Source: a virus
Reading direction: 5' to 3' (one strand)
Length of the DNA stretch: 64,000 nucleotides
Virus record (IMG/VR): IMGVR_UViG_3300019458_000002
Location: 107,714 to 171,713 of that record
A model generated the notes under the pieces. That model worked only from the letters and a program-made list of their open reading frames with translations. It was not told where the DNA came from and did not search any database. Within the stretch, counting starts at the first letter, position 1, and every line of letters starts with the position of its first letter. Positions 1 through 64,000 of this stretch are shown piece by piece. The translations under genes and the position numbers were made by a program.

Positions 1-739
1 CATAGTCCACGCTGTCAGCATATTTGTGTATCGCTTTATTTGCACGGTAGATTTTCCTTTTGTCGCTTGGATAGAAGTGAATTAGGGTCTCGGAATACTG
101 CTCAATGAAGTAGCCGACCATACGACCAATGGCAACACTTCGAAATACCTTGGTGAACGGTGGCACAAATTTGTCTACAGCTGACATCAGGCCTTCGCAG
201 CTAATCTGGACCAGGTCCATGAATGAAAGTTGTGACTTGGGCGTTCTATTGTAAAAGATTCGAGCGCGAGATATAGCTAGAGGCAGGTTCATTTCGATGA
301 TTTCTGTTCGTATCCTAGAAATCTCGTTAAACAGCAGCACCATCTGTGATTTCGGATACCACTTCCTAGAATTCATTACAAAGACAATGAACTGATAGTT
401 AAAATGAAAGCGATGTAATGATTTTATTTTGCGCTTCTTTAAAGCTTTTGAGATGCGGGCCGTAAATACGGTCTGGCGCTCCCTGAAGTAAGGTCGGGCA
501 GCAAGAATGTTTCTCTTCTCTTCGCAAATTAGCTTTATGAAGTCGTGGTAGACACCCTTACCCCACTTGTGAGCAATGAGAGTGCGGCGGAACCTGTTTT
601 CAAGACGCACAAGTTCGTCAATCTGCTTCTTCTGCTTCTTTAGAAGCTCCTTTTCCTTTAGCTCGCCATACTTTTCAATGGCATGCTCCAATGAGACTGC
701 AAAGTTCTTAAAGTGTTTACTATCTGTGTCCGAAAGCAT
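1..739 (-). CDS. Sigma-70-like RNA polymerase sigma factor (partial, C-terminus outside window)
   Basis: Seen: an open minus-strand frame of 246 codons starts at the ATG at 739 and continues past the left edge. Residues about 145-215 look like sigma region 2: an NLPLAISRAR helix, then SFMDLVQISCEGLMSAVDKF, then a VFRSVAIGRMVGYFIEQ helix. These match the NLRLVVSIA / DLIQEGNIGLMRAVDKF / ATWWIRQAI pattern of the sigma-70 family. The N-terminal 90 residues are basic and helical with a Lys-rich coiled coil. The ATG overlaps the stop of the helicase gene (TAATG), so the two are translationally coupled. Inferred role: redirecting RNA polymerase to phage promoters. Region 4, which would read the -35 box, is not in view. 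Confidence 0.75.
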   Translation of the reverse strand, partial: MLSDTDSKHFKNFAVSLEHAIEKYGELKEKELLKKQKKQIDELVRLENRFRRTLIAHKWGKGVYHDFIKLICEEKRNILAARPYFRERQTVFTARISKALKKRKIKSLHRFHFNYQFIVFVMNSRKWYPKSQMVLLFNEISRIRTEIIEMNLPLAISRARIFYNRTPKSQLSFMDLVQISCEGLMSAVDKFVPPFTKVFRSVAIGRMVGYFIEQYSETLIHFYPSDKRKIYRANKAIHKYADSVDY

Positions 740-2211
740 TACGACCTCACGAACTTTACTGGTCCATAAATCTCGTTGTAGAATTCTACTCTCTTTAGAA
801 GGTGTCTATGGCAGACATCAATATTCTCTACGTCAAAGTCAAAGAACAGGCAGTTCTCTTTACCTTCAAAAAGTCTGGTTGAGCGGCCGACAGCCTGCTT
901 TACCTTGATTTCGGAAGCTGTTTCCATTAGGTATATAAGAGAACCAACTGCCTGTATGTCTGTACCCGTAGCAATACAAGAGGTTCCAATCAAAAGAGGA
1001 AACTTTTTATTGTTGAAATCCTCTACAAGCTGACCTGGGTCAGAGTCATGATACTCAGCAGGTACATTCTTCTTTCCGTCCTTGTCTAGAGGTGCATGAG
1101 CAAACTTGACTGGGCATCTTAGGTACGGAAGAAGGTGTGTGAACTGCTTTACTTCTTCTATAAGAATAAGAGTTGGGCGTGTATGTTCAAAGACTGATTT
1201 GTTTGCAAGTTCTGCAGCCCACTTATTTACTTCAGGGTTGTAGAAGAAGTGCTTCCGTACCATAGCAATTGAATCTGAGTTGTAGTAGTTGGAAGCTGAG
1301 CTAACATTGATAACACGGAAATCTGGACGTGTGAGAAAGCCTTTGTCTACTCCTTCCCTGACTGTCATTTCATAGACAATAGGTCCAATGATACCGTTTA
1401 GAACTATCTCTAGGCCATCTCCACGAACCTGAGTACCTGAGAAGAAGAAGCGATATGGAGCATCCCTGACTATTCCCATGCAAACCATTTCTAGGGTATC
1501 TGCGGGACAAAGATGACTTTCATCTGCAATGAAGACTTTTACTTTAGAGAAAAATTCATGAGCTTCATCTCCTTCTTCAATCTTTGAGAGTGATTGATGA
1601 AGACCAATGGTAAACAACTTACCTAATTGCTTTTTACCACCGTAATACTTACCTACGTACTTGGTTCCGAAGTGTGCAACCATTTCATCATAAGTTTGGT
1701 CAGCAATTGAAGTGCTTGGAGCCATGAGTAAAGATGGAAGTCCTAACTCCTTCAGGATATGAACTTGAATCAAGCTCTTGCCTAGGCCTGTGCCCATTGA
1801 AATAGCACCATGCTTGACCTTGAGCAGAGCATCTAATGCTTCTTGCTGATAGTAACGAAGCTTCTTAGTCGGTTTACTTTTCCAGGGTATTAGCTTTGGC
1901 TCAGGATACTTTACTTTCGAAGTTATTTTGTCATTGAAGACACGAGATAGTTGTTCAGCAAGACCAGAATATGTCCAGTAACCATCCTTATCTTCAAACA
2001 ATAGGGATTTGATACGAAGACCTTTGAGTCTAGCTATTTCATCGTTGAAAGCATCTTGACCGTGCTGGGTAATGTAGTAGGGGTTGTTCTTGAGTCTCTT
2101 GATTTCGTAATCTACTTTTTTGTCATGATACTCAAGATGGTGACCAAGAACTTTTAGTCTATCTTCATAGCCAACAAGTCTAAGTTTTGAAGGTGTCTCT
2201 AGGATTAGCAC
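739..2211 (-). CDS. Superfamily 2 DNA/RNA helicase (UvsW-like size)
   Basis: The 490-residue protein has the SF2 helicase motifs in order: a Q-like LRYYQQEAL (about 118), Walker A GTGLGKS (140-146), DESH motif II (230-233), SGT motif III (258-260) and QAVGRSTR motif VI near the C-terminus. Length and layout are close to T4 UvsW (about 500 residues), a helicase that unwinds branched DNA during recombination-dependent replication. Residues 1-110 could be a small DNA-binding domain. It overlaps the upstream kinase-like gene by 7 bases and the downstream sigma gene by 1, so it sits in one minus-strand operon. A type III restriction helicase subunit is an alternative by motif, but no methylase partner is near. 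Confidence 0.8.
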   Translation of the reverse strand: MLILETPSKLRLVGYEDRLKVLGHHLEYHDKKVDYEIKRLKNNPYYITQHGQDAFNDEIARLKGLRIKSLLFEDKDGYWTYSGLAEQLSRVFNDKITSKVKYPEPKLIPWKSKPTKKLRYYQQEALDALLKVKHGAISMGTGLGKSLIQVHILKELGLPSLLMAPSTSIADQTYDEMVAHFGTKYVGKYYGGKKQLGKLFTIGLHQSLSKIEEGDEAHEFFSKVKVFIADESHLCPADTLEMVCMGIVRDAPYRFFFSGTQVRGDGLEIVLNGIIGPIVYEMTVREGVDKGFLTRPDFRVINVSSASNYYNSDSIAMVRKHFFYNPEVNKWAAELANKSVFEHTRPTLILIEEVKQFTHLLPYLRCPVKFAHAPLDKDGKKNVPAEYHDSDPGQLVEDFNNKKFPLLIGTSCIATGTDIQAVGSLIYLMETASEIKVKQAVGRSTRLFEGKENCLFFDFDVENIDVCHRHLLKRVEFYNEIYGPVKFVRS

Positions 2212-2759
2212 AGCTTGATAGATTCCTGGAGCACGATACCAATTGCAGTGTCGATACGACGGTCAACATCCATTTCAGAAAGTGTGTGGATTTTTAGTTT
2301 AGGGTAGTCCTTCTGAATTTTAGCAACCAGATTTTTACAGTCTTCTTCCAATACAGAAATCTGTTCCTGGTTATGGATGCGGTTAGGGTCTTGAATGAAT
2401 GGAATGGGTACCTGCTGGCAATAGAAGTATATTCCATTGGCTCTACCAAGAGCTTTGTCGTAGTACATGCTGGCATCATGTCTATTTTTATCTTTGAGAT
2501 AGAGTAAGGAGTTTGCTACACAGCTATCAGTGATTACAGTTGAATTGTGTAGGAATAGATTTTCCTCATGAAGCTGGTTCTGCATGATACAAATCTGGTC
2601 ATCATCCCACAATTTACCTAAACCAGCAGCTATGTGTCTGCGTGCATACTCAGAGACATACTCCGCTGCCATTCCATACTTCTTGAGTCTAGAAAATATA
2701 CCTGCAGCTACCGTAGTCTTTCCTGAGCAAGGTGCTCCTATGAAGTTTACAAAGGCCAT
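2205..2759 (-). CDS. P-loop AAA/NadR-type kinase-like ATPase
   Basis: The 184-residue protein has a P-loop at its N-terminus (IGAPCSGKTT, residues 6-15), then YVSEYARRHI, typical of the AAA_28/NadR ribosylnicotinamide-kinase-like group. The frame is open further upstream to 2843, but the ATG at 2759 is preferred: it has AGAGG 6 bases upstream and puts the P-loop strand right at the start, as in the family. It is the first gene of the minus-strand operon and overlaps the helicase gene. Phage members of this group may act in NAD salvage or as nucleotide or polynucleotide kinases; the substrate cannot be told from the sequence. Confidence 0.65.
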   Translation of the reverse strand: MAFVNFIGAPCSGKTTVAAGIFSRLKKYGMAAEYVSEYARRHIAAGLGKLWDDDQICIMQNQLHEENLFLHNSTVITDSCVANSLLYLKDKNRHDASMYYDKALGRANGIYFYCQQVPIPFIQDPNRIHNQEQISVLEEDCKNLVAKIQKDYPKLKIHTLSEMDVDRRIDTAIGIVLQESIKLC

Positions 2760-2768
2760 TTTATCCTC

Positions 2769-2797
2769 TGAATATGTATAGCCTTTTGAAATGTCAA
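2769..2797 (-). promoter_or_regulatory. Possible sigma-70-type promoter for the minus-strand operon
   Basis: On the minus strand a perfect TTGACA (2797-2792) is followed after 17 bases by TATTCA (2774-2769), a weak -10 box. A second TTGACA lies at 2813-2808, and GCTATACA lies in the spacer at 2782-2775. A start near 2762 would leave almost no leader before the ATG at 2759, yet an AGAGG Shine-Dalgarno-like sequence is also present. The exact start of transcription is therefore uncertain. Confidence 0.35.
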
Positions 2798-2850
2798 GAA
2801 TTAATGCTGTCAAGCGAAAATTCCCAATACATAGTAAATACATTTTTACT

Positions 2851-2918
2851 CTTTACTTATCTATTACTTATTTCTAATACATGTTTAGTACATTTACTTA
2901 GGGCCTCCGCGTAGGCCT
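2851..2918. other. AT-rich divergent intergenic region with TTACTTA repeats and a hairpin
   Basis: The gap between the divergent operons holds three TTACTTA copies (about 2853, 2864 and 2894) and a 6-bp hairpin GGGCCT/AGGCCT (2901-2906 with 2913-2918, including one G-T pair). There is no T tract, so it does not look like a terminator. Repeats plus a short palindrome between divergent promoters could be an operator, perhaps for the neighbouring winged-helix protein; this is inference. Confidence 0.3.
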
Positions 2919-2942
2919 ATTATCTAATCATTTTACAAAGTA

Positions 2943-2972
2943 TTGACAGTGGACACAAAATAAGGCTATACT
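2943..2972 (+). promoter_or_regulatory. Strong sigma-70-type promoter of the main plus-strand block
   Basis: TTGACA (2943-2948), an 18-base spacer and TATACT (2967-2972), preceded by GGC. The predicted start point is about 2979, only a few bases before the ATG at 2983, and there is no Shine-Dalgarno sequence. The first transcript would be almost leaderless. Confidence 0.75.
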
Positions 2973-2982
2973 GTAGAAAAAG

Positions 2983-3222
2983 ATGTCTGGGCGTGTCAAA
3001 AAACTTATGAAAATAATCGGAAAAGAGTCCAGTAAAACCAACTCCGAGCTTTCAAAGATGCTTGGCGTCAGTGTGGCTACAGTTGACAGGTATCTTCGCA
3101 AACTTAAAAACGAAGGTGTCATTGAGTGCTCCACAAAACGCTATAGACAGTACATAGGAGCTTCTAGCTTCTGGAGAGTCTATAGGACGATAAGGAGTAG
3201 CGTTGGAATATCAGAAAGTTAA
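2983..3222 (+). CDS. Small winged-helix DNA-binding protein
   Basis: A 79-residue basic protein. Residues about 17-48 (TNSELSKMLGVSVATVDRYL, then KLKNEGVIE) form a typical helix-turn-helix followed by a wing, as in DeoR/MarR-like regulators. It is the first gene after a strong promoter and lies beside a repeat-containing divergent region, so it may regulate early transcription, possibly its own. The start has no Shine-Dalgarno site and lies about 4 bases from the predicted transcript start. Its end overlaps the chaperonin gene by 20 bases. Confidence 0.65.
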   Translation: MSGRVKKLMKIIGKESSKTNSELSKMLGVSVATVDRYLRKLKNEGVIECSTKRYRQYIGASSFWRVYRTIRSSVGISES

Positions 3223-4999
3223 GTCTGTAGCAAAGAACGTACTGGCAAAGGGTGACAAGCTAGATGGCTTAATCCTGAACACCATGCAAACGATTAGCTC
3301 CGTTGTAGGAGCTACCCTTGGACCTGGGGGACAGCCGGTTTTGATTGAGCGTTTCGAACATGATGCGCCAGTTACCATCACAAAAGACGGGGTGACTGTT
3401 TTTAGGGCACTAGGTTTTCCTGACCCTGTTCAGCATTGCATCATGGAGGCCGCAAGAGATGCAGCTATTCACACTGCATCAGAAGCTGGCGATGGCACAA
3501 CTACTGCAACAGTTCTTTCAGAAGCCATTGTGCGTCATACGCATGCATATTGCAAGAAGAATCCAAGAGTGAGTCCTCAGAAGGTTGTAAGACACCTAGA
3601 GCGAGTCTTCAAGGAAGTAATAGAACCTAAGATTCGAGAATGTTCAATTCTTGCTGATTTTTCCTCTATCGAGGGAAGGCGTATGCTACACTCTGTCGCA
3701 AAAATTTCGGCAAATGGAGACATAGAGCTAGCAGATGCTGTGCTGAGGTGCTTTGATATTTGTGGCGACGAAGGTAACGTAACTATCACAGACGTAATTG
3801 GACCTTCACGATACGAAGTCGAGATGATTAAGGGGTACCCAATTGCTATGGGGTATGAGGAAAGCTGTTCAAAGTTCTATCCTAAGTTTATCAATGACGT
3901 TGGCTCTCAAAAGTGCATGCTGGAGAACCCCATATTCATTCCTTACCATGGTCGAATAAATGAAACGCAAAAAATAATTCGAATCATGGAGCGTATTGCG
4001 AAGATGTGGGACGAAGACGAGGCTGCTCCCAAGAACGTTGTCATTGCAGCCACAGGCTTTTCTGATAGCGTATTGGCTGACCTTGCTCTTAACTTTCCTT
4101 TCGAACACACAATCAACGTGTTTCCTTTGTTAGTACCACAGTCTCCAATGCCCAATGGCCAGCTACACTTTCTAGAAGACCTTTGCGCCATCACAAACAG
4201 TAACTTATTTGACCCAATCAGCAAACGTCTGGAAGAGGTTGATGACCTAGAAGAGTTTGGGAATATTTCTTTTAACACAGAAAAAGGAAAATGGGAAAGC
4301 TGCGGAGTCTCACTCTTTGAGTGTGGCCGCTATCGATGTTCCATCATAGGCCACGCTAACGAAGATGCTCTCTTATCGAGAGTCGATGACCTAAAGAGAA
4401 TGGCTCTTACTCCTGAGTCGGAGTTAGATGGCATGATTCTGAAGGAAAGAATCGCTAAGGTATCGGGTGGAATTGCAAAGCTGGTTGTTATGGGTTCTTC
4501 AAATGGGGAGCTAAAGGAAAAACGAGACAGAGCAGACGACGCCGTATGTGCTGTACGCGGGGCTATAAAGCATGGATGTTTGTTTGGAGGGGGTTGGATG
4601 CTAATCAAGATTATCCAGGCTCTACCGCAAGATGACGTGACTTTAGAGGTGTTAGAGCCTGCACTCATGGAACCTTTCAAGAGGCTATTGAGTAATTCTG
4701 GAATTCATGCCGATGAAGCAGCTGGTATTTTGAGCAGTGTAATTGACGGTATTGACACTGGCAACCCAGTAGTGTATAATTGCTTGGAAGATAAGCTTGT
4801 TAATCCAATGGAAGAAGGGATTCTAGACAGTACGCCAGCCGTATTGGAAGCGATTCGTAATTCCATTTCTATTGCGTCCTTACTGGGGACACTAGGGGGG
4901 ACAGTCGTCTTTGCAAGAGACGAGGCCCTGGAGAGAAGCGAATCAAGAGAAACTCAACAGTTTCTAAGAGACTCAAACGAAGCAAACTTGCGAGCTTAA
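3203..4999 (+). CDS. groEL-like: GroEL-type chaperonin (phage-encoded)
   Basis: The 598-residue protein carries the group I chaperonin signatures: ATLGPGGQPV (about 37-46), ITKDGVTV (about 59-66), AGDGTTTATVL (about 95-105) and RADDAVCAVRGAIKHG-FGGG (about 443-465), which matches the GroEL segment holding the catalytic Asp398. It is about 50 residues longer than E. coli GroEL, with divergence in the apical part. The TTG start at 3203 has AAGGAG 7 bases upstream (about 3190-3195). No GroES-like gene is adjacent. Chaperonins of this kind are known from some giant phages (for example phiEL), where they fold phage proteins. Confidence 0.9.
   Translation: MEYQKVKSVAKNVLAKGDKLDGLILNTMQTISSVVGATLGPGGQPVLIERFEHDAPVTITKDGVTVFRALGFPDPVQHCIMEAARDAAIHTASEAGDGTTTATVLSEAIVRHTHAYCKKNPRVSPQKVVRHLERVFKEVIEPKIRECSILADFSSIEGRRMLHSVAKISANGDIELADAVLRCFDICGDEGNVTITDVIGPSRYEVEMIKGYPIAMGYEESCSKFYPKFINDVGSQKCMLENPIFIPYHGRINETQKIIRIMERIAKMWDEDEAAPKNVVIAATGFSDSVLADLALNFPFEHTINVFPLLVPQSPMPNGQLHFLEDLCAITNSNLFDPISKRLEEVDDLEEFGNISFNTEKGKWESCGVSLFECGRYRCSIIGHANEDALLSRVDDLKRMALTPESELDGMILKERIAKVSGGIAKLVVMGSSNGELKEKRDRADDAVCAVRGAIKHGCLFGGGWMLIKIIQALPQDDVTLEVLEPALMEPFKRLLSNSGIHADEAAGILSSVIDGIDTGNPVVYNCLEDKLVNPMEEGILDSTPAVLEAIRNSISIASLLGTLGGTVVFARDEALERSESRETQQFLRDSNEANLRA
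4752..4780 (+). promoter_or_regulatory. Perfect consensus sigma-70 promoter inside the chaperonin gene
   Basis: TTGACA (4752-4757), a 17-base spacer and TATAAT (4775-4780) match the textbook consensus at all 12 positions with optimal spacing. It lies about 220 bases before the chaperonin stop and could feed the small membrane gene at 5007 and the SbcC-like operon. It also encodes protein, so chance is not excluded. Confidence 0.5.
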
Positions 5000-5006
5000 G
5001 GATACA

Positions 5007-5168
5007 ATGGACCTAAGAGAGATTGACTTTGGAAGGATTGGAGACATGAGCCTTAGTCTTATTTTGTTCATGGGCGGAATCGTTGTTGTATTGGCAACTG
5101 GTTATGGAATTTATAGCGCCGTCCTTCGACACAAGGAACGAAAGTTCTACAAGTCGTTTGACCTGTAA
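5007..5168 (+). CDS. Small single-pass membrane protein
   Basis: A 53-residue ORF between chaperonin and zinc-ribbon genes. It has a short charged N-terminus, one hydrophobic helix (SLILFMGGIVVVLATGYGIY, about residues 16-35) and a basic C-terminal tail (RHKERKFYK), suggesting C-in topology. The stop overlaps the next ATG (TAATG). AAGGA lies 6-10 bases before the start. Function unknown. Confidence 0.6.
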   Translation: MDLREIDFGRIGDMSLSLILFMGGIVVVLATGYGIYSAVLRHKERKFYKSFDL

Positions 5169-5422
5169 TGCCCATATTTAATTTCTTCTGCGAAAAATGC
5201 CAGAAGCAGGTTAGACGGGTGTTGGCTCCAGAGGCCATGCTTGGGCCTGTACTGCATCAGGAGTGTGGTAGTGAACTCAAGAGGGTTCAGAGTCCGCCTT
5301 CATCCCAAGTAAAAGAGACAATGGACAACGGTATTATGGCAAAGAAGCTTGAACGCTATGCTAATGCCGAAGAACTTTACAAAGACAGGGCAGCCAAGGC
5401 CGACAAAAGAAGCGGAACTTAA
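5168..5422 (+). CDS. FmdB-like zinc-ribbon protein
   Basis: An 84-residue protein starting MPIFNFFCEKCQK, which closely matches the start of FmdB/CxxC-CxxC regulatory proteins. The first zinc knuckle (CEKC) is intact. The second is reduced to HQECGS, with only one Cys, so metal binding may be altered or may use His. The C-terminal half is charged and helical. It is coupled to its neighbours by 1-base overlaps on both sides and sits just before the SbcC-like ATPase. Role unknown. Confidence 0.6.
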   Translation: MPIFNFFCEKCQKQVRRVLAPEAMLGPVLHQECGSELKRVQSPPSSQVKETMDNGIMAKKLERYANAEELYKDRAAKADKRSGT

Positions 5423-7359
5423 TGCCTAAAGCAAGGCTAGTGTCTTTACGAATGCGTGGCTTTCGCTCCATCGTAGATGACACTACTATACAATTTCCTG
5501 AGTCAGGGCTGGTCAATCTTAGGGGCGTTTCTGGCAGCGGAAAAAGCAGCGTCAACTTAGCGATTGCATACGCCCTAGGATATTCTCAGTATCCCGCAAC
5601 TGAGTTAGCAAGCTGGGACTGGCTAAGCCCTCAGCCAATGCTGGTTCAGATTACTATGACAGATGAAAACGGCAGACATGCCGTTATCAGTCGTGGAGAA
5701 TCAAATTTTTTTGAGCTTGATGGGAAAAAGACTAAGGGTGCTGGCGCCATTGAAACAGAACTAAGTAAGTTTCTTGGCATGGATTCTGAGAGGCTGGAGG
5801 CGACCACCTATCGTCCGCAAAAAAGTCCCGGCTTCTTTCTTACTCAACCAAACTCTAAGAAGCAGGAATTCCTGATTCCTTTGCTAGGCCTTGGGGACGT
5901 AGATTCAGCTATAAAAACCTCTCAAGAGACCATCAAGAAATTAAGTATTTTACTTCCTGGTCTTGAAGAACGTCAAAGGGTCTCCGAAGTAAAGGCTAAA
6001 GAAGCCTTGGACATGTATTCTAGGCTCCAGGCACCTACAGACGTTACAGACCTGGAAATGAGGGCACACTTTCTTTCCTCGGAAGAATTAGTGGTTAAAG
6101 ACGAGCTTGAATACCTTGATAAGCAAACCAAGTTCATGCTATCAATGGCCAGTAGTTCAAAGCTGAAAGAGGCAAGAAAGAACCTTGAAACATGCCAAGG
6201 CCTGTTAGAGGAAGCTCGAAAAGAACATCATAATGAGATAACTCGTCATAACAAATATGTAAGTTCTTTGCATGATAAAATACACCAGGCTAGCAGAGAA
6301 GAGAGCCGCCTGAAGGATATTGAATCTCAGATTACTGAGATTGAACAAAAAATCTCAGATTTGGGAGAAAACAATTGCCCAACCTGTAAAAGACCATGGG
6401 ATTTGTCTGTTGATTTAATGAATACCCTTGAAGGGGAGGTTGCAGTACATCTTGCCGTTGTGGCTGGCTATGAGAGCCGAGGTGTCAGAACTAGAGTAAG
6501 CGAACTAAAACAAGAAATAGCTGCGCTAAAGCCACCCGAAAACCTGATTATAGATAAGCTCAAGAGAGCAGAAGAAAAAATCAAAAGACAGGTTATTGAA
6601 GAGCAGGCCGCAGCAGAGGCGGCCTTGGATTTGCAACAAGACAAAGCCATGGCATTGAAGGCTAAGCTGTTTGGCATCCAAGACGAAGCAGCAAAGCTCT
6701 CTAAGAGTATTTTTGAGCAGCATGCTCGTGCCCGCGAATTGGAGCTAACTGAGTTTCTTGTCAAGGAAACTGGTCAACGTCAGAAGGAAGACACGGAACA
6801 GTGCCAGGAGTCTAAGGCGCTTCTGAACCAAGAAAGAGACTTCGTAGAGTTGGTTGGCAAGGATGGGTTCTTGGGCAAAATCTTTGATGAAGTCCTAGAC
6901 GAGATTTCGATTGAGACAAATGAGATTTTGTCAAGCATATCTAACACAGAATCCTTGACTATTCGTTTTCGCTCTGAGTCACTAACGCAGAAGGGGACCG
7001 TAGAAAAAGGTATTGTTGCAGTCGTGTCCAAACACGGGAATGAAATCCCTTTAAAATCAGGGCTTTCAGGAGGCATGATATCTGCCGCAGATTTGGCGGT
7101 TGACTTAGCTATCGGACTTGTGGTATCTAGGAGAGTAGGTAGTTTTCCTTCTTGGCTGGTGCTTGACGAATCTTTTGAGGGTCTGGACCCAGTTCCCAAG
7201 GAAAGCTGCATGGAAATACTTAGAAAATATTCTAACGATAGGCTTATCTTAGTGGTTGACCACAGTAACGAGTTTCAAGGGCTTTTCGATAAGGTCATAA
7301 GTTTTGACCTTAAAGACGAAAAGACAACAATTAGCCTGGACGTGAAAAGTGAAGGATGA
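5422..7359 (+). CDS. SbcC/Rad50-like recombination ATPase (T4 gp46-like)
   Basis: The 645-residue protein has an ABC-ATPase head split by a coiled coil: Walker A SGSGKS (37-42), a zinc-hook CPTC (Cys319 and Cys322) at the tip of two helical arms, an ABC signature LSGG (548-551) and Walker B WLVLDES near 578. This is the SbcC/Rad50/gp46 layout, though short. Such ATPases work with an SbcD/Mre11-like nuclease to process DNA ends for recombination. The likeliest local partner is the phosphoesterase at 12796. It has 1-base overlap with the zinc-ribbon gene upstream. Confidence 0.88.
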   Translation: MPKARLVSLRMRGFRSIVDDTTIQFPESGLVNLRGVSGSGKSSVNLAIAYALGYSQYPATELASWDWLSPQPMLVQITMTDENGRHAVISRGESNFFELDGKKTKGAGAIETELSKFLGMDSERLEATTYRPQKSPGFFLTQPNSKKQEFLIPLLGLGDVDSAIKTSQETIKKLSILLPGLEERQRVSEVKAKEALDMYSRLQAPTDVTDLEMRAHFLSSEELVVKDELEYLDKQTKFMLSMASSSKLKEARKNLETCQGLLEEARKEHHNEITRHNKYVSSLHDKIHQASREESRLKDIESQITEIEQKISDLGENNCPTCKRPWDLSVDLMNTLEGEVAVHLAVVAGYESRGVRTRVSELKQEIAALKPPENLIIDKLKRAEEKIKRQVIEEQAAAEAALDLQQDKAMALKAKLFGIQDEAAKLSKSIFEQHARARELELTEFLVKETGQRQKEDTEQCQESKALLNQERDFVELVGKDGFLGKIFDEVLDEISIETNEILSSISNTESLTIRFRSESLTQKGTVEKGIVAVVSKHGNEIPLKSGLSGGMISAADLAVDLAIGLVVSRRVGSFPSWLVLDESFEGLDPVPKESCMEILRKYSNDRLILVVDHSNEFQGLFDKVISFDLKDEKTTISLDVKSEG

Positions 7360-7606
7360 GGCATTTACTTACCAAGACATGGGAGAGATTTTTGACCTGG
7401 CACTTAAAGCCTACAAGAGCTATCCGGCCAGGGTTCGAATCCCTGGAGCCCCGGCTGACTTAACCGTTGAGCAAGTAAGGCATCTTGCTTTGTTTGATGC
7501 CACCCTTGTTTATCTTAACAAAAAGGGCGCATTAAAAGAAGAGTACATTCAGTCAAACCCAATTCAAATAACAAAACTAACCTCGGAGTCAATTTTCGAT
7601 GAGTAA
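7349..7606 (+). CDS. Hypothetical small helical protein
   Basis: An 85-residue protein with a GTG start overlapping the SbcC-like stop by 11 bases and an 8-base overlap with the next gene. It is mostly helical (EIFDLALKAYKSYP, LTVEQVRHLALFDATLVYL) with no motif I recognise. Its middle contains a DNA palindrome resembling a tRNA T-arm (7428-7446), which reads through as normal protein (PARVRIPGAP). No function assigned. Confidence 0.55.
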   Translation: MKDEAFTYQDMGEIFDLALKAYKSYPARVRIPGAPADLTVEQVRHLALFDATLVYLNKKGALKEEYIQSNPIQITKLTSESIFDE

Positions 7607-7976
7607 GAAAATCGTTCAAATAGTCAAGACCGAATCCAATTCCAATTTTCTCTTTGCCCTGAAGACGCCTTCAGGCTGGTATCTGGAGAGTCCTGACGAC
7701 CAGGCTCTGACAGATGACCTTCCGCAGATTTGCATTCTGCGCGTCTTCAAGACCCTTGAGCAGGCGGACCTATACATGGCGGCTGTCTCCCCTTTCATGG
7801 GCAAGATGAGTATTGTAAAGGTTACGGAGGATTCTCTCCGTATGGACCACTGGAGAATCAACAATTTTTCGAGGAGCAAGTTTAATGCGCCCACAGATGT
7901 GGTTCATTCGGCTATTGCTCCATATGAGTGGCCGCGCATTACCAGCGTGTGCATCTCGCACAAGGAAGTAGAGTAA
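7599..7976 (+). CDS. Hypothetical protein
   Basis: A 125-residue soluble protein of mixed strand and helix pattern (IVQIVKTES, FALKTPSGWYLESP, TLEQADLYMAA). ATG at 7599 overlaps the previous stop. It ends 8 bases before the next start and is part of the same run of closely packed genes. No family recognised. Confidence 0.55.
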   Translation: MSKKIVQIVKTESNSNFLFALKTPSGWYLESPDDQALTDDLPQICILRVFKTLEQADLYMAAVSPFMGKMSIVKVTEDSLRMDHWRINNFSRSKFNAPTDVVHSAIAPYEWPRITSVCISHKEVE

Positions 7977-7984
7977 GGAGAAAT

Positions 7985-8302
7985 ATGGCAAAACGAGGAC
8001 GACCAAAGGGAAGTGGCAACAAAGACCCGTTCAAAAAGTTGGACGAAACATTTCGAGCAGACGTGGACGCGAAGCCGTCTGAGGAACTGAAGAAAATCGT
8101 GACCAAGGTTGCGCTGGACCAGGTTGCAATTGATATTGCGCATGCAGCGGACCCTGATATCGAGAGGCTTAAGGGTGAACTAAAGACTTCTCAAGAGACA
8201 TATACAGAGCCTACGAAGCAAAATAAGCTCAAGGTGAAGTACCTTCGGCATCTACTCAAAGAGCGCGGTGAAAAGGACCCTACGTCTCTACAAGACAACT
8301 AA
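7985..8302 (+). CDS. Small basic protein with AT-hook-like N-terminus
   Basis: 105 residues from the ATG at 7985, chosen because TAAGGAGAAAT is just upstream (the same leader is found before 12181); the frame is open further 5' but without support. It starts KRGRPKGSGNK, an AT-hook-like RGRP core that binds the minor groove of AT-rich DNA. The rest is charged helix (RLKGELKTSQET, KVKYLRHLLKERG). It may be a DNA-associated accessory protein. It is the last gene before a strong terminator. Confidence 0.6.
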   Translation: MAKRGRPKGSGNKDPFKKLDETFRADVDAKPSEELKKIVTKVALDQVAIDIAHAADPDIERLKGELKTSQETYTEPTKQNKLKVKYLRHLLKERGEKDPTSLQDN

Positions 8303-8311
8303 AGATAAAGT

Positions 8312-8367
8312 CCCGGTCACAGATGCGTTGACCCTCCCTCTTTTCTGGTCTGTGACCGGGCAATTTT
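8312..8367 (+). terminator. Rho-independent terminator with long stem
   Basis: A perfect 12-bp stem (8312-8323 pairing with 8349-8360) with a 25-base loop, followed by CAATTTTT. It ends the operon that finishes at 8302, just before the HNH gene. The pyrimidine-rich loop is unusually long for a terminator. Confidence 0.75.
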
Positions 8368-8369
8368 TA

Positions 8370-8377
8370 GCTATTTA
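8370..8377 (+). promoter_or_regulatory. GCTAT box before an SD-less GTG start
   Basis: GCTATTTA directly follows the terminator and lies 14 bases before the GTG at 8384, with TAGTGTG spanning the start. No clear -35 box is seen and there is no Shine-Dalgarno sequence. It matches a motif shared with other SD-less genes in this window (2983, 10825, 15978, 30087, 31173). Confidence 0.4.
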
Positions 8378-8383
8378 GTTAGT

Positions 8384-8944
8384 GTGAAGAATAGCAAGGC
8401 AGAGTGGGAAGCTAGAACCGCCCTAATAGAAAAAGAGGGGAAAATTGATTGCAGCCTATGTGGTGTAATTAAGCCTCTATCTGAATATCCCCAAAGTAGA
8501 ACTAACAGAAAAAATCGGCCCAGATACAGGTATTGCAAACCCTGTCATTCGGCCACCCAAAGAAGACTAAGTCTTAAAAAGAAATTTAACATCTCTGTTG
8601 AAGAGTATGATAAAATGTTTCTCCATCAAGGTGGAGTTTGTTTTATTTGTAAAAAACCTCCAAAGAATGTTAGACTTAATGTAGACCATGACCACAAGTC
8701 TGGATTAATAAGAGGATTACTTTGCCCATTCTGTAATAGGGTTGTTGGAATGTTTAGAGACGACATTATTAAGATTGACAACGCTTCTTTTTACCTTAAA
8801 AATCCGCCCGCAGTTGGGGCTCTTGGAGAAAAGAGATATGGCCTTAAGGGTAGAGTTAACAATAAAGCAAAGACAAGAGATAGGCTGAATAAGGTTAAAG
8901 ACCCGTTCGATTTGCCCCGACACCCGGAGCCCGAAGAGAAGTAA
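8384..8944 (+). CDS. HNH endonuclease, endonuclease VII family (homing type)
   Basis: The 186-residue protein has an N-terminal zinc pair (CSLCG ... CKPCH) and a C-terminal endonuclease VII-type HNH: CFICKK, NVDHDHKSG, RGLLCPFCN. His, Asn and Cys ligands are all present. The GTG start at 8384 has no Shine-Dalgarno site. The gene is visibly more AT-rich than its neighbours and sits right before the ribonucleotide reductase gene, a common place for free-standing homing nucleases. It is related to the HNH domains at 14048 and 28140. Confidence 0.85.
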   Translation: MKNSKAEWEARTALIEKEGKIDCSLCGVIKPLSEYPQSRTNRKNRPRYRYCKPCHSATQRRLSLKKKFNISVEEYDKMFLHQGGVCFICKKPPKNVRLNVDHDHKSGLIRGLLCPFCNRVVGMFRDDIIKIDNASFYLKNPPAVGALGEKRYGLKGRVNNKAKTRDRLNKVKDPFDLPRHPEPEEK

Positions 8945-8945
8945 A

Positions 8946-10808
8946 ATGGAAAAAGAAGAGTTATCCAGGAAGTTACTTTCCGACCTTATTGTGTACATGA
9001 AGTATGCAAAGTTCCTTGACAAGGAAATGCGCAGAGAAACCTGGGAGGAGATTGTTACCAGGAACAAGGGTATGCACCTCAAGAAGTTCCCTTTTTTGAG
9101 GGATGAAATTGAAGAGGCATACAAATTTGTCTATCAGAAGAAGGTACTTCCTTCGATGCGAAGCATGCAGTTCGCGGGCAAGCCCATTGAGAAGATGCCC
9201 AATAGGCTGTTTAACTGTGCGTATGTTGCCGTTGACCATTGGGTTGTGTTTTCAGAAATCATGTTTCTGTTGTTGGGTGGAAGTGGGGTCGGATATTCCG
9301 TCCAAGAACATCATGTCGAGAAGCTTCCTGAAATTAAGAAGCCTCGCAAACGAACTCGTCGACATCTCGTTGCGGACTCCATCGAGGGCTGGGCTGATGC
9401 AGTGAGAGCACTGATGAAGAGCTACTTTATGGGAGAGTCCGAGGTAGTGTTCGATTTTTCAGATATCCGAGCAAAGGGTAGCCTCCTAAAGACTTCTGGA
9501 GGCAAGGCCCCAGGTCCGCAGCCTCTCAAAGACTGTATTCATAACTTAAAGAAAGTTCTGGATTCAAAGAATCCTGGTGAGAAGCTTACACCTCTTGAGG
9601 TACATGATATTATTTGCTACATTGCTGATGCTGTACTATCGGGCGGCATCCGTCGTTCAGCTACTATTGCAAAGTTTTCTATAGACGATGAAGGAATGTT
9701 GACGTGCAAGTTCGGAGCTTGGGCTGACAGCAATCCTCAGCGTGCAAGGGCCAACAACTCAGCTGTCATTGTTCGACACAAAATCAAAAGAAAGAGATTC
9801 TTGGAACTCTGGGGCAAAATCAAGGCTTCTGGCTCTGGAGAGCCTGGCCTGTTCTTTACAAACAATCAGGAATGGGGTACCAACCCATGTGCCGAAATCG
9901 CGCTTAGGGACAAGCAGTTCTGCAACCTTACTACTGTCAATGTTTCAGATGTTGCTTCCCAAGAAGACTTAGACCAGAGAGTAAGGGCAGCAGCCTTTAT
10001 TGGGACCTTGCAAGCCAGCTACACCGATTTCCATTATCTTCGTGAAGAATGGAAGTCAGTTACAGAGAAGGATGCACTGTTGGGTGTGTCTATGACAGGC
10101 ATCGCCTCAGGTGAGGTTTTGAAATATGACCTCACAAGGTCCGCGAAGATTGTGAAGGCAGAGAATGTACGAGTGGCAGCGCTCATTAAAATCAATCCTG
10201 CTGCACGGCTAACAGCTATCAAGCCTGAGGGTACCGCGTCTTTGGTTGTTGGTTGTTCGTCTGGTATCCATGCTTGGCATTCTCCCTTCTACATTCGTAG
10301 AATCACCGTAAATAAGGGAGAATCCATATACTCTTACCTAGCAAACAAGATTCCTCAGCTGGTTGAAGATGATTTCTTTAAGCCACAGCAAGAAGCTAAG
10401 ATTCTGGTACCCATCAAGGCTCCAGATGGAGCTATGTTTAGGACGGAAAAAGCATCCGATTTGCTTAACCGTGTAAAACAGGTGTATTCTACATGGGTTA
10501 AGCCAGGTCATAGAAACGGCGACAACACACACAATGTAAGTGCAACAATCTCAGTTAAAGAAAATGAGTGGGTCGAAGTCGGAAAGTGGATGTGGGAAAA
10601 TCGAAAGTCCTACAATGGCCTAAGCGTGCTACCATTCGACGGTGGGACCTACGTTCAGCCTCCGTTTGAGGAATGTACCAAAGAAAGGTACGAAGAACTG
10701 TTGTCTTTCATAAAGGAAGTAGACCTATCAAAGGTCAAAGAGATGTCCGATAACACGGACCTAAAAGGGGAGCTAGCTTGCAGCGCAGGGGCCTGCGAGA
10801 TAAAATAA
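8946..10808 (+). CDS. nrdJ: Adenosylcobalamin-dependent (class II) ribonucleotide reductase, monomeric RTPR type
   Basis: 620 residues. It reduces ribonucleotides to deoxyribonucleotides with a B12-derived thiyl radical. The Cys set matches Lactobacillus leichmannii RTPR: Cys91 (NCAY) and Cys326 as the redox pair, Cys315 in TNPCAEI as the radical Cys (spacing 315-326 equals 408-419 in RTPR) and the C-terminal pair Cys612 and Cys617 (C-x4-C, as in 731/736). PEGTASLVVGCSSGIH is also typical. It is about 120 residues shorter than RTPR, so a regulatory part may be missing. It follows an HNH gene by 1 base. It supplies dNTPs without oxygen but depends on host or environmental B12. Confidence 0.92.
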   Translation: MEKEELSRKLLSDLIVYMKYAKFLDKEMRRETWEEIVTRNKGMHLKKFPFLRDEIEEAYKFVYQKKVLPSMRSMQFAGKPIEKMPNRLFNCAYVAVDHWVVFSEIMFLLLGGSGVGYSVQEHHVEKLPEIKKPRKRTRRHLVADSIEGWADAVRALMKSYFMGESEVVFDFSDIRAKGSLLKTSGGKAPGPQPLKDCIHNLKKVLDSKNPGEKLTPLEVHDIICYIADAVLSGGIRRSATIAKFSIDDEGMLTCKFGAWADSNPQRARANNSAVIVRHKIKRKRFLELWGKIKASGSGEPGLFFTNNQEWGTNPCAEIALRDKQFCNLTTVNVSDVASQEDLDQRVRAAAFIGTLQASYTDFHYLREEWKSVTEKDALLGVSMTGIASGEVLKYDLTRSAKIVKAENVRVAALIKINPAARLTAIKPEGTASLVVGCSSGIHAWHSPFYIRRITVNKGESIYSYLANKIPQLVEDDFFKPQQEAKILVPIKAPDGAMFRTEKASDLLNRVKQVYSTWVKPGHRNGDNTHNVSATISVKENEWVEVGKWMWENRKSYNGLSVLPFDGGTYVQPPFEECTKERYEELLSFIKEVDLSKVKEMSDNTDLKGELACSAGACEIK

Positions 10809-10816
10809 GCTATATA
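10809..10816 (+). promoter_or_regulatory. GCTAT box before an SD-less ATG
   Basis: GCTATATA lies 16 bases before the ATG at 10825, in the short gap after the RNR gene. No Shine-Dalgarno sequence precedes that start and no good -35 box is seen. A member of the same motif set as 2965, 8370, 15962, 30074 and 31160. Confidence 0.35.
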
Positions 10817-10824
10817 ACTAGTAA

Positions 10825-11547
10825 ATGCCATTTGATTTTGCTGAATTAGACATTGCTGAGGACCCAAAGCCCTCCGAAACCCCTGTAAATCGACCAGAAT
10901 TGCCACCAGAGCAGTCTGAGTCGGCGCTGTTTGAAGCTGAGATGTCCGAGGTAGAAAAGAGGCTTGAAGTAGCCTCCTACTACAGGCTCCTGCTAAATGA
11001 CTCGCTGTTTACAGACAAGACCCCAGCCTCAGTTATGGTAGAGAATGAGATTCGGGGATTCATTAGGGACCGACTAGCATATCTCCTGAATATTAAGCAG
11101 GAAGTCAAAGCTACTCCTGTGGAACTCCCATTCTCTCAAGAAGAACTTGCGGCATTGACTTGGCTTGCAAGCAAAGTGATTGCAAACCCCAAGCTGAAGA
11201 CCGAAGTGGCAACCGTAAAGCCACCTATTCAGGTCCCAGTAGAGAAGAAAATTCCGTCAATTAAGAAGGTGCCTGGTTCAGCTTCTAGAGTAAAGCCTGC
11301 ACAAAGCCCTGTCCAACAGACTACGCCTGCACCACAAGTTACAGAACCGCCAAAGCGAGGACCCGGTAGACCCCGTAGAGGTCAATATAGCCCACACGCA
11401 GCCCCAATGCCCACAGGCGCCGCATATGAAGCGCTGGCCACGGCACAAGCCGACCGAGCCAGTCATTCGGCTGTAAGTCAGGCTGGAGAAATTGGTGCTC
11501 AAATGATTACGGGCGCCATGAGAATGCCTGTAAAGGACCCAGAGTAA
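10825..11547 (+). CDS. Hypothetical protein with AT-hook-like and SPHAAP motifs
   Basis: 240 residues in three parts: an acidic helical N-terminal half (residues about 30-115), a Pro/Lys/Thr-rich linker, then KRGPGRPRRGQ, an AT-hook-like GRPRR core at about 175-185. This is followed by SPHAAPMPTGAAYEALATAQ. That last motif recurs in the next two genes. The protein may bind DNA through the AT-hook. It overlaps the next gene by 1 base. No known family recognised. Confidence 0.6.
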   Translation: MPFDFAELDIAEDPKPSETPVNRPELPPEQSESALFEAEMSEVEKRLEVASYYRLLLNDSLFTDKTPASVMVENEIRGFIRDRLAYLLNIKQEVKATPVELPFSQEELAALTWLASKVIANPKLKTEVATVKPPIQVPVEKKIPSIKKVPGSASRVKPAQSPVQQTTPAPQVTEPPKRGPGRPRRGQYSPHAAPMPTGAAYEALATAQADRASHSAVSQAGEIGAQMITGAMRMPVKDPE

Positions 11548-11933
11548 TGAAAAAGAAGCTAACAAAGCCCAAACCTAAGACCAAGAAATCTTTGCCAAGG
11601 ACAAGAATAAGGCCGGTTAGTGTAAATCATATAATCCCATTTCCACAGGGAGATGCGTTTACAGCGATACAGATTGTTCAGGCTTTAGCTGCAGACAGAC
11701 ACGCTACACAAAGAGAAGAGCCAGAAGGCACTGAGCCCGAGTACGCGGCATCTGTTTGTAACGGTAAAAGATGGATGTCTCTGGACACGATTCTAAATCC
11801 GGTGGCTCCTGATAGGAGCTTAGTTTCGGAAATTAAAACCATTTCAAGACTCGGTAGAATTCGTGGGTTTTTTGTAGTTAACCTTGCTAAGGTCGTAGTT
11901 GGATTTAGAAAGCTATTTCGAAGGAATAAGTAA
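11547..11933 (+). CDS. Hypothetical basic protein with degenerate SPHAAP-type motif
   Basis: 128 residues. It begins with a very basic stretch (KKKLTKPKPKTKKSLPRTR), then NHIIPFPQGDAFTAIQIVQA, which aligns with the SPHAAPxPxGAA motif of the genes on either side. The middle is acidic and the C-terminus is a basic amphipathic helix (VVVGFRKLFRRNK). Function unknown. Confidence 0.55.
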   Translation: MKKKLTKPKPKTKKSLPRTRIRPVSVNHIIPFPQGDAFTAIQIVQALAADRHATQREEPEGTEPEYAASVCNGKRWMSLDTILNPVAPDRSLVSEIKTISRLGRIRGFFVVNLAKVVVGFRKLFRRNK

Positions 11934-12170
11934 GTGTACTGTAAGGTTCATACAGCTGAAGAATTGATACCTGGCAAGGTGTTCAAGAATCAGTTAGTGT
12001 GCAAACTATGTGTAAGAAACATGAGATTCTCTCCACATGCCGCCCCATTTCCTAAGGGTGCAGCATTTGTGGAAATGCAAACAATGCAAGCAAGAGAATC
12101 GCTGAAGCTAGCAGCAAATGTATTGGCTGGCAAAATTGTAGACGTCATAAATGGTTCGGAAAAGGAATAA
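11934..12170 (+). CDS. Small protein with Cys/His knuckle and SPHAAP motif
   Basis: 78 residues from a GTG directly after the previous stop, with AAGGA upstream. The N-terminus (CKVH ... CKLC) can form a small zinc knuckle. FSPHAAPFPKGAAFVEMQTMQA follows and is nearly the same as in the gene at 10825. The remainder is helical. The three consecutive carriers suggest proteins that share one partner. Function unknown. Confidence 0.55.
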   Translation: MYCKVHTAEELIPGKVFKNQLVCKLCVRNMRFSPHAAPFPKGAAFVEMQTMQARESLKLAANVLAGKIVDVINGSEKE

Positions 12171-12180
12171 GGAGAAATAT

Positions 12181-12780
12181 ATGTCATCGATGAGTTCGTT
12201 CAAGAAGCAGCTTGCAGAGAAGAAGGCCGCAAAGACCATTCCTCAGAGACTAGATGCCCTTGAGCAGGGTGTAGCCTCGATTGTGGACCAAGTAAACAAG
12301 CGATTGCAAAACCTACAGCAACGTGGTGTAGAGGTTGAAGATGTCTTGAAGGGCATTGTAGATATGCTAGGCCCAGACAAGGTTACGGAAGCGGTCATCA
12401 AGGTAAAGAACACTGAAGTAGAGAAGGAAGCTGCGGAAAAGAAGAACAACGTTCTGAAGGCATGCGGAGAAGGTAAGCTAAAGGTGGCAGAGGTGGTTAG
12501 TGCTAACTCCGTTATTATTGGCACCGAAGTTAAGCCCGACGGCACCGTAACAATTCCTAAGGAAAATGTCGTAGGATTTATGGCACTAAATGCCGACCTA
12601 CAGGCCCTGCTTTTGGACAAGAAGGTGGGCGAAAGCTTTGAAATTCCAGGAACAAACGGAAATGTCTTCACAGTCCTAGCTGTTTATGATATAGTTGAGG
12701 AAGCAGTTGCCGCATTCCAAGCAGAAGAAGCTGCTGCCGAAACTGTACCAGAAGCGCCTGCACCAACTGCAGCCGTATAA
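12181..12780 (+). CDS. Hypothetical protein; possible GreA/GreB C-terminal-like domain
   Basis: 199 residues from the ATG at 12181, which has AAGGAGAAAT upstream. A helical N-terminal part (IPQRLDALEQGVASIVDQVN) is probably a coiled coil. The C-terminal part, LLLDKKVGESFEIPGTNGNV then FTVLAVYDI (about residues 141-170), resembles the GreA/GreB C-terminal FKBP-like domain (LLGKKVGDEVEVPAP...YEI). The tail is Ala/Glu/Pro-rich. A role at RNA polymerase is possible but rests on this short resemblance only. Confidence 0.5.
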   Translation: MSSMSSFKKQLAEKKAAKTIPQRLDALEQGVASIVDQVNKRLQNLQQRGVEVEDVLKGIVDMLGPDKVTEAVIKVKNTEVEKEAAEKKNNVLKACGEGKLKVAEVVSANSVIIGTEVKPDGTVTIPKENVVGFMALNADLQALLLDKKVGESFEIPGTNGNVFTVLAVYDIVEEAVAAFQAEEAAAETVPEAPAPTAAV

Positions 12781-12795
12781 ATAACAAGGAAAATA

Positions 12796-14046
12796 ATGCC
12801 GAAAAAGAACTTAACAGACGAACAAGCAGACCTAGTTGAAAAATATCTCGAAGACAAAGACAAGGGAATTACAAGAGCCTATTTTTGCCAGACCAATGGA
12901 ATTACTCCGGGGTCTTTCGATAAGTGGGTAACCATTTACAATAACGAAAGTGGCGTCCCAACTACACGAGAAAGTGACGTAAGGGAGTTTCTTACAGAGA
13001 AGGCGGACCAGGTTCGTCTCAAAGACGAAAGCCTAAAGGACCGGAAGGTTTCTATGGCTATGGTCCGAGAAACACTCTTTCTGGAAGACATTGAAAAGGT
13101 CTGTTCTAGGATTTTCCTAGGAAAAATAGTGCCTAGTAAGGCAACTATTTCTAAAAGCAAGGACGGCACCCAACGGGTTGTAAACTTGCTCCTATCTGAC
13201 CTCCATTATGGAGCTATGTTGGATAGTAAAGAAGTCATTCGGCAATATGGACCAGTTGAGGAAGCCCGCAGAACAGCGGCTATCATGGTTCAGACAGCTG
13301 ATTATAAGCGTCAGTATCGTAAGGAAACGCATTTGAATGTTCATTTAATCGGTGACATCATTCAAGGGCAGCTCCATGACCTTCGTGATGGTTCTCCACT
13401 AGCAGAACAGTTTGCAGCAGCAGTATCTACGCTAGGCCAGGGTTTAGCATATCTAGCGTCGGAGTTTCCTTCTATGACGGTTCATTGTACTCCTGGAAAT
13501 CATGGTAGAAATACTGCCCGTCACAAAGAGCGAGCAACCAACCAACGCTGGGATAGCATTGAAAATATGATTTATTTTAGCTTGAAGCAGATGATGTCAA
13601 ACTTCAAGCACGTCAAATTTGAGATTCCTTATACGCCATTCTACAAGGCCAAGATTTTTGACAAGTACGCCTTTATGACTCACGGAGATGCCGTCCTTAA
13701 CCCAGGATATCCAGGTAAGAGCATTGACGTTGGAAGTATACGAAAACAAATTAACGAGTGGAATGCGTCTTCTGCAGAGAAGTTTAGTTTGTTTGCAGTT
13801 GGACATGTCCACGTAGGCAGTCTAGTTCACCTTCCTAATGGCACAGTGTTTATGAGCAACGGACCTCTGATTCCGTCAGATGCATATGCAATCAGTATTG
13901 GAATTCCTGAGTCGGCATGTGGACAGTGGGTTTGGGAGTCTGTTGAAGGTCACATTGTTGGCGATAGCAGATTTGTTACTGTAAATGACGATACAGACAA
14001 AGACAAGTCTCTGGAGAAAATCATTAAGCCATTTACGAGCATGTAA
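12796..14046 (+). CDS. Calcineurin-like metallophosphoesterase (possible SbcD/gp47 partner)
   Basis: 416 residues. Metal-binding motifs occur in order: LLLSDLHYG (about 131), LIGDIIQG (about 183), TPGNHGR (about 233), MTHGDA (about 294) and AVGHVHVG (about 335). This is the calcineurin-like phosphoesterase fold of Mre11/SbcD nucleases. The N-terminal 50 residues (LTDEQADLVEKYL ... GITPGSFDKWV) look like a helix-turn-helix. It may be the nuclease partner of the SbcC-like ATPase at 5422, though the genes are 5 kb apart. AAGGA precedes the start. Confidence 0.8.
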   Translation: MPKKNLTDEQADLVEKYLEDKDKGITRAYFCQTNGITPGSFDKWVTIYNNESGVPTTRESDVREFLTEKADQVRLKDESLKDRKVSMAMVRETLFLEDIEKVCSRIFLGKIVPSKATISKSKDGTQRVVNLLLSDLHYGAMLDSKEVIRQYGPVEEARRTAAIMVQTADYKRQYRKETHLNVHLIGDIIQGQLHDLRDGSPLAEQFAAAVSTLGQGLAYLASEFPSMTVHCTPGNHGRNTARHKERATNQRWDSIENMIYFSLKQMMSNFKHVKFEIPYTPFYKAKIFDKYAFMTHGDAVLNPGYPGKSIDVGSIRKQINEWNASSAEKFSLFAVGHVHVGSLVHLPNGTVFMSNGPLIPSDAYAISIGIPESACGQWVWESVEGHIVGDSRFVTVNDDTDKDKSLEKIIKPFTSM

Positions 14047-14047
14047 G

Positions 14048-14440
14048 ATGGATAGAGAAACTCACAATAGGCAGGCTCGCGAGTCGTACCACAGAACAAA
14101 GGGTGCCCTAAAAAGATACCACAAAAATCGAGATGAAAATCTCGGCAAAATGAAAGAATATCACCTAAAGAACAAAGAAAGGCTTAATAGGTCCAGGGTT
14201 CTTCGAAAGTTTGGTCTAAGTATAGAAGACTTTAAAAAAATTTCGGATGAACAAAAGGGGCTATGTAAGATTTGTCGTTTACCTCCGAACGGGAATAACG
14301 AATATCTTTCTGTAGACCACAATCATGCTACTGGTAAAATAAGGGGTTTGCTTTGTTCAACCTGCAATAGTGGACTTGGGTATTTTAAAGACAGTGCTAA
14401 TTACCTTAGAGCAGCTGCTGATTACCTAGACAGGTTGTAA
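14048..14440 (+). CDS. HNH endonuclease, endonuclease VII family
   Basis: 130 residues from the ATG at 14048, one base after the previous stop (TAAGATG pattern). The N-terminal half is a basic helix; the C-terminal half has CKICRLPP, SVDHNHATG, RGLLCSTCN and a final YLDRL. It is a single complete domain of the same family as those at 8384 and 28140. Probably a free-standing homing nuclease inserted after the phosphoesterase gene. Confidence 0.8.
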   Translation: MDRETHNRQARESYHRTKGALKRYHKNRDENLGKMKEYHLKNKERLNRSRVLRKFGLSIEDFKKISDEQKGLCKICRLPPNGNNEYLSVDHNHATGKIRGLLCSTCNSGLGYFKDSANYLRAAADYLDRL

Positions 14441-14441
14441 T

Positions 14442-14831
14442 GTGGACCACGAAACCATACGTTCAGATATTCTAGCTCTGAGAACGAACATAAAAAATCG
14501 AAGAATCAAAATCATCACCTTCAAGAAAGAGCTTGTGGGTGCTGAAGAGGACAAAAAGAAAATAGAGAGCGAGCACGAAGCAGCTAAAACTAACCTTATG
14601 TACATGAAAAGCTCAGACCTAATCGTCATGAGCGAGTATAAGACGGTTCAGGAGAACTACCACCTTACAAGGTGGCAGCTAAAGGAAGTAAAAGAATACA
14701 TCGGCATCAGAAACAGTCACATAAACGAGTGTGAAAAAGAGATAGTGGCAATCGATGCAAAAATCCTCCAGCTAGAAGCTATGCTGAATGTAGAAATAGA
14801 CAACGTAATTGAGTTCAGGTTAGATAGATGA
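14442..14831 (+). CDS. Hypothetical coiled-coil protein
   Basis: 129 residues from a GTG two bases after the HNH stop. Nearly all is charged helix with heptad-like spacing (FKKELVGAEEDKKKIESEHE; ECEKEIVAIDAKILQLEAML), so a long coiled coil is likely. It overlaps the next HNH gene by 4 bases. Function unknown. Confidence 0.55.
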   Translation: MDHETIRSDILALRTNIKNRRIKIITFKKELVGAEEDKKKIESEHEAAKTNLMYMKSSDLIVMSEYKTVQENYHLTRWQLKEVKEYIGIRNSHINECEKEIVAIDAKILQLEAMLNVEIDNVIEFRLDR

Positions 14832-15307
14832 ACGGAAAATTGTGTGTAAAGTGCGGCAACCCCTTCCTTCCAAAAGAAGGGGGTCATCGTGCGCTTTATT
14901 GTAGTAAAAAATGTAAAAATAGGGTCAGAAAACAGGCGATTGACCCTGAAGCAAAGAAGGAAATTCGTAAGAGACGTTACACCCGTATAGTTGCTAGCCC
15001 CAATAGGTATGCTAAGCACTTGTCTCAATCTAAGAAATCTCGTAAGAAGGTCTTGGACTGGCTAGCTGAATACAAGGTTTCAAGAGGGTGTGTTGACTGT
15101 GGCTATGATGCTCATTTTGCAGCATTACAACTAGACCACACAGGAGCAAAAACTTTACCAATAGCGGCTTGTCGCTCAAGTATATGGCGCCTGCAAGAGG
15201 AAATTGAACGCGGTAAATGTGTAGTTCGATGTGGAAATTGTCATGCCGTAAAAACATGGGAAAGAAAAATGGCACAAAACAATGAGCAAAATAATAAAAA
15301 TTCTTAA
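14828..15307 (+). CDS. HNH endonuclease with N-terminal zinc knuckle (second type)
   Basis: 159 residues. An N-terminal zinc finger (CVKCG ... YCSKKCKNR) is followed by an HNH fold of a different kind from its neighbours: CVDCGYDA, LQLDHTGAK, and VVRCGNCHAVKTWER. It lacks the RGLLC..CN signature of endonuclease VII types, so it is an independent HNH lineage. It overlaps genes on both sides. Probable free-standing homing or DNA-nicking nuclease. Confidence 0.8.
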   Translation: MNGKLCVKCGNPFLPKEGGHRALYCSKKCKNRVRKQAIDPEAKKEIRKRRYTRIVASPNRYAKHLSQSKKSRKKVLDWLAEYKVSRGCVDCGYDAHFAALQLDHTGAKTLPIAACRSSIWRLQEEIERGKCVVRCGNCHAVKTWERKMAQNNEQNNKNS

Positions 15308-15746
15308 CAAAGTCTTCAGACGACGGGACATCTTTCATGATGGTGTTTTGTACTTGCAACGATGGTATTTAACTCCCAGAAATTGGCCGGTGAAGATATT
15401 TCTTCATGCTATTTACAAGCCCGATGATGACAGAGACCCACACAACCACCCATTTCCGTTCCTAGGAGTAATTCTAACGGGGGCTTACTCTGAGGCCCTT
15501 TATGACCAGAATGGCAACTTTAAGGAGTATGCATGTAGGACCCCTGGAAGCATGGTCTTTAGGTCTTGGAAGGCTATCCATCAAGTGGAGACCTTGTATT
15601 CAGACAAAGTCTGGACCCTAATCATTGCAGGACCAACTAAGCAAGTCTGGGGATTCTTTACTAAGAATGGTTTTGTTCCCTGGAAGCAATACCAAGGCAA
15701 GCCTGATAGCACAGAAACCCCTGCCGAAGATGAACCAAGACATTAA
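15282..15746 (+). CDS. Cupin-fold protein
   Basis: 154 residues. A cupin-like core with the metal-ligand pattern DPHNHPFPFLGVILTGAYSE (about residues 52-71), then PGSMVFRSWKAIHQVE and a second conserved stretch TLIIAGP-WGFF. Two or three His residues and a Glu could bind a metal. Similar small proteins are common in large phages but have no assigned reaction. It overlaps the HNH gene by 26 bases. Confidence 0.6.
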   Translation: MSKIIKILNKVFRRRDIFHDGVLYLQRWYLTPRNWPVKIFLHAIYKPDDDRDPHNHPFPFLGVILTGAYSEALYDQNGNFKEYACRTPGSMVFRSWKAIHQVETLYSDKVWTLIIAGPTKQVWGFFTKNGFVPWKQYQGKPDSTETPAEDEPRH

Positions 15747-15747
15747 G

Positions 15748-15948
15748 ATGCTAATCGAGAGCGATGAGAACTATATCGGCCTGAAGCGGTTTGACTACAA
15801 CATCAACAAGGCTCTGGAGCGGTACCCTAGTGGTGCGCCCAATCACATTATCTCGGGAGCCCTAATGATTCCTGAGGACCAAATTGACTTCGTTTATAAT
15901 GGCATCGTAGAAAAACTGCGTATTTTAATGGGTGTGAAGCTTGATTAA
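15748..15948 (+). CDS. Hypothetical small protein
   Basis: 66 residues from the ATG at 15748 in the TAAGATG arrangement seen at other junctions here; an in-frame ATG at 15730 is an alternative. The sequence (LKRFDYNINKALERYP, HIISGALMIPEDQIDFVYNG) looks like a small soluble helical protein. Its stop lies within the promoter of the polymerase gene. Confidence 0.5.
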   Translation: MLIESDENYIGLKRFDYNINKALERYPSGAPNHIISGALMIPEDQIDFVYNGIVEKLRILMGVKLD

Positions 15949-15969
15949 AACTTGTTTTTCTGCTATACT
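15941..15969 (+). promoter_or_regulatory. Promoter of the DNA polymerase gene
   Basis: TTGATT (15941-15946), a 17-base spacer and TATACT (15964-15969) preceded by GC. The predicted start (about 15976) is practically at the GTG start codon at 15978, and no Shine-Dalgarno sequence is present. Confidence 0.65.
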
Positions 15970-15977
15970 CTCTTATA

Positions 15978-18900
15978 GTGCCCAATTTTAAGCAATTTCC
16001 GACCTGCCACTGTCATCCTCAGTCCTTAGATAGCGCTTCCACTCCAAAAGCCTTTGCTCAAAGGGAGGTGGAACTTGGCTCAGGGACCCTCACAGTAACA
16101 GACCATGGGTCTCTTGCTGCTGTTCGTGAGGTTTATGACCTAGCCAAGAAAAATGGCCTAATAGCAATCCCTGGCCTCGAAGGCTATTTTCGGGATGACG
16201 ATTGTCCTATCCTCCTTGCAAATGGAGTCAGTAAGAACGCTGAAGGTACGCTTGCAGACTACTGCAAGTACTTTCATATTACCCTTCACTTCCTAGACCA
16301 ACCGGCCTTTGAGTGCGGGGTTCGACTGCTTTCCAAAGCTGAGGAACGTGCCGAGCGCCATGGCTCAGAGAGAAAGCCTCTTTTTAACTGGGATAATCTA
16401 GAGGAGCTTGGAAGCTACAACGTAACAGCAACATCTAGTTGCTTGGTTGGTATGGTGCAAAGACATCTAGTTGCCCAAAACAACTTCAAGATGGCCAAGC
16501 TGTATTTTGATAGGCTTAATGCCATTTTCAAGCCAGGTAACTTCTACACAGAAGTCTTTCCCCATGTCTGTGACCGCAACTGGGTGCAGGCGGTGTTCGT
16601 AACTCTTGAAGATGGAACCAAGATAAAGTACGGAGCAACAAAGAAGCTTCGAACAAATGCCTCCGACGAAATCCCTGCCGAAGACCTAGCTAAGGCCTTT
16701 GGTAAAAAAGGGGAGAAGCACGAGGTTCTGCTAGCGGTTAAAAACTATCAAACCTGGTCAGATTATCCTGAGCCACAGAAGATTACTAAGGTTGAGCACA
16801 TCGAAGACTTCATTGTGAATGAATGTAGACCATGGGCAGAGGATGGAGACATTCAGAAGGGTGCTAACCATGCTGTACTACATCTAGCAAAGCAGGCAGG
16901 CACTTCAATCCTGATTGGAGACGACTCTCACTTTGCTCACCCTGAAGACAAGATTGTTCAAGATGTGCGCCTTTCACAGGGCGGCAGCTGGAGGTTTTCA
17001 ACTTCCTATCACCGTTTGTCCTCAGAAGAGGCATTTGGGTATTTCAGTTCTAAAATGGATATCAGCGCAAGTCAGTTTATGTCTTGGGTTGATAACGCCT
17101 CAGAGTGGGCATCACGATTTAAGGACTTCAAATTCGATAGCAAGCCAAGTCTGCCTACCAAGTTCTATCCCTCAAACACGCTCAAGCACATGGGCTCTCT
17201 TATTGAGAGTCATGGGCGTATGCAGTGGAACAAGCCAGAGTATGTTCAGCGTCTACAAACAGAAATTGAGCTTCTACACCGCAACGGAACAATTGACTTG
17301 CTTCCATACTTCTTTCTAGCAGAAGAGTCCTTGGCTCTCTATCAAAATGAGAGAGTCTTGACTGGTCCAGGCAGAGGTTCTGCAGCTGGTTTGCTTATGG
17401 CTTACCTGTTGGGTATTACTCACGTAGACCCTCTGAAATACGACCTATCTCTAGACAGATTTCTAACTCTTGACCGTGTTAAGTCTGGCAAACTTCCCGA
17501 CATAGATATGGACTTTCCTGACCGAGAACTACTTCTAACCTGGCTAGATAAGAGATTCGGAGACCACTACGCACAAATTAGCGTAGACAGCACACTTCGA
17601 CTCAAGATGGCAGTACGCGACGTTGCAAGGCTACGCCATGGAGAAGTGACAGGGCACATTCACTCTCTTTGCGGGAAGTTCATGATGCCTCCACAGGGCG
17701 TTACAGACCTTAACTTCATCATGGGCTATGATACCGATGACGGTAACCATGTCGTAGGTTCTATTGAATATGACCCAGCGTTAAAGGAATATGTTAATGC
17801 GTACTCTCAAGACTGGGAGGTAGTGAAGAAGTGCCTTGGCCTACCTAGACAGAAGGGAAGACACGCATCTGCATTCGTGGTAGCAAACAAACCTATTGGT
17901 GAATTCATACCCCTGACTGAGGTAAGCGGGGTCAAGGTTACTCAATTTACGGCCAAAAGCGTAGAAGCTGCAGGCGGCATAAAGATGGACTTCCTGGTGG
18001 TCAACACATTGAAGGATATCTCGGCCTGCATCAGATTAATCCAGGAAAGGCATATCCAAACTAACATTCCCGACATGGTCCTTGATGGAGTCCTAGTTCC
18101 TTCATTCCGTCTCATTCCAGCGGCCCCAGGTAACCCAAGGTTAGTTGATATCTATGACCTTCCTGAAGACCAGAGTGTGTTCAAGGATGTGGCTGAGGGT
18201 CGCACAGAGACGGTGTTTCAATTTAATACACCTGGAGCAGTCCAGTGGCTAAACCAATTCAATTACGAGAAGGAAAACGGCAACAAAGCAATTGATTCAA
18301 TTCTAGAAATGGCAATATTCACAGCACTAGACCGACCTGGTCCCCTAGATATGTTTGTGAACAACCCAGACCAAAAGAACAAGAAACATAATATGTTGGT
18401 TGAGTATGCAAGGCGTGTGCGCGGTGAAACCCCTAGCACTGAAGTGCTACCGTTCTTTGATGAGCTATTGCCTGAAACCAAGGGCATCATGTGCTTTCAG
18501 GAACAATTGCAGAAGTGCTATCAGTACCTAACTGGATGCACAGGCGCCCAAGCAGAAGAGTTTCGGTCGGATGTGGCTAAGAAGCTCAAAGCAAAAGTAG
18601 AGAAGGCATACACCTTCTTTATTGACAGAGCCACACAGAAGATTGGCGAAGAAAGTGCCAAGGCAGTCTGGGAGGCGTTTATTACCTGGGCAGAGTACGG
18701 ATTCAATAAGTCACATGCAGTATCTTATGCCTTCATGGCATATGCCTGTGCCTACCTTAAGCATCACTATCCCCTGGAATGGTGGTGCTCAGTTCTGAAG
18801 AACGCAAACAAGACAGATATCAATGAAAAATTTTGGAAATATTGCAGCAAGTACATAGAGCTACCAGACGTAAAGCTCTCTGGAGAGAATTTTGAAATCC

Positions 18901-19871
18901 AAGGAGACAAAATACGAGCGCCCATTAGTCTCCTCCATGGTGTAGGAGAGAAAGCTCTTGAGCAATTATATAAGGGGCTGCCATATACGGATATTACGGA
19001 CTTCTGTCAGAAGATTCAGAAGCACAAGAAAGACGGCGCCGTTGCCGTCATGAAGAAGAAAAAGAAGAAGGATAAGAAGACTGGCGTCGAGACTATAACG
19101 GAAGTTCCAGGTGAAAAACTAGCTCACAATGCCCTTAATAGACGAGTTATATATGGACTGATTCTTTCTGGGGCTATGGATAGCCTATTCCCGGTCTCTC
19201 TTGTGAACTCAATGGGAGAAACAGAGACGCTATCTACAGCAGACTTTTTCTTTGAGTACGAGAAGGCTATTGCTGAGGCTACCGGCAAGAAGATGGAAGC
19301 AGTTAACAGCAAGTACGTACAAATCAATCCTCTGACTCGCTATCAAATGCGCAAGTCAGTGCTCCCTGCTTATAGTGAGAACATTATCCCTTATGTAACA
19401 AATCCTGATAACAACGTTGTTTCAAAGGGCAAGATTCTTCCTATGGTTGTATGGGGCGGCGACAAGATTCCGGTCATAACTCTAGACCAGTTCATGAAGG
19501 TTGATAGTAAGGAAATTATTCCAAGCCCCATCACTGTAGCGGTGCCATGTTTTATTGAAGACAGCAAGTACTTTGAATTCGTAAAGAAAGACAGTAAGGG
19601 CAAAGATAAAAAGAAGCAGGGCTGTGAGTTTAACATCGACTTCGAAGGCGCTAAGCTGAAAATTATGGCTTGGCAACATATGGAGAAAGATGGCAACTAT
19701 GGTCGTTACATTGCGCATCCATTGCCTGAAATCTTCAAGGAAAAATTGGTCGGTTCCATTGTGCTTTTGATTTGTACAAAGGAAAAAGAAGGTAAGGCAT
19801 TCACAGCTGATGACCTAATCATGGTTCAAAAGGCTATTTCAGAAGAGAAGGAAAAAGATGATGAAGCTTAA
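15978..19871 (+). CDS. dnaE-like: DNA polymerase III alpha-subunit-like (C-family) replicative polymerase
   Basis: 1297 residues. It starts with a PHP domain (CHCHPQSLDSA at about 10, VTDHG at about 41). The palm follows: GPGRGSAAGLLMAYLLGITH (about 465), then PDIDMDFPD (about 507), holding two catalytic Asp residues. IKMDFLVVNTL (about 670) holds the probable third. HASAF and the finger region are present. Phages normally use A- or B-family polymerases, so a full DnaE is notable. GTG is used because PHP residues begin just after it. No clamp, clamp loader or proofreading exonuclease gene is seen in the window; the PHP domain might proofread. Confidence 0.92.
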   Translation: MPNFKQFPTCHCHPQSLDSASTPKAFAQREVELGSGTLTVTDHGSLAAVREVYDLAKKNGLIAIPGLEGYFRDDDCPILLANGVSKNAEGTLADYCKYFHITLHFLDQPAFECGVRLLSKAEERAERHGSERKPLFNWDNLEELGSYNVTATSSCLVGMVQRHLVAQNNFKMAKLYFDRLNAIFKPGNFYTEVFPHVCDRNWVQAVFVTLEDGTKIKYGATKKLRTNASDEIPAEDLAKAFGKKGEKHEVLLAVKNYQTWSDYPEPQKITKVEHIEDFIVNECRPWAEDGDIQKGANHAVLHLAKQAGTSILIGDDSHFAHPEDKIVQDVRLSQGGSWRFSTSYHRLSSEEAFGYFSSKMDISASQFMSWVDNASEWASRFKDFKFDSKPSLPTKFYPSNTLKHMGSLIESHGRMQWNKPEYVQRLQTEIELLHRNGTIDLLPYFFLAEESLALYQNERVLTGPGRGSAAGLLMAYLLGITHVDPLKYDLSLDRFLTLDRVKSGKLPDIDMDFPDRELLLTWLDKRFGDHYAQISVDSTLRLKMAVRDVARLRHGEVTGHIHSLCGKFMMPPQGVTDLNFIMGYDTDDGNHVVGSIEYDPALKEYVNAYSQDWEVVKKCLGLPRQKGRHASAFVVANKPIGEFIPLTEVSGVKVTQFTAKSVEAAGGIKMDFLVVNTLKDISACIRLIQERHIQTNIPDMVLDGVLVPSFRLIPAAPGNPRLVDIYDLPEDQSVFKDVAEGRTETVFQFNTPGAVQWLNQFNYEKENGNKAIDSILEMAIFTALDRPGPLDMFVNNPDQKNKKHNMLVEYARRVRGETPSTEVLPFFDELLPETKGIMCFQEQLQKCYQYLTGCTGAQAEEFRSDVAKKLKAKVEKAYTFFIDRATQKIGEESAKAVWEAFITWAEYGFNKSHAVSYAFMAYACAYLKHHYPLEWWCSVLKNANKTDINEKFWKYCSKYIELPDVKLSGENFEIQGDKIRAPISLLHGVGEKALEQLYKGLPYTDITDFCQKIQKHKKDGAVAVMKKKKKKDKKTGVETITEVPGEKLAHNALNRRVIYGLILSGAMDSLFPVSLVNSMGETETLSTADFFFEYEKAIAEATGKKMEAVNSKYVQINPLTRYQMRKSVLPAYSENIIPYVTNPDNNVVSKGKILPMVVWGGDKIPVITLDQFMKVDSKEIIPSPITVAVPCFIEDSKYFEFVKKDSKGKDKKKQGCEFNIDFEGAKLKIMAWQHMEKDGNYGRYIAHPLPEIFKEKLVGSIVLLICTKEKEGKAFTADDLIMVQKAISEEKEKDDEA

Positions 19872-20604
19872 TGAATTACTGACAGAATGGCACCAGTGCG
19901 CAAACCTCATAGCTAGAGAAAACGAGGCTATTCCGCCAGCCACAAGGTCAGGTATTTTGGCCTCTATTAACCAGGCGAAAGAACGAGCAAAAGTGCTTCA
20001 AAATGAGTACAAACGCATTATTTTGAGTGATAGCGTCGCAATCTTTCTAGATGGAGACAGGAACAAGGTATCTGAGTTTCTGTATGTGACTGAGGAGTCA
20101 TATCCTGGTGACATTCTCCTGGTAGACGCAAACTGCCTCTACGATAGACTAGCTGAGTCAATAAAGTTCGTTGTTGACCAAAGGCTTGAAATCGGTTCTG
20201 GGCAGCTATACACCGTCTTCCAAGCACTTAAGGACGCCTGCAAAGAAGCCCAGTATGAAAAGGAATTGCAACATCCAGACCCTCAAACAGTTCGAACCGC
20301 TATTGACTTTGGTGAATTAGTATGCTATACTCGCGACTTGGTTCAGAAGCCAAACGGCATTCAGCCCAGCGTAGCTTACGTTCGACTCCAGATTGCGCTG
20401 GCCGCATTTAATGCAGACTTTGCTGGCTCCACTGTACCTGTGGTGCTGTATAACATCAATGAAAACGAAAAGGAAGGACTTAGAAGTATTTTCACAGAAA
20501 ATGGAACACTAGATTTAACACTAATAGAAGACCAATTAATCACAAAAGAATACATTTCAACTCAATTCAAAACTGTCAAAAAGAACTTACAAGGAAAGCA
20601 ATAA
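19858..20604 (+). CDS. Hypothetical protein of the replication block
   Basis: 248 residues from an ATG with AAGGAAAAAG upstream (ATG ATG; the second is also possible). It overlaps the polymerase stop by 14 bases. Mostly helical with a central SDSVAIFLDGDRNKVSEFLY segment. No motif recognised. It lies between polymerase and the probable ssDNA-binding protein, so a replication accessory role is plausible. An internal promoter-like sequence is embedded at 20303-20331. Confidence 0.6.
   Translation: MMKLNELLTEWHQCANLIARENEAIPPATRSGILASINQAKERAKVLQNEYKRIILSDSVAIFLDGDRNKVSEFLYVTEESYPGDILLVDANCLYDRLAESIKFVVDQRLEIGSGQLYTVFQALKDACKEAQYEKELQHPDPQTVRTAIDFGELVCYTRDLVQKPNGIQPSVAYVRLQIALAAFNADFAGSTVPVVLYNINENEKEGLRSIFTENGTLDLTLIEDQLITKEYISTQFKTVKKNLQGKQ
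20303..20331 (+). promoter_or_regulatory. Internal promoter-like sequence
   Basis: TTGACT (20303-20308), a 17-base spacer and TATACT (20326-20331) preceded by GC, as in the promoters at 2943 and 15941. It could drive the abundant ssDNA-binding protein gene at 20606. An in-frame TTG at 20338 is at the distance from the GCTAT box where other SD-less starts lie. It is within coding sequence, so may be chance. Confidence 0.4.
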
Positions 20605-20605
20605 T

Positions 20606-21646
20606 ATGGAAAATACATTCGGAAAGTCACGATACGATTCAGGGAGCGCATTCAAGAAGCGCCAGACACTTAAGCCCGGTTCAAACGTTCGCAGGGTTCT
20701 ACCTGCCTTCGGGTCGCTTGCAGCAAGCGGTAAGTGGTCACAATGGGTGTCCCAGCACTTCGGCTGGAATGGTTTAAACAAGAACAACCCCGACAAGCCT
20801 ATGCCACGCCCATTTCAGTGCGTCTTTCAGAAGAACTACAAGACCCAGCTTGTTCTGCAGGAATGCGATGCTTGCACGGAAATCGAAGTCAAGAAAGAGG
20901 AGCTAGAAGCTCTAGAAGCCTCTCTCAAGGCTAAGAAGGCAAGTCAGAAGCAGCTTGATGTCGAGCTTCAGCCTCTTAAGACTTGGCTCAAGGAACACAA
21001 CAAGGACAACAAGCACTATATCAACACTATGCTAGAGAACGGAGACTTTGAGCTAACGGCCATCTCCAATACCTGCATGACTCGTCTCAAGGAAGAGTTT
21101 AAGCGAGTGTCTCAGAAGTACGGTGTCGACCCCACAGATGTGGAGCAAGGTGTTTGGATTGACTTCAAGCGCATTATCCCACAGGGTGGTCAGTTACGGG
21201 ATGCAGATGACGTCCCATCTGTAGTCATGGAGATGGTTACTGTCAATGGCCAGAAGATGGAACAGCTGAAGCTAGCCCCTCTATCTGACGAAGTCCTGCG
21301 ACGCGCAGTTCAAGAATGTGTGGACCTATCAAAGCAGGTTACAATCATTACCCCAGAACAGGTCACGGCTATTGTGTCGTCTTCTGGTTCTCCCGAAGAA
21401 ATCGATGCAGTATTTGGTATGACCCAGAAAAATGTTGAGCAGTCTCCAGAACCAGTCAAGGTTGCTGAAGCAAGGGTTACGCCAGTAAAGGCTTCTACCG
21501 TCAAGGCGGTTTCAACTCCTCCAACGGTTCAGTATAAAGCTGAACCAAAGGTGGTAGCAGAAGCTGTAACAATGGCACCTGGGTCTCAAGATTCTGGCTC
21601 TGACACCTCTAAAGCAAGTCAGTTTGCTGCATTGTTTGGCGAGTAA
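20606..21646 (+). CDS. Probable single-stranded DNA-binding protein (gp32-like)
   Basis: 346 residues. The N-terminal third (RRVLPAFG, WSQWVSQHFGW, RPFQCVFQKNY, LQECDACTE) resembles the OB-fold core of T4 gp32-type proteins, with a Cys pair where gp32 holds zinc. A coiled-coil stretch (about 95-130) follows. The last 80 residues are a low-complexity Pro/Val/Ala linker ending in SQFAALFGE, like the flexible acidic tail with which SSBs contact partners. Its place just before recombinase, primase and helicase supports the call. AAGGA precedes the start. Confidence 0.6.
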   Translation: MENTFGKSRYDSGSAFKKRQTLKPGSNVRRVLPAFGSLAASGKWSQWVSQHFGWNGLNKNNPDKPMPRPFQCVFQKNYKTQLVLQECDACTEIEVKKEELEALEASLKAKKASQKQLDVELQPLKTWLKEHNKDNKHYINTMLENGDFELTAISNTCMTRLKEEFKRVSQKYGVDPTDVEQGVWIDFKRIIPQGGQLRDADDVPSVVMEMVTVNGQKMEQLKLAPLSDEVLRRAVQECVDLSKQVTIITPEQVTAIVSSSGSPEEIDAVFGMTQKNVEQSPEPVKVAEARVTPVKASTVKAVSTPPTVQYKAEPKVVAEAVTMAPGSQDSGSDTSKASQFAALFGE

Positions 21647-21656
21647 TTAAATAGGT

Positions 21657-21729
21657 TTGGTGCGGAGCCGATGAGTCGGCTTGCAGGTACGTTTTCTGAT
21701 ATGTGTTTGTTCATTACCTGACGCACCAA
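21657..21729 (+). ncRNA. Three-way-junction structured RNA candidate
   Basis: The gap after the SSB gene folds into an 8-bp closing stem (21657-21664 with 21722-21729), a perfect 6-bp hairpin with a TGAG loop (21666-21671 with 21676-21681) and a 6-bp arm (21684-21689 with 21715-21720). It is followed by TTTCTTT and, 10 bases on, by an ATG with no Shine-Dalgarno site. It could be a terminator, a processing signal or a translation control element for the next gene. It is not a tRNA: no T-arm. Confidence 0.5.
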
Positions 21730-21739
21730 TTTCTTTATC

Positions 21740-22303
21740 ATGATTCTTCAAAAAGACTTGATTAGGTGCCCAAGTGGTACCCCAGGCAATCCAGCAATAG
21801 AGATTAGCCTAGGTAAGATTCTTCAGGCTGAAGCAAGACAGATGGAGGTTGCTGCTGTAACCCCTCAGAAAGCGCCTGAACTATTGCAAGCATTCAACAA
21901 AGCATGGTCAGACCTTCATAAAATGATGACGGTAATGACTTATGAAAAAAATGTAGCTGAGAAGAATGCCAACAAAAGGAAGGCAGTCGTTCTCCTAGAG
22001 ATTGCTCCCAAAAAGTTGGAGGAGGCTGGTCTAAATTCTTCTGTAGACCATCGTGAAGCTGTACTTGCGTTAGATACTGAGTACCAGGAAGCCCTTGAGG
22101 TTGTAAACCAGATTGGGTGCCTTGTCGAGTATATAAAGGGTAAGCTAAAGAGCTTCGAAAACTCCTTCACGTCTGTGAAGAAAATTATGGGAGAAGATGC
22201 ATACAATATGCAAGGTCAAAGTGGACCAGTATATGGTGGAATTGACGAAGATACAGAAGTTGGAAAAACAGAATATACAGGATTCGGAAGGTCAAAATAC
22301 TAA
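21740..22303 (+). CDS. Hypothetical coiled-coil protein upstream of RecA
   Basis: 187 residues, mostly helix (PELLQAFNKAWSDLHKMM; YQEALEVVNQIGCLVEYIKG), with a flexible Gly-rich tail ending TGFGRSKY. The ATG at 21740 has no Shine-Dalgarno sequence but lies 10 bases after a predicted RNA structure. The stop overlaps the RecA-like start. Possibly a recombination mediator (T4 UvsY-like position), but no sequence motif shows this. Confidence 0.5.
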   Translation: MILQKDLIRCPSGTPGNPAIEISLGKILQAEARQMEVAAVTPQKAPELLQAFNKAWSDLHKMMTVMTYEKNVAEKNANKRKAVVLLEIAPKKLEEAGLNSSVDHREAVLALDTEYQEALEVVNQIGCLVEYIKGKLKSFENSFTSVKKIMGEDAYNMQGQSGPVYGGIDEDTEVGKTEYTGFGRSKY

Positions 22304-23400
22304 TGGCAAAAAACTGGCTAACAAAACTAAATAACTTAGAAGGTGCAGTCATTGATGACTACAATCCCTATAATCACGTACTACAGAGCCCGAGCCCGTC
22401 CCTGAACTTTACCTTCGGTAGAGGTCATGGTCTACCATTTGGATACACAGCAATTTTCTTTGGTCCTCCTGGAGGCGGCAAATCTGTTGTAGCCAATTCT
22501 ATGATTGGCCAGCTTCATAGTGATGACCCAGAAGCAATTGCAGTAAAGTTTAATACTGAGTTTCGAGAGAAAATTCAGCTTACTCCAGAACAAATGAAAC
22601 TCATGGGTATCGATAGAGAGCGTTACGTACCTTACGAGACCAATGACCCAGTACTTATCTTTGACCGTATCAACAACGATATCAATGCTATGTGCCAGGA
22701 AGGTGCGCCTATCAAGCTCATTATCATCGACTCCATCAATAGCATTGTAGGTCGTCGAACCATGAACGCAGACTCTCTTGGGGTCCAACAGATTGGAGAC
22801 CTTGCAGCTACATTGCAGGATGGCTTGAAGCAGATTCTTTCTACCATTCGCAATAACAAAATTGCTGTCATTCTTACTGCTCACATACGCGCAGAGATGG
22901 ACCAGCAGGAAATCAAGCGCCACAACACAGTCAAGATGGGCGCTGGTTACGGGGTCAAACACAATGCCGAGTACTTTGTGTACATTGAACAGAATCGCAA
23001 CAAAGATGGTCGCACAGACCTAATGGGCAACGAGTTTGTTGACGATAGTTGCCGAGACATCAATGATAACTCTGAAAAGACCGGACACAAGATTCGTGTT
23101 TGCATGAAGAAGTCTTCGGTAGGAGTTGCGGGACGTGTTGGTGAATTCACTTTCAATTACAACAAAGGTATCATTAATACTCACGAGGAGGTCTTCCTAT
23201 TGGGAGCCAACCGTGGTATAATTGAGAGAGTCAACAACATGACCTATGCCTTCAAAGATAAGAAATGGACTGGTAAGCAGTCCGTTCTGGAGGCAATCAG
23301 AACTGACACAGACCTGCAGAAAGCAATCCTCTCGGAACTAAAGCAGAGGGAAGCAAGCGGAGCCTTTGCAGCGGAGGATGTTGACGCAGAAGATGCGTAA
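22303..23400 (+). CDS. uvsX-like: RecA/UvsX-like recombinase
   Basis: 365 residues. Walker A GPPGGGKS (about 53-60), Walker B LIIIDSIN (about 145-152), then a DNA-binding loop region (GRRTMNADSLGVQQIGDLA) and AVILTAHIRAE. A C-terminal extension is acidic (AAEDVDAEDA), as in many RecA proteins. It forms filaments on ssDNA for strand exchange in recombination-dependent replication. Coupled by short overlaps to the coiled-coil gene before and primase after; AAGG lies before the start. Confidence 0.88.
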   Translation: MAKNWLTKLNNLEGAVIDDYNPYNHVLQSPSPSLNFTFGRGHGLPFGYTAIFFGPPGGGKSVVANSMIGQLHSDDPEAIAVKFNTEFREKIQLTPEQMKLMGIDRERYVPYETNDPVLIFDRINNDINAMCQEGAPIKLIIIDSINSIVGRRTMNADSLGVQQIGDLAATLQDGLKQILSTIRNNKIAVILTAHIRAEMDQQEIKRHNTVKMGAGYGVKHNAEYFVYIEQNRNKDGRTDLMGNEFVDDSCRDINDNSEKTGHKIRVCMKKSSVGVAGRVGEFTFNYNKGIINTHEEVFLLGANRGIIERVNNMTYAFKDKKWTGKQSVLEAIRTDTDLQKAILSELKQREASGAFAAEDVDAEDA

Positions 23401-24410
23401 TGCCTTTCAATCCACAAGCACTACATGACCTAGTTACGGATAGTGGGATTTCGTACAAAGAAAATCGAATCTCGTTCATCTTCAACTGCCCACGATGCTA
23501 CAAGCGAGATAAGCTGTACATTCGGAAAGAAGATGGAAGATTCATCTGTTGGTTCTGTGCTGACCGTGAAGGCTTTAGAGGCAAGCCAGAGTACGCTCTT
23601 TCGGAACTAATCTCGGAGTCCTACAAAGCTATTAAGTTAAAGCTATATGGAGATGATGTAGTTGAAGCCACGGTTCATTGGGAACCATTAATAAGAGACT
23701 TCTTTGGAGACGAAGACCCCATAGACGAAGAAGCCTTTGAGCCTGTCATGGTAAAGTGGCCAATTGGTTTCTTTCCTATTGACCATCCAAAATCTATAGC
23801 TGGAGCACAGTACCTTATTGAAGAGAGGGGGATTCCTATAGATATAGCAATGGAATATGGAATTATGTACGCGCCTGAATTCAAGCGTGTATATTTTCCT
23901 GTAGAACACAACGGAGTCCTGGTTGGATGGCAGGGCCGATATGTATCTTCAGCCACGTCTTTTTGGAATGAAAAGCAGGAGAGAAATGTAACCATCACCA
24001 AGATACTTTCTAGCGCCGGAATTCCTCGCTCAAATTGCGTAATGTTCTCAAATAGACTCCGTGGCGTCGACCACGCTGTCCTTGCAGAAGGACCCGTTGA
24101 CTCTATTAAGGCCCATCTATGCGGCGGGAATATTGCAACCATGGGAAAGGTTGTAACAGCTGAGCAAATTAACGTAATTCGAAATAGCGGCATCCACAAA
24201 ATCTATATGGGCCTAGACCCAGATGCTGCTGAGGAAGTAGGAAGACTAATTCGCTCCTATGAAGACATTGATTTCTACAATTTGAGACCACCAAAAGATA
24301 ACATCGACCTGGGAAAAATGTCTTTCGAGGAAGTGTTTGAGTTTTTCAAGTCAGCACCACCCATGAACAAAGGACACTTCTATGGTTACATAAAGGATTA
24401 CAGTAATTAA
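23400..24410 (+). CDS. DnaG-like primase
   Basis: 336 residues. An N-terminal zinc ribbon with CPRC (about 29-32) and CWFC (about 49-52), similar to the CHC2 domain of DnaG, is followed by a Toprim domain with the catalytic AEGPVDSIKAH (about 230) and LDPDAAEEVG (about 270) motifs. It would lay RNA primers for lagging-strand synthesis. It is smaller than DnaG (about 580 residues) and lacks a visible helicase-binding domain, typical of phage primases. The DnaB-like helicase gene is two genes downstream. Confidence 0.88.
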   Translation: MPFNPQALHDLVTDSGISYKENRISFIFNCPRCYKRDKLYIRKEDGRFICWFCADREGFRGKPEYALSELISESYKAIKLKLYGDDVVEATVHWEPLIRDFFGDEDPIDEEAFEPVMVKWPIGFFPIDHPKSIAGAQYLIEERGIPIDIAMEYGIMYAPEFKRVYFPVEHNGVLVGWQGRYVSSATSFWNEKQERNVTITKILSSAGIPRSNCVMFSNRLRGVDHAVLAEGPVDSIKAHLCGGNIATMGKVVTAEQINVIRNSGIHKIYMGLDPDAAEEVGRLIRSYEDIDFYNLRPPKDNIDLGKMSFEEVFEFFKSAPPMNKGHFYGYIKDYSN

Positions 24411-25270
24411 TGGAATACGACAAAGAAAGACAGTCTAAAACCAAAGCATTTTGTCAGTTACGGTCTTGGTTAGAGAGCACAAATATACCGTACACATCCG
24501 ATGGCTACACCATCACTATAAAGACTACTAAAGGTGAGTCACTGCTCATTAAGATTGAGGAGACTTCAGAGAACGGCATTAAGGTTGATGTCGATACTAT
24601 TAACAACAAAGACATCAAGAAAGCCCTTTCTCAGTTCTATCACATCACCGAGCTTGCAGGGTACGGCAGTCCATACCCGCTTATCCGTGGCGAGCATGTC
24701 AAGGGGTCATATAGAAAGACACCAGAATTAGTTTCATTCAGGCACAATGAGTTTCGGAGAGTCGGTAACCCTCCTACTCACAAGATTTTAGAATACAAGA
24801 AGGTATATACTTTGGCGGTGAGCCATTTTGCGGGTACCAACTTCTATAATTGCAAGAACTTGGGCATCGAGAAGGAAGACCTAGAGACCCATGCTAAGGT
24901 TTGGACATGTAACTACATAGGGCTGTATGAAGTGCAAGACCCAGCGCCAAACGAGAATGAAAAACGCCTGTACTCGTACATTCAGCAGAGGCTATATAAC
25001 CACCTCAAGATAATGCTGACCAAACAGAAGAACTGTGGCTCAAGAATCCAGACTGAAGAGCAGGAATTTTTTCCAATGCAAGACGTGGATGAGCAGCCCC
25101 AGCCCAAGGCCGTTGCTACGAAGGCTCTCAAAGAGAGGTTTAATAACCTGCCAGTAGAAACAAAAATTTCGATGCTTAATGAAGTTCTAGAAGACCCATT
25201 TATTCAAGAAGACACCAAGAAGGCGGCCATTCGAAAACTAACCAAGATTTCAAAAGAGGCGAGGGTATAA
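24410..25270 (+). CDS. Hypothetical protein between primase and helicase
   Basis: 286 residues, coupled by overlap to primase and adjacent to helicase. The N-terminal 80 residues form a strand-rich domain (GYTITIKTTKG, LLIKIEETSENGIKVDV). The C-terminal part is helical; CKNLGIEKEDLETHAKVW through RLYSYIQQRLYNHLKIML (about 150-200) faintly recalls a sigma region 2, but the match is weak. It might be a helicase loader or primosome protein by position. Function not assigned. Confidence 0.5.
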   Translation: MEYDKERQSKTKAFCQLRSWLESTNIPYTSDGYTITIKTTKGESLLIKIEETSENGIKVDVDTINNKDIKKALSQFYHITELAGYGSPYPLIRGEHVKGSYRKTPELVSFRHNEFRRVGNPPTHKILEYKKVYTLAVSHFAGTNFYNCKNLGIEKEDLETHAKVWTCNYIGLYEVQDPAPNENEKRLYSYIQQRLYNHLKIMLTKQKNCGSRIQTEEQEFFPMQDVDEQPQPKAVATKALKERFNNLPVETKISMLNEVLEDPFIQEDTKKAAIRKLTKISKEARV

Positions 25271-26764
25271 ATGGCAGAGGAATCAAAAGAGTGGAATCAA
25301 GCTCTTCCATTCAGTGAAAAGAAACAGAATGCGGCATTAGGTCATCTCATGACTAATGAGCGTTTCTTCTTGCAAGCCAGAAACATCATCAAGCCAGAGT
25401 GGTTCGTCCAGCCTTCTAACCAAAGGGTCTGGAAGAACATGATTGAGTTTTATGCCAAGTACAAGACCGTTCCTTCGAAAGAAGAGATTCTAGACTTCGG
25501 GGACTTAAGGGGTGAAGACCAAAAAACCAAAGACAACACCCTCATCAGAATGAAACTTTTTGAGCACGAGACTCAGTTCTTTAACCTTGACCACATCAGA
25601 GATGAGCTAACCGTCTGGCTCCACACACGCATCTTCCATGAAACAGTCAACTCCTCTATCAATCTGTTCAACAAAGAGCACTTTGCTAAGGCGTATCAAA
25701 AACTGGAGGAAGCTACAAAGACAATAAGAACCATAACCTTTGAAAATGACTTAGAAGAAAAGTTCATCGACTTCCAAGAAGAGTTTGCGAAGTCTGAGGC
25801 AGAAATTGGCTCAGCCATCACCTTCGGGCTCCCGGCTCTAGATAAGCTCCTGGTTCCTCATAGCCCCGGCAAGGAAATTCATGGCGGCCTATTTAAGGGG
25901 GATACTACTGTTATTCTAGCACCAACCAATGTGGGCAAAACAACGTGTCTTGTAACTGTGGCTCGACACAATGTTCTTCGTGGCAAAGACGTTCTGTTTA
26001 TCACACACGAGGGGCGGCCCGCAGACATCAAAGAAAAAATCTGGTGCTCAGTCCTAGACTGCAGCAAAGGCGCTCTGTTCAGAGGCTACAAGACCCCAGA
26101 AGGAACTGAACATATTAGGAATGCACTAGCACTTATCGATAAGCATCTTACTTACATACCAATGAACAAGCCTGGCCTAACTGTGGAAGAGGTTGAGGCT
26201 GTCATGCGTAGAAAGAACGATGAGCGCATTGCAAAAACAGGTAAGGGATATGACCTGTTGCTTAATGACTATCCTGCAAAGCTCACAACAATCTTAGGTA
26301 GAGAAGGCCGACTTGAAAAGCGACATATGGACAACATAGTTTATGACTATTTTGTTCAGCTTTCATTAGACCTGAAATGGCATTCAGTGCTAGCAATCCA
26401 AACAAATCGTGAAGGTGCTAAAGCTTCCAAGGGTAAAATCAAGGGAAGTGCTCAGCGTTTGGTTGGAATGGAAGATGTTGCTGAATCATACGCAGTCATG
26501 CAGACCGCTACCAATGTCATTACTCTCAATAGAGATGGTAACAAAATAATTTTCCTTATCGATAAAAGCCGCTCAAGCGAAACAGGAATTGCTGTGGTTT
26601 GCCAAGCAAATTATGCGCACTGCCTTACGCATGACCCAAGATACCCCCATACTTGGTACAAAAGCAATGCCAGCATGGGCGAGCGCCTGGAGGCACTGTT
26701 GGAAACATATAACGGGAAAGAAATCCCAGAACACGAAATATACGCGAAGAATGACGCAGACTAG
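25271..26764 (+). CDS. dnaB-like: DnaB-like replicative helicase
   Basis: 497 residues. The N-terminal helical domain (AALGHLMTNERFFLQARNII ... WFVQPSNQRVW) is like that of DnaB. The RecA-type motor has Walker A LAPTNVGKTTC (about 216-226), HEGRPADIKEKIW, and VLAIQTNREGAK with conserved Gln/Thr/Asn. It would unwind the replication fork 5' to 3'. The start lies right after the previous stop. It closes the replication module with polymerase, SSB, recombinase and primase. Confidence 0.88.
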   Translation: MAEESKEWNQALPFSEKKQNAALGHLMTNERFFLQARNIIKPEWFVQPSNQRVWKNMIEFYAKYKTVPSKEEILDFGDLRGEDQKTKDNTLIRMKLFEHETQFFNLDHIRDELTVWLHTRIFHETVNSSINLFNKEHFAKAYQKLEEATKTIRTITFENDLEEKFIDFQEEFAKSEAEIGSAITFGLPALDKLLVPHSPGKEIHGGLFKGDTTVILAPTNVGKTTCLVTVARHNVLRGKDVLFITHEGRPADIKEKIWCSVLDCSKGALFRGYKTPEGTEHIRNALALIDKHLTYIPMNKPGLTVEEVEAVMRRKNDERIAKTGKGYDLLLNDYPAKLTTILGREGRLEKRHMDNIVYDYFVQLSLDLKWHSVLAIQTNREGAKASKGKIKGSAQRLVGMEDVAESYAVMQTATNVITLNRDGNKIIFLIDKSRSSETGIAVVCQANYAHCLTHDPRYPHTWYKSNASMGERLEALLETYNGKEIPEHEIYAKNDAD

Positions 26765-26772
26765 GAGAGCTT

Positions 26773-26964
26773 ATGGCAAATCTCTGGAAGGTTGTGAGTG
26801 GTATATCGGCATGGAAGGGCAAAGAAGGAACTTTAGTAAAAATTGATGACGAATGGATAGTGCTTAGGATAATGGAAATTGAAGTTGAGGAACAGGTTTT
26901 CTACGATGTCCGAATGCCACTAGGTTGCTGCAAAGAGATTTTACATGAAAAAGCAAAAGCGTAA
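26773..26964 (+). CDS. Hypothetical small beta-rich protein
   Basis: 63 residues with AGGAGAG upstream of the ATG. Alternating strand pattern (WKVVSGISAWKGKEGTLVKI, EWIVLRIMEIEVEEQVFYDV) suggests an SH3- or OB-like small barrel. It overlaps the ClpP-like gene by 20 bases. Function unknown. Confidence 0.55.
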   Translation: MANLWKVVSGISAWKGKEGTLVKIDDEWIVLRIMEIEVEEQVFYDVRMPLGCCKEILHEKAKA

Positions 26965-27571
26965 ACCAACTGATTCACTTGAAATGAGGACAGCCTTCAC
27001 CTTAGAAACAGGTGCAAATTTTGCTGACAGAACCATCTACCTATGGGGTGGCATCGACCACGAGACAGCCTACAAGTTCTTTGTTCCATTTCAGGCCATG
27101 GATAAGTCAGGGCAATGGATTCGAGTGATTCTAAACTCTCCTGGAGGAGACGAAGCTTCTGGGTTCGCTATCTACGAGCTAATCAAGCACTCCAACAGCC
27201 CTGTGTTAATTGACGGATATGGAACTGTGTTTAGTATGGCATCTATGATTATGCAGGCTGGCACTGTTCGCCGCATGAGCCCAGAATGTCGCTTCATGGT
27301 TCACTGTGGGTCAGTGGGATTGACTAGCGATGTTGAGACAAATACCTTCGTGGCTCTAGCCGGTGAATTAGGCTATATAAACAAGAGATATTCGGACATC
27401 ATGGGCTTGAAATCAAAGAAGCCAAAGGAAGAAGTTACGAAGCTCTGCAACAAGGAATCGTATATGTCAGCTGAAGAAGCTGTGAAATGGGGTTTCATTG
27501 ACACAGTCATTCAAACTGGAAGCGATATCGAGGTTTCAATCAAGAAGGTGAAGCCAAAGAAAGCAAAATAA
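26945..27571 (+). CDS. clpP-like: ClpP-like serine protease
   Basis: 208 residues. ClpP fold landmarks: LNSPGGDEASGFAIYELIK, nucleophile Ser97 in GTVFSMAS and His120 in RFMVHCGS. The usual third catalytic position before MSAEEAVKWGFIDTV is Glu rather than Asp (NKESYMSA), so activity may be altered. Length is close to bacterial ClpP (about 207). No Clp ATPase is encoded nearby, so it may use the host unfoldase, or it may be a capsid-maturation-type ClpP-like protease; the distance from structural genes makes this less likely. Confidence 0.82.
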   Translation: MKKQKRKPTDSLEMRTAFTLETGANFADRTIYLWGGIDHETAYKFFVPFQAMDKSGQWIRVILNSPGGDEASGFAIYELIKHSNSPVLIDGYGTVFSMASMIMQAGTVRRMSPECRFMVHCGSVGLTSDVETNTFVALAGELGYINKRYSDIMGLKSKKPKEEVTKLCNKESYMSAEEAVKWGFIDTVIQTGSDIEVSIKKVKPKKAK

Positions 27572-27573
27572 AA

Positions 27574-28140
27574 ATGAATAAATACTTACTGGGTGTCTTA
27601 GGAGCAATTGTAGTGTTTGGGCTTGGTTACGGCTCAGGTCGATACCTGACTCCTGCTCAGGTTGTAGTCACTGAGACAGTAAAGGAAGTCATTCAAGAAA
27701 AAATCGTTATTCAGAAAGAGATTGAGGTGAAGGTTGTGAAGGTTTTTATTGAAAAGAAAGCTGAAGAACGTGAAATTACCGAGACCAAGAAGCCTGATGG
27801 AACTGTAGTAATTACTACCAAAGAAAAAATCAACACCGACACAAAGATTGACGAGAGCACCGATAAGAAGGAGAAGGAAAAGACTGAAGCCGACCTTCTT
27901 GCCTCTAAAGAAGCCGCAAAGAAAACGGAAACCATTTTTTCAAAACCAAATATAAGGCTTGGGTTCCAAACTGGATACAACTTCCGAGACCTACTTGACA
28001 CAAGAACCTTTGGTAAGGGCGGCATGATATTCGGTATATCTGCAGAAAAACGACTTATAAGAAACCTACCCATATTCGTCGGCATCTGGGCTAATAACCA
28101 AGGTGCAGGAGGCGTAGGAGTAAGTTACGAAGGGTTCTAA
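27574..28140 (+). CDS. Membrane-anchored periplasmic protein with charged stalk
   Basis: 188 residues. One N-terminal membrane helix (LLGVLGAIVVFGLGYGSGRYL, about 4-24) is followed by a highly charged, repetitive stalk (about 30-120; EKIVIQKEIEVKVVK, KEKINTDTKIDESTDKKEKE), then a compact C-terminal strand-rich domain (RLGFQTGYNFRDLL ... GVGVSYEGF). N-in topology with a periplasmic stalk recalls i-spanins, but the C-terminal domain is extra. Function unknown; envelope role likely. Confidence 0.55.
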   Translation: MNKYLLGVLGAIVVFGLGYGSGRYLTPAQVVVTETVKEVIQEKIVIQKEIEVKVVKVFIEKKAEEREITETKKPDGTVVITTKEKINTDTKIDESTDKKEKEKTEADLLASKEAAKKTETIFSKPNIRLGFQTGYNFRDLLDTRTFGKGGMIFGISAEKRLIRNLPIFVGIWANNQGAGGVGVSYEGF

Positions 28141-29510
28141 TGGGATATTCAAGGGAATACTATAGAAAATACCGCGAACTTAATAGAGAAAAAATATTAG
28201 AAAATAATAGAAGATACTATAAAAAAAGAGGACCCAAGACACCCAACAGAGAAGTCGAACATCGTGCTAGTATAAAAACAAAATATGGGATTACAAAAGA
28301 CCAAAAAGACGAAATGGCAAGACACCAACGCGGTCTGTGCGCGATATGCTCTAAAAAGCCTAACAAACTTTTTATAGACCACAACCATTTAACTGGGAAG
28401 GTAAGAGGTCTGCTTTGTCGTGAGTGCAACCTTGCCTTTGGTCTATTTAAAGAAAACAAAACAGCGCTTTATTCAGCGGTTTCTTATTTGGAAAGATATC
28501 AAGAAAAGTTTGCTTCAGACAAACTCGGCCCCGATGCTCAAATGATGGTAAGAAGGGAGCTTGAGGATAAGTTAAATCTTAGCATTGGAGAGCCTCACTT
28601 TATACCCAGAATAACAAAACAAGATATGCGATACCCTCCTCCTGAAGGGAAAGAAGAGTTGGTCTCTCTGATAAAGAAGAGAACAGACAAAAAACACGTA
28701 GTTATAACCAATGGAGGAAAGCAGGCGCTCTTAGCCAGCATGTACGCCCTTAAAAAGGTGTCTGGTATGAATTGTGTTATACATGAGCCCCCTTATTGGC
28801 CAAGCTTCCCTACGCTAGCTAAAATGTCTGGGCTAAGTTTTAATTCCGATTTAAATGAGAATCCTATTAAAATAATTACTCTTCCTGGCAATCCACAGGG
28901 TCTTTTCCCTATCAAAAAAGACCTTTATCATATTTGGGATAGCGTATACGCGCAGCCTCTGTATGGATTTAAGGGTATGATTCCCAATCACATCATTCAA
29001 GTAGAGAGTATGTCAAAGGCGTTCGGGCTTTCTGGAGCGAGGTTGGGGTGGCTACTGACAGATGATGAAAAGCTTGCCGAAGCTGCCAAGAACTACATGG
29101 AATTTACAACTAGCGGAGTATGCGTTCTTTCCCAAAATCTTGCTATTGACTTTTTTGAAAATGCAAAGAATATGGACCGTAGGCTTCATAAAGCAAGAAT
29201 AATTTTGTTAAAAAATGGAGAACTCTTTAAAAAGGAAATAGCGGAATTTGTGCAAGTATATTATGGGGTTCCAAAAGACGGGACCGGAATGTTTGCGTGG
29301 TTTTTAGTAAAACCCGAATTTCAACAAATCTTCTCGGAATCTATCAAAAATGTAGATTTGTTATTGGTTTCAGGGGAATCTTGTGGTATGATGGAGAAAG
29401 GATGGTACAGAATGAGTATGGGCCATAACTTCGACTATACCAAACTTGTCCTAACAAAGCTACGAAAGGAAATTGATAGTGTCCGACACACACACGGAAC
29501 TAGAATATAA
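28140..29510 (+). CDS. Fusion of HNH endonuclease VII domain and class I/II PLP aminotransferase
   Basis: 456 residues, one frame. Residues 1-120 are a complete HNH domain: CAIC (67-70), DHNH (80-83), RGLLCRECN (90-97), ending in YLERY, just where the stand-alone HNH protein at 14048 ends. Residues about 135-450 form a full aminotransferase: GEPHF (150), NGGKQAL (191), PGNPQG (249-254), D267-SVY, the PLP lysine K293 in SMSKAFGLSGARLGW, and the C-terminal substrate Arg424 in YRMSMG. Internal ATGs at 28542/28545 lack a Shine-Dalgarno site. The whole gene is AT-rich compared with neighbours. The amino-acid substrate is unknown. Confidence 0.85.
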   Translation: MGYSREYYRKYRELNREKILENNRRYYKKRGPKTPNREVEHRASIKTKYGITKDQKDEMARHQRGLCAICSKKPNKLFIDHNHLTGKVRGLLCRECNLAFGLFKENKTALYSAVSYLERYQEKFASDKLGPDAQMMVRRELEDKLNLSIGEPHFIPRITKQDMRYPPPEGKEELVSLIKKRTDKKHVVITNGGKQALLASMYALKKVSGMNCVIHEPPYWPSFPTLAKMSGLSFNSDLNENPIKIITLPGNPQGLFPIKKDLYHIWDSVYAQPLYGFKGMIPNHIIQVESMSKAFGLSGARLGWLLTDDEKLAEAAKNYMEFTTSGVCVLSQNLAIDFFENAKNMDRRLHKARIILLKNGELFKKEIAEFVQVYYGVPKDGTGMFAWFLVKPEFQQIFSESIKNVDLLLVSGESCGMMEKGWYRMSMGHNFDYTKLVLTKLRKEIDSVRHTHGTRI

Positions 29511-30090
29511 GTTACCTGCAGCCAAGGTGAGCATAAATGATTTTGTTACTTGGCTGACAGCGCAAGGCCCTGACACATACGTACACCTTATGTCTCCAGA
29601 CCTGTACTATGAACAGGGTGAGTCAACGGTTCGTCATCGTTGGGGCTGTGACGTAGGTGAGGTTAAGGGAGCAGGAGAGTTAACGGTAAAACGCCGGAAA
29701 GACAAGAAGTCGACTACCTCGCGAGTTGAAGTTGACCTCTCTTTTGCAGAAAAGGTTACCAGAGAGGACGTTACAACGTTCCTGGAGCTAACTGGATGGA
29801 AGAGAGCTTTCACCGTCATTAAAGACTGTCACATCTTCAATTTCTCGGCAACTGGCAAGCCGAAGGTTAGCATTGTCATCTATGACTGCTGGCTTGCGGG
29901 GACAGACAAGCCTGTTCCCAAGCGATTCATTGAAATTGAAGCAGCTAAGGGCAGCAATGAAACCTTTAAAAGAGACAAGGAAATTATTGATGAATGGTAT
30001 TCAAAAATTTCCTCTCGCTTCGACGTAGAGAAGCCTATTAACAAATCTCTTTACGAGATTTTCTCTGGTAAAAGCTATAGGCTAGTGTGA
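29479..30090 (+). CDS. CYTH-domain (triphosphate tunnel) protein
   Basis: 203 residues from the GTG at 29479 (AAGGA 8 bases upstream; a TTG at 29473 is also open). It has the CYTH signature ELEYK near the N-terminus, VRHRWG, ELTVKRRKDKK, RVEVDLSF, and FIEIEAAKG: alternating charged strands that line a tunnel binding triphosphates. CYTH enzymes cleave thiamine triphosphate, inorganic triphosphate or RNA 5' triphosphates, or make cAMP. Its place beside RNA ligase and Thg1 genes favours an RNA 5'-end role, by inference. Confidence 0.65.
   Translation: MSDTHTELEYKLPAAKVSINDFVTWLTAQGPDTYVHLMSPDLYYEQGESTVRHRWGCDVGEVKGAGELTVKRRKDKKSTTSRVEVDLSFAEKVTREDVTTFLELTGWKRAFTVIKDCHIFNFSATGKPKVSIVIYDCWLAGTDKPVPKRFIEIEAAKGSNETFKRDKEIIDEWYSKISSRFDVEKPINKSLYEIFSGKSYRLV
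30074..30080 (+). promoter_or_regulatory. GCTAT box before an SD-less GTG
   Basis: GCTATAG 13 bases before the GTG at 30087, with TAGTGTG spanning the start, just as at 8384 and 31173. No Shine-Dalgarno sequence and no clear -35 box. It lies within the end of the CYTH gene. Confidence 0.35.
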
Positions 30091-30590
30091 ACTCCACAAT
30101 CCTCAAGAAAGAGGCTCTATTCTGGTTAAGGTACAAGAAGCGATACGAGCTTGTTTGTACGGAAGTACAAGTAGGGCACGGTATAGCTGATGTTTATGCT
30201 ATTGGTCCCGATTGGAAGGCCCCAACAAGCTCAATCGAGATTGAAACAAAGATAAGTGCATCAGACCTAAAGAGGGATTTTGAGGATAAGTCTGCAAAGC
30301 ATTTTGCAATCAAGAGTGAAACTAGACTTTCTCCCAACTACTTCTACTTCATGGTGCCAACAGACTTAACTGAACTAGCGCTGGAGTTGGTTGCTCAGCA
30401 CAATCCCAAATATGGAGTCCTCTGCTTAGGGGAGTATGACTTTCAGCCGCTGACGGTTGTTAAAAAGGCGTCGAAGTTACATAAAGAGCATCCCACTAAC
30501 CACATTATTGGAAATGCGGTGCTTCGCATGGGCAGCGAAATCTGTCTCCTGCACAAGAAAGTATTAAAAAATGAAAAGAACTCAAATTGA
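30087..30590 (+). CDS. Putative PD-(D/E)XK nuclease-like protein
   Basis: 167 residues. The N-terminal part carries a typical restriction-endonuclease-fold core: YELVCTEVQVGHGIADVYAI, then SSIEIETKISASDLKRDFED (about 48-67), giving D-x(n)-E-x-K as in MmcB-like and resolvase-like nucleases; the ADVYAI...EIETK spacing fits. It sits inside the RNA-repair-like cassette, so a DNA or RNA cleavage role is possible. It starts at a GTG with no Shine-Dalgarno and overlaps the CYTH stop. Confidence 0.5.
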   Translation: MNSTILKKEALFWLRYKKRYELVCTEVQVGHGIADVYAIGPDWKAPTSSIEIETKISASDLKRDFEDKSAKHFAIKSETRLSPNYFYFMVPTDLTELALELVAQHNPKYGVLCLGEYDFQPLTVVKKASKLHKEHPTNHIIGNAVLRMGSEICLLHKKVLKNEKNSN

Positions 30591-30867
30591 GGTCAGAATA
30601 GACCCTGAAGAAAACAAGAGTAAGTGGAAGGTTCGCATTGAGGACCAAGACACACTACCAGGCACCCCTGAATTTTCGGTTCGTCAAGTTTTATTCTTAG
30701 AAGAATTAGCTGTCAATAACCATTTATTGCTAACTTGTGGTCCAGTGCGGTATCAGAGGCTGGCAATCTTTCATGATGGAGTCAAGTGGATTGCGGAAGC
30801 AGAAGCCATTGGACCTTCATCAAATGAAAAAGTTAAATCGACCGCGTCGGGAAGAAGCCAAGGGTAA
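30571..30867 (+). CDS. Hypothetical protein
   Basis: 98 residues, overlapping genes on both sides by 20 and 44 bases. Strand-rich pattern (QIEVRIDPEENKSKWKVRIE; RLAIFHDGVKWIAEAEAIG). No family recognised. The extensive overlap with the next gene is unusual even for this compact genome. Confidence 0.5.
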   Translation: MKRTQIEVRIDPEENKSKWKVRIEDQDTLPGTPEFSVRQVLFLEELAVNNHLLLTCGPVRYQRLAIFHDGVKWIAEAEAIGPSSNEKVKSTASGRSQG

Positions 30868-31138
30868 AGAGCTAGCTGAGCTTAAGAAAGAAAATAATCA
30901 GCTGCGTCGCCAGATATCTAGGCTTCGAAAAGAGATTGAGAGACTTGAGCTTATGACGTTGATTGACCGAGAGGACAATCAACCAGCGCCTCGTGTAGAG
31001 CGAAAGAAAAGCAAGCTAACGTGCCCAGCCTGCGATAATCAAAGCTTTTCAATGACTACAACTCCAAGCGGCAAGAAAATCTACGTGTGCAAGAACTGCA
31101 AGTGGATTGGTCAACTTAACCAAGATTCTGTAAATTAG
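30824..31138 (+). CDS. Coiled-coil zinc-ribbon protein
   Basis: 104 residues from the ATG at 30824; the frame is open further 5' but overlaps the neighbour. A basic N-terminus and a coiled coil (GKELAELKKENNQLRRQISR, about 15-45) are followed by a C-terminal zinc ribbon, CPACDNQSF ... YVCKNCKWIG. Possibly a nucleic-acid-binding or transcription-associated adaptor. Function unknown. Confidence 0.55.
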   Translation: MKKLNRPRREEAKGKELAELKKENNQLRRQISRLRKEIERLELMTLIDREDNQPAPRVERKKSKLTCPACDNQSFSMTTTPSGKKIYVCKNCKWIGQLNQDSVN

Positions 31139-31167
31139 TTGACACCATAGCTATAACAAGCTATCAT
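31139..31167 (+). promoter_or_regulatory. Promoter before the cREC / RNA ligase / Thg1 genes
   Basis: TTGACA (31139-31144), a 17-base spacer and TATCAT (31162-31167) preceded by GC. The predicted start coincides with the GTG at 31173, with no Shine-Dalgarno sequence, so the transcript should be leaderless. Confidence 0.65.
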
Positions 31168-31172
31168 ATAGT

Positions 31173-31577
31173 GTGGATAAGTTTCTACAGACCTCCGATG
31201 CTAACTGTAAGCGTTGGCTGTTCTTAGATGACGACAAGCTTCGTCATAGTGGATTCGATATCCACTGTATTGGTTTGCCCGTGAAGGTTACGCATGTCTG
31301 GACGGCCGACCAAGCAATTGAAACCCTCAAGAATGAGGAGCCTTTTGATTGTGTTTGGCTTGACCATGACCTAGAGAATACAGACCCTAATTACTCTGGA
31401 GCATGTGTTGCAGAATTTATTGCACATCACATTGACAAAGCAAAGCTTCCAAAGTATGTTGTAGTACATAGTCACAATCCAGCAGGCGCTGAAGTAATGG
31501 CAGACATGCTTCATGCAGCTGGTGTGCCAGTTAAAAGAGTTGAATATAAAGCACCTCAATCAGTAAGGAGTTGGTAA
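31173..31577 (+). CDS. Receiver-like protein of the cyclic-phosphate-processing (cREC) type
   Basis: 134 residues. A receiver-like fold with LFLDDDKLRH near the N-terminus, AIETLKNEEPFDCVWLDHDL in the middle and KYVVVHSHNPAGAEVMADML near the C-terminus. The extra His and the DHDL and HSHN motifs differ from signalling receivers. They match what I recall of the cREC group linked to RNA repair, proposed to process 2',3'-cyclic phosphates left by RNA-cleaving toxins. It is followed by RNA ligase and Thg1 genes, which fits. The GTG start is probably leaderless. Confidence 0.6.
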   Translation: MDKFLQTSDANCKRWLFLDDDKLRHSGFDIHCIGLPVKVTHVWTADQAIETLKNEEPFDCVWLDHDLENTDPNYSGACVAEFIAHHIDKAKLPKYVVVHSHNPAGAEVMADMLHAAGVPVKRVEYKAPQSVRSW

Positions 31578-31831
31578 TGGACACTGAACAAAAGCCCGTT
31601 GAAGTTGTTGCACCTGAAGCCCCAACAGAAAACACTGTTGGACAGCACACCTATTTCATGTCAAAGAGCGCGGAACTTGAAAAGGCCCTGGCTGAAGCCT
31701 CCGAGAGAAATCTTAAGGTTCTGGGATTCGAAAGAACTCGCCCAAACCCAGTATCCAAGGACCGGAAGCCATTCAGGTACTCTGTTGCAAACGATGCATG
31801 GGTCATGAAGTGTATGACCAAGAAAGAGTAA
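31577..31831 (+). CDS. Hypothetical small protein in the RNA-repair cassette
   Basis: 84 residues from the ATG at 31577, with TAAGGAG 6 bases upstream. Acidic N-terminus, a central helix (ELEKALAEASERNLKVLGFE) and a basic C-terminal part (NPVSKDRKPFRYSVANDAWV). No family recognised. Coupled by overlap to the cREC gene and 1 base from the ligase gene. Confidence 0.55.
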   Translation: MDTEQKPVEVVAPEAPTENTVGQHTYFMSKSAELEKALAEASERNLKVLGFERTRPNPVSKDRKPFRYSVANDAWVMKCMTKKE

Positions 31832-31832
31832 G

Positions 31833-32876
31833 ATGGCTTCGTTTGGTGTATACGTAGTTAAAATACCTGGATTTGGGCAACACCCAAATGCCGACAAGCT
31901 CTCTATTACTCAGGTTGAGGGATGCCCCGTTATTTTTCAAACTGAAGAGTTTAGGGGCCTAAATAAGGCCGTCTATATTCCTATAGACGCCATGGTGCCT
32001 CTGGACATGCAGGCTTTTGCTTTCTTGCGCAATGACAAGTATAAGCCCGGTAAGAAGCACCGTATGAAGGCAAAGAAACTTCGGGGAATCTTCAGCATGG
32101 GCATGCTAGTGCCTATCTCGGCTCTTGAAAAAGAAATTCAGGGACACATTGACTGGGAACCTGGCACAGATATTTCTCAGCATCTTGGCATCACAAAGTA
32201 TGAGGAACCTCTAGACCCAGTTTCATTTGGAAAGTCTCAGCAGGAATCTGACCCCGGAGTAATTCCACACTATGACATGGAGAGTTACCGAAAGTACAAG
32301 CACGTTCTTGCAGACAGCGAGGAAATTGTAGTCACGGAAAAACTCCATGGTTGCAATTCAAGATACTTTTGGCATGTGAAAGATGGCGCTGAGCCTCGCT
32401 TCTATGCCGGTTCTCATGGTCAATTCAAGAAATTTCATGAGACCAATTTGTGGTGGAAAACCGCAATCCAGTATGACTTAGAGAATAAACTGAAGCCATT
32501 CCCAAACCTTGCACTGTATGGCGAAGTTGTAGGAACCCAGGATTTGCGATATGGGGCAAAGCAGGGCGAAACGTTCTTCGCTGCCTTTGACCTTTACAAC
32601 ATTGAAAAAGGCAAGTTCGAAGATTACGAGAACTTCCTGGAATTCTGCAAGAAAATCGATGTGCCGGTTGTACCCGTTATTTATCGGGGTCCGCATCTTT
32701 CAGAGTATATGGAAACCCTTTCTAAGGGAGACACAACGTTACTTGCTGGACAAATTCGTGAGGGAATAGTGATAAGGCCAATTAAGGAGCGCTGGAACTA
32801 CGAGACCGGCAGAACCCTACTCAAGTTCGTATCTGAGGACTACCATCTTCGCAAGGGTGGGAGTGAGTATAAGTAA
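31833..32876 (+). CDS. RNA ligase, Rnl5/DRB0094-like
   Basis: 347 residues. The N-terminal OB-like domain has HPNADKLSITQVEG (about 17-30), also seen in tRNA-binding domains and in the Deinococcus-type (DRB0094) RNA ligases. The nucleotidyltransferase core has motif I EKLHG with AMP-accepting Lys170, LYGEVVG (motif III), FAAFDLY (IIIa), EGIVIRP (motif IV) and LLKFVSEDY (motif V). Length matches the family (about 340). Rnl5-type ligases seal 3'-OH/5'-phosphate nicks in RNA. Its neighbours suggest repair of cleaved tRNA or other RNA after host defence. Confidence 0.85.
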   Translation: MASFGVYVVKIPGFGQHPNADKLSITQVEGCPVIFQTEEFRGLNKAVYIPIDAMVPLDMQAFAFLRNDKYKPGKKHRMKAKKLRGIFSMGMLVPISALEKEIQGHIDWEPGTDISQHLGITKYEEPLDPVSFGKSQQESDPGVIPHYDMESYRKYKHVLADSEEIVVTEKLHGCNSRYFWHVKDGAEPRFYAGSHGQFKKFHETNLWWKTAIQYDLENKLKPFPNLALYGEVVGTQDLRYGAKQGETFFAAFDLYNIEKGKFEDYENFLEFCKKIDVPVVPVIYRGPHLSEYMETLSKGDTTLLAGQIREGIVIRPIKERWNYETGRTLLKFVSEDYHLRKGGSEYK

Positions 32877-33652
32877 TGAAAGACTCATTAGGTGACCGTA
32901 TGAAGGATTATGAAGGCGTACCTCGTGTACGTCTTATCAAGAAGATGCCAGTCATTGCTCGCATTGACGGAAAGGCCTTCCACACGCTAACACGAAAGAT
33001 GGCGAAGCCTTACGATAAGAACTTCCAGTATACAATGCTAGATACTGCGCTCCACCTCTGTACAGAGATTCAGGGCACAAAGATGGCATATGTCCAGAGC
33101 GATGAAATCAGCCTTCTGATTATGGACAATAACACCCGCGATACCCAGGCCTGGTTTGACAATGAACTACAGAAGATGTGCTCTGTGGCAGCCAGCATGG
33201 CTGCTTCTCAGTTTATGTGGAGCTTTGTATCAAACTTTGGGCTAGGGGCCGTCACAAACGTGCGCCCCGCCTTTGATGCACGTTTTTGGAACCTACCTGA
33301 GAACGAAGTTGTGAATTATTTCGTTTGGCGTCAACAGGATGCCGTACGAAACTCCATCCAAAGCCTAGCTCAAGCCAACTTCCCTCATAAAGAACTCCAT
33401 GGCCTGTCATGCGACCAACTGCAGGAAAAGCTTTTTCAGGAAAAAAGCATCAACTGGAATGACTGCTTGACCATGGATAAGCGTGGGAGTTGTATTGTCA
33501 AGTCCATAAAGACTATTTACACAGATAAAGGAACTGCAGACCGTAGAATCTGGGTAACTGACCTTGAAATCCCTACATTTACTCAGGACCGCAAATACAT
33601 TGCCACAAGGCTCTTGCCAGAAGAATCTGTTTCTGGTAAAAAGGAACAATGA
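32876..33652 (+). CDS. thg1-like: Thg1-like 3'-5' polymerase (tRNA-His guanylyltransferase family)
   Basis: 258 residues. The N-terminal catalytic part has RIDGKAFHTLTR (Asp31) and QSDEISLLI (Asp76, Glu77), the metal-binding carboxylates at almost the same positions as in human THG1 (29, 76, 77), then SVAASMAASQF. The family adds G(-1) to tRNA-His or, as Thg1-like proteins, rebuilds tRNA 5' ends by 3'-5' addition using a template. The start overlaps the RNA ligase stop by 1 base, so ligase and Thg1 are probably made together. Few phages are known to carry it. Confidence 0.88.
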   Translation: MKDSLGDRMKDYEGVPRVRLIKKMPVIARIDGKAFHTLTRKMAKPYDKNFQYTMLDTALHLCTEIQGTKMAYVQSDEISLLIMDNNTRDTQAWFDNELQKMCSVAASMAASQFMWSFVSNFGLGAVTNVRPAFDARFWNLPENEVVNYFVWRQQDAVRNSIQSLAQANFPHKELHGLSCDQLQEKLFQEKSINWNDCLTMDKRGSCIVKSIKTIYTDKGTADRRIWVTDLEIPTFTQDRKYIATRLLPEESVSGKKEQ

Positions 33653-33842
33653 AATACGTTCTGCTTTTCCCAGACGGTGGCTTCGTGGGCCTTGATAGCA
33701 GTAGTGGGGCTACCCATGGAATTGTGCGCACGATTTAAGGTATGCGCATTTTTGGTTTGAAGATGAAGCCCGCGCGTATATTAAGAATTTTCCAGAGTTG
33801 CGTTTGTTCAAATTCGAATATCAACTTTATGCTGTGGACTAA
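33649..33842 (+). pseudogene. Small conserved-type phage gene broken by a single-base frameshift
   Basis: The ATG at 33649 has AAGGA upstream and reads YVLLFPDGGFVGLDSSSG, then frame is lost at a GGGG run (33706-33709) and stops at 33736-33738. Moving the frame by one base at the G run gives GGYPWNCAHDLRYAHFWFED and on to a stop at 33842, three bases before the next gene. Joined, this makes about 64 residues resembling small phage proteins with an SSGGYPW core. One G is missing from the run, or ribosomes slip there. Function unknown. Confidence 0.7.
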
Positions 33843-33845
33843 ATC

Positions 33846-34091
33846 ATGACCGGAACACTAAAGAAAATTCATAATGGTACTGCAATGCGCACTGACGAGA
33901 TTCGTGGTGAAGCCATTGAACCTCCAACTGTAGGCCACTGCTTTGTTATGGTGGGTCCACCACTTGAAGATGGAGACTTCAGACTAACCCGAACTTCTCT
34001 TGTGAAAGACGTAAAGGAAGTTACTCCTGGGCACTGGGAAATTCACACCCTAAATTCAGTCTACTCTTTCGTAGAAGAAACGCTGTCATAA
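33846..34091 (+). CDS. Hypothetical small protein
   Basis: 81 residues, strand-rich (GHCFVMVGPPL, DFRLTRTSLVKDV, WEIHTLNSVYSFVEE). This pattern of short phage proteins with a GxxF..VG.PL and a C-terminal S.Y.F is seen elsewhere in large phages but has no known role. Overlaps the next gene by 1 base. Confidence 0.5.
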   Translation: MTGTLKKIHNGTAMRTDEIRGEAIEPPTVGHCFVMVGPPLEDGDFRLTRTSLVKDVKEVTPGHWEIHTLNSVYSFVEETLS

Positions 34092-34465
34092 TGCGATTCG
34101 ATTGGTATCTCATAAAGAGAGCTTGCCGATTTTGGTGGCAACGTAGAACCCGTGGGTGGGACGATAGCGAAACCTGGAGTTTAGAACATAGCTTGGCTAA
34201 GCACATTGCCCCTCGTCTGCGTAGATTTAAGGAACTTACTATTGGAATTCCGGGGTGTCTTCTTCCTCAGGAGAGACCTACTGCTGCACAAAGAGCAAGG
34301 GCTGAAAAGAAGTGGGACGAAATACTTGATGACATGATTTATGCTTATGAATTTATAGCAGACCACGATAAGTATTTCTTAGCACAATTTGATTCCCCAG
34401 AATGGAAGCGCGTTAACAGGGGTCGAAATCTTTTTCACAAATACTATTACTCATTGTGGTGGTAA
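34091..34465 (+). CDS. Hypothetical phage protein (common unknown family)
   Basis: 124 residues, rich in Trp and Arg at the N-terminus (IKRACRFWWQRRTRGWDD). The centre, TWSLEHSLAKHIAPRLRRFK, and the later WDEILDDMIYAYEFI resemble a family of unknown function that I recall as frequent in large phages. No catalytic motif seen. Confidence 0.55.
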   Translation: MRFDWYLIKRACRFWWQRRTRGWDDSETWSLEHSLAKHIAPRLRRFKELTIGIPGCLLPQERPTAAQRARAEKKWDEILDDMIYAYEFIADHDKYFLAQFDSPEWKRVNRGRNLFHKYYYSLWW

Positions 34466-34687
34466 ATGCGAGTAGCAATTGACGACGGCAACGGTGACCT
34501 AATCGAAGGCGAAATAGAGATGGGTCCAGCATCCAATGGATGCATTAGGCTCAAGATGGATGGCGGCAAAACTGCCATTAGTCATGTGGATAGGGTACTA
34601 CCCTTAGACGAAGAAGCCGAGGAACGTATGAAAAACGGCTATTCTAGTATAAAGGTAACCTCACATGCCCAAGAAAAAGGAAAATAA
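34466..34687 (+). CDS. Hypothetical small protein
   Basis: 73 residues directly after the previous stop. The sequence (IDDGNGDLIEGEIEMGPASN, TAISHVDRVLPLDEEAEE) suggests a small beta barrel with an acidic helix. Overlaps the dUTPase start by 23 bases. Function unknown. Confidence 0.5.
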   Translation: MRVAIDDGNGDLIEGEIEMGPASNGCIRLKMDGGKTAISHVDRVLPLDEEAEERMKNGYSSIKVTSHAQEKGK

Positions 34688-35126
34688 AGAAGGTCGTTTC
34701 TTCGTCAAAGTAAAGAAATTAGACCCCGAAGCCGTCTACCCTCAATATCAGACACCAGGGTCCTCAGGAATGGACCTTGTAGCTCTTACAGACCAGTTCC
34801 TAAACAAGGGCCAGATTCGCTTAGTCTCAACGGGGCTTGCATTTGAAATCCCGACCGGGTACGAGGGTCAAATCCGGCCTCGGTCGTCTCTGGCGTCACG
34901 CCACGGCGTCACAGTAGTCAATTCGCCGGGGACTATTGATAGTGACTATAGGGGAGAGGTCAAGGTTGCTCTCATTAATTTAAGCACCGAGTCATATAAG
35001 GTCACAAAAGGGGATAGAATTGCGCAATTAGTCATTGCGCCAGTTATGAAGGCTGAGATTGAAGCCGTAACAGAAGTCACCGACTCTGAAAGAGGAGAGG
35101 GTGGCTTCGGGAGCACAGGCCAGTAA
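34665..35126 (+). CDS. dut: dUTP pyrophosphatase (trimeric type)
   Basis: 153 residues with all five dUTPase motifs in order: SSGMDLVAL, RPRSSLASRHGV, GTIDSDYRGEVKVALIN, DRIAQLVIAPV and the C-terminal GEGGFGSTG arm. It hydrolyses dUTP to dUMP, keeping uracil out of phage DNA and feeding dTMP synthesis. Length matches the homotrimeric family (about 150). It overlaps small genes on both sides. Confidence 0.95.
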   Translation: MPKKKENKEGRFFVKVKKLDPEAVYPQYQTPGSSGMDLVALTDQFLNKGQIRLVSTGLAFEIPTGYEGQIRPRSSLASRHGVTVVNSPGTIDSDYRGEVKVALINLSTESYKVTKGDRIAQLVIAPVMKAEIEAVTEVTDSERGEGGFGSTGQ

Positions 35127-35347
35127 TGCTTTTGGTTAAGGGACCTTGCACACACTGCAAAAAAGAGGTTACCCTCGTAGACACTGAGCCCGAGACCTAC
35201 GGCGCTCCAATCTTTTGTAGGAGATGCGCTTTTGCTCTTTCTAGGCAGGTTGATGACTTGTTCAAATCACTGCAAGCTGCAATTGGTGCAGCGAATAGAG
35301 TTGGTCAGGAACTTTCTGACCTACGGAGGAAAGGCGGCTCAGCATAG
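35126..35347 (+). CDS. Small zinc-ribbon protein
   Basis: 73 residues. N-terminal zinc ribbon CTHCKK ... FCRRCA, then a long helix (RQVDDLFKSLQAAIGAANRV). ATG overlaps the dUTPase stop. One of three zinc-ribbon-type small proteins in this area. Function unknown. Confidence 0.55.
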   Translation: MLLVKGPCTHCKKEVTLVDTEPETYGAPIFCRRCAFALSRQVDDLFKSLQAAIGAANRVGQELSDLRRKGGSA

Positions 35348-35356
35348 GATGACTCA

Positions 35357-35542
35357 ATGGGCCTACAAACCTGTCCAGCATGTAACTCAGGGAATCTCTA
35401 CGTATATGAGGGAGAAACCATAACAGAGAAGTATTGCATGCAATGCGCCTTCGAAGAAAGAATTAAACATCCTCCTATTGTAATCAATAGACCACTAGCA
35501 TATACTAGTCCAAAGCCTTGGAGAACTAAGCCGCCATCATGA
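35357..35542 (+). CDS. Small zinc-ribbon protein
   Basis: 61 residues with CPACNSGNL and CMQCAFE forming a zinc ribbon, then a Pro-rich basic tail (RPLAYTSPKPWRTKPPS). Overlaps the next gene by 4 bases. Function unknown. Confidence 0.55.
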   Translation: MGLQTCPACNSGNLYVYEGETITEKYCMQCAFEERIKHPPIVINRPLAYTSPKPWRTKPPS

Positions 35543-35769
35543 AAAAGACCGACAAAGACTACGCTTACTCTATTGTAGATTCGCGTTACAGAGATGAAGA
35601 CTATGATAGCTATCATGTTGAAACCGTAATGCTTGGCATTCAAAAAGGAAAAGAGCTTTCTCAAGTTGAGATTGAGGAGTTAAAATCAGAAATTCGTAGA
35701 CTTGAAGACACTATAGATTCCTTAAGGGATGAGGTGTTTTATTATAATTCTTGCCGAAGAGATTCATAA
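35539..35769 (+). CDS. Hypothetical coiled-coil small protein
   Basis: 76 residues: an acidic, Tyr-rich N-terminal half and a C-terminal coiled coil (EIEELKSEIRRLEDTIDSLR). Stop overlaps the phosphoesterase ATG. Function unknown. Confidence 0.5.
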   Translation: MKKTDKDYAYSIVDSRYRDEDYDSYHVETVMLGIQKGKELSQVEIEELKSEIRRLEDTIDSLRDEVFYYNSCRRDS

Positions 35770-36545
35770 TGAAAAACCTGCAGATAATGTCCGACCTTCA
35801 CTTTGAGTTTCACCACGACCATGGCGAGAGCTTCATCAATGGGCTTGACCCAAGCAATGTTGATATTCTTGTACTGGCAGGAGACATAGCTTCATTGAAC
35901 GGAGGCATGTTGGCTGGAGCTTTGCATCAGTTTAGCAAAAAGTTCAAGAATGTTGTGTACGTTCCTGGCAACCACGAATTCTACAAGACCGCAATTCGAC
36001 TGGGCTGGAACAAACTACATAATACGACTGTAAAAACGGTTCACATTTTGCATAATGAAGCAAAGACGGTAGATGGAGTTAGGTTCTATGGGGGTACCAT
36101 GTGGTTTCCTGAGACCTACGACCCCATGACCATTAATGCTAAGACTCGCATGAACGACTTCTATCAGATTTCGGACATGGAGCCAGAGTGCTATCGTGAA
36201 AACACCGACTTCGTCAACAAATACGGCGTAAATGTCAACGAAAAAACAGTGGTACTCACACATCACTTGCCTTCTCCAGAGAGTACGCCACGGCGCTTTA
36301 GGGCATCTCAGCTAAATCCATTCTTTGTCTGTGACATGCAGCAGAAAATTGAAAGCTGCGCAGTGCCCCAACTGTGGATTCATGGACATACACACGACTT
36401 CAATGACTATAATATGCACCTGGGTTATGGTGACGACTGCCCTAAGCTCAGGGTCGTAGCAAATCCTCATGGATACCCTGGCGAACCTTCGGGCTTGCAT
36501 TACAAAGAAAAATTTGTTATACCTGTAAGTGAGGTTAATGAATGA
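35769..36545 (+). CDS. Calcineurin-like metallophosphoesterase
   Basis: 258 residues from the ATG at 35769 (TAATG overlap with the previous stop). Motifs: MSDLHFEFH (about 7-15), VLAGDIAS (about 38), VPGNHEFY (about 69), LTHHLPSP (about 168) and HGHTHDF (about 207). These are the metal ligands of the calcineurin-like fold. The protein resembles small Ser/Thr phosphatase-like or 2',3'-cyclic phosphodiesterase-like enzymes of phages; the substrate is unknown. It is distinct from the longer phosphoesterase at 12796. Confidence 0.82.
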   Translation: MKNLQIMSDLHFEFHHDHGESFINGLDPSNVDILVLAGDIASLNGGMLAGALHQFSKKFKNVVYVPGNHEFYKTAIRLGWNKLHNTTVKTVHILHNEAKTVDGVRFYGGTMWFPETYDPMTINAKTRMNDFYQISDMEPECYRENTDFVNKYGVNVNEKTVVLTHHLPSPESTPRRFRASQLNPFFVCDMQQKIESCAVPQLWIHGHTHDFNDYNMHLGYGDDCPKLRVVANPHGYPGEPSGLHYKEKFVIPVSEVNE

Positions 36546-36631
36546 AAGCCAAAGACGCAATTTTCCACTTCTGCGTGGGATTCGTAATTGGCAGCGTGTT
36601 TATAACAATTGTTGAATGGATATCAAAATGA
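36542..36631 (+). CDS. Very small membrane protein
   Basis: 29 residues: a short basic start and one hydrophobic helix (FHFCVGFVIGSVFITIVEWI). Four-base ATGA overlaps at both ends couple it to the phosphoesterase and to the secreted protein gene. No function known; the tight coupling supports it being real. Confidence 0.5.
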   Translation: MKAKDAIFHFCVGFVIGSVFITIVEWISK

Positions 36632-37002
36632 AGGTTTTCCTTGCAATTCTAAGTTTGGTCATGTTTGTCAGCACTGCGCAGGCAGGAGGGCGGCGCATGA
36701 AGTACCGTCCCTACATCGTTCAGGATGTAAATGGTCAGAATCAATGCGAAGAGGATGACCCGCTTGGACCCTGCTATGACAGGAGAATCACAATTGTAAA
36801 TCCACTGAAGCTGACAGTCTTTGTCAAGCTGGATTGCGGCATTGAATTCTTGACAAAGGCTGAATCATATATACCAGGCAAAGGAGTTGTAACGATTGCG
36901 ATTAACACAGCTGGCTTTGTTGGAGGTCTTAGGAAGGGCGAGTGTAAAATCAAGCTTTGGAAGGAGTGGGGCGGCAACCGCAAAACCCACTACTTGAAAT
37001 AA
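36628..37002 (+). CDS. Secreted (periplasmic) small protein
   Basis: 124 residues from the ATG at 36628, which gives a clean signal peptide (MKVFLAILSLVMFVSTAQA, cleavage expected after AQA). The mature part has four Cys (NQC, GPC, LDC, GEC), able to form two disulfides, and a strand-rich pattern. It may act in the periplasm, for example in superinfection exclusion or lysis timing; the sequence does not decide. Confidence 0.6.
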   Translation: MKVFLAILSLVMFVSTAQAGGRRMKYRPYIVQDVNGQNQCEEDDPLGPCYDRRITIVNPLKLTVFVKLDCGIEFLTKAESYIPGKGVVTIAINTAGFVGGLRKGECKIKLWKEWGGNRKTHYLK

Positions 37003-37097
37003 TGGACTACATCATGCTTTTGATGTGTATGGCGCTAGGACTTGCAGCGTATGTAGCTGTTGAGATTGGAAACCATGGAAAGAGACGTAAATCCTAA
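37002..37097 (+). CDS. Very small membrane protein
   Basis: 31 residues with a hydrophobic helix (YIMLLMCMALGLAAYVAVEI) and a basic C-terminal tail (GKRRKS), so N-out/C-in topology is expected. TAATG overlap with the previous stop, and 23-base overlap with the next gene. Function unknown. Confidence 0.45.
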   Translation: MDYIMLLMCMALGLAAYVAVEIGNHGKRRKS

Positions 37098-37434
37098 ATC
37101 TATAACAAGGCTCTTTTACCTTCAAAAGAAGGAAGAACTGCTTGGAACCACTCTATATGGAGTACCTATCTGCGATAGGTCATGCCTGGATTTTTGGAGT
37201 AATTTTACGGAGAAGTCGCTGTTTACAAGCGAGGATGAAGTCTATGATTTTTGGAAGAGATATCCTGAATGTGAGCTAACAACATTCGAAATCAAGAATG
37301 AGATTGAGGTAAAAAAGTATAGCCATCATTCAGGTGTTGATGGCAGATATGGAATCGTCTGTGAGAAGTGTGGAATAATTGCAGATGACCACGGGAGATG
37401 GGAGTATCAGTGCAGCTACTACAGCGAACAATAA
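37075..37434 (+). CDS. Hypothetical protein with Cys knuckle
   Basis: 119 residues from the ATG at 37075 (an earlier in-frame start is open but overlaps more of the membrane protein gene). It contains a C-terminal CEKCGIIADDHGRW that could bind zinc and a conserved-looking LYGVPICDRSCLDFW. No family recognised. Confidence 0.5.
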   Translation: MERDVNPKSITRLFYLQKKEELLGTTLYGVPICDRSCLDFWSNFTEKSLFTSEDEVYDFWKRYPECELTTFEIKNEIEVKKYSHHSGVDGRYGIVCEKCGIIADDHGRWEYQCSYYSEQ

Positions 37435-37444
37435 ATGAACTATT

Positions 37445-37466
37445 AATCCAGATTATTTCCTGGATT
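37445..37466 (+). terminator. Weak terminator-like hairpin
   Basis: A perfect 7-bp inverted repeat (37445-37451 with 37460-37466) with an 8-base AT-rich loop, followed by CTTTGGCTTT. It sits in the 76-base gap before peptide deformylase. The stem is AT-rich and the T tract short, so termination would be inefficient at best. Confidence 0.3.
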
Positions 37467-37510
37467 CTTTGGCTTTATCTGTCAACACGTTTAGTTTGGA
37501 TGGCACGGTA

Positions 37511-38005
37511 ATGGTTAGAGACATCTTGGTCTGGCCTGATACTAGACTTAAGGTCATGTCTAAGGAAGTTACCCCTGACATGAATGTAAGTGGCTTAGTC
37601 GTTGATATGTACGACACCATGATGTCTAAGCAAGGTCTCGGACTTGCGGCCATTCAAGTCGGAGTCCCATATCGCATGTTCGTTATGGAGGCCATTGGTG
37701 AGCATGAACCTACACTGATTGTAAACCCCAGAATTCTGAAGGTGATGGGATTCCCAGAGCTTGTCGATGAGGGTTGCCTATCTGTTCCTGGCTTCCAAGA
37801 AAAGGTATTTCGATTTCCTAAAATTATGTTTGAGGCTAGGAACCTTAATTCTGGGTCTCTGTATGCAACGATTGTAGATGGCCTCCGCGCCCAAGTTTTT
37901 CAACACGAATTCGAGCATCTGAATGGGGAGATTTTCCTCAAGCACTTGCCTGAGGAAACCCAGAAAGAAATCACAAAGAAACTGAAGAAAGGTAAGAAAT
38001 CATGA
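37511..38005 (+). CDS. def: Peptide deformylase
   Basis: 164 residues from the ATG at 37511 (a TTG at 37469 is also open; the family normally begins close to VRDILVWPDTRL). All three metal-enzyme motifs are present: GLGLAAIQ (motif 1), EGCLSVP (motif 2) and QHEFEHLNG (motif 3, HExxH type). The enzyme removes the formyl group from new proteins. Phage-encoded deformylases are known from cyanophages and other large phages; the gain may be faster protein maturation when host functions decline. Confidence 0.93.
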   Translation: MVRDILVWPDTRLKVMSKEVTPDMNVSGLVVDMYDTMMSKQGLGLAAIQVGVPYRMFVMEAIGEHEPTLIVNPRILKVMGFPELVDEGCLSVPGFQEKVFRFPKIMFEARNLNSGSLYATIVDGLRAQVFQHEFEHLNGEIFLKHLPEETQKEITKKLKKGKKS

Positions 38006-38259
38006 AGACTATCGCAACACTATTGGCTCTAGCCCTATTTGGGTGCGCACATACTCCAGCTAAGACTCAGCTGGAAAAGAACATGGATGTCTGTAAGGCT
38101 GAGCTAGAAACCGTCCTAAAGCGGCGAGGAGTTGAGGGGGCAAAGGTTCTTAGCTGCACCTTCAACAAGGAGCAGCAGCGAGTCAATTGCGTCTTTGAAG
38201 TCGATGGACAGAAGGATGAGCTTGGGCGTCATGTAACGCCAGAAGGGGCGTGCGAATAA
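38002..38259 (+). CDS. Small lipoprotein
   Basis: 85 residues. The signal ends in a lipobox, ALFGCAH, so lipidation at Cys15 is expected, anchoring it to the inner or outer membrane. The mature part has Cys residues in CKAELETVL, SCTF, NCVFEVDG and the final GACE, a pattern shared with the next gene product. It overlaps its neighbours by 4 and 1 bases. Possible lysis (spanin-like) or exclusion role; not proven. Confidence 0.6.
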   Translation: MKTIATLLALALFGCAHTPAKTQLEKNMDVCKAELETVLKRRGVEGAKVLSCTFNKEQQRVNCVFEVDGQKDELGRHVTPEGACE

Positions 38260-38561
38260 TGAGCCGCAAAATCTATCTTTACGTAAGGTTGGCAGTCCTG
38301 AGTCTGTTAGCTGGATACGTTGTCCATCTTGGAATTCAGAACTACCGAGAGACAAGCAAGCTAAATGACTGTGCCCTGCTTGTTCAGTCAAAGCTGAGCG
38401 AAGCCGGTGCGCAATACAATCCAGTTGTCTTGCAGTGCAAGAACCTTGTCTTAAAGGGCGACCTTAATAGGGTTGTATGCAGCTTTGAAGACGATGTGTC
38501 TCCAGGTGGACCTGAACGCAGAGTCCATCCTGTGATAGTTCCAGCCGGTTTCTGCGACTAA
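38259..38561 (+). CDS. Membrane-anchored paralogue of the small lipoprotein
   Basis: 100 residues from the ATG at 38259, overlapping the lipoprotein stop. An N-terminal membrane helix (LAVLSLLAGYVVHLGI, about 12-27) is followed by a soluble part with NDCALLVQSKL, LQCKN, VVCSFEDD and P.GFCD. The Cys spacing and VxCxFExD ... RxVxP ... GxC pattern match the lipoprotein, so the two appear to be tandem duplicates in different membrane anchors. It is the last plus-strand gene. Confidence 0.6.
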   Translation: MSRKIYLYVRLAVLSLLAGYVVHLGIQNYRETSKLNDCALLVQSKLSEAGAQYNPVVLQCKNLVLKGDLNRVVCSFEDDVSPGGPERRVHPVIVPAGFCD

Positions 38562-38564
38562 GTT

Positions 38565-38921
38565 TTAGTGAACCCGGAACCAAGAAGTGTAGTCAAACTC
38601 AACAGGGACTACGCCTTGGTGCTGAGTTAGTCTGCCGCCTGAATAGTTTGTAGGCGAAGCCATATCGCTATAGCCATAGTTATGGCCGTGGAAATACCCG
38701 TCTGTAGGGGAGGGAGTAACTCTTTTTACCCTCAAGCTAGTTGGGCTCACTAGTTCAACAATCTGAACCGTCTCAGAAATCGTATTAAGAGAGTTGATGA
38801 TGCTGCACTGAGCACCAGGGAAGAAGTTCTCTACTGAGACAGGGTTGGTAACGGTAATTGTCCCATCAGCGCCTGCTGTTGTGATAGGGATTGTTAGTTC
38901 AGGGCATTGAATATACGGCAT
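38565..38921 (-). CDS. Hypothetical virion-associated small protein
   Basis: 118 residues; AAGGAGAAAC precedes the ATG. Strand-rich (ELTIPITTAGADGTITVTNP, VQIVELVSPTSLRVKRVTP) with an aromatic C-terminal part, like small tail or fibre-associated domains. It is the last gene of the minus-strand structural block; its stop lies 3 bases from the convergent plus-strand stop. Confidence 0.5.
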   Translation of the reverse strand: MPYIQCPELTIPITTAGADGTITVTNPVSVENFFPGAQCSIINSLNTISETVQIVELVSPTSLRVKRVTPSPTDGYFHGHNYGYSDMASPTNYSGGRLTQHQGVVPVEFDYTSWFRVH

Positions 38922-38938
38922 TGTTTCTCCTTATAAGA

Positions 38939-39448
38939 TTAGGACTTAGTCCAGGTCCAATCGAAGGTGTCAAGATAGGTAAAAACCCCTGGCATACCCT
39001 TCTTTTTGATAATTGCGATTAAGGCAGGCCAAGTGATTCCCTTAGCCTTGATATCTAGCTGGACATGAGGACCCTCTTTGAAATTCTGCCAGTAGTATGC
39101 AGCATCTAGGCCAAGCTTCTTAGCTTCCTCAGCCAGTATGGCGTATTCCTTGATGTCCCAATTGGGCTGCAAGCCTTCCTTGCCTGGGTCTCCGTCCCTA
39201 CATGAGTCTACGGCTACACCGTATTGGTGGGCAGAATAGCCTGGAGGAGCTTTTGTTACAATACCTCTTGACTTATCTGTGCGTCCATAAGAATAGAGTT
39301 TTTCCTGGTCTTTGTAGGACCTTAGGCCATTTGTGGCATAGTAAATTGCGCCCCGTTTTTCACAGTTTGTCAATAAAATTTTGTACTTTTCTAAGAAAGG
39401 CGGATAAAGTAGCTTACTGTCAATTCTTTTTAGATAATCATCACTCAT
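38939..39448 (-). CDS. M15-type L-Ala-D-Glu endopeptidase (endolysin-like)
   Basis: 169 residues. Matches the M15/VanY peptidase layout: a GLRSYKDQEKLY substrate-site helix, SAHQYGVAVD with zinc ligands His74 and Asp81, and EGPHVQ with His128. Enzymes of this family cut the peptide stems of peptidoglycan and serve as phage endolysins. There is no signal peptide, so a holin would be needed; none is obvious nearby. The gene ends the tail block, so a tail-associated role is an alternative. Confidence 0.85.
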   Translation of the reverse strand: MSDDYLKRIDSKLLYPPFLEKYKILLTNCEKRGAIYYATNGLRSYKDQEKLYSYGRTDKSRGIVTKAPPGYSAHQYGVAVDSCRDGDPGKEGLQPNWDIKEYAILAEEAKKLGLDAAYYWQNFKEGPHVQLDIKAKGITWPALIAIIKKKGMPGVFTYLDTFDWTWTKS

Positions 39449-40242
39449 TATTGCTGTCTAAGCACGTATGTGCCTCCTTCTGAAAAAACTATTACTTTGC
39501 CACCTGTACCCCCAGGACTGGCTCCAAGTGCTTGTAGCGGCGAACTGGAGTTGAATAGGGGCTGTCCACTAAAGGACTTCTGGGCTATGTTTGCTGCTAA
39601 TGAGATTGCGCGTATAACTACAGCACCACCACCACCTCCACCAGAAGCTATTCCGCTTGCTCCATTGGCCTTGACTTTTGCTGTACCTTTCAAAACTATT
39701 TCTTTGGCTGCAATCCACACGATTCCACCACCTCCACCACCTGGAGTCGCTAGACCACCACCACCTCCACCACCGCCTTTAACTCCAGTGATTGCTCCGT
39801 TGCCAGATACATAACCTCCAGAAGTCCAAAAGAAAGTGTCATAGGGAGTACCTTTATTTGCGGCTAAAGAAGAAATTCCACCGGCTGCAGTTCCAGAGCC
39901 CCCGTTTCCGCCAATACCATCTGTATTAGCTCCAGGCGTTGCCCCAATTGCTCCACCATTCTGACCGGCTCCAAGAGTATTTCCGGCCCCACCATCTGCA
40001 TCGCTTCCATTATTCTGGATTGTGCATCCGTCATCTAGCAGCAGCTGTTCCATGACAAACAAACGATATCCATTTGTATTCATAGTCCAGGTCTTACTAC
40101 CAGACTTCTTGATGACGACGCTCTTGTAGAACGTATCTTTGGATAGAGTAATACTTTGATTGTTGGCGGTTTGAATTAAAGTTCCATCAACGCCAGCACC
40201 AAATATAGCTAATCCAGGAATCGCAAAGGTGTTAGAAGCCAT
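39448..40242 (-). CDS. Glycine-rich tail adhesin-like protein
   Basis: 264 residues. A strand-rich head (TFAIPGLAIFGAGVDGTLIQ) is followed by long glycine-rich stretches with eight- and six-Gly runs (KGGGGGGGGLATPGGGGGGI, SGGGGGGAVV) alternating with IVWIAAKEIVLKG-type strands. This recalls the polyglycine-helix sandwich of T-even gp38 adhesins, although homology is not shown. It is paralogous to the C-terminal half of the next upstream protein. Probable distal fibre or receptor-binding part. Confidence 0.55.
   Translation of the reverse strand: MASNTFAIPGLAIFGAGVDGTLIQTANNQSITLSKDTFYKSVVIKKSGSKTWTMNTNGYRLFVMEQLLLDDGCTIQNNGSDADGGAGNTLGAGQNGGAIGATPGANTDGIGGNGGSGTAAGGISSLAANKGTPYDTFFWTSGGYVSGNGAITGVKGGGGGGGGLATPGGGGGGIVWIAAKEIVLKGTAKVKANGASGIASGGGGGGAVVIRAISLAANIAQKSFSGQPLFNSSSPLQALGASPGGTGGKVIVFSEGGTYVLRQQ
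39620..39790. repeat. GGN-type trinucleotide repeats coding for glycine runs
   Basis: On the plus strand this shows as blocks of CCACCACCACCTCCACC (about 39629, 39726, 39755; another at about 40458). They encode six- to nine-residue glycine runs in the adhesin-like proteins. Such tracts may expand or contract in steps of three bases without breaking the frame. Confidence 0.6.
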
Positions 40243-41927
40243 TATGCATCTGTACCATTTACTCCATTAGGAGCCAAAACCTCTATAATTTCTCCACGAG
40301 CCATATCACACAGCAGGGTTCTTCCACCTGTTCCACCTTCACCACCCTTACCAATGGTATTGCCTGCTCCGTCTCCACCTGTTCCACCAGTTGCGTCTAG
40401 TGCAAATGTACCTGTACCTGTTTTAGTTAGGCCACCATGTAATAGAATAACTGCTCCACCACCACCTCCACCTCCACCACCAGAAAACGGTAGGGTGCCA
40501 TGGTCGCCGTCACCGCCTTTAGCAGATAAAGCAACCCTAGTTTGATTCCCAGCATTGATATGAGCCTTTGCAGCGCAAATCCAAAGGATTCCACCACCTC
40601 CACCACCAAGTCCAGAGACGCCCCCGTTTGCAGCACCAGAACCACCACCAGAACCACCTAAAAGGGGAACAGTACCAGTGAATGCTGGAAGAGCATCATT
40701 GTAAGCTCTATAGAGAATCGGAATAGTTCTGTAAAAAGTTTGACCAGCTACAGAGAATCCTGCACCGCCGCCATTTCCTCCAGTAAGCCCTATTCCTGAA
40801 TCGCCACCGTCTCCACCACCTCTACCTAAAGCACTATCTGAGGCATTATTTCCGCCAGCAATTCCATCGTTGGCTCCTGTAACGGAAGCTCCACCACTGG
40901 TTCCACCACCCAAGCTACCTTGTGGACCTCCAGCAACACCGAAAGACTGTCCGTCATTGTGTAGCTTAATATGGTCTACTCCAGTAAAAATAGCATCTGC
41001 AACAGTAATAGAAAAATTATTCTTGCAAAAAAACTTATAACCACGAAAGTGAATGTTTCTGGGAGCCTGATTATCAGGGTCGGGCATATCTATAACGAAG
41101 TCGTTAAATAGTGCGTCGATGCCGCTGTTGTCTGAGAACGTGTTTGGTCCAGCGAAGAATGAGTTTAGGTTTGAAAACGTTAATCTGTCGGTGCCAATAG
41201 TTACGGCATCTAAACTTGAAGAAAAGGTAATTGGCGTAGAGTCAACAGTTACAGAAAGCTGGTCACATCTCCAGTATGTTCCTGCATGCGTAGTTCCTCG
41301 GTCAACATAAACATGAATGTTATTTGCAAATTCTGCATCAGCATTTAGTTCTGGAACTCTTGTCCAGCCACTGGTGCTGGCAATGTACACACCATTTTCA
41401 GTATTGGCTGTCTGGTCCTTTAGAAAAACTCGATTGCCCTCTTCAACTTGGACACCATCCATAATAGGAAGTGCTCCAGCGGCGATAGATACGTTTGCTG
41501 TGCTACCAACAAGAGCCTCAACAAGCTTATTGTTTAGTCTCCAAATAGTGTCTATGTTGGAATTTCCTGAATTGATATGAACCGCTGTCCCCTGCTTAAT
41601 ACCATCAGCATTACTATCATTGAAACTAGAGTGCCTTGTGAGAATCCATGGAGTACCGCCGCTACCGCCTTGAACAATAACGTATAGTCCATTGTCAACC
41701 TGTAGAGCACCAGCCTGATTCTTTACAAGAAGATTTAGTCCTGCGCTTGTTCCGCCACCATCAATAACCAAGTTGCCATTGGCATTGGCTGTAAGTGTAC
41801 CAGGAGGACCCACTGTATAAGCTGGGAGTGCTACAGTGGTGGCAAGATGGCTCCATTTGGTTAGATACACGTTACCGTCGCTGCCATCTCCAAACCAACT
41901 GGGTTCTATTCCGCTTGATATCAACAT
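40242..41927 (-). CDS. Tail fibre/adhesin-like protein with two repeat modules and glycine-rich C-terminus
   Basis: 561 residues. The first 240 hold two copies of a module with a (V.EGNRVFLKDQ or equivalent)...NGVY...W.R pattern (the second is clearer: MDGVQVEEGNRVFLKDQTAN, GVYIASTSGWTRV, GTYWRCD). This module is frequent in phage fibre proteins. The C-terminal half is glycine-rich with GGGGGGILWICAAKAHI and a nine-Gly run, parallel to the next gene. It is translated with a 1-base overlap into the 264-residue paralogue. Likely part of the host-recognition apparatus. Confidence 0.55.
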   Translation of the reverse strand: MLISSGIEPSWFGDGSDGNVYLTKWSHLATTVALPAYTVGPPGTLTANANGNLVIDGGGTSAGLNLLVKNQAGALQVDNGLYVIVQGGSGGTPWILTRHSSFNDSNADGIKQGTAVHINSGNSNIDTIWRLNNKLVEALVGSTANVSIAAGALPIMDGVQVEEGNRVFLKDQTANTENGVYIASTSGWTRVPELNADAEFANNIHVYVDRGTTHAGTYWRCDQLSVTVDSTPITFSSSLDAVTIGTDRLTFSNLNSFFAGPNTFSDNSGIDALFNDFVIDMPDPDNQAPRNIHFRGYKFFCKNNFSITVADAIFTGVDHIKLHNDGQSFGVAGGPQGSLGGGTSGGASVTGANDGIAGGNNASDSALGRGGGDGGDSGIGLTGGNGGGAGFSVAGQTFYRTIPILYRAYNDALPAFTGTVPLLGGSGGGSGAANGGVSGLGGGGGGILWICAAKAHINAGNQTRVALSAKGGDGDHGTLPFSGGGGGGGGGAVILLHGGLTKTGTGTFALDATGGTGGDGAGNTIGKGGEGGTGGRTLLCDMARGEIIEVLAPNGVNGTDA

Positions 41928-41930
41928 TAA

Positions 41931-43637
41931 TTATGGTCCTTCTGCAATAACTGTTATTGAACCGTCTGTCCACATAACACAAACCTGTGTTCTATTTAGA
42001 GACCCTGGCTGTCCATTGTCTCTTAAAAATAGTTTTGCTTTGTCGGCTGCTGGTGCAACTGGAGCAGAATCTAGTTCTGTTAATTCGATTCCGCCTCCCA
42101 ATACAGAAACTGAATCATCCTTAAAGAATACCTTAGCTTTTCCTGGTGCAGGCGCTGCAGGATATGAACCAATGTCACTTAGTTCCATGCTTCCTTCAGG
42201 AAGTGTAGAAACCTTATCGGAAGATAGGTTTACACGAGTGTCATCAACGCCTCTACCTATATCAACATCGCCGGGTCCGAGCGGTGCATTGTTAGCATAG
42301 CCGTTGTCACGGGAAATGCCAGCCGCTGTTGCAACTCCAGTTATATCGTCTATGTTCACTACACGAGCAGTGTTGTTAGGAAAGTTTGCTATAGAAGATA
42401 GCTTTACGTTTCCAAAAGAAATGTGGGTTGCTGTTTTAAAGGTTCCGTTTACAGCAAAAAACTGGTCTCTGACAAAAATACTGTCGTTGATTCTCCAGGC
42501 CATTACAAATCTGTTGCCTGGCGGGTCAGAACCTCCTAAGCCTTTGATTGTAGTTTTTCTGGCAACCAGAGGATTAAGTCCCGCTACGGTTCTAGAGTTA
42601 GAACGGTCAAGGTCAACATAAACGCATTCGCCGTTTTCTAGGTCGGTTAAGCCTGGTTCATCTATAATTTGGTCCTGAACCTCGTTAATGAACTCAAAGG
42701 AGTTGTCAAAAACAAAACGAACAGATTTCCAATGAAGTTGTGTAAGGGGTATAAAGCCTACAGCCGGTACCCATTCAAAAAATTCTCCGTTATTAAATGG
42801 TGTGGCTCCACCACGAATCATTTTGACATTGCGGTCTGCAGCAAGACTATACCAGAACTCACCGCCGCCAATTTCCCAGACGCGAGTCATGACAGCTTCC
42901 ATCCATTCCTTTAAAGAACGGATTTCTTTGTCACCACCAAAGAAAATGTCGCCGCCAGCGCCTACACCAAAGGCAGTCTTCTCTCGGCGTCCCCCAGGCC
43001 ATCCATAGGAGCCATAAATATTAGGTGTGGTTCCACCAACACCTAGTCGAAAAAGAATCTGACGAGCATCCTCTAGGCTGGTGATGTTGTTTCCAGAATC
43101 TGTACGAACCTTAGCAATGGGTGCAATGCCAGGCGTGTTGTTGAAGTCCTGGGTGGAGATAGTAATTTTGTAATCTAGGGTGCGAGCTAAGGGAACCTGC
43201 TTGGGGTTCTCTTCATTTGTATCTGCATCCATGAACATGACCAAGTCAGCAGTTGTATCGTCTGCTTGTCTTGTGAGGTCTACGCCAATGTAGTTTACTA
43301 CACCAGGTACGAAGCCCCCGGTAACCCGTGGATTGGAAGCAGAAAGAACCTCAACTGGTCTATCGTTGGGTACACTGAAAATGGACCCATTCTCGGAAGC
43401 TAGATAGTGAATTAGGGAGCCACCAGCAGTCTCTACCTGAAGTGAAGTAGCTGGCTGCCCTGTTACGCCGCTACCAACTATGATTCTGAAACCGCGCACC
43501 ACTACGGCTTTTTCGCCAGCTACCATACGGCCAGCAAGTAAGTCAAAGTCTCCTCCTACAGACGATTCCAAGCCCCGAATATGAGGAATGTCGAGCCTTT
43601 GCTGACCTAGCCAGTTACCTTGTCGAATTACAGCCAT
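41931..43637 (-). CDS. Tail fibre or tail structural protein
   Basis: 568 residues, no catalytic motif. The N-terminal half is strand-rich with a GAGGDIFFGGDKEIRSLKEW turn; near the C-terminus two tandem repeats (SYPAAPAPGKAKVFFKDDS and SAPVAPAADKAKLFLRDNG) resemble short fibre-shaft repeats that end in a virion surface domain. AAGGA lies before the ATG and a conserved ACAATCTTAG element precedes it. Structural assignment rests on context and repeats. Confidence 0.5.
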   Translation of the reverse strand: MAVIRQGNWLGQQRLDIPHIRGLESSVGGDFDLLAGRMVAGEKAVVVRGFRIIVGSGVTGQPATSLQVETAGGSLIHYLASENGSIFSVPNDRPVEVLSASNPRVTGGFVPGVVNYIGVDLTRQADDTTADLVMFMDADTNEENPKQVPLARTLDYKITISTQDFNNTPGIAPIAKVRTDSGNNITSLEDARQILFRLGVGGTTPNIYGSYGWPGGRREKTAFGVGAGGDIFFGGDKEIRSLKEWMEAVMTRVWEIGGGEFWYSLAADRNVKMIRGGATPFNNGEFFEWVPAVGFIPLTQLHWKSVRFVFDNSFEFINEVQDQIIDEPGLTDLENGECVYVDLDRSNSRTVAGLNPLVARKTTIKGLGGSDPPGNRFVMAWRINDSIFVRDQFFAVNGTFKTATHISFGNVKLSSIANFPNNTARVVNIDDITGVATAAGISRDNGYANNAPLGPGDVDIGRGVDDTRVNLSSDKVSTLPEGSMELSDIGSYPAAPAPGKAKVFFKDDSVSVLGGGIELTELDSAPVAPAADKAKLFLRDNGQPGSLNRTQVCVMWTDGSITVIAEGP

Positions 43638-43650
43638 GATTTAGTCCTTA

Positions 43651-43660
43651 CTAAGATTGT
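43651..43660 (-). promoter_or_regulatory. Intercistronic ACAATCTTAG element (copy 1)
   Basis: On the minus strand AAAGACAATCTTAGT lies between genes, 13 bases before the ATG of the 568-residue tail protein. The same 10-base core occurs at 58076-58085 and 60695-60704. Could be a late promoter part, an RNA processing site or a translation element. Confidence 0.4.
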
Positions 43661-43662
43661 CT

Positions 43663-44094
43663 TTACCCATTTGCATTGGCAGTTTCATTAGACCAAGAAA
43701 GGGCTTGAAAGCTAATGTTTCCGGTCAGCAAGCCCCTTACTGCAACGCTCCAGTTTTGTCCTAACACAGAGCATTGGTCAGCCCTAAAAAGAACGTTGGA
43801 ACTGACTTGGTCAACCAAAAGTAGGGTAAAATATTTTTCTGCAGGAATATTGGGGTTTGTAGGTGTCATACCTGCACCTTCGGCGCCTCCGTCTCCAGTG
43901 TATTTATAGACACTCACGCTTCCAGTAATGGAAGTGGTAGTTGGAGCAAGCTCATATGGTTCGTTGGAGTCTAATCCGTAGATAGGCTTCTTAGGAGTAG
44001 ATGAAGACCAAGAAAAATTGAAAACCCTACCAACCTTTATGCCATTGATAAAAAGGTATACCTTGGGGCCTGTGATGATGAGTGATTTAGCCAT
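43663..44094 (-). CDS. Putative tail tube-like structural protein
   Basis: 143 residues. The pattern KVYLFINGIKVGRVFNFSWS, PIYGLDSNEPYELAP, SITGSVSVYKYTGDGG and GNISFQALSW is like small tail-tube or tube-related beta-barrel proteins of large contractile phages, in which a conserved GxDS/P element sits in the same place. A baseplate hub role is an alternative. It overlaps the 2189-residue protein's stop by 8 bases. Confidence 0.45.
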   Translation of the reverse strand: MAKSLIITGPKVYLFINGIKVGRVFNFSWSSSTPKKPIYGLDSNEPYELAPTTTSITGSVSVYKYTGDGGAEGAGMTPTNPNIPAEKYFTLLLVDQVSSNVLFRADQCSVLGQNWSVAVRGLLTGNISFQALSWSNETANANG

Positions 44095-47000
44095 TGCCCT
44101 TAGCCTCGCTTAGTTCCTCGTCAATTTCAGAACCTGCCCAAACCATGACTTGGTCAGACAGCTTGTAAAAGTCACTATCTGGGAAGCCTTCTCCTGCGAG
44201 ACCACGGTCTCCTGGGTAAACAATGTCTAGGTTCATCTTAAAGCCTGCTGCTTTGATTGCTTCTATGAATTTTTGTGCTGCTACACGTCCTGAAGGCGAA
44301 TCTGTAACGTAGAAGGAACCAAGTTCCTCAGGGTTCTCTGGAACGAATGCATGTGGAACAAACAAAAGCGTGATTTCGTCTCCACGGTCTACGTTCTCTG
44401 GGAATTCAAATTCTCCGTCGAGAACTAGTTCATTTACATTTGTAAGCAAGAATGTAAGAGGGGTTGTTTCCAGTACAATAAGACCAGTATTAGAAAGTCT
44501 CCAACCTGTATTGTAGTTAGAGTGTCCCTCTTCAACTAGCACGTATGCGTTGCTCTCTACGTTACCGGCCATTACCTGGTTGAAATCAGGCGCTCTTGTG
44601 AGAATAAATGGCAGGCTTGGACTTCCTGTCTGAATTACTTCATAGATGCCATTGTTCTCAGGAAGAAGTAGCAAATTCTTGACCAAAATTCTATCTCCTA
44701 CCGAGACAGAAATTCCATCTACAATAAGCAAACCGTTGTTTGCTCCAGTTAGAGTCTTTGTTGGACCAGCACCGGAAGGAACATTTGGAGGAAGCGGAGT
44801 ATTGGTAGCAAGTACGACATTTTCGTGGAAGCTCAAGACTGCTCCTGCGCCAGTAGCTAGATATGGAATCGGCTGAGATGCTCTGTTGGTTCCAAAGTTG
44901 ATGGAAAGGAAGCCTTTTTCATTAGGAAACCGAAGTGAAGGAGCTTGGTCGTTAATATCAGCTAATAGAGGTAGTTTGGAGTACTTATGACCCTTAGACA
45001 GCTTGATTCCGGCTCTAGCTACGATGCTGGTGATACCCACGCCAGAAGCGGGGTTCCACATATACGGACCTGGAATAGCGGATTCAAGGGCTTTAGCTTT
45101 TGTAATTGTAAATTCTTCAGTTTCGGTGGTAATAAAGGCGTAGTTTGGTGTCTTCACCTTAAAAATGGTGACTAGGTCAGGGTCATTCACCTCTAGAACC
45201 TCATGAAGCACCCCATTTATTCCTCCAGCCATGAAGCTTTCGGCTCCTGGGGATAGAATGTAGTCAAATTTTTCAGACTGTAAGGTGGCCTGGGGGAACT
45301 TGACCTTGGCTCCACCAAAGATTGCAGAAACGTCATTTCCTTCAAAGCTAAGGCCAGCGGCACTACAGAATGCACGTTCCCTTGGAATAGTAAAATTACC
45401 CTTTACCCAGCTGTATGTCTTCAGGTCGAAGAACTCGGCCGTTTCTCCAGCGATGTTTACTAGCTCCTTGGCTGCATGAGACTTAACCAGAGGAGTTGCG
45501 AAGTTCAGGGTTCCATAAGTAACGTTGTCAGTCTTAGAAGAATAGGCAATTGGACCTTCAAAATTGGTTGTTCCAATGCCAATGTACACGTTCCCGTTCT
45601 CGGGAAACAGGTCATAGTCTTCGATATCAAAGTTTATGGATGTTGACCCCGCATTTTCTGGGTCAACCAAGTTTGAAACAATTTTTTCAGAGCCAGGGTC
45701 AATTCCTAGTCCATCGACAACCATGATTTGGTTAATGGCAGGAAGGTATTTGGCTTTGCACCAGACTCGTTCACATGCCATAGGCGGTAACATTCTCCAA
45801 TAGCGCTCAGATGGCTCAAAGACCTCGCATGAGGATAGGGGTTGGGCAAGTCTAGAACCAGAATTTACGTTAAAGCCTCTTCCACCGAAAACGAAGTGAC
45901 GGCCATCTGGTAAACTAACCATGGCATGACCATAGCGGGCATAGGCCATAGGAGCTTCAGTCCTCCATTGCCATCCAGAAAATGGTTCTCTTGCAGCAAA
46001 CGTATTGTTATATACATGGCCGCCGTGGTTTGGAAAATCTCCAAATCTGATGGCCGTAGTATCTACTACAATTGGAGCAGGAGTATTCAGAATCCATTCA
46101 GAGGAGGCGTTTACCTCACCTGTAGCAACAACTACGTCTATGTACTGTATAAACTGATGTGACTCCATAAGGTCATCTGTTCTGGCTAGCACAGCAATGT
46201 AGTTGTTGTTGATTGGTCCAACGAATGACTTAACTACATATACACCGTTATCTGTTGACTTTCGGAATCGACCCTCGTCCTTAATTAAGATTCTGTCATC
46301 TACAATTACACTGAGGCTGTCGAACTTCAGAAAGTCTGGGTCATTGGGATTGATGATTGTAATTCTCTTGGAGCTTCCGTTTCCAACGAATGTAATTTCT
46401 GCATCTGGAAATGTCTCTTCCAGAGAGCGAGTTGTTGCCACTTTAACTTCAATTCTTCGAGGCACAGTTTCCTGGGATACAGAACTTGAGGCTTCATGTA
46501 TAGTTCCCACTTGCCCTTGAAAAATCTTTCTGATAACAGAATCGTTGATTGAGGTGTCATTGTGGGGAGTAAAGCTGATTGCACTAACTCCTACAACAAC
46601 TGTATTGTCTTGGTCTACTCCCCAGGTTGTGTTGCTCCAGGTATCACCTAGTTCAACCTTGTAAAATCTATTGAGAGTAAAATCTGCAGATGTATCTAGA
46701 ACAGTAGAGCGCGACCAAGCACCGGCTGTTGCGGTATAGACTCCGTTTTCAGAGGGGTTTGATTGAAAAAGAACAAGGACTCTGTGCCCCTCTTCAAGTT
46801 GAAATCCGTCAATTATTTGAAGTCCAGAAAGAACTGTATCTGTGGTAGTTGCCACTTTGACCCAAACAGGGTCTTTGTACATTGAAAACAAGTCAATGTT
46901 ACCTAGGTAAGTTCCTGTGGCTGCTCCGCTGGGAAGCAAGAAGCCCTTGGAGCTACTTCCTAGTCGCAGAAGTGCGTCCACTCCATCTTCACAGTTCCCC

Positions 47001-50000
47001 TTGTCTGGGAATGTTTCTAAGAACTTTCCGTTGATGTATAGACTTACGCTGTAGGTACCTCTTCCTTGGAAGAAAGAAGAATCGTCGCTAGCCAAATTCA
47101 CTAGAACAGTTTGTGTAGTCGGCTGATTCAAGCCTCCAGCATTAAATACCTGGAATTCGCTATCAAAAGTGATTGATATGGGGCCTTCAGAAAAGGCCTG
47201 AAATGCTTGCCCAGGAGGTCTTGCTAAAGTTAGTTGGCTACTGCTATTCTTTGTGACTACAACCCAATCTCCCTCATTTAGAGTATTGAATGGCCCAACT
47301 GGTCCGCCTGTCGATAAACCTGGAATTAAAACAGTGTCCCCTTCAACAACAGAGATAAAGGGAGTTCCGCTATGTGTAAATGTTGCTGTATTGTCTGGTA
47401 GAGCAACTACAGTAATGGTTCCTCCAGCAGTAGGTGTTGTGCGTGCAATTCCATCAGGAGGATTATTGGCAAACTTGGTTGCGTAAATGGTTGAGCTAGT
47501 GATATTTGTAACTATATATGAACCACGATTCTCTCCAAAAAATTCGTTTAGAGACCCGTTTGCTATAAGAAAGTGGTCTCCAATAAATTGAGTTGTGAGA
47601 TTCCAACTTCCTGTATCTTTTGTAATTTCTACGTCCATTCCACCAACTGCAGTAATGGTAACGTTGTCTGGAAAAGTTACACCAACAAAGGACCGTAAAG
47701 GAAGCGGCAGTGTATTAACTGGAACTTCTTGAATTTGCTTTTTTAGAGCATAGTGGTAGAACACAGGCTGTGTATCGCTGTGTGGGATAGGCATGTTGAT
47801 TTCAAAGGGAATAGATGAAGCTGCTGAAACTGGGACTCCAGTGTTGTTTTCCCAAACGAAGTAGAACTTGCGTTGACTGGAATCGGCGGTTGGAAAGATA
47901 GAAAGTCCAAACTCTATTAGTACGTTGTCAGTCGTACTTAGGCCAGTGCCTCCGTTAGAAAATACGGTGCCTTCTTTTGAAGTTATCCACCCCATCATTG
48001 TCCAGTTTGAATATATCGCTGTGTTCAGAGCCGTTTGCTCAGCACCCGGACTTGAAATCAAGCTAGCTAAACTTCCAAATCTTACGGCATTCCCAATTTT
48101 GCCGGTAGGTCTTGGAGCAACGCCTTGTGTAAGTTCTACTCCTGTCACAGAATCAACGAAGGTTGGTCCCGCTGCATCTTCAAAGTCGAACATTAAAACG
48201 GTGGGCTGGGGTTTTTGAGGATAGTTTGGCACAGGGTCTCTACCACCCACAACCATGATTTGTCCAAAGTTTTCATTGTTGCGAGCAATAGTACCTTGCA
48301 AAACTCTCCTTGGTAGAGGGGCCTCTAGACTCCAGGAGTCTCCTGATTTGCTGTATGTTTGAACTTTATCTGTGGCTATGTTCCATCGTTCATATCCACC
48401 GGCCACATGAAGGTCATCTGACGTGGAAAATTGGCAAATTCCCATGCCCTCACCAACTGCTGTATTTAGAGGAGCTAGGTCTAGCTTTGTAATTGTGGCA
48501 GCCACCGTATCTACTCGGGCTCTTCGAAAGGTGCTCAAGATGGTTGAGCCAATCATTCCTGCCCATGGAGTTGTTACACCGCCGCCATAGTAGAAATCCA
48601 GTTTGTCGTTGCTGGCACCGCCCACATCCTGAATTAAAAAGTAGTCGTCACGAATAGTGGCTTCCCCATTACCACCAGAAAAATTCTTGTACTTGTATAG
48701 AAACTGCTTTAGACCACCAATGTCATTAATCCCAGTAACCTGGAACAAATTGAATTCTCCGACCATGGTGATTTCACCCGTTGAATTTAGGCGTCGGCCA
48801 GGAAGAGTAACGGCTGTCTTGCCATCTAGGATGTCACAGACCTTGTTATAGACTAGGTCAAGCGTAGTATCTTGGCTCCAGATTGCCCCTTCGCTATAGT
48901 TTGTAGAGCCAGTTACGGTTCCGTTTGGAGCTACGGTGCCGCTTGGTGCGCCAAGGACAATTTCTGGCGCAGTCAGGTCTCCATATAGACCATCAATAAT
49001 GACTTGGTCTCCAACCTTAAGTTCATTTTCTATTGGAGTACCAGTATCAATGGTCAGGACTCCGAACTTATCTCTATGAGCTTCGCTAGCGGTAAAGGTT
49101 TCACCGGCTTGAGCATATGCTCCAGTTCTCATGTGCCTACCAACAGCCTGAGTAGTTGCTGGAAGTACAACGTCTATCTCTTTATCGTGCTGAGCAACAA
49201 CTACGAATCGAATGTTGTCATATATAGTCCTTTTGATGGGCCTAAAAAGCATCAAACAGTCATATTCACACTGCTCTACAAGTGCTTGTGCAGCCCCAAC
49301 CTGATTTTCTACCTCAAAATATTGCTCTGTGGGAGTAAAGACAACGTTAACGATTCTAAACTGGCCTCTATTGCCAGGAAGGAACTCACTGCCTCTGATG
49401 ATAACGTAATCACCAATGTGAAGTTTTTGTAAGTTAAAGAAACCTACCGTCAAAAGGTTGAATCTAACTCGCTTATTGTTGAAGGGATACTCCGTTGGAA
49501 TTGAAATCTCCCAAGAAGGTAAAGATGGAGGAGGTCCAACGATAGGGAATATATTCTGAGAGAACTGAAGGGTGGCTTGGGCTGTTCCACCAGTTACTCT
49601 AATACCTGAGGACAGGCCTCGGCTTCCGCTGTAAATGCGAACATAGGTTTTTGCTGTAACGGGGTCTTTGAAGGCGATGGCAAATGCATTCGAGCCCTGC
49701 TCCTTAGCAGTTCTAGTGATTGTGTATGCTACTTCGATAGCCGTAGCCTTGCGCAACCTAGCAAAGTCTGCTCTGTTGAATACAACATTGACGACTTGCT
49801 TTTCATCTACAAGAAACGATAGTGTTGCTCCATTTGTAAACGTATATAGTTCCTCGACATCGCTTTGAACATAGGCCTTGACAGCATCCGTTCCATAGAA
49901 TACTTCCAGAACCTCCAAGAAAGCTTCTTGTGTAAGTTGATTGGACTTAAAGACGATTGCTAGTTGACGATATAGGTCGTCGCTGATGCCAATATTAGGT

Positions 50001-50656
50001 GGACGTTTGACGCCCTGGTCTCCAGCATTCCTATCTAGGTAAAAACTGGCTGAGGTGCTGATATATAGTTGATTGAAAGCTAAGCGAGCATTTTCCTGGT
50101 TGATTTTATCTCCAGCCGCAAGCCCCGCGATGACAGCATCCCATCCTCTACCCTTAAGTGCAGGGTGTAGGTGTTTTCGAAGCACGCCTTCTGAATCGTC
50201 ATTCTCAGCACCAAGAGAAAGCGGTTCCTGGTTGACCAGGTCAACATTGAACACATAACTAAGAGGAGGCTGAATACCTGCTCCAGATACTGACGCAACA
50301 TTGTTAGAAACATCTAGCTGCCAGATTCCTGGGACAAGGGGAGAAGAAAGATATATGTCAACGACTTCATCGTCTTCATTGAACTTTGTAATCTGAGTAA
50401 TGGTTACGGGAGTTGGACCGACAAAGCTATAGTTCAGTGGATTTAGAGCATCATTAAAGTCTATGGGATTTGTGGTCTTGGGCGTGTTTGTAAAGCGAAC
50501 TCGTAGCCAAGCAGGAGCAATTAGCTCTACGCTATCCAAAGAGAAGTCTCCATCGCACATAGCCACGCCAGGATTGCCGTAGCCTTGAGTTGGGACTAGC
50601 TCAGAATTTAATCCAGATGCATATAATCCGTAGCCAGATGTAATTACTAGAGGCAT
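44087..50656 (-). CDS. Giant tail protein with Kelch-like repeats, LamG-like region and fibre modules
   Basis: 2189 residues, uninterrupted. By rough position: unknown N-terminal tail domain (1-700); a Kelch-like stretch (about 726-820, HVAGGYERWN ... IMVVGGRDP); a LamG/concanavalin-like region (about 820-1260, KIGNAVRFGS, SVSLYINGKFLETF); three copies of the (DRVLVK ... NGVY ... W) module (about 1270-1360, 1450-1535, 1965-2070); a second Kelch-like part (about 1556-1653, GRHFVFGGRG ... IMVVDGLG); and an NFEGPIAYSSKTDN module (about 1690). LamG and Kelch parts could bind sugars or proteins on the host surface. No catalytic residues recognised. Confidence 0.65.
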   Translation of the reverse strand: MPLVITSGYGLYASGLNSELVPTQGYGNPGVAMCDGDFSLDSVELIAPAWLRVRFTNTPKTTNPIDFNDALNPLNYSFVGPTPVTITQITKFNEDDEVVDIYLSSPLVPGIWQLDVSNNVASVSGAGIQPPLSYVFNVDLVNQEPLSLGAENDDSEGVLRKHLHPALKGRGWDAVIAGLAAGDKINQENARLAFNQLYISTSASFYLDRNAGDQGVKRPPNIGISDDLYRQLAIVFKSNQLTQEAFLEVLEVFYGTDAVKAYVQSDVEELYTFTNGATLSFLVDEKQVVNVVFNRADFARLRKATAIEVAYTITRTAKEQGSNAFAIAFKDPVTAKTYVRIYSGSRGLSSGIRVTGGTAQATLQFSQNIFPIVGPPPSLPSWEISIPTEYPFNNKRVRFNLLTVGFFNLQKLHIGDYVIIRGSEFLPGNRGQFRIVNVVFTPTEQYFEVENQVGAAQALVEQCEYDCLMLFRPIKRTIYDNIRFVVVAQHDKEIDVVLPATTQAVGRHMRTGAYAQAGETFTASEAHRDKFGVLTIDTGTPIENELKVGDQVIIDGLYGDLTAPEIVLGAPSGTVAPNGTVTGSTNYSEGAIWSQDTTLDLVYNKVCDILDGKTAVTLPGRRLNSTGEITMVGEFNLFQVTGINDIGGLKQFLYKYKNFSGGNGEATIRDDYFLIQDVGGASNDKLDFYYGGGVTTPWAGMIGSTILSTFRRARVDTVAATITKLDLAPLNTAVGEGMGICQFSTSDDLHVAGGYERWNIATDKVQTYSKSGDSWSLEAPLPRRVLQGTIARNNENFGQIMVVGGRDPVPNYPQKPQPTVLMFDFEDAAGPTFVDSVTGVELTQGVAPRPTGKIGNAVRFGSLASLISSPGAEQTALNTAIYSNWTMMGWITSKEGTVFSNGGTGLSTTDNVLIEFGLSIFPTADSSQRKFYFVWENNTGVPVSAASSIPFEINMPIPHSDTQPVFYHYALKKQIQEVPVNTLPLPLRSFVGVTFPDNVTITAVGGMDVEITKDTGSWNLTTQFIGDHFLIANGSLNEFFGENRGSYIVTNITSSTIYATKFANNPPDGIARTTPTAGGTITVVALPDNTATFTHSGTPFISVVEGDTVLIPGLSTGGPVGPFNTLNEGDWVVVTKNSSSQLTLARPPGQAFQAFSEGPISITFDSEFQVFNAGGLNQPTTQTVLVNLASDDSSFFQGRGTYSVSLYINGKFLETFPDKGNCEDGVDALLRLGSSSKGFLLPSGAATGTYLGNIDLFSMYKDPVWVKVATTTDTVLSGLQIIDGFQLEEGHRVLVLFQSNPSENGVYTATAGAWSRSTVLDTSADFTLNRFYKVELGDTWSNTTWGVDQDNTVVVGVSAISFTPHNDTSINDSVIRKIFQGQVGTIHEASSSVSQETVPRRIEVKVATTRSLEETFPDAEITFVGNGSSKRITIINPNDPDFLKFDSLSVIVDDRILIKDEGRFRKSTDNGVYVVKSFVGPINNNYIAVLARTDDLMESHQFIQYIDVVVATGEVNASSEWILNTPAPIVVDTTAIRFGDFPNHGGHVYNNTFAAREPFSGWQWRTEAPMAYARYGHAMVSLPDGRHFVFGGRGFNVNSGSRLAQPLSSCEVFEPSERYWRMLPPMACERVWCKAKYLPAINQIMVVDGLGIDPGSEKIVSNLVDPENAGSTSINFDIEDYDLFPENGNVYIGIGTTNFEGPIAYSSKTDNVTYGTLNFATPLVKSHAAKELVNIAGETAEFFDLKTYSWVKGNFTIPRERAFCSAAGLSFEGNDVSAIFGGAKVKFPQATLQSEKFDYILSPGAESFMAGGINGVLHEVLEVNDPDLVTIFKVKTPNYAFITTETEEFTITKAKALESAIPGPYMWNPASGVGITSIVARAGIKLSKGHKYSKLPLLADINDQAPSLRFPNEKGFLSINFGTNRASQPIPYLATGAGAVLSFHENVVLATNTPLPPNVPSGAGPTKTLTGANNGLLIVDGISVSVGDRILVKNLLLLPENNGIYEVIQTGSPSLPFILTRAPDFNQVMAGNVESNAYVLVEEGHSNYNTGWRLSNTGLIVLETTPLTFLLTNVNELVLDGEFEFPENVDRGDEITLLFVPHAFVPENPEELGSFYVTDSPSGRVAAQKFIEAIKAAGFKMNLDIVYPGDRGLAGEGFPDSDFYKLSDQVMVWAGSEIDEELSEAKGNG

Positions 50657-50660
50657 GAGA

Positions 50661-53600
50661 TTATTGTCCTACGAATGTCACCGATATGTCGTTTACTAGG
50701 TCCAGAACAAGCAGTTTTTCAAAGGGCTGAACTCGAATCAGGTCGTTGATTGAGTTATAATTTGGGCTGATGATACTCACGGAGATGACACCTACAACGC
50801 TTCCTGCAGCAGAGATTAGGTCGCTGAAGGAGATGGATTGTCCAACTGCGCTCTGGTTGATTTCTGTGGCTACAGCTGAGCGTACGCGGTCTCCAAGCTC
50901 ATTGAGGGGCACGCCTGTGCGGGCTCTAACAGACAAAGATACCTTGATTCTCTTGACGATAGGTCCAGAGATGTTCACCTGACTTCCATTGGCTGCGACA
51001 CCAGGGTATGTATCGGGGTCAGAGGGGACTCCATACACAACCTTGTTGGCTTCTCCAACTAGGCCCGTATTGTAACGATATGCGTCGATACCGCTAAAGG
51101 TATCCGTTGAGAACTCCAACTTGTCTCGGGCTGTAATGATAGAGCCTAGGGCGCTTGAAATGCTACCAAAGGAATAAGACGTATCAAAGAACAGGTCGGT
51201 CTTGGTTCCGTCTTCCTGATTTGGATAGATTCCAAAGATTTTCTTGATAAAGTGGGCTGGTGAAGATTCATAGACGTTGACGAGAGATACACGAGAAGCC
51301 CCTAAAGTTAGGGTTCCAGGGGAAGCATTCAAAACTTGCTGTGTTGTTCTCTGAGAGATGTCTAGACGAATCTTTGTTGTGTTAGTGAACTGGAAGCCGG
51401 TCCCATCCTGCCCAACTTCAAGAATTTTGAAACTTCCTTTGTTTCCTGCTCCCCATAGGTCGGTATTTATTGATAGGGTATCTCCTGGCATAACGCTGTT
51501 TGACGAATAGCCTTCAAAGTTAGTGAAGAACGTTCCTTCAATGGCATTTGGATTTTCAATCCAAACGGTTTCCGCGTAGAAGAACTTAGGGAAGTCAAAG
51601 TTTTCTTCAATGTACTTTCCAGAAGTTACCCGAACAACCCTGAATACTCCTTCATTAGCAGAAGGGGTCATAAGGAACTCGGTATCGATTACTTCGTTCT
51701 CTATGATGACCGTGTTTCTAACAAGTCTTAGCCAGTCACCTTCTTTTAGAACCTCGGTTGGTCCATTGAAGCTGCTGATGAAACTGCTAATCTGTAGAAC
51801 ACTTGGCAGGCTTGAGTTGCGAATAATGGTTATGCCGACTAGGTCACCTTCACGTTCAAAACTTAGTAGGGAGAAATCTCCGTTGGTTTCGCAAATCTTG
51901 TTGTATAGATTTACGGTTCCAGGATAGAATTCAACTACGCCATCTGTAGTAATAGATGAAATCTCTGAGGATGCCATAAAGATTCCGGGCTTAAGTATAT
52001 TTTCGGTGTTGTTGATGTCTACGTATGCTCCACCCAAGAGTCCTGTAGCATTCTCTTTGCTGATGATAGCAACCATGCCGTCTAGAATTGGATTTGGGGA
52101 TGAGTTATCGACATCGTACTTCAATGAAGTGCCGAATACATTGGCAGTAATATTGTTGGCTGTGCCGCCTTGAACCTGAACCCCACCAACAGAACCGGCT
52201 GTTAAGGTGGAGATTTGAACACGATTGCCAGAGTCAGACTCCTCAACCTGAGAAACGTTGAATAGACCAGAGATGGCGGGCGTATTCAGCCAACGCCGAA
52301 CGGTGTGTGCATGAATAGGAACAATGCGAACTTCTTCGTTTGCCCAATCGCTATCTGTTGACAAGCTGCCAGTGATAGGCATCTTGAAGTCAAAACCGTA
52401 ATGTAGAGCTACGTTAGGAGGAAGCGTAGTCTTTGATACGTGATTTAAACCATCAGACATGAAGTAGCCTGCCTGTGAATCAAATGTCTCTGCCCAAGTG
52501 GACATAGTGATGATTCCAGTACCCGTTCCTAAAACAGTTCCTATGATAGGAACTTTAGAATCTTCTTCATTAGCAAGCCCATTAACCGCATCCACAATAT
52601 CCTTTGCAGAACTCCCGAAATTCTGAAAGATGACTACGCTGGTATCTTGTGTAAGTGGTGCCCATTCAGTTTGTCTACTGAGTACACCCAAGGTGTAGGG
52701 GTCGTTTCCGTTAAACCCTCTGTCTAGAACATATGCGCTCAAGTATTGGGCTCCGTGAGATAGAACCTGATAAGTTCTTAATTTAGCAATTGGGTCACCA
52801 AACTGGGTTACACCAATAGAAGATACGTAGTCTCCATCTGATAAAGCTACGTCAAACAGTGACTCACCCTCAGAATTGAAAGATACGTTGCCAATATTTG
52901 GAGTAGGAGCTACAACCCCAACATCTGTAGATGTAAAACGAACATCTTGCGTGCCTGCAATCAGGTTTGCTGGGTCGACTGAAGTTAGGGTGATTACTCC
53001 GCTTGTCCAGTTTACATCGGTGCTGTTCAAATATAGCTTATCGCCAGGGCTCAATCCTGTGCTGGATGGCCCAGTTGATGGAGTTGCATCAGGAATGGTT
53101 AGGGTAAGAGTTGTCTCATTAAGACCATCTCTTTCAGCAGACTCCACTGTGAAGCCTAGGAAGAAATAGTTTACGGTGACTCCTGGACCAGGGGCCAACA
53201 CAATTGCTTGTCCAAAGAAGGAGTTGTTAAAGTTACTTGGTTGAAATGTGTTGCCGGTTCTTTCTGCTCCAGAACCCAGTACAATCTCAACGTTGATTTT
53301 CTGACGACTGTTGTTTTCTACCAACGTAGATTTGTCAGGAGTGACCACTCTTGCAGTAATTTGCTGGTCTGCCTCATCTGGATATACGTATCGAACAAGC
53401 GCGTTATTCCCTTCAGCGCCAAAGCGATAATATCTCCAAAGCACAGAGCGTGTGGCATCGGCTTCATGGCTCTTTGTGCGAGCTTTCATGTAGATGGCGA
53501 AGTCATTGAAGTCGTATTCTAGACCGAATGCTACGGCCAAACTCTGGTTACTGTTGTCCAGGTCCTTAAATTCGTTTGTACTACCATATGTACTTGTGGT

Positions 53601-56600
53601 AGGAGTTAGTTTTCGGAACATGTTGACTGGATATCTCTTTGTAAGGACATCCTTGTCAATCACGACAGACAAATCATCTTCAGGTCCAATGGCGAATGGG
53701 TTAGTAATAGAAATCCGCTCATTCGGCATAGATTCGTGTAGGAAAGTGGAGCGAAGCCCGACCTTGTAGTAGCCCCTGTCTGCATTATAGTCTTCTACTA
53801 GAGAGACAAGGCTGCTAAATCCTTCGTTAAGGCCCCAGTTTAGACCAAGGTCATCGCTATTCATTAGCCTATTTAGGATATTGACCTTTTGTCCACCATC
53901 GATGACACCGTTTAGAAATGCAGTGATTGGCCAATCAAGAGTTCCAGAATCAGTTGTGTAGTTAATTAGCGTTGGTTCAAAGTTGGTTGTACCAACATCA
54001 GAGTTTCCTGATTCGGTGCTACCAAAGTGATTCGTAAGGTTGTTAAAATAGTCAACCTCTAGACCAAAGGCCTCTTTCATTTCTGGTTCGATTGCAACAA
54101 GGGCAATGTCACCATCAACATCAAAACTGTTTGTACGAATTCGAGTCTTGTCTGTCAAGTATGTAGAAGCTAGGGCACCTTTCAGAGTTTCATTTAGAGT
54201 TTCAGACAGGTTAAATGCTGTGTATGAACCAGCTGGAACGGTTAGTTGCTGGACATAGTTGTCACTGCGGACAATGGTTACACCAGCAGCAGTCAAGATG
54301 ACACCAGTTGTGTCTACGATAGGGTCTAGAATCTCGTTTACATTGACTAGGTCGGTGCCGCTGCCGCCAATAGCTACGTTTCCTCCAGTCTGTGTTAGCT
54401 GATGAGAAATAGCAGAGCTTTCTTGAGAGGTAACGTTATACGAATTAGGGAACAAAACACGACGAGTGCCTGAGGGGGTACCTATTACGTTAACTGGATT
54501 CCAATCAGTAATCCAGGTTGGCGTATTGGGCTCAGGAAAGAACCCCGTGAATTGCCAAGTTTCTCTGATAGCTGGACCAGCGTTGGCAATGTCAAACATA
54601 AAGCTGAATGTGCCAACAAGCTCAAGGAAATCTAGCTTACCTAGAGCAACAATGTTTTCGACGTTGACGCTTGACGCATCCACCATCTTCAAGATTTTGC
54701 TGTCTACAACAGAGAATGTTTTAATCTCGGTGGTTTCAGTAAAGGTTATCGTTGCTGAACCAACACCGCCTCCAGAAGTAATATCAACTTCTTCTTGGTT
54801 AGTGTGCCAAGAAGTTCCTGCTTGGGTTCCGTTCTTGACGTAGAATGTGGGCTTCAGATAAAATTCAGCTGCTGAATTTAGGTCAACAACCCGTGTCCAT
54901 GCGCCCGCTGCCACAAGATATACGCCATTCTGAGATAGAGTTATCTGATTCTTTACTAAGACACGGTCTCCTGCAACCACAGACACAGTGTCAATAACCT
55001 GTGGAGCAGCCAGAACAATGTTGGCTGTTGTAGCTGCTTTGACTGGTTTCTTAGCTGGATGGTCAAAACTTACACGCGCAGGCTCGGATGGTTCCCATGC
55101 ATTCCCAGAGATGTTGTATGTGGTATACGTATCAAAGTTACCGATAGAATACTCGGAACTATTGCCTACAGCTAGGAGTCGGTTACTATCAACCCTTTCT
55201 AGTCCAAACACAGCTCTTCCAACGTCCATGTTGGCTCGTATTGTGAAAACTGTTCCGTCGAAGCTATCTGTCTTGCTAGATAGACTACCACCGCTATCCA
55301 TGCCACCAACCACAAAGATACTTGTCCCAACTAGAACTGCTCTGTGACTGTGACGGCCTCGACCTACCCCAAATGAAGGAGACGAAAGTAAGGATAGGCC
55401 ATCGGGTGCTAGAACATAGCAGTTAACCACGGCCAATCCATTGGAGTCCATGCCGCCCGCAATAAACACCCTGTTGTCGGAAAGTAGGTTAACTGTTAAC
55501 CTAGAAACAGGAATTGTAAGAGAAACAGGAGAAATGGACCAAGAATCAAGAGTTGGGTCATAGATTTCAATGGAGTTCAAAAGGACTCCATTCTGGTCTT
55601 CCCCGCCTGCTACCAATACCTTGCCGTTGCTAAGACGAGCCGCTGCAAAGTTTTTGCGAGATGTAGACATGCTGGCCGCAAATGTCCATTCACCCGTTAT
55701 ATTGTTCCATAGCTCTGCAGTAGCTGTTACGGAATTCTCACTTGCAAACTCTAAAGAAGGAGATGTGATACCGCCAATAGATATAACTTCGCCACTCGTA
55801 AGAGCTACGGCTTCTCTTGAAGACCGGGCCAAGTTCATGTTCTTTTTTACTAGAACCACGTAGTTGAATTCTGGGTCAACCTCGGACACTCGCCACACTT
55901 GGCGCTGGGTATCATTGAAGCTTTCATCCCAAAGAATCAGGAAGTCACCAGGCTTGACACTCTTAAATGGCTGATTTGCCAAAGTAGCAGTCATATGAAC
56001 ACGAAGTCCCCATGCCTGAAATTTCTCAATCTCAAACGTATATCGGGCACCGAACTTATGAGCAACAGGCGTTGCATTAGAGTCCACTGCCATCCACATG
56101 CGGACATCGTTCAGAAGAGCAACGGGGTCAATGCTAGGCGACTCAATGAATGAGCGTGTCCATTCAGTTCCTAGTGTGAGTTTGTCACCCAGAGAAAGGA
56201 TTTTGGAGAGTCTGAACTGGCTGACGTTGCGGTCTAAAACATAGTCTTTATCAGTTCCAAATGCTTGCACTTGGTCGAAGATTTTTCCTACTAGGCTTGT
56301 GGTAACTGGGTCTATGACAATAGATGCGCTGGCCACAAAGCCCTTGTTCGAAGTCACAACCAGTTGGTCGTTGGCAACAGTAACTGTGATTCCAGGGATT
56401 CGTGCATTTAGTACAGTCGCCCATGCCTCTAGACTGTTGTTGCCTACAGCTGCGTACCCTGTATTGAGGTCGAAGAAATCTTGGTCGGTGATTGTGTATA
56501 CAGCCGAGGGAGTGCCATCAACAGCAATGCCAAGTGTCTGGCTGCCACTGATAATAGACCAGCCATCAAAGTCCCGGCTAAGGATGATGGCCGCTGTCCC

Positions 56601-58061
56601 ATCCTTGTTTAGGATGCGGTCGTTTTTGTAAAGAAGAGTTGTAAAATGACGATTAGCGGCAAACCGGATTTCAAGGTTTGCGTCAATGTTTGGCTCAAGA
56701 ACCGGAACAAGTTCTACATCGTCATTTGACTCGTTGCGAGAAAACAGAACAACGTTCTTGCCGCCATTTAGGGTTCGTGCGCCAAAGTCAATATCTGGGT
56801 TTCCATTGATAGAAGAAGAAACTTCGTAAGCAGACGCATTTTGGATTGACACGAAGTCAGAGCTTCTGAATGTGTGTACACGTAAGACTCCACCTACCTT
56901 GACCGCAAGCTGGGCAGCTTCTTCTAGAATGTATGGGGCTTCCTTCTGAGAGACTACGAAAGCTTTGGCAATGGGTCTGTTTGTTGCCTGTAGGAAGCGT
57001 TCCCCGCCCCCTGCAGCGTCGATAATAGCTTCGAAGCCCACGCCATCAGTCTGTTCTTCATAACCGCTGCCATCGTCAATAAAGAGGGTGCTGGCTACGT
57101 CTGTGGTTGCGACGATAGAGCTTGAGGTGACGCGCCTATTTTCATCTGGAGAAATAATATTCGAAATGGAAGTAACGATTGCGAGGTCAGTACCTTTTTG
57201 ACGTGTTGCCCTAGTGCTCTTGATACGCTCGCGATATGTAATGTCATCTTCGGAAGCGAGACCATTTGTGAATGGTAGTGGGTTAGTGACTGCTGCACCT
57301 GGGAATGGAGTAGTTGCGAATTCGATTATTGACCCAGAAATTACATTTCCATCAAGGCCTGGAACACTGCAAGACACCAAAACATCTTCGATTTGGTTTT
57401 CTCCATCTGGTAGGACAGAGGTGTATGTTGTTCGAAACTCTACAACACTTGCGTTGTTAATTTGGGGCGTCCGAACCACCGTACCAGCTGTAATTGTACG
57501 GTCGCCTCCTTGGCCAAGAACAACCTCTTCAGCTACATTATGGAATTTGGTTGTGGGAGTGGATAGATTCAGAGTTACGTAAGTGCCATTGTCTGTTTTT
57601 GAAGAATATGCGATAGGGCCTTCGAAGTTTAGTGTTCCTCTACCGATGTAGATGTTACCTGAGGTTGTAAATAGCGCTGCATCTACTGCGTTAATATTGA
57701 TTAAAACAGAGCCCACAATTGGAGGGCTAGTGCCTTGGAAGACCCGGCTTGAGATTTTCTCAAAACTCTCATCGGTTATGACCACCTTGCCATTAGATTC
57801 TTCGGCTTCTAAACGAAGAATGTCTTCATCGGCACCAATACGGTCAAGAGCAATACCTTCAGAGCGGTCTAGTGCCCGAGAAGCAAGTAAGTTAAAGATG
57901 TCTTGCGAAGTGCGGACGTCGCTCTGAGCCGCAGCTTCCATCGTAGATAGAATTGCGGAACCAACCTTCAGATTTTTTAGACCGAATCGTGAGACTAAGG
58001 CCTCGGTCATTTCTCCTAGGGTCTGCGGATAACTGCGGAAGTTAGGAATATCGTTTGCCAT
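50661..58061 (-). CDS. Giant baseplate J-like protein with inserted Kelch-like propeller
   Basis: 2466 residues. The N-terminal about 330 residues look like Baseplate_J/gp6 family: early helices (LGEMTEALVSRFGLKN), GIALDRIGADEDILR, SCSVPGLDGNVISGSI, TNPLPFTNGLASEDDITYRE and RIKSTRATRQKGT. The last about 110 (IKVSLSVRARTGVPLNELGD ... VVGVISVSII) match the family C-terminus. Between lies some 2000 residues, including five or more Kelch-type blades (about 748-994; GKVLVAGGEDQNG, NRVFIAGGMDSNG, SIFVVGGMDSGG) and one DRVLVKN module (about 1018-1108). Family members are usually a few hundred residues long. Probably wedge protein with surface-exposed arms. Confidence 0.72.
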   Translation of the reverse strand: MANDIPNFRSYPQTLGEMTEALVSRFGLKNLKVGSAILSTMEAAAQSDVRTSQDIFNLLASRALDRSEGIALDRIGADEDILRLEAEESNGKVVITDESFEKISSRVFQGTSPPIVGSVLININAVDAALFTTSGNIYIGRGTLNFEGPIAYSSKTDNGTYVTLNLSTPTTKFHNVAEEVVLGQGGDRTITAGTVVRTPQINNASVVEFRTTYTSVLPDGENQIEDVLVSCSVPGLDGNVISGSIIEFATTPFPGAAVTNPLPFTNGLASEDDITYRERIKSTRATRQKGTDLAIVTSISNIISPDENRRVTSSSIVATTDVASTLFIDDGSGYEEQTDGVGFEAIIDAAGGGERFLQATNRPIAKAFVVSQKEAPYILEEAAQLAVKVGGVLRVHTFRSSDFVSIQNASAYEVSSSINGNPDIDFGARTLNGGKNVVLFSRNESNDDVELVPVLEPNIDANLEIRFAANRHFTTLLYKNDRILNKDGTAAIILSRDFDGWSIISGSQTLGIAVDGTPSAVYTITDQDFFDLNTGYAAVGNNSLEAWATVLNARIPGITVTVANDQLVVTSNKGFVASASIVIDPVTTSLVGKIFDQVQAFGTDKDYVLDRNVSQFRLSKILSLGDKLTLGTEWTRSFIESPSIDPVALLNDVRMWMAVDSNATPVAHKFGARYTFEIEKFQAWGLRVHMTATLANQPFKSVKPGDFLILWDESFNDTQRQVWRVSEVDPEFNYVVLVKKNMNLARSSREAVALTSGEVISIGGITSPSLEFASENSVTATAELWNNITGEWTFAASMSTSRKNFAAARLSNGKVLVAGGEDQNGVLLNSIEIYDPTLDSWSISPVSLTIPVSRLTVNLLSDNRVFIAGGMDSNGLAVVNCYVLAPDGLSLLSSPSFGVGRGRHSHRAVLVGTSIFVVGGMDSGGSLSSKTDSFDGTVFTIRANMDVGRAVFGLERVDSNRLLAVGNSSEYSIGNFDTYTTYNISGNAWEPSEPARVSFDHPAKKPVKAATTANIVLAAPQVIDTVSVVAGDRVLVKNQITLSQNGVYLVAAGAWTRVVDLNSAAEFYLKPTFYVKNGTQAGTSWHTNQEEVDITSGGGVGSATITFTETTEIKTFSVVDSKILKMVDASSVNVENIVALGKLDFLELVGTFSFMFDIANAGPAIRETWQFTGFFPEPNTPTWITDWNPVNVIGTPSGTRRVLFPNSYNVTSQESSAISHQLTQTGGNVAIGGSGTDLVNVNEILDPIVDTTGVILTAAGVTIVRSDNYVQQLTVPAGSYTAFNLSETLNETLKGALASTYLTDKTRIRTNSFDVDGDIALVAIEPEMKEAFGLEVDYFNNLTNHFGSTESGNSDVGTTNFEPTLINYTTDSGTLDWPITAFLNGVIDGGQKVNILNRLMNSDDLGLNWGLNEGFSSLVSLVEDYNADRGYYKVGLRSTFLHESMPNERISITNPFAIGPEDDLSVVIDKDVLTKRYPVNMFRKLTPTTSTYGSTNEFKDLDNSNQSLAVAFGLEYDFNDFAIYMKARTKSHEADATRSVLWRYYRFGAEGNNALVRYVYPDEADQQITARVVTPDKSTLVENNSRQKINVEIVLGSGAERTGNTFQPSNFNNSFFGQAIVLAPGPGVTVNYFFLGFTVESAERDGLNETTLTLTIPDATPSTGPSSTGLSPGDKLYLNSTDVNWTSGVITLTSVDPANLIAGTQDVRFTSTDVGVVAPTPNIGNVSFNSEGESLFDVALSDGDYVSSIGVTQFGDPIAKLRTYQVLSHGAQYLSAYVLDRGFNGNDPYTLGVLSRQTEWAPLTQDTSVVIFQNFGSSAKDIVDAVNGLANEEDSKVPIIGTVLGTGTGIITMSTWAETFDSQAGYFMSDGLNHVSKTTLPPNVALHYGFDFKMPITGSLSTDSDWANEEVRIVPIHAHTVRRWLNTPAISGLFNVSQVEESDSGNRVQISTLTAGSVGGVQVQGGTANNITANVFGTSLKYDVDNSSPNPILDGMVAIISKENATGLLGGAYVDINNTENILKPGIFMASSEISSITTDGVVEFYPGTVNLYNKICETNGDFSLLSFEREGDLVGITIIRNSSLPSVLQISSFISSFNGPTEVLKEGDWLRLVRNTVIIENEVIDTEFLMTPSANEGVFRVVRVTSGKYIEENFDFPKFFYAETVWIENPNAIEGTFFTNFEGYSSNSVMPGDTLSINTDLWGAGNKGSFKILEVGQDGTGFQFTNTTKIRLDISQRTTQQVLNASPGTLTLGASRVSLVNVYESSPAHFIKKIFGIYPNQEDGTKTDLFFDTSYSFGSISSALGSIITARDKLEFSTDTFSGIDAYRYNTGLVGEANKVVYGVPSDPDTYPGVAANGSQVNISGPIVKRIKVSLSVRARTGVPLNELGDRVRSAVATEINQSAVGQSISFSDLISAAGSVVGVISVSIISPNYNSINDLIRVQPFEKLLVLDLVNDISVTFVGQ

Positions 58062-58075
58062 TTAATCTTCTGAAA

Positions 58076-58085
58076 CTAAGATTGT
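58076..58085 (-). promoter_or_regulatory. Intercistronic ACAATCTTAG element (copy 2)
   Basis: AAAGACAATCTTAGT on the minus strand, 14 bases before the ATG of the 2466-residue protein, identical over 15 bases to copy 1 at 43.65 kb despite unrelated flanking genes. Confidence 0.4.
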
Positions 58086-58093
58086 CTTTGTGG

Positions 58094-60688
58094 TTACTGC
58101 TTAATCTCAAAGCTGACGGGAATTGTTTGGTTTACTCCAGAAACCTCAACAGAAATTCCTATTTGAGCAAGGCCACCTTTGATAGACACAGAGGTTTGGC
58201 GTATGGCAGAAAAGGTTGGGTCATTTGAAAAGGCGGTTTGGGCCATTTTTAATAGTTCAGAAGCAGAAACATCTGCTACAGAAACACCAACCTCTATTGG
58301 TAGTCCGTATTCTGGGTGGTGTAAAAGCGTGCCTTGACGAGTATTTAGAATTAGTCGCACTCTTTGAACAATATTTGTCAACCCTACAGCCAATCTATTG
58401 TCGCCATCGTCAGTCAGAACAATGTCATTTGCGGGTGTAAGCAAGAAGTCTACGCCGCCCACAGCAATCATGGGGTCAAACTCATCTACTCCAGGAATTG
58501 ACCTGGATTTGAAATCGTTTTGTATCGGAATTTCATCAGATGGAATATATACGAGCATCTGCGAATTGACGGTATCGGGCAAGAAAGCTTCTAATACAGC
58601 ATTATCTAGCACCTTGAACTTTGCTAAATCAGTTTCTCCATCTACAGATACGATGTTTTGTCCAAGAGTAACTGTTCTAATCCCAATTACACGCCGCCTC
58701 TCTTTAAAAGAGGCTGTGCTTGAGATGTAAACTGGCTGTCCAACGAACACATTAGACACATCTTCAATCACAACTTCATTTCCGTTTCCATTTGTCAGGA
58801 GTTTAAATCGGAATCCAACCTCATCAACATATGGTTCTCGCAACCCATTTAGAGTTGCAATTTCGTGCCAACGATTGGGGTCACCCAGATATCTAGAAGA
58901 CAAGATTTCTAGTGTAGACCCATATGGGAAAGGTACTGCAAATTTAGACACAGGTTCCCTAAATGCAATGCCTGCTCCTCTTGCTAGACCAGCAATGTAT
59001 TCGATTGTGCTTAGTCTAGACGAGGGCTCGCCATCGCCAGATGCAGAAAGTGCATTAAAGGCCATAATGGTCTGATTCAGAGCAAAGAGTATTTCTAAGT
59101 CCTGAGATGTTGGCGTTGACCTCACAACAGTACCGGCTTTTTTATCAAAAGTAGTATCGTAAATAGAGCTTCCTGCGCCTACGCTATCTGAAAAGCTTTC
59201 GATAACACTTACAAGTGCGTCTCTTTTTTCTTCGAAGTCGCTTCTAACTAGTGACCGTACTCGTTTTTTCTCTTCCTCAATTTTCTTCTTGGTTGAAACA
59301 GGTAGGTCTAGAGAATCCATATTTACCTTGTCCAAAGCTTGCCCATGTTGTGCCCCATCTTGATAGACGTTGGCTCCAGGGGCTGAATTTAAGGCCCTTC
59401 TTTTTTGTGATGGAGTAGACTGAGTGATTTCTCCTCCAAGCTGCCTCATGTTGCTTTGGTCTTTTTGGGTTTTTCTGTCAAAATTCTCCTTATTCATATT
59501 CTTGTAGGCGCTAATTTCACGGCCTACCTGTTTCTGAATACTCTCTGGAAAATCCCGTAAAGTTGTTTTAAACCCAATCACATCCTTAGAAAACAAAATC
59601 CCTTCTCTAACAAAATTGATGGCTCTGTCGATGTCTCCACGAACTGCCTGAAGGGTATTTTTTGCTTCTTCTAAAGTTCGTCGGGCACTAATTAGGGTTG
59701 AAAGAACCCTAGCCATCTTGTCTGGATTTTTGGATACAGAAATATCAGGAACTCCTATATTAGGTACCGTTCCTACGCGCACTCGTCGCCAGGCCTTTAG
59801 CTGAATAGAATATGCATACTCAAATGGGCTTGTAGCTAGTCTTCTTAAGTCAAAGGACACGGGTGTAACCAAATAGACTTGGTCTTTAGTGTCCTTCCAG
59901 TTAGCAAATGCAAGCACCTTGTTTTTACCTAAATCCGTTTTTTTGAGTTTTCCATATCTTTCAAAAAAAGATTGAAGTAATAGAAACTGATAAAATCCAC
60001 TTGTCTTGCCAATCTCTCCTGGAGAACTTTCTGAACCAATTTCAGAGTCCGTTACTGTGTTATTGATTAGGCCAAAGTTTCCACCAATTGCCAATCTAGC
60101 TGTATCTTGAGCGGCTCTAACTGTTTGGCTTACTCCACCAACTACACCATTTACTACTCCACCAGCTATGCCGCTCCCTGCCAGTATCTGATTGAAACTA
60201 GTTCCAGTTCCTAGGCTGCCTTTTTTAGGCAATACACCCGTTGTTCCAGATAAAGAAATCATCTTAAAGGGTGTTCCGTTGTGTTCTTCGATAATTCCCC
60301 CCAGTGTTGCGCTGACATTAATAGCAAATGGCATTGAGATGGTCATTGACTCGGGTGGTATAGGCAAAGTAAACAGCCACTCTGGGCCACCGTAGTAAGA
60401 AACGCCGCCGCTCTTGTTGATTTCTATGATTCTGAACTCATATGGGAATCGTTGATTCCATCTGATAGGGTCTATGGCCGATTCATCCCAAAAATCCAAA
60501 GCTCCTTCTCCTGAGGCCTGGTCATTTTTGGGCTGCTGCTGATTGGCAGTTTTGGATTGCTTTATTACTGCTTTCTGAGCATCTGCATTTTCAGGAGCAA
60601 ACGTGTGCCCAATTGTAGACAAAGGAAGCGGGTTTTCTACTCCATTTGCCCCTAGAGTATGTGAAAGAGGAGGGTTAATATCGGCCAT
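58094..60688 (-). CDS. Baseplate protein with LysM-like and gp25-like domains
   Basis: 864 residues. An N-terminal strand-rich region (about 80-155, FTLPIPPESMTISMPFAINV) recalls LysM-linked baseplate proteins. A long charged coiled stretch (about 330-500) follows. FPYGSTLEILSSRYLGDPNR (about 585) is LysM-like. The last about 100 residues (RVRLILNTRQGTLLHHPEYG ... SVEVSGV) match the gp25/W-like wedge domain. It seems to fuse two baseplate parts that are separate genes in T4- and P2-like phages. Confidence 0.68.
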   Translation of the reverse strand: MADINPPLSHTLGANGVENPLPLSTIGHTFAPENADAQKAVIKQSKTANQQQPKNDQASGEGALDFWDESAIDPIRWNQRFPYEFRIIEINKSGGVSYYGGPEWLFTLPIPPESMTISMPFAINVSATLGGIIEEHNGTPFKMISLSGTTGVLPKKGSLGTGTSFNQILAGSGIAGGVVNGVVGGVSQTVRAAQDTARLAIGGNFGLINNTVTDSEIGSESSPGEIGKTSGFYQFLLLQSFFERYGKLKKTDLGKNKVLAFANWKDTKDQVYLVTPVSFDLRRLATSPFEYAYSIQLKAWRRVRVGTVPNIGVPDISVSKNPDKMARVLSTLISARRTLEEAKNTLQAVRGDIDRAINFVREGILFSKDVIGFKTTLRDFPESIQKQVGREISAYKNMNKENFDRKTQKDQSNMRQLGGEITQSTPSQKRRALNSAPGANVYQDGAQHGQALDKVNMDSLDLPVSTKKKIEEEKKRVRSLVRSDFEEKRDALVSVIESFSDSVGAGSSIYDTTFDKKAGTVVRSTPTSQDLEILFALNQTIMAFNALSASGDGEPSSRLSTIEYIAGLARGAGIAFREPVSKFAVPFPYGSTLEILSSRYLGDPNRWHEIATLNGLREPYVDEVGFRFKLLTNGNGNEVVIEDVSNVFVGQPVYISSTASFKERRRVIGIRTVTLGQNIVSVDGETDLAKFKVLDNAVLEAFLPDTVNSQMLVYIPSDEIPIQNDFKSRSIPGVDEFDPMIAVGGVDFLLTPANDIVLTDDGDNRLAVGLTNIVQRVRLILNTRQGTLLHHPEYGLPIEVGVSVADVSASELLKMAQTAFSNDPTFSAIRQTSVSIKGGLAQIGISVEVSGVNQTIPVSFEIKQ

Positions 60689-60694
60689 TTTGTC

Positions 60695-60704
60695 CTAAGA
60701 TTGT
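60695..60704 (-). promoter_or_regulatory. Intercistronic ACAATCTTAG element (copy 3)
   Basis: ACAATCTTAG on the minus strand, starting within the stop codon of the 331-residue protein and ending 6 bases before the ATG at 60688; here its TTAGGA also serves as the ribosome-binding site. Confidence 0.35.
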
Positions 60705-61699
60705 TAGTCGGTCTTATTTTTCTTCGAAAGATATCGAGATGATTGAGCCTCAAAGGCAGAAATGGCTGATACAACCTGCATCAGACCGGAAGCAACAGCA
60801 CCCATTTGGAAAAATGGAAGCGCAATTGCAGCCTGTGTAAGCCCCGCAATGATTTTAGAGTGCATTTGAGATTGAGCTTTGCGATAGGAAGTTCCCTTCA
60901 TCCAAGCATCTGATGCGCTTCCAACATTAACGCCCTTGCCTTTTATAGAAGTCCCGCCCTTGTCTGTAATTGCCACAGACCCTGAGGCGTCCACCCTTAC
61001 GTCCTTGGCCTTGACCGTATATGCGCTGTCCGCAACAATATCAATCGTTTTCTTTTCATGATTGATGGTCATGCTTTGTTTTTTGTCTTTGGTGTTTACA
61101 ACAAAATTCCCATTTTTTTGAATGGTGAGTGTAGTTCCAACAGCATTTTTATCAACATCTTGATTTATTTTTCCATCAGCATCAGTTACACCTTGATATT
61201 GGAGCACCAGTTCTCCGTCTTTGTTAATGACAAAGTCGATACCATTAAAATTAAAATGCAGATTATGTCCCTTTTCCTTTATTTGTTTGTCGGACACATC
61301 CAGGGTATCTCTTATTCCGCTTATGATTATGGCGTTGTTCCTGTTGCCATCAACACACAGCAATAGAACCTTTGAACCTAATCCAGCCTTTAGTCCATTA
61401 TCCTTTTCTTTACGCTGTTCCGTGTGTTCTGCACGAAGAGTAAAAGAAAGCTTGTCTGCAAGACCACCAAATAAATTTGAGATAGTACAGCTACGATACA
61501 TTAGTCGAGTGTATGTTCCTCCTTCAGAGTAGGTAACTAGCACATCGTATTCTATTAGTTTCTTGCTGATACTTCTTTCATCTGATGGATAGACGATTCT
61601 TTGTACTTCTCCTATTCTGAGTTGGAGGTTGCCGTATAGACCAGATGGAACCTCTGCTCCAACGTCTTCCACTTTGTAAAAACTGGGGATAATTTCCAT
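60704..61699 (-). CDS. Baseplate assembly protein V / spike-like (gp5 C-terminal-like)
   Basis: 331 residues. An N-terminal OB-like barrel (LYGNLQLRIGEVQRIVYPSD) and a middle made of short repeated strands with Gly/Asp turns (FVVNTKDKKQSMTI, TVKAKDVRVDASGSVAITDK, IKGKGVNVGS) are like the trimeric beta-helix of gpV/gp5 spikes. The C-terminus is an Ala-rich hydrophobic helix (ALPFFQMGAVASGLMQVVSA), which is unusual for a spike tip. Lies between the hub-like and wedge-like genes, as expected. Confidence 0.6.
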   Translation of the reverse strand: MEIIPSFYKVEDVGAEVPSGLYGNLQLRIGEVQRIVYPSDERSISKKLIEYDVLVTYSEGGTYTRLMYRSCTISNLFGGLADKLSFTLRAEHTEQRKEKDNGLKAGLGSKVLLLCVDGNRNNAIIISGIRDTLDVSDKQIKEKGHNLHFNFNGIDFVINKDGELVLQYQGVTDADGKINQDVDKNAVGTTLTIQKNGNFVVNTKDKKQSMTINHEKKTIDIVADSAYTVKAKDVRVDASGSVAITDKGGTSIKGKGVNVGSASDAWMKGTSYRKAQSQMHSKIIAGLTQAAIALPFFQMGAVASGLMQVVSAISAFEAQSSRYLSKKNKTD

Positions 61700-61702
61700 T
61701 GC

Positions 61703-63604
61703 TTAAACCACCTTAATTGTTTTTGGCAGGTCTGTTCCTAATGGAGTCTCCGAAAGACCTCCAAAACGTCCCGGTGAATCAATTGTGCCATCACCCCTTA
61801 CACCCAGACCCTGATTCTCGGCCCCCTCAATTTGCGTTTGGTCGGCATCAACTGCAGGATTCTCTCTTTGAAACAGACCAGGATAAGAAGGAAATACCTT
61901 CTTTTCATCAGAATCTATGTCTTCCATTCCATTGGTCAAGCTTAGCTGTGTATTAAAAAACTTTTTTCCATCTGGTCCAATTCCGCAGTTATGATTGACA
62001 GACTCAATATGAAATATCAGATTATCAAACTGAGCATTGTCTCCTTCAGCAATAGGTGCTTGAATTCCTAGACAACTGATAGTGCCATTCATAGTTAAGT
62101 GGCTTCCAATTTTCCAGTCAGCAACCAGTGTCATCCAAGACGATGGTGATTGGTCTTTTGTATCGGCAACATGACAGTCTACCTTTGTTATATGCGCTCT
62201 AAGCCCCGACCTTTGAATATCGATGTCATCGACAATAGGTTTGTTGGTGGCCATTTGTTGAGGACCAGTGTTTGCGTCAACATGGTCTAAAGCTGAAGCG
62301 GTTATCTGAACAAAGTTACATCGTGTAGAATCTGACCTACCTACGGATAAAGACCGAATAAGAAGGGACGGAATTTTCCACCTTGGTAAGGTCAAAAACT
62401 TTGTTACTACTAGGGATTCTGGCCCTGGCTTAAAGGCTTCTGTAGTGAAAGGTATTTGTCTAACGACTATCTGAGGCACGACAAACCCGCTCTCATTAAG
62501 CTTCAGGCTTGTGTACATCTCATTGATTTCAGGATTGATATATTGCTGAACTTGAGACCACAACGGCTTATTAGCAAAAGTAGGAGGATTAAAAAAGGTT
62601 CCTAACACTGGATTGTTCGTAACTTTTCTGTTTAGTGTTGATTCGTCACTTAAGTTGTCTGGAGTCATACCACCTTCAGGTGAGTAGTTTTGAATTCCAA
62701 TCCACAACTCTAGTAGGTCAGCATAAGACAAGAAACCGCTTTTCTTAGAACGCTCATCAGATGAACGACCCAAAATATTGCCAACTTCCTGGGGGACAAT
62801 GTAGGCGAATGGAGCTTCTGTATTTGTTTGCCCTACTGCGGGACTAGGTAAGCCCTTGTCTGTGTAGTCCTTACCAATACCCTTCAATACCCCTTTGCCA
62901 ATTACGATATCTAGTATCGTGGGAATGATAGTGTTGGTATTGTTTTTATCGACACTAAGAATCTTCGTGAAGAAGTCTCCAGATAAGCCTATTTTTGCAT
63001 ACCAATTTTGAAGTTCATCTCTGGAGTCTATAACAGCTGCCAAGAACGGGTTAAAAAAGAATTGCGTAGATAGTTCATTGAACCCAATTGCACTGAGGCT
63101 AACATTTGATGTCTTCATTCCAGACGAAGGTTCTACATCTAGGTTCAAGCGAATGTCATGAGCCCTGCCCACGAACTTGAGTCCATCATTAAACAAGTTG
63201 CATGGAAACTCAGCAGTGTCATTTCCAAGTCTACCTAACAAAGAATCAAATCTGTCTCTGCTGTTAACAATCCATGCCAATATCCAGTCGCCCGGTAATA
63301 TATTGGAAATGTAGTTTATGTTTGCTGTCTTTAGATTTGCATTAAGAGTTTTGATGTAGCTTCCCTTTGAATTTGCTACATTCAACCCCAGGCAATCATC
63401 GGTGATAATCATTCTGGACCGTACTCCGACGCCTCCATTATCGTCCTCACCCTCAAGCTTCAAACTTTTAAAGGTGCTTCTGGAGTATGTAACTGGGTTA
63501 CTCAGTCCTATGACTAGAATAATCCAATGCGGATTACTCATTACATATGAGTTGGAAGACTTTTCATAATCATTGATTATGTCATATACAGGAGGACGAC
63601 CCAT
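61703..63604 (-). CDS. Baseplate hub-like protein
   Basis: 633 residues. The N-terminal part, ILPGDWILAWIVNSRDRFDS (about 99-118), CNLFNDGLKFVGRAHDIRLN and NVSLSAIGFNELSTQFFFNP, has the layout of hub domains of gp27/gpD-type proteins (PGD..., GKxxD.., gFxE). Later regions are strand-rich. It precedes the spike-like gene in transcript order and follows the tape-measure-like gene, matching the usual order tape measure, hub, spike, wedge. Confidence 0.6.
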   Translation of the reverse strand: MGRPPVYDIINDYEKSSNSYVMSNPHWIILVIGLSNPVTYSRSTFKSLKLEGEDDNGGVGVRSRMIITDDCLGLNVANSKGSYIKTLNANLKTANINYISNILPGDWILAWIVNSRDRFDSLLGRLGNDTAEFPCNLFNDGLKFVGRAHDIRLNLDVEPSSGMKTSNVSLSAIGFNELSTQFFFNPFLAAVIDSRDELQNWYAKIGLSGDFFTKILSVDKNNTNTIIPTILDIVIGKGVLKGIGKDYTDKGLPSPAVGQTNTEAPFAYIVPQEVGNILGRSSDERSKKSGFLSYADLLELWIGIQNYSPEGGMTPDNLSDESTLNRKVTNNPVLGTFFNPPTFANKPLWSQVQQYINPEINEMYTSLKLNESGFVVPQIVVRQIPFTTEAFKPGPESLVVTKFLTLPRWKIPSLLIRSLSVGRSDSTRCNFVQITASALDHVDANTGPQQMATNKPIVDDIDIQRSGLRAHITKVDCHVADTKDQSPSSWMTLVADWKIGSHLTMNGTISCLGIQAPIAEGDNAQFDNLIFHIESVNHNCGIGPDGKKFFNTQLSLTNGMEDIDSDEKKVFPSYPGLFQRENPAVDADQTQIEGAENQGLGVRGDGTIDSPGRFGGLSETPLGTDLPKTIKVV

Positions 63605-64000
63605 TAGGCTCTCCTAGGCGCGGGACCTGACATCTTGGACGTAATCTGCGAAATCTGAGATGCTGCATTCCTAAGAACTGAAGCAATAGCCGAAGCCGAA
63701 GCTCCGAGTCCTGCAATGGTTCCTCCAGCTGCACCTTGTGTAACTATTTCGGCGCCTACGGCTCTAGACCGCTTAATTACAGCTGCCATTGTTTCCTGGT
63801 CACCAGCTGCTGCAGCGCTATCGTAGGATTCCTGAAGCTGCTGCTGTAAGGCTGCTCCAGTTGCACCATGGGTTTTTCCAAGGGGTCCAGTACCAGTTCC
63901 TTCCAGGTCTTTGAAGTCACCCCTATTTGCTCTGCCAAGTCTAATAAGACCAAGACCAGCCTCCATGCCAACGCCTCTGCCTGCTCTAATACTTGCTCCA
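63604..64000 (-). CDS. C-terminal end of a probable tape-measure protein (partial)
   Basis: At least 131 residues; the frame remains open to the window edge with coding-like sequence (GASIRAGRGVG before the first in-window Met at 63966), so the start lies outside. Composition is Gly/Ala/Gln-rich and helical (ALQQQLQESYDSAAAAGDQE, GTIAGLGASASAIASVLRNA), typical of tape-measure C-termini. The stop overlaps the hub-like start by 1 base, and tape measures normally precede hub genes. Confidence 0.5.
   Translation of the reverse strand, partial: GASIRAGRGVGMEAGLGLIRLGRANRGDFKDLEGTGTGPLGKTHGATGAALQQQLQESYDSAAAAGDQETMAAVIKRSRAVGAEIVTQGAAGGTIAGLGASASAIASVLRNAASQISQITSKMSGPAPRRA

Follow-up and report, generated by a model that had tools for sequence, protein, structure and literature searches.

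In bacteriophage T4, a weak terminator in mobE between nrdA and nrdB is reported to give about 30% termination (accessible sections of PMC2988022), and in T4 and RB69 the translational operator of gene 32, which consists of a pseudoknot and UUAAA repeats, lies in the 5' leader of the gene for the single-stranded DNA-binding protein (SSB) (accessible sections of PMC535899 and PMC3014915). The sole similar record among 50,697 phages, and the one cultured relative found, Myxococcus phage Mx1 (OR576727.2), carries a textbook intrinsic terminator, GGCCCCGGACTGAAAGGTCCGGGGCC-TTTTTGTTT, in the gap between SSB and the following gene, here called X. Our DNA, called the window throughout, is a stretch of 64,000 nt within a virus record of 171,713 bases (IMGVR_UViG_3300019458_000002). 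Directly behind its SSB gene lies a predicted RNA three-way junction, which is probably a leaky, branched intrinsic (rho-independent) terminator that ends the SSB transcript. No description of the SSB-X junction was found in open-access text.

The replication genes of the window run in the order pol III alpha (15978-19871, + strand, GTG start at 15978), a 248-aa protein, SSB (346 aa, 20606..21646, + strand), X (187 aa, 21740..22303, + strand), a RecA/UvsX-like recombinase (22303..23400, + strand) and onward, and the order pol-hyp-SSB-X-RecA-primase is common to the window and Mx1. SSB shows 33.8% identity over 76% of the query to the annotated ssDNA binding protein of Mx1 and has no significant Pfam match, X shows 41.8% identity over 75% of the query to an Mx1 hypothetical protein, and the recombinase, which matches Pfam PF00154 above the cut-off (E 3.9e-09), shows 46% identity to the Mx1 RecA-like protein. 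At the DNA level, no similarity to the window was found in phages. Alignment with relatives (A6, n = 15) supports 21740 as the start of X. Gene X always sits between SSB and RecA in these phages. Two of the 15 X members matched phrog_231, 'UvsY-like recombination mediator', weakly (best E 0.005) and the window's own X protein did not match it, a weak hint that X may act as a UvsY-like mediator.

The SSB-X gap of 93 nt contains the junction on the + strand. The 5' arm of its closing stem, TTGGTGCG (21657..21664), begins 11 nt behind the SSB stop and pairs over 8 bp, including five G-C pairs, with the 3' arm CGCACCAA (21722..21729), closing a branched loop of 57 bases. Within this loop lie an inner hairpin of 6 bp with a TGAG loop (AGCCGA-TGAG-TCGGCT, 21666..21681) and a third arm of 6 bp (CAGGTA, 21684-21689, with TACCTG, 21715-21720; whole arm 21684..21720) with a 25-base loop. 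The T-rich tail TTTCTTT (21730..21736), a putative release site of the SSB transcript, follows at once, and the 8 nt right behind the 3' arm, TTTCTTTA, hold six T. Ten nucleotides separate the stem from the ATG at 21740, which has no SD-like 4-mer upstream. Thus the stems, the hairpin, the third arm, the tail and the ATG that an earlier sequence-only reading had listed are all present as it described them.

In the computed ensemble, the pairing probability was 0.66 for the outermost U-A pair of the closing stem and 0.95-1.0 for its other pairs, 0.78-1.0 for the inner hairpin and just 0.51-0.64 for the third arm, which is low because an alternative hairpin competes with it. Indeed, the minimum free energy (MFE) fold of the same 83 nt (-27.2 kcal/mol, versus -24.8 kcal/mol for the exact fold first drawn) leaves the closing stem unchanged, lengthens the hairpin slightly and replaces the third arm; the centroid of the 101-nt fold agrees with the first drawing. 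Therefore, we regard the closing stem and the hairpin as solid predictions and the third arm as a less solid one. The fold exceeds chance stability by a modest margin (z = -2.13; 7 of 200 shuffles were equally stable, and 77 of 6392 segments of 83 nt on both strands were at least as stable). In the 64 kb, each strand carries three outer stems of 8 bp or more that have loops of 35-80 bases and a T-rich tail, and one of those on the + strand is in the 93-nt SSB-X gap.

A compact G-C-rich stem with a short loop is usual for intrinsic terminators, but not strictly required. The element has a stable stem-loop, a U-rich run behind the 3' arm and the position at which relatives carry terminators, but not the compact G-C-rich stem with a short loop, and two relatives, L061 and L106, share this deviation. 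Its outer stem opens on the tail side with two U-A pairs rather than G-C. A simple terminator scan with loops of 3-8 did not list the element. On a rough, length-normalised score of the d'Aubenton Carafa type, the window reached about 2, Mx1 69, L106 6, L061 -15 and a further relative, L078, -23, and from the value of about 2 against 69 in Mx1 a leaky or weak stop is to be expected. Counting against a terminator are the modest z score, the 17 of 73 gaps among the loci below that hold a strong hairpin with no good T tail, and the 31 of 73 shorter than 15 nt. The terminator reading rests on the predicted structure, the tail, the gene order and the positional match to the terminators of relatives; termination itself, its efficiency and the promoter we infer. 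Most likely, then, the element is an ordinary kind of signal, an intrinsic terminator, in an unusual branched form. Another intergenic long-looped stem resembling a terminator was seen at 8303-8383 (+ strand), where CCCGGTCACAGA...TCTGTGACCGGG is followed by CAATTTTTAG (terminator score -32); it precedes a GTG start with no SD.

The pattern TTGA-N17-20-GCTATACT matched the + strand of the window three times (2943-2972, 15941-15969 and 20303-20331) versus 0.02 expected from 100 shuffles, an expectation flattered by the choice of the pattern after examples had been seen, and a general sigma-70 scan gave 25 matches versus 27.4 in shuffles, which is no excess. The promoter-like motif at 20303..20331 (+ strand; TTGACT-N17-TATACT with TGCTATACT) agrees with the sigma-70 consensus at 10 of 12 positions, lies inside the gene preceding SSB, 275 bp upstream of SSB, and is a possible start of the SSB transcript. 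The 2943 and 15941 motifs stand just before starts, namely that of the gene at 2983 and the polymerase GTG at 15978, which is 8 nt behind its motif, and would give nearly leaderless transcripts. The pattern has no match between SSB and X, so with a stop at 21730-21736, X, RecA and the following genes would need read-through. We propose that RNA polymerase that started at a promoter further upstream, and probably at the 20303 motif as well, would cross 21657-21729, and that the outer stem TTGGTGCG/CGCACCAA would close while TTTCTTT occupies the RNA-DNA hybrid. Some polymerases would be released there, which would leave SSB with a short and stable message, about 1.4 kb long if counted from the 20303 motif, and the remaining ones would read through into X, RecA, primase and helicase. 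The outcome would be a high level of SSB and lower levels of the recombination and replication proteins.

Relatives were found in viral contigs by pair and multiple-alignment scans; single-sequence protein scans of viral contigs yielded none, and no relative was found in genome contigs. The alignment-based scans gave 22, 5 and 80 loci, which overlap, the 80 being the best 80 of 131 relatives. We dropped the distant polymerase matches L013-L024 and the distant RecA match L029, in which SSB and X were unrecognised, four loci in which SSB, or SSB and X, was not found in the stretch examined (L060, L071, L083 and L092), and further loci with identical core sequence (15 groups). The final set comprised 73 distinct SSB-X-RecA loci (72 relatives and the window) in which SSB and X were both recognised; its rows are not independent because near-relatives such as L037/L039, L075/L077 and L045/L047 were retained. 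X starts were assigned by rule as the first ATG after the SSB stop minus 30, otherwise GTG/TTG, and in long gaps the first 300 nt were scanned. A terminator was called where a helix with a stacking energy of -10 or lower was followed by at least five T in 8 nt, and a stricter scan applied the same rule with stricter stem trimming. An earlier measurement on MFE folds (mean T in 10 nt 4.1 behind versus 2.5 before the stem) was blurred because outer pairs in those folds extend into the tail.

The SSB-X gap was at least 30 nt long in 40 of the 73 loci, and 31 loci had no element because the gap was shorter than 15 nt. Of the 40 longer gaps, 22 held a stem with a T-rich tail (21 of 39 relatives and the window), whereas the same rule was satisfied by 57 of 800 shuffles and by 30 of 733 random segments from the same loci. 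With stricter trimming, 19 of the 40 SSB-X gaps (18 of 39 relatives and the window) were positive versus 1 of 28 X-RecA gaps of at least 30 nt, a control that is not length-matched, these gaps often being much longer and having other genes inside. Hairpins of -15 or lower, with any tail, occurred in 35 of the 40 gaps. Labelled by the stricter scan, the 73 loci comprised 19 with a terminator (T), 17 with a strong hairpin and no good T tail (H) and 37 with neither (N). Most stems in relatives are plain hairpins, and their sequence and size are wholly different between relatives. L061, however, is branched, with an 8-bp outer stem, a 45-base loop and the tail CTTTCTTTT; L106 is branched too, with a 12-bp outer stem, a 38-base loop and the tail TTTTTCTT; and L075 has a T-rich tail of the same kind, TTTTCTTTT.

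On a quick RecA tree the T/H/N states required at least 16 changes versus 30.9 in shuffles, which suggests that the state is inherited, yet often lost or altered. Such divergence of the stems, together with at least 16 state changes, fits terminators that can be replaced better than an RNA that binds a ligand. Moreover, L075 and L077 have one hairpin sequence in common, and in L077, where X starts 249 nt further on, the hairpin stays near SSB and away from the distant X, and thus appears to go with the SSB end. Across these loci, therefore, the position behind SSB is conserved as a putative stop signal, and the sequence and shape of the RNA are not. The sequence-only reading had offered an attenuator between SSB and RecA as one of three roles, and this part of it gained support from the terminators of unrelated sequence at the SSB/X junction of relatives.

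Two further gaps were left uncounted: visual inspection of L058 shows a further hairpin resembling a terminator, GGACCGTACACCAGGTACGGTCC-TTTTATTTTT, immediately upstream of X in a gap scanned over its first 300 nt, and in L004 the stem of GGGGGCCAGG...CCTGGCCCCC-ATTTTTC ran into the tail. ARAGORN found no tRNA within the window. Locus L038 has two tRNA-like matches to Rfam RF00005 (6469-6599 and 6923-7050; 40.7 and 38 bits), whose anticodon region carries a long insert that stretches them (of the first, 72 positions are not shown in the alignment); the two inserts have sequence in common. Plain ARAGORN misses these matches and, with introns allowed, gives one tRNA-Ile with an intron. Half of the insert is matched by 11 viral-contig stretches, and the other half occurs, among 118 loci examined, only in loci of the same contig. 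The SSB-X gap of L038 (3609-3885, 277 nt) contains a fold resembling a tRNA, its T-loop reading TTCGATT, flanked on each side by a copy of GTGCCGGAGGAGAACTCCGGACGGG, and this gap has no Rfam match up to E 0.5.

The tail also bears on whether the junction, instead of stopping polymerase, stabilises or processes the 3' end, so that the SSB mRNA outlives the read-through remainder. The junction would then block 3' exonucleases, or be cut, and the nearly equal numbers of H gaps (17) and T gaps (19) would fit protection of a 3' end; likewise, T4 gene 32 mRNA is described as unusually stable and as cut by RNase E at +831 near the stop codon (accessible sections of PMC3014915). Such a role is compatible with termination, but the T-rich tail adjoins the stem directly both in the window element and in Mx1, and we consider stabilisation or processing in place of termination unlikely.

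The sequence-only reading had also proposed an RNA that controls translation of the gene at 21740, and a regulatory RNA of this kind, riboswitch-like or bound by SSB, would draw on the branched fold, on the stem end 10 nt before the ATG, which is within the ribosome footprint, and on the X start without an SD. The missing SD is real but ordinary, because 26 of the 43 + strand genes of the window, by a crude ORF choice, lack an SD-like 4-mer and 17 have one. Across the 73 loci an SD before X does not track the hairpin (12 of 19 T, 10 of 17 H and 17 of 37 N loci), 31 of the 73 loci have no room for an element, and the hairpin that L077 shares with L075 lies near SSB, 249 nt from X. The parallel with T4 gp32 that had been drawn fails on position: a gp32-like operator is unsupported because the T4 operator lies in the 5' leader of gene 32 (accessible sections of PMC535899 and PMC3014915), whereas the element is 3' of SSB. 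Nor was sequence or structure conserved. No Rfam family reached its gathering score in the window, and a search of 201 bases up to E 10 gave only chance-level, biologically unlikely matches. A covariance model (R1), built from the sequence of the element alone, aligned to itself, and insensitive to distant kin, matched only itself in 77 sources (the window and 76 loci; 906,681 bases) and found one copy, itself, in its own 171,713-base record. The exact 22-base core of the element was absent from viral contigs, among which very near records may be left out, and the nearest relative found was at about 58% in RecA. The sequence-only reading, which had asked for such a covariance search of relatives, had named lack of covariation in relatives as a finding that would speak against it, and for the idea of a conserved three-way-junction class this is what was obtained, since the single-sequence model matches only itself. 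Judged by these searches, the three-way junction is not a conserved RNA class such as a riboswitch or ribozyme, and control of X translation is improbable.

The branched terminator might, further, be a sensor, in which SSB or a small ligand on the 25-base loop tips the outer stem between stop and read-through as the inner hairpin and the weak third arm compete with the alternative fold; we give this very little credence. Were it true, the SSB level would set the supply of the downstream recombination proteins, and L061 and L106 would be independent versions. That a short spacer folded by chance would agree with the z of just -2.13, the three comparable T-tailed, long-range stems on each strand of the 64 kb and the 31 of 73 loci without any element, but the junction occupies the very position at which terminators occur in roughly half of the gap-bearing relatives, and we consider a chance fold very unlikely.

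If the terminator reading is correct, a terminator separating SSB from X and RecA has been repeatedly renewed in little-studied large phages related to Mx1: the stop is kept or replaced, and its sequence and shape change freely. Such a terminator could be a simple means of making more SSB than recombinase out of a single gene cluster. The case also warns that what looks like a convincing, isolated three-way junction between phage genes may turn out to be a terminator with a long loop, of the kind overlooked by scans restricted to short loops.

Compared with known systems, the element resembles the Mx1 terminator in following SSB immediately, in lying within a shared gene order and in having a T-rich tail at once after the stem, and differs from it in stem and loop: 11 bp, rich in G-C, and a 4-base loop in Mx1, against 8 bp, a U-A start and a 57-base branched loop in the window. 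It shares with the gene 32 operator of T4 and RB69 a structured RNA within the SSB transcript, but that RNA is a 5' pseudoknot (accessible sections of PMC535899 and PMC3014915) and the window has a three-way junction 3' of SSB. The RNase E site of T4 gene 32 (+831) likewise makes the 3' end of the SSB gene a place of mRNA control, but is a cleavage site (accessible sections of PMC3014915). By analogy, the nearest described use would be that of the weak mobE terminator of T4, a partial stop proposed to cut read-through into the next essential gene of the operon; it differs in lying within the mobE coding region among nucleotide-reductase genes, in being followed by a promoter and in its unrelated sequence (accessible sections of PMC2988022).

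What the first reader, a model, noticed from the sequence alone, without database searches (positions are those of the whole stretch)
28140..29510. In-frame fusion of a homing-type HNH nuclease to a complete PLP aminotransferase
Seen: one uninterrupted frame encodes a full endonuclease VII-type HNH domain (1-120) and a complete fold-type I aminotransferase with catalytic Lys293 and substrate Arg424. The HNH ends in YLERY, exactly where the free-standing relative at 14048 ends (YLDRL, stop), so the fusion looks like lost termination after insertion of a homing gene. Known: I recall no such domain pair. Inference: either a mobile nuclease hitching on an aminotransferase, or a new enzyme tied to DNA, for example in modified-base chemistry.
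Basis: partly seen in the sequence, partly recalled or inferred. Interest (0 to 1): 0.75.

Follow-up and report, generated by a model that had tools for sequence, protein, structure and literature searches.

The report
Homing nuclease fused onto phage aminotransferase
In one uncultivated large phage a selfish DNA-cutting gene has inserted exactly at the start of a resident metabolic-enzyme gene so that the two now read as one protein, whereas related phages carry the enzyme alone at the same place.

Summary
One open frame (28140-29510, 456 aa) carries a complete Endonuclease VII-type HNH domain (about residues 1-120, all DHHRN residues present) and a catalytically intact fold-type I aminotransferase (about 130-456; Lys293, Arg424).

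The origin is largely resolved by the "empty site". Four relatives in the lineage of Myxococcus phage Mx1 (L029-L032) carry a stand-alone aminotransferase, 37-40% identical, at the same locus. In L029 and L031 it starts on the stop codon of the upstream gene, exactly where the HNH starts in the window. All other members found of this compact enzyme family are unfused. Most other EndoVII-type HNH genes in this lineage lie free at gene junctions and stop within about ten residues of the same end motif.

Best explanation: a free-standing DHHRN-family homing gene inserted at the enzyme's start, took over its translation start and fused to it in frame. The enzyme belongs to an apparently undescribed, compact alliinase/tryptophan-aminotransferase-like phage family, often paired with a CYTH gene. 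No thymidine-hypermodification toolkit was found. It is a single instance from a metagenome, so a sequence error at the junction is not excluded.

The parts
28140..29510 (+). Fused ORF, 456 aa: EndoVII-type HNH plus compact alliinase-like aminotransferase
28140..28499 (+). EndoVII/DHHRN-type HNH half (residues 1-120): CxxC at 67-70, D80 H81 H83 R89 N97, ends YLERY
   Evidence: Pfam Endonuclease_7; alignment of 8 HNHs; AlphaFold model, best PDB matches T4 EndoVII and Hpy99I
28500..28529 (+). Linker QEKFASDKLG (residues 121-130): usual short HNH tail running into the aminotransferase N terminus; no start codon at the position of the relatives' start
28530..29507 (+). Aminotransferase half (residues 131-456): N251, D267, Y270, K293, R301, R424; departs from the family at G193 (A elsewhere), G250 (N) and Q253 (D or N)
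   Evidence: model best matches TAA1, alliinase, GntC
28129..28142 (+). GAAGGG ribosome-binding-like site in the upstream gene and TAATG stop/start overlap: the initiation position used by the stand-alone aminotransferase in relatives
28542..28547 (+). Possible internal start (Met135/Met136), weak ribosome-binding site
27574..28140 (+). Upstream conserved gene (membrane-anchored, coiled-coil-like; function unverified), left boundary of the variable locus
   Evidence: homologs in Mx1 and L030 by BLAST to the window; L029 and L031 copies match that of L030
29479..30090 (+). CYTH-family protein (ELEYK), start overlaps the aminotransferase end; conserved partner in L029-L032 and L051
   Evidence: PF01928 in the L031 homolog; profile match to PDB 2een and class IV adenylyl cyclases; alignment; L051
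30087..30590 (+). Conserved flanking gene, right boundary of the variable locus
   Evidence: 40% identical in Mx1, 39% in L030
14048..14440 (+). Free-standing EndoVII-type HNH directly after a metallophosphatase gene; positional counterpart in G004
   Evidence: absent in Mx1
8384..8944 (+). Free-standing EndoVII-type HNH directly before a ribonucleotide-reductase-like gene
   Evidence: absent in Mx1

Best explanation
A free-standing homing endonuclease gene of the EndoVII (DHHRN) family inserted at the 5' end of a resident stand-alone aminotransferase gene. It took over the enzyme's initiation site, which overlaps the stop codon of the upstream gene, and, having no stop codon of its own, reads in frame into the complete aminotransferase. 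Shown: relatives with the same gene order have the enzyme alone; both halves keep their catalytic residues; the enzyme's own start codon is gone. Inferred: the HNH spreads by cutting the unfilled junction in co-infecting relatives, and the enzyme is made mainly as the C-terminal part of the fusion because its start was displaced, so that the fusion keeps the insertion from silencing the enzyme. The enzyme is inferred to be an ordinary amino-acid transaminase (alliinase/TAA1-like fold); its substrate is unknown.
For: Stand-alone enzyme between orthologs of the flanking genes in L029-L032 (37-40% identity). L029/L031 start TTG on the upstream TGA; the window HNH starts ATG on the upstream TAA. 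Homology to stand-alone N termini begins near residues 129-131. HNH and enzyme absent from Mx1. Other EndoVII HNHs of the lineage are free-standing and most stop within about ten residues of the YL motif, HNH1 with its longer tail excepted. Ribosome-binding energy -4.6 at 28140, -1.7 at 28542. EndoVII-motif homing endonucleases are established experimentally (F-CphI, PMC6083498), and T4 mobE has the same UAAUG overlap with its upstream gene (PMC2988022). No intron RNA found.
Against: Single instance; no second genome with the same fusion. No near-identical HNH-less allele (closest enzyme 40% identical), so the insertion is inferred across a deep divergence. Cleavage and homing not shown. An internal start at Met135 would give a product as long at its N terminus as L037/L043/L044, so separate production is possible. 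L030 has about 270 extra bases between the upstream gene and the enzyme.
Confidence: 0.82

Rival explanations
1. Two separate genes, HNH and aminotransferase, with a sequencing or assembly error that removed the stop codon or shifted the frame at the junction.
For: Metagenome-derived single record; one base change would be enough; free-standing HNHs are the rule in the lineage.
Against: The enzyme's own start codon is also missing and no good ribosome-binding site lies at the junction, so a simple stop loss would still leave the enzyme poorly started; both flanks are syntenic, against a chimeric join.
Confidence: 0.12
2. A selected bifunctional enzyme: the aminotransferase is tied to DNA on purpose, for example in nucleotide or base modification, or the enzyme's dimer shapes the nuclease.
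For: Both active sites intact; the neighbouring CYTH gene may act on triphosphates; in two distant phages the family sits beside DNA polymerase A.
Against: No relative is fused; no dUMP-hydroxymethylase, HMUDK or radical SAM genes found in G000, G007, G009.
Confidence: 0.05
3. The HNH belongs to a self-splicing intron or an intein, and the mature enzyme lacks it.
For: EndoVII-type HNHs also occur in or with group I introns (PMC6083498).
Against: No intron family found in 27000-30600; HNH coding runs to within about 10 codons of the enzyme, leaving no room for an intron core; the relatives' enzyme starts at the junction, so there is no upstream exon.
Confidence: 0.01

Closest known systems
F-CphI / DHHRN (EndoVII-motif) homing endonucleases of phages (PMC6083498)
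   Same: EndoVII catalytic motif D-H-H-R-N, zinc cysteines; homing genes lying next to conserved phage genes
   Different: F-CphI is free-standing and linked to a psbA intron; here the HNH reads in frame into an unrelated metabolic enzyme
T4 mob/seg free-standing homing genes, especially mobE (PMC2988022)
   Same: Optional gene at a gene junction, start overlapping the upstream stop (UAAUG)
   Different: Different HNH subfamily; not fused to the downstream gene
Odn chimeric nuclease of PLE (PMC8263062)
   Same: A homing-type nuclease joined to another module (from my own knowledge; only the start of its abstract was seen here)
   Different: There the partner is a DNA-binding domain giving new targeting; here a PLP enzyme
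L-tryptophan aminotransferase TAA1 / alliinase (PDB 3bwo, 1lk9), Pfam Alliinase_C
   Same: Best sequence-profile and fold matches of the aminotransferase family
   Different: Phage members are compact (327-357 aa), about 20% identical, substrate unknown; the window copy has GNPQG in place of the family's NNPDG
Myxococcus phage Mx1 (OR576727)
   Same: Nearest named phage, same gene order around the locus
   Different: Has neither HNH nor aminotransferase nor a recognisable CYTH gene there

Membership tests
EndoVII-motif (DHHRN) endonuclease | Conserved D, H, H, R, N of the motif and zinc CxxC pairs | tested here: met
   D80 H81 H83 R89 N97 and C67 C70 C96 invariant in 8 HNHs; C93 in 7 of 8
EndoVII-motif (DHHRN) endonuclease | EndoVII-like fold | tested here: met
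   Model mean pLDDT 80.8; top PDB hits T4 EndoVII and Hpy99I, but TM only about 0.36
Free-standing homing endonuclease gene | Optional gene inserted between two genes adjacent in relatives | tested here: met
   L029, L031: upstream gene directly followed by the enzyme
Free-standing homing endonuclease gene | Separate reading frame | tested here: not met
   Continuous frame with the enzyme
Free-standing homing endonuclease gene | Cuts the unfilled allele and is inherited by double-strand-break repair | not testable with these tools
   Needs crosses and cleavage assays
Fold-type I class I/II aminotransferase, alliinase/TAA1-like | PLP lysine, Asp/Tyr/Asn pocket, phosphate Arg, substrate Arg | tested here: met
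   K293, D267, Y270, N251, R301, R424 invariant in 15 rows
Fold-type I class I/II aminotransferase, alliinase/TAA1-like | Transaminase activity | not testable with these tools
   Needs an enzyme assay
Phage thymidine hypermodification pathway | dUMP hydroxymethylase, hmdU kinase or radical SAM partner genes | tested here: not met
   None in G000, G007, G009; records may be incomplete
Group I intron-encoded HNH | Intron RNA core flanking the ORF | tested here: not met
   No Rfam intron at E up to 1 in 27000-30600

The most novel reading that the evidence does not exclude
The fusion is a stabilised two-headed protein: the aminotransferase dimer holds two HNH domains and gives the nuclease its geometry or target, and the nuclease in turn keeps the enzyme gene from being lost, so that a metabolic gene has become part of a mobile element.
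Probability: 0.08. Interest if true: 0.8.

Novelty: new variant of a known kind. Interest (0 to 1): 0.5.

Why it matters
It shows, with empty-site relatives, how a homing gene can insert at a start codon without silencing its neighbour: by becoming its N terminus. It gives a testable route by which selfish nucleases acquire partner domains. It also brings to light a compact alliinase-like aminotransferase family in large uncultivated phages, often paired with a CYTH gene, that the curated phage families searched here (PHROGs) do not name.

Tried and rejected
Single-sequence scans of IMG/VR found nothing useful: L005 was a chance 8-residue match in a wrong frame with a stop. Scans with neighbouring proteins alone found nothing; a two-row RecA-like alignment with Mx1 found the lineage. 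Ordinary full-length phage aminotransferases (L010-L013) are only 22-23% identical and stand alone. A 15-row alignment was too diverse for the genome scan; a 5-row one found only L051, a 164.9 kb contig filed under an Elusimicrobia genome that looks like a phage contig. An apparent HNH in a 372-aa open frame (L054) is most likely a free-standing gene read too far upstream. Modified-base chemistry and intron origin were tested and not supported.

Full report
1. The observation. The frame 28140-29510 is open over 456 codons. Pfam finds Endonuclease_7 at residues 45-118 (E=3e-21) and aminotransferase class I/II plus Alliinase_C over the rest. The record is a 171,713-base virus record; the window is its last 64 kb.

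2. Which phage. The RecA-like and DnaE proteins are 46% and 48% identical to those of Myxococcus phage Mx1, the nearest relative in the phage collection. Mx1 has the same gene order, GroEL to peptide deformylase, over this region. It has no HNH and no aminotransferase. A scan with a two-row RecA-like alignment gave four further close relatives. Two of them, G003 and G004, carry a distant stand-alone aminotransferase beside GroEL.

3. The empty site. An alignment of the three aminotransferases found 18 IMG/VR loci. All carry the enzyme alone. L029, L030, L031 and L032 have it between orthologs of the window's flanking genes: helicase, Clp protease and the 27574 gene upstream (as far as each contig or locus shows them), and the CYTH gene and small conserved genes downstream. 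In L029 and L031 the enzyme begins with TTG overlapping the upstream TGA; in the window the HNH begins with ATG overlapping the upstream TAA. L015, the closest by RecA (57%), has small ORFs in this place instead, as has Mx1, so aminotransferase plus CYTH behaves as an optional cassette. A maximum-likelihood tree puts the window copy with L029-L032 and L051, support 81/97.

4. The junction. Stand-alone N termini (MSAADMQLVRD..., MNDLQMARG...) align with window residues from about 129-131 on. Free-standing EndoVII-type HNHs of the lineage mostly end within about ten residues after YL (YLDRL, YLRRNK, YLIAESQR, YLNGHIEIKK); HNH1 with its long tail is the exception. The window's HNH runs YLERY-QEKFASDKLG into the enzyme. 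Nothing of either domain is missing; only the HNH stop and the enzyme start are. The start at 28140 has a GAAGGG site (-4.6 kcal/mol; median of 21 accepted starts -3.5), Met135 has -1.7, and internal methionines have a median of -2.2. An internal start is therefore unlikely to be strong but is not excluded, and its product would be as long at the N terminus as L037, L043 and L044.

5. The nuclease. The DHHRN residues are invariant among eight HNHs from this phage and relatives; the model resembles T4 EndoVII and Hpy99I. Fang et al. (PMC6083498) showed that F-CphI of cyanophage S-PM2 uses this motif and is a homing endonuclease. The same family holds resolvases and restriction enzymes, so the motif alone does not prove homing. 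Position does the work here: the three HNHs in the window lie tightly against neighbouring genes, none is in Mx1, and the one at 14048 has a positional counterpart in G004. T4 mobE has the same UAAUG arrangement (PMC2988022).

6. The enzyme. The family is compact (327-357 aa). Profile search of solved structures gives Arabidopsis Trp aminotransferase (E=4e-33) and alliinase; Foldseek agrees. PHROGs has only a weak, unnamed match, and searches of the phage collection found only distant matches in unannotated records. The window copy departs from the family at three otherwise near-fixed positions (A193G, N250G, D253Q), which could be changed specificity or relaxed selection. The CYTH neighbour overlaps its 3' end. 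Function: most likely an amino-acid transaminase acting in the infected cell; substrate unknown. Genes for thymidine hypermodification were not found in this record or in G007 and G009.

7. What is shown and what is inferred. Shown: gene order, absence of fusion in relatives, intact residues, loss of the enzyme start. Inferred: direction of change (insertion rather than loss of the HNH from many lineages, favoured because all others lack an HNH at the locus), homing activity, expression as one chain. Main weakness: one metagenomic record, no near-identical allele, no reads.

8. Verdict. A real, unusual but explicable arrangement: a new variant of the known free-standing homing gene, fused in frame to a member of an apparently undescribed phage aminotransferase family.

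Noticed in passing
L029-L046 (loci), L051: A compact alliinase/TAA1-like aminotransferase family in large uncultivated phages, in two main genomic contexts: before a CYTH gene, or after GroEL and a zinc-ribbon gene.
   Followed up: partly
29479-30090: CYTH-family protein overlapping the aminotransferase end and conserved with it in six phages; a homolog lies one or two genes downstream of the enzyme in L034 and L035, beyond a DNA polymerase A gene.
   Followed up: partly
8384-8944: EndoVII-type HNH with an unusual C-terminal tail of about 50 residues ending directly before a ribonucleotide-reductase-like gene; the tail may be a remnant of a displaced gene end.
   Followed up: no
G000:C1:21377-21709 (L004 1330-1839): Fourth EndoVII-type HNH, directly before a phosphopantetheine-adenylyltransferase-like gene; again at a gene junction.
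   Followed up: partly
28716-28718, 28887-28898 (residues 193, 250-253 of the fused protein): The fused copy has GNPQG where nearly all stand-alone members have NNPDG, and G193 where all others have A: possible changed specificity or relaxed selection after fusion.
   Followed up: partly
31833-33652: RNA-ligase-like gene followed by a tRNA-His guanylyltransferase (Thg1) gene, with GroEL and peptide deformylase elsewhere: translation and RNA-repair genes in one phage.
   Followed up: no
L051 (JAGWUP010000007.1, 164,949 b): Contig filed under an Elusimicrobia genome carries the Mx1-like aminotransferase, CYTH and peptide deformylase genes; probably a phage contig, hinting at a host.
   Followed up: partly

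Follow-up and report, generated by a model that had tools for sequence, protein, structure and literature searches.

The IMG/VR virus contig IMGVR_UViG_3300019458_000002 (171,713 bases) carries one open reading frame of 2466 amino acids (aa) that probably encodes a baseplate wedge subunit of the J/gp6 family bearing peripheral arms built from adhesin-type modules. The frame lies on the minus strand at positions 50661-58061 of the window, the 64,000-nucleotide stretch of the contig analysed here, exactly where a preliminary description of the DNA had placed it. Profile comparisons and structural models indicate a J-like N-terminal part and a J-like C-terminal domain, with an insertion of around 2000 residues separating the J core from the C-terminal domain (Table 1). 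That recognizable J-family ends flank a very long insertion in one frame had been proposed in the preliminary description and was confirmed through PF04865 at the N-terminal end and through fold and relatives at the C-terminal end, whilst its estimate of about 2000 extra residues agrees with an insertion spanning about residues 331 to 2332.

Table 1. Features of the giant J protein and adjacent genes, in window coordinates, with residue numbers of the J protein
Feature	Position	Residues	Strand	Basis
Probable giant Baseplate_J wedge protein, 2466 aa	50661..58061		-	PF04865, relatives, C-end fold
J N-terminal part: helical core bundle (residues 11-78), wing, trifurcation-like region	57072..58061	1-330	-	PF04865, hhalign, solved J chains, model
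First small insert, 'YIGRGTxNxEGP' module, ~85 aa	57513..57773	about 97-183	-	Gap in hhalign to HF2 J
Conserved first insertion block; small alpha/beta and beta-barrel modules	55857..57071	331-735	-	Common to all relatives
Six-bladed Kelch beta-propeller	55044..55847	739-1006	-	Kelch_1; model; fold Z 26
'VLVKNQ...NGxY' tail-fibre-type module	54732..55046	1006-1110	-	phrog_11518 among others; module HMM search
Variable middle	51540..54731	1111-2174	-	More gaps and lower identity than both ends
Tentative beta-barrel resembling EF-Tu domain II / E1 FCCH / endosialidase barrel	52863..53159	1635-1733	-	Z 7-8
Conserved second insertion block	51066..51539	2175-2332	-	Common to all relatives
J C-terminal (dimerization-type) domain	50664..50963	2367-2466	-	Fold Z 8-10.8; PF04865 in 11/24 family C-ends
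Upstream neighbour: tail-tube-initiator-like + gp25/sheath-initiator-like, 864 aa	58094..60688		-	PF23980, phrog_975
Downstream neighbour: second giant Kelch/VLVKNQ protein, 2189 aa	44087..50656		-	Kelch and three VLVKNQ modules
Fibre-like gene	41931-43637			C-terminus fibre-tip-like, by eye
Fibre-like gene	40242-41927			Two VLVKNQ tail-fibre modules

At the N-terminal end, residues 186-289 matched PF04865 in Pfam (profile positions 34-131 of 255, E = 9.6e-11), a match present in the N-terminal part of 22 of 23 family members. A profile of residues 1-305 also matched solved J or wedge chains, including phi812 ORF62 (E = 9e-14), phiCD508 gp65 (E = 5e-12) and, among others, diffocin CD1371, and hhalign against compact J proteins of haloviruses and Herelleviridae returned 98-99.7%; the fold search with the N-terminal half model gave a list swamped by Kelch chains. 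The N-terminal J portion of approximately 330 residues that had been described previously is not undivided: hhalign revealed an extra insert of ~85 aa within it that is missing from compact J proteins. This YIGRGT module recurs in the downstream giant protein (residues 1653-1733, about 45450-45700, minus strand), with 54% aa identity between the two copies and 73% DNA identity over 92 nt, which indicates, at the level of sequence, copying between adjacent tail genes. Related copies were also observed in the gene right after J in several relatives.

Matches to the J family were likewise found at the opposite end, so that neither end lacks one, the outcome that the preliminary description had said would overturn its reading. 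Structure prediction in segments, which it had also proposed, was carried out for the C-terminal half with AlphaFold2 (residues 1270-2466, pLDDT 73.6, pTM 0.67), and the last 100 residues of this model were J/gp6-like, matching phi812, cyanophage A-1(L), T4 gp6, pyocin PA0618 and Mu at Z 8-10.8 over 82-99 residues, with the wedge proteins of diffocin, Pam3 and the Streptomyces CIS within the same range of Z. The phiKZ chain 9xqs_U, which topped the fold list for this half, was disregarded owing to its probability of 0.25 and 40 Å rmsd. By sequence, the protein's own C-terminal end gave no match in Pfam, its profile found nothing in a PDB sequence search, and hhalign against compact J proteins was weak (3-16%), so the J assignment of this end rests mainly on fold and relatives. 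Among the 24 C-terminal 130-aa pieces of the family, 11 matched PF04865 (best E = 1.2e-4), and one family C-end, a weak member (E = 0.02), was placed at profile positions 193-254 of 255, in agreement with the order expected from the N-terminal match at 34-131. Model confidence was mostly below pLDDT 50 at both cut edges (residues 288-352 and ~2322-2365), as would be expected if the N- and C-terminal pieces complete one domain and each was modelled without its partner; the exact insertion loop is placed provisionally, by alignments.

The oversized J design is shared by at least 23 other phages, including the cultured Myxococcus phage Mx1. A scan for viral relatives with the single sequence returned nothing, and they were instead found with two- and five-sequence alignments (4 and 26 loci, respectively), whilst a scan of bacterial and archaeal genome contigs detected no relative and so no prophage or host copy in that collection. 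The family placed in our tree comprises 24 J proteins, namely that of Mx1, those of 22 further IMG/VR relatives and the present protein, which is the longest of them; intact IMG/VR relatives span 1759-2444 aa, with one more split into two frames and one truncated by a contig end. In the split case (relative L011), the overlapping frames 2449-6876 and 6858-9416 jointly encode a near-complete J, which is compatible with a sequencing indel, a real frameshift or a two-chain J. The Mx1 protein (WNM70274.1, OR576727; 1925 aa, annotated 'baseplate protein J-like protein') is 39% identical over 60% of the present protein and resembles it in the J ends, the conserved insertion blocks and the order of its neighbours, with a gp25-like fusion upstream and a Kelch protein just downstream. 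However, it is about 540 aa shorter and has neither Kelch nor VLVKNQ modules in J, its propeller being confined to the next gene. The BFVD also holds large 'Baseplate protein J-like' predictions from uncultured Caudovirales phages, all metagenomic, of which A0A6J5L250_2 aligned to our C-terminal half model over 1026 columns (33% identity, TM 0.60) and the similarly large A0A6J5KUV1 and A0A6J7WUL1 superposed poorly (TM ~0.1). Given the large J proteins across these relatives, Mx1 and the BFVD, length alone is nothing new but a family trait; our literature search found no paper on giant J proteins, nor on J combined with Kelch.

The insertion is modular. Its flanking blocks (residues ~331-735 and ~2175-2332) are common to all J proteins of the family and, being well conserved, are more scaffold-like than receptor-binding-like, whilst in nearly all full-length pairs compared conservation was lower in the middle than over the first 330 residues or the final 110 (flattest in L027/L028 and L005/L028), with most gaps in the middle or just before the C-terminal domain. 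The Kelch propeller was identified by a Kelch_1 match above the Pfam gathering score (E = 7e-15), by modelled blades with pLDDT mostly 80-95 and by fold similarity to KEAP1, KLHL and SAKe6 propellers (3.3-3.6 Å over ~240 residues); the fold shared with KEAP1 and KLHL12 (Z ~26) is here built into a phage wedge protein. It occurs within J at the same point in five of the 24 proteins, which form a single clade (support 98/93) in a tree of the J N-terminal region that has no outgroup, and for which gain is a simpler reading than loss. The VLVKNQ module was detected within J only in the present protein by a module HMM search over all relatives, and it is also found in 44087-50656 and 40242-41927. 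On the sequence and model evidence, this distribution is apparently read most simply as nested additions. Further into the insertion, the Z score of the candidate beta-barrel is close to the level of common arrangements, and a 'GD..NxGxFRV' motif at residues 699-735 reappears at ~2105-2170 (hhalign 93%). A general repeat array, considered because the small alpha/beta modules at residues 370-472, 498-592, 1270-1365 and 1905-1995 looked alike by eye, is not claimed at their hhalign values of only 0.4-27%, and Pfam found no carbohydrate-binding module in the insertion.

Compact members of the family, such as T4 gp6, Mu gp47, pyocin PA0618, diffocin CD1371 and phi812 ORF62, are alike in the J core (by sequence) and/or the C-terminal domain (by fold), but measure about 290-660 aa and lack the giant insertion. 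In the J of Bxz1-like mycobacteriophages (Tonenili, L033 2159-3898, 579 aa), the J core and the C-terminal domain are separated by ~230 additional aa, apparently at this same junction, although the insert is much smaller and the C-terminal alignment weak. The junction may therefore be a tolerant site, and perhaps a hot spot for insertions in J proteins generally.

The giant J gene sits in a baseplate cluster on the minus strand, in the order 61703-63604, 60704-61699, 58094-60688, J, 44087-50656, followed by the fibre-like genes and, at 38939-39448, an endolysin of the VanY type. The succession of gp25-like gene, J and further wedge-type gene is that of compact J systems, the same in HRTV-25, and the order of gp25-like gene, J, kelch gene and endolysin is retained in Mx1, where further genes lie among them. 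The upstream neighbour, for which a homologue was found in Mx1 (38%), matched the baseplate family phrog_975 (E = 1e-16), with GPW_gp25 and Sheath_initiator matches below the Pfam cut-off; it is apparently a fusion, whose tail-tube-initiator-like and gp25/sheath-initiator-like parts flank a weak match to an endolysin family (592-679). In Mx1 and many relatives, a gene downstream of J contains Kelch, and the present virus has a second giant protein more than double the length of its Mx1 homologue, a 982-aa kelch repeat protein. Between its gp25-like gene and J, Mx1 also carries genes for a nicotinamide phosphoribosyltransferase and an NMN adenylyltransferase (L001 10112-13414), possibly for rebuilding NAD+ against host defence. 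Elsewhere in the window, two plus-strand genes encode an SbcC-like nuclease subunit (5422-7359) and a 1297-aa DNA polymerase III alpha of the bacterial type, which includes a PHP domain (15978-19871).

Solved contractile systems suggest how such a protein could work. In diffocin, two J-type (Tri2) subunits and one Tri1 make up a triplex, the N-terminal parts of the J-type subunits forming the core bundle and trifurcation and their C-terminal domains dimerizing between neighbours into an iris ring (PMC11329794). We infer that the giant J would take an equivalent position, its ends being built into the wedge ring like those of the T4 or diffocin proteins, with two copies in each of six triplexes. 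Since the insertion sits between the trifurcation-like helices (residues 273-299) and the C-terminal domain, as many as 12 arms, each of ~2000 residues, could leave such a ring. From the module types and their divergence only, we infer that the inserted modules would touch the host surface, whether glycans or envelope proteins, and binding by arms that are covalently part of the wedge could pass straight to the contraction trigger. The closest precedent for a wedge protein with an inserted arm, by analogy, is AlgoCIS Alg11, whose extra domain IV (residues 278-643) protrudes from the wedge, forms a spike cage and has been suggested to aid attachment (PMC8894135). The giant J would act in a similar manner, although its insertion is larger (~2000 aa against ~365 aa) and contains Kelch and fibre-type modules where Alg11 has two carbohydrate-binding modules. 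The extended arms put forward in the preliminary description are thus plausible, fitting the Kelch propeller, the VLVKNQ module and the faster divergence of the insertion. Its suggestion that they do the work of separate fibres is unsupported, since two fibre-like genes and a second giant Kelch-bearing protein lie just downstream in the same genome.

These fibre-like genes also fit a different account, in which the insertion is mainly structural and forms a thick outer baseplate (a skirt, cage or clamp) that joins the wedges to one another, or to which the fibres and the other giant protein dock, with no host binding of its own. The retention of both conserved blocks in all relatives is consistent with this, as is the caging of the spike by the Alg11 insertion (PMC8894135), and, protein-protein contacts being a common role of Kelch folds and small modules, the propeller could itself be structural. 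However, the variable middle, the clade-specific Kelch domain and a tail-fibre module confined to this one J look like exchangeable surface modules, and we regard a mainly structural role as unlikely, though worth serious consideration, next to the adhesin-type arms favoured here.

Certain Kelch propellers have enzymatic activity, as in galactose oxidase and NanM, and the inserted propeller might similarly act on surface glycans as, for instance, a depolymerase or oxidase. One relative matched Pfam NANM, below its cut-off, but the best folds were the binding propellers of KEAP1 and KLHL proteins and no catalytic residues were identified, making catalysis improbable. That the frame arose by chance or by assembly fusion is suggested by nothing beyond its size and the two-frame J of L011, and is refuted by the same arrangement in 23 other viruses, including cultured Mx1 (327x coverage), leaving an artefact with a negligible probability.

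Wedge proteins are usually seen as the conserved, compact core of the baseplate and fibres as its exchangeable part. A more speculative and rather doubtful extension of the adhesin-arm reading is that receptor recognition in Mx1-like phages has largely moved into the wedge ring, where twelve ~2000-residue arms, fixed within the J subunits and bearing exchangeable Kelch or fibre modules, would sense the host and trigger contraction directly and separate fibres would be secondary. A conserved phage family with a five- to six-fold enlarged J that gains propellers and fibre modules would indicate that the wedge can serve as an adhesin platform, a role hinted at by AlgoCIS and for which the cultured phage Mx1 offers a testable case.
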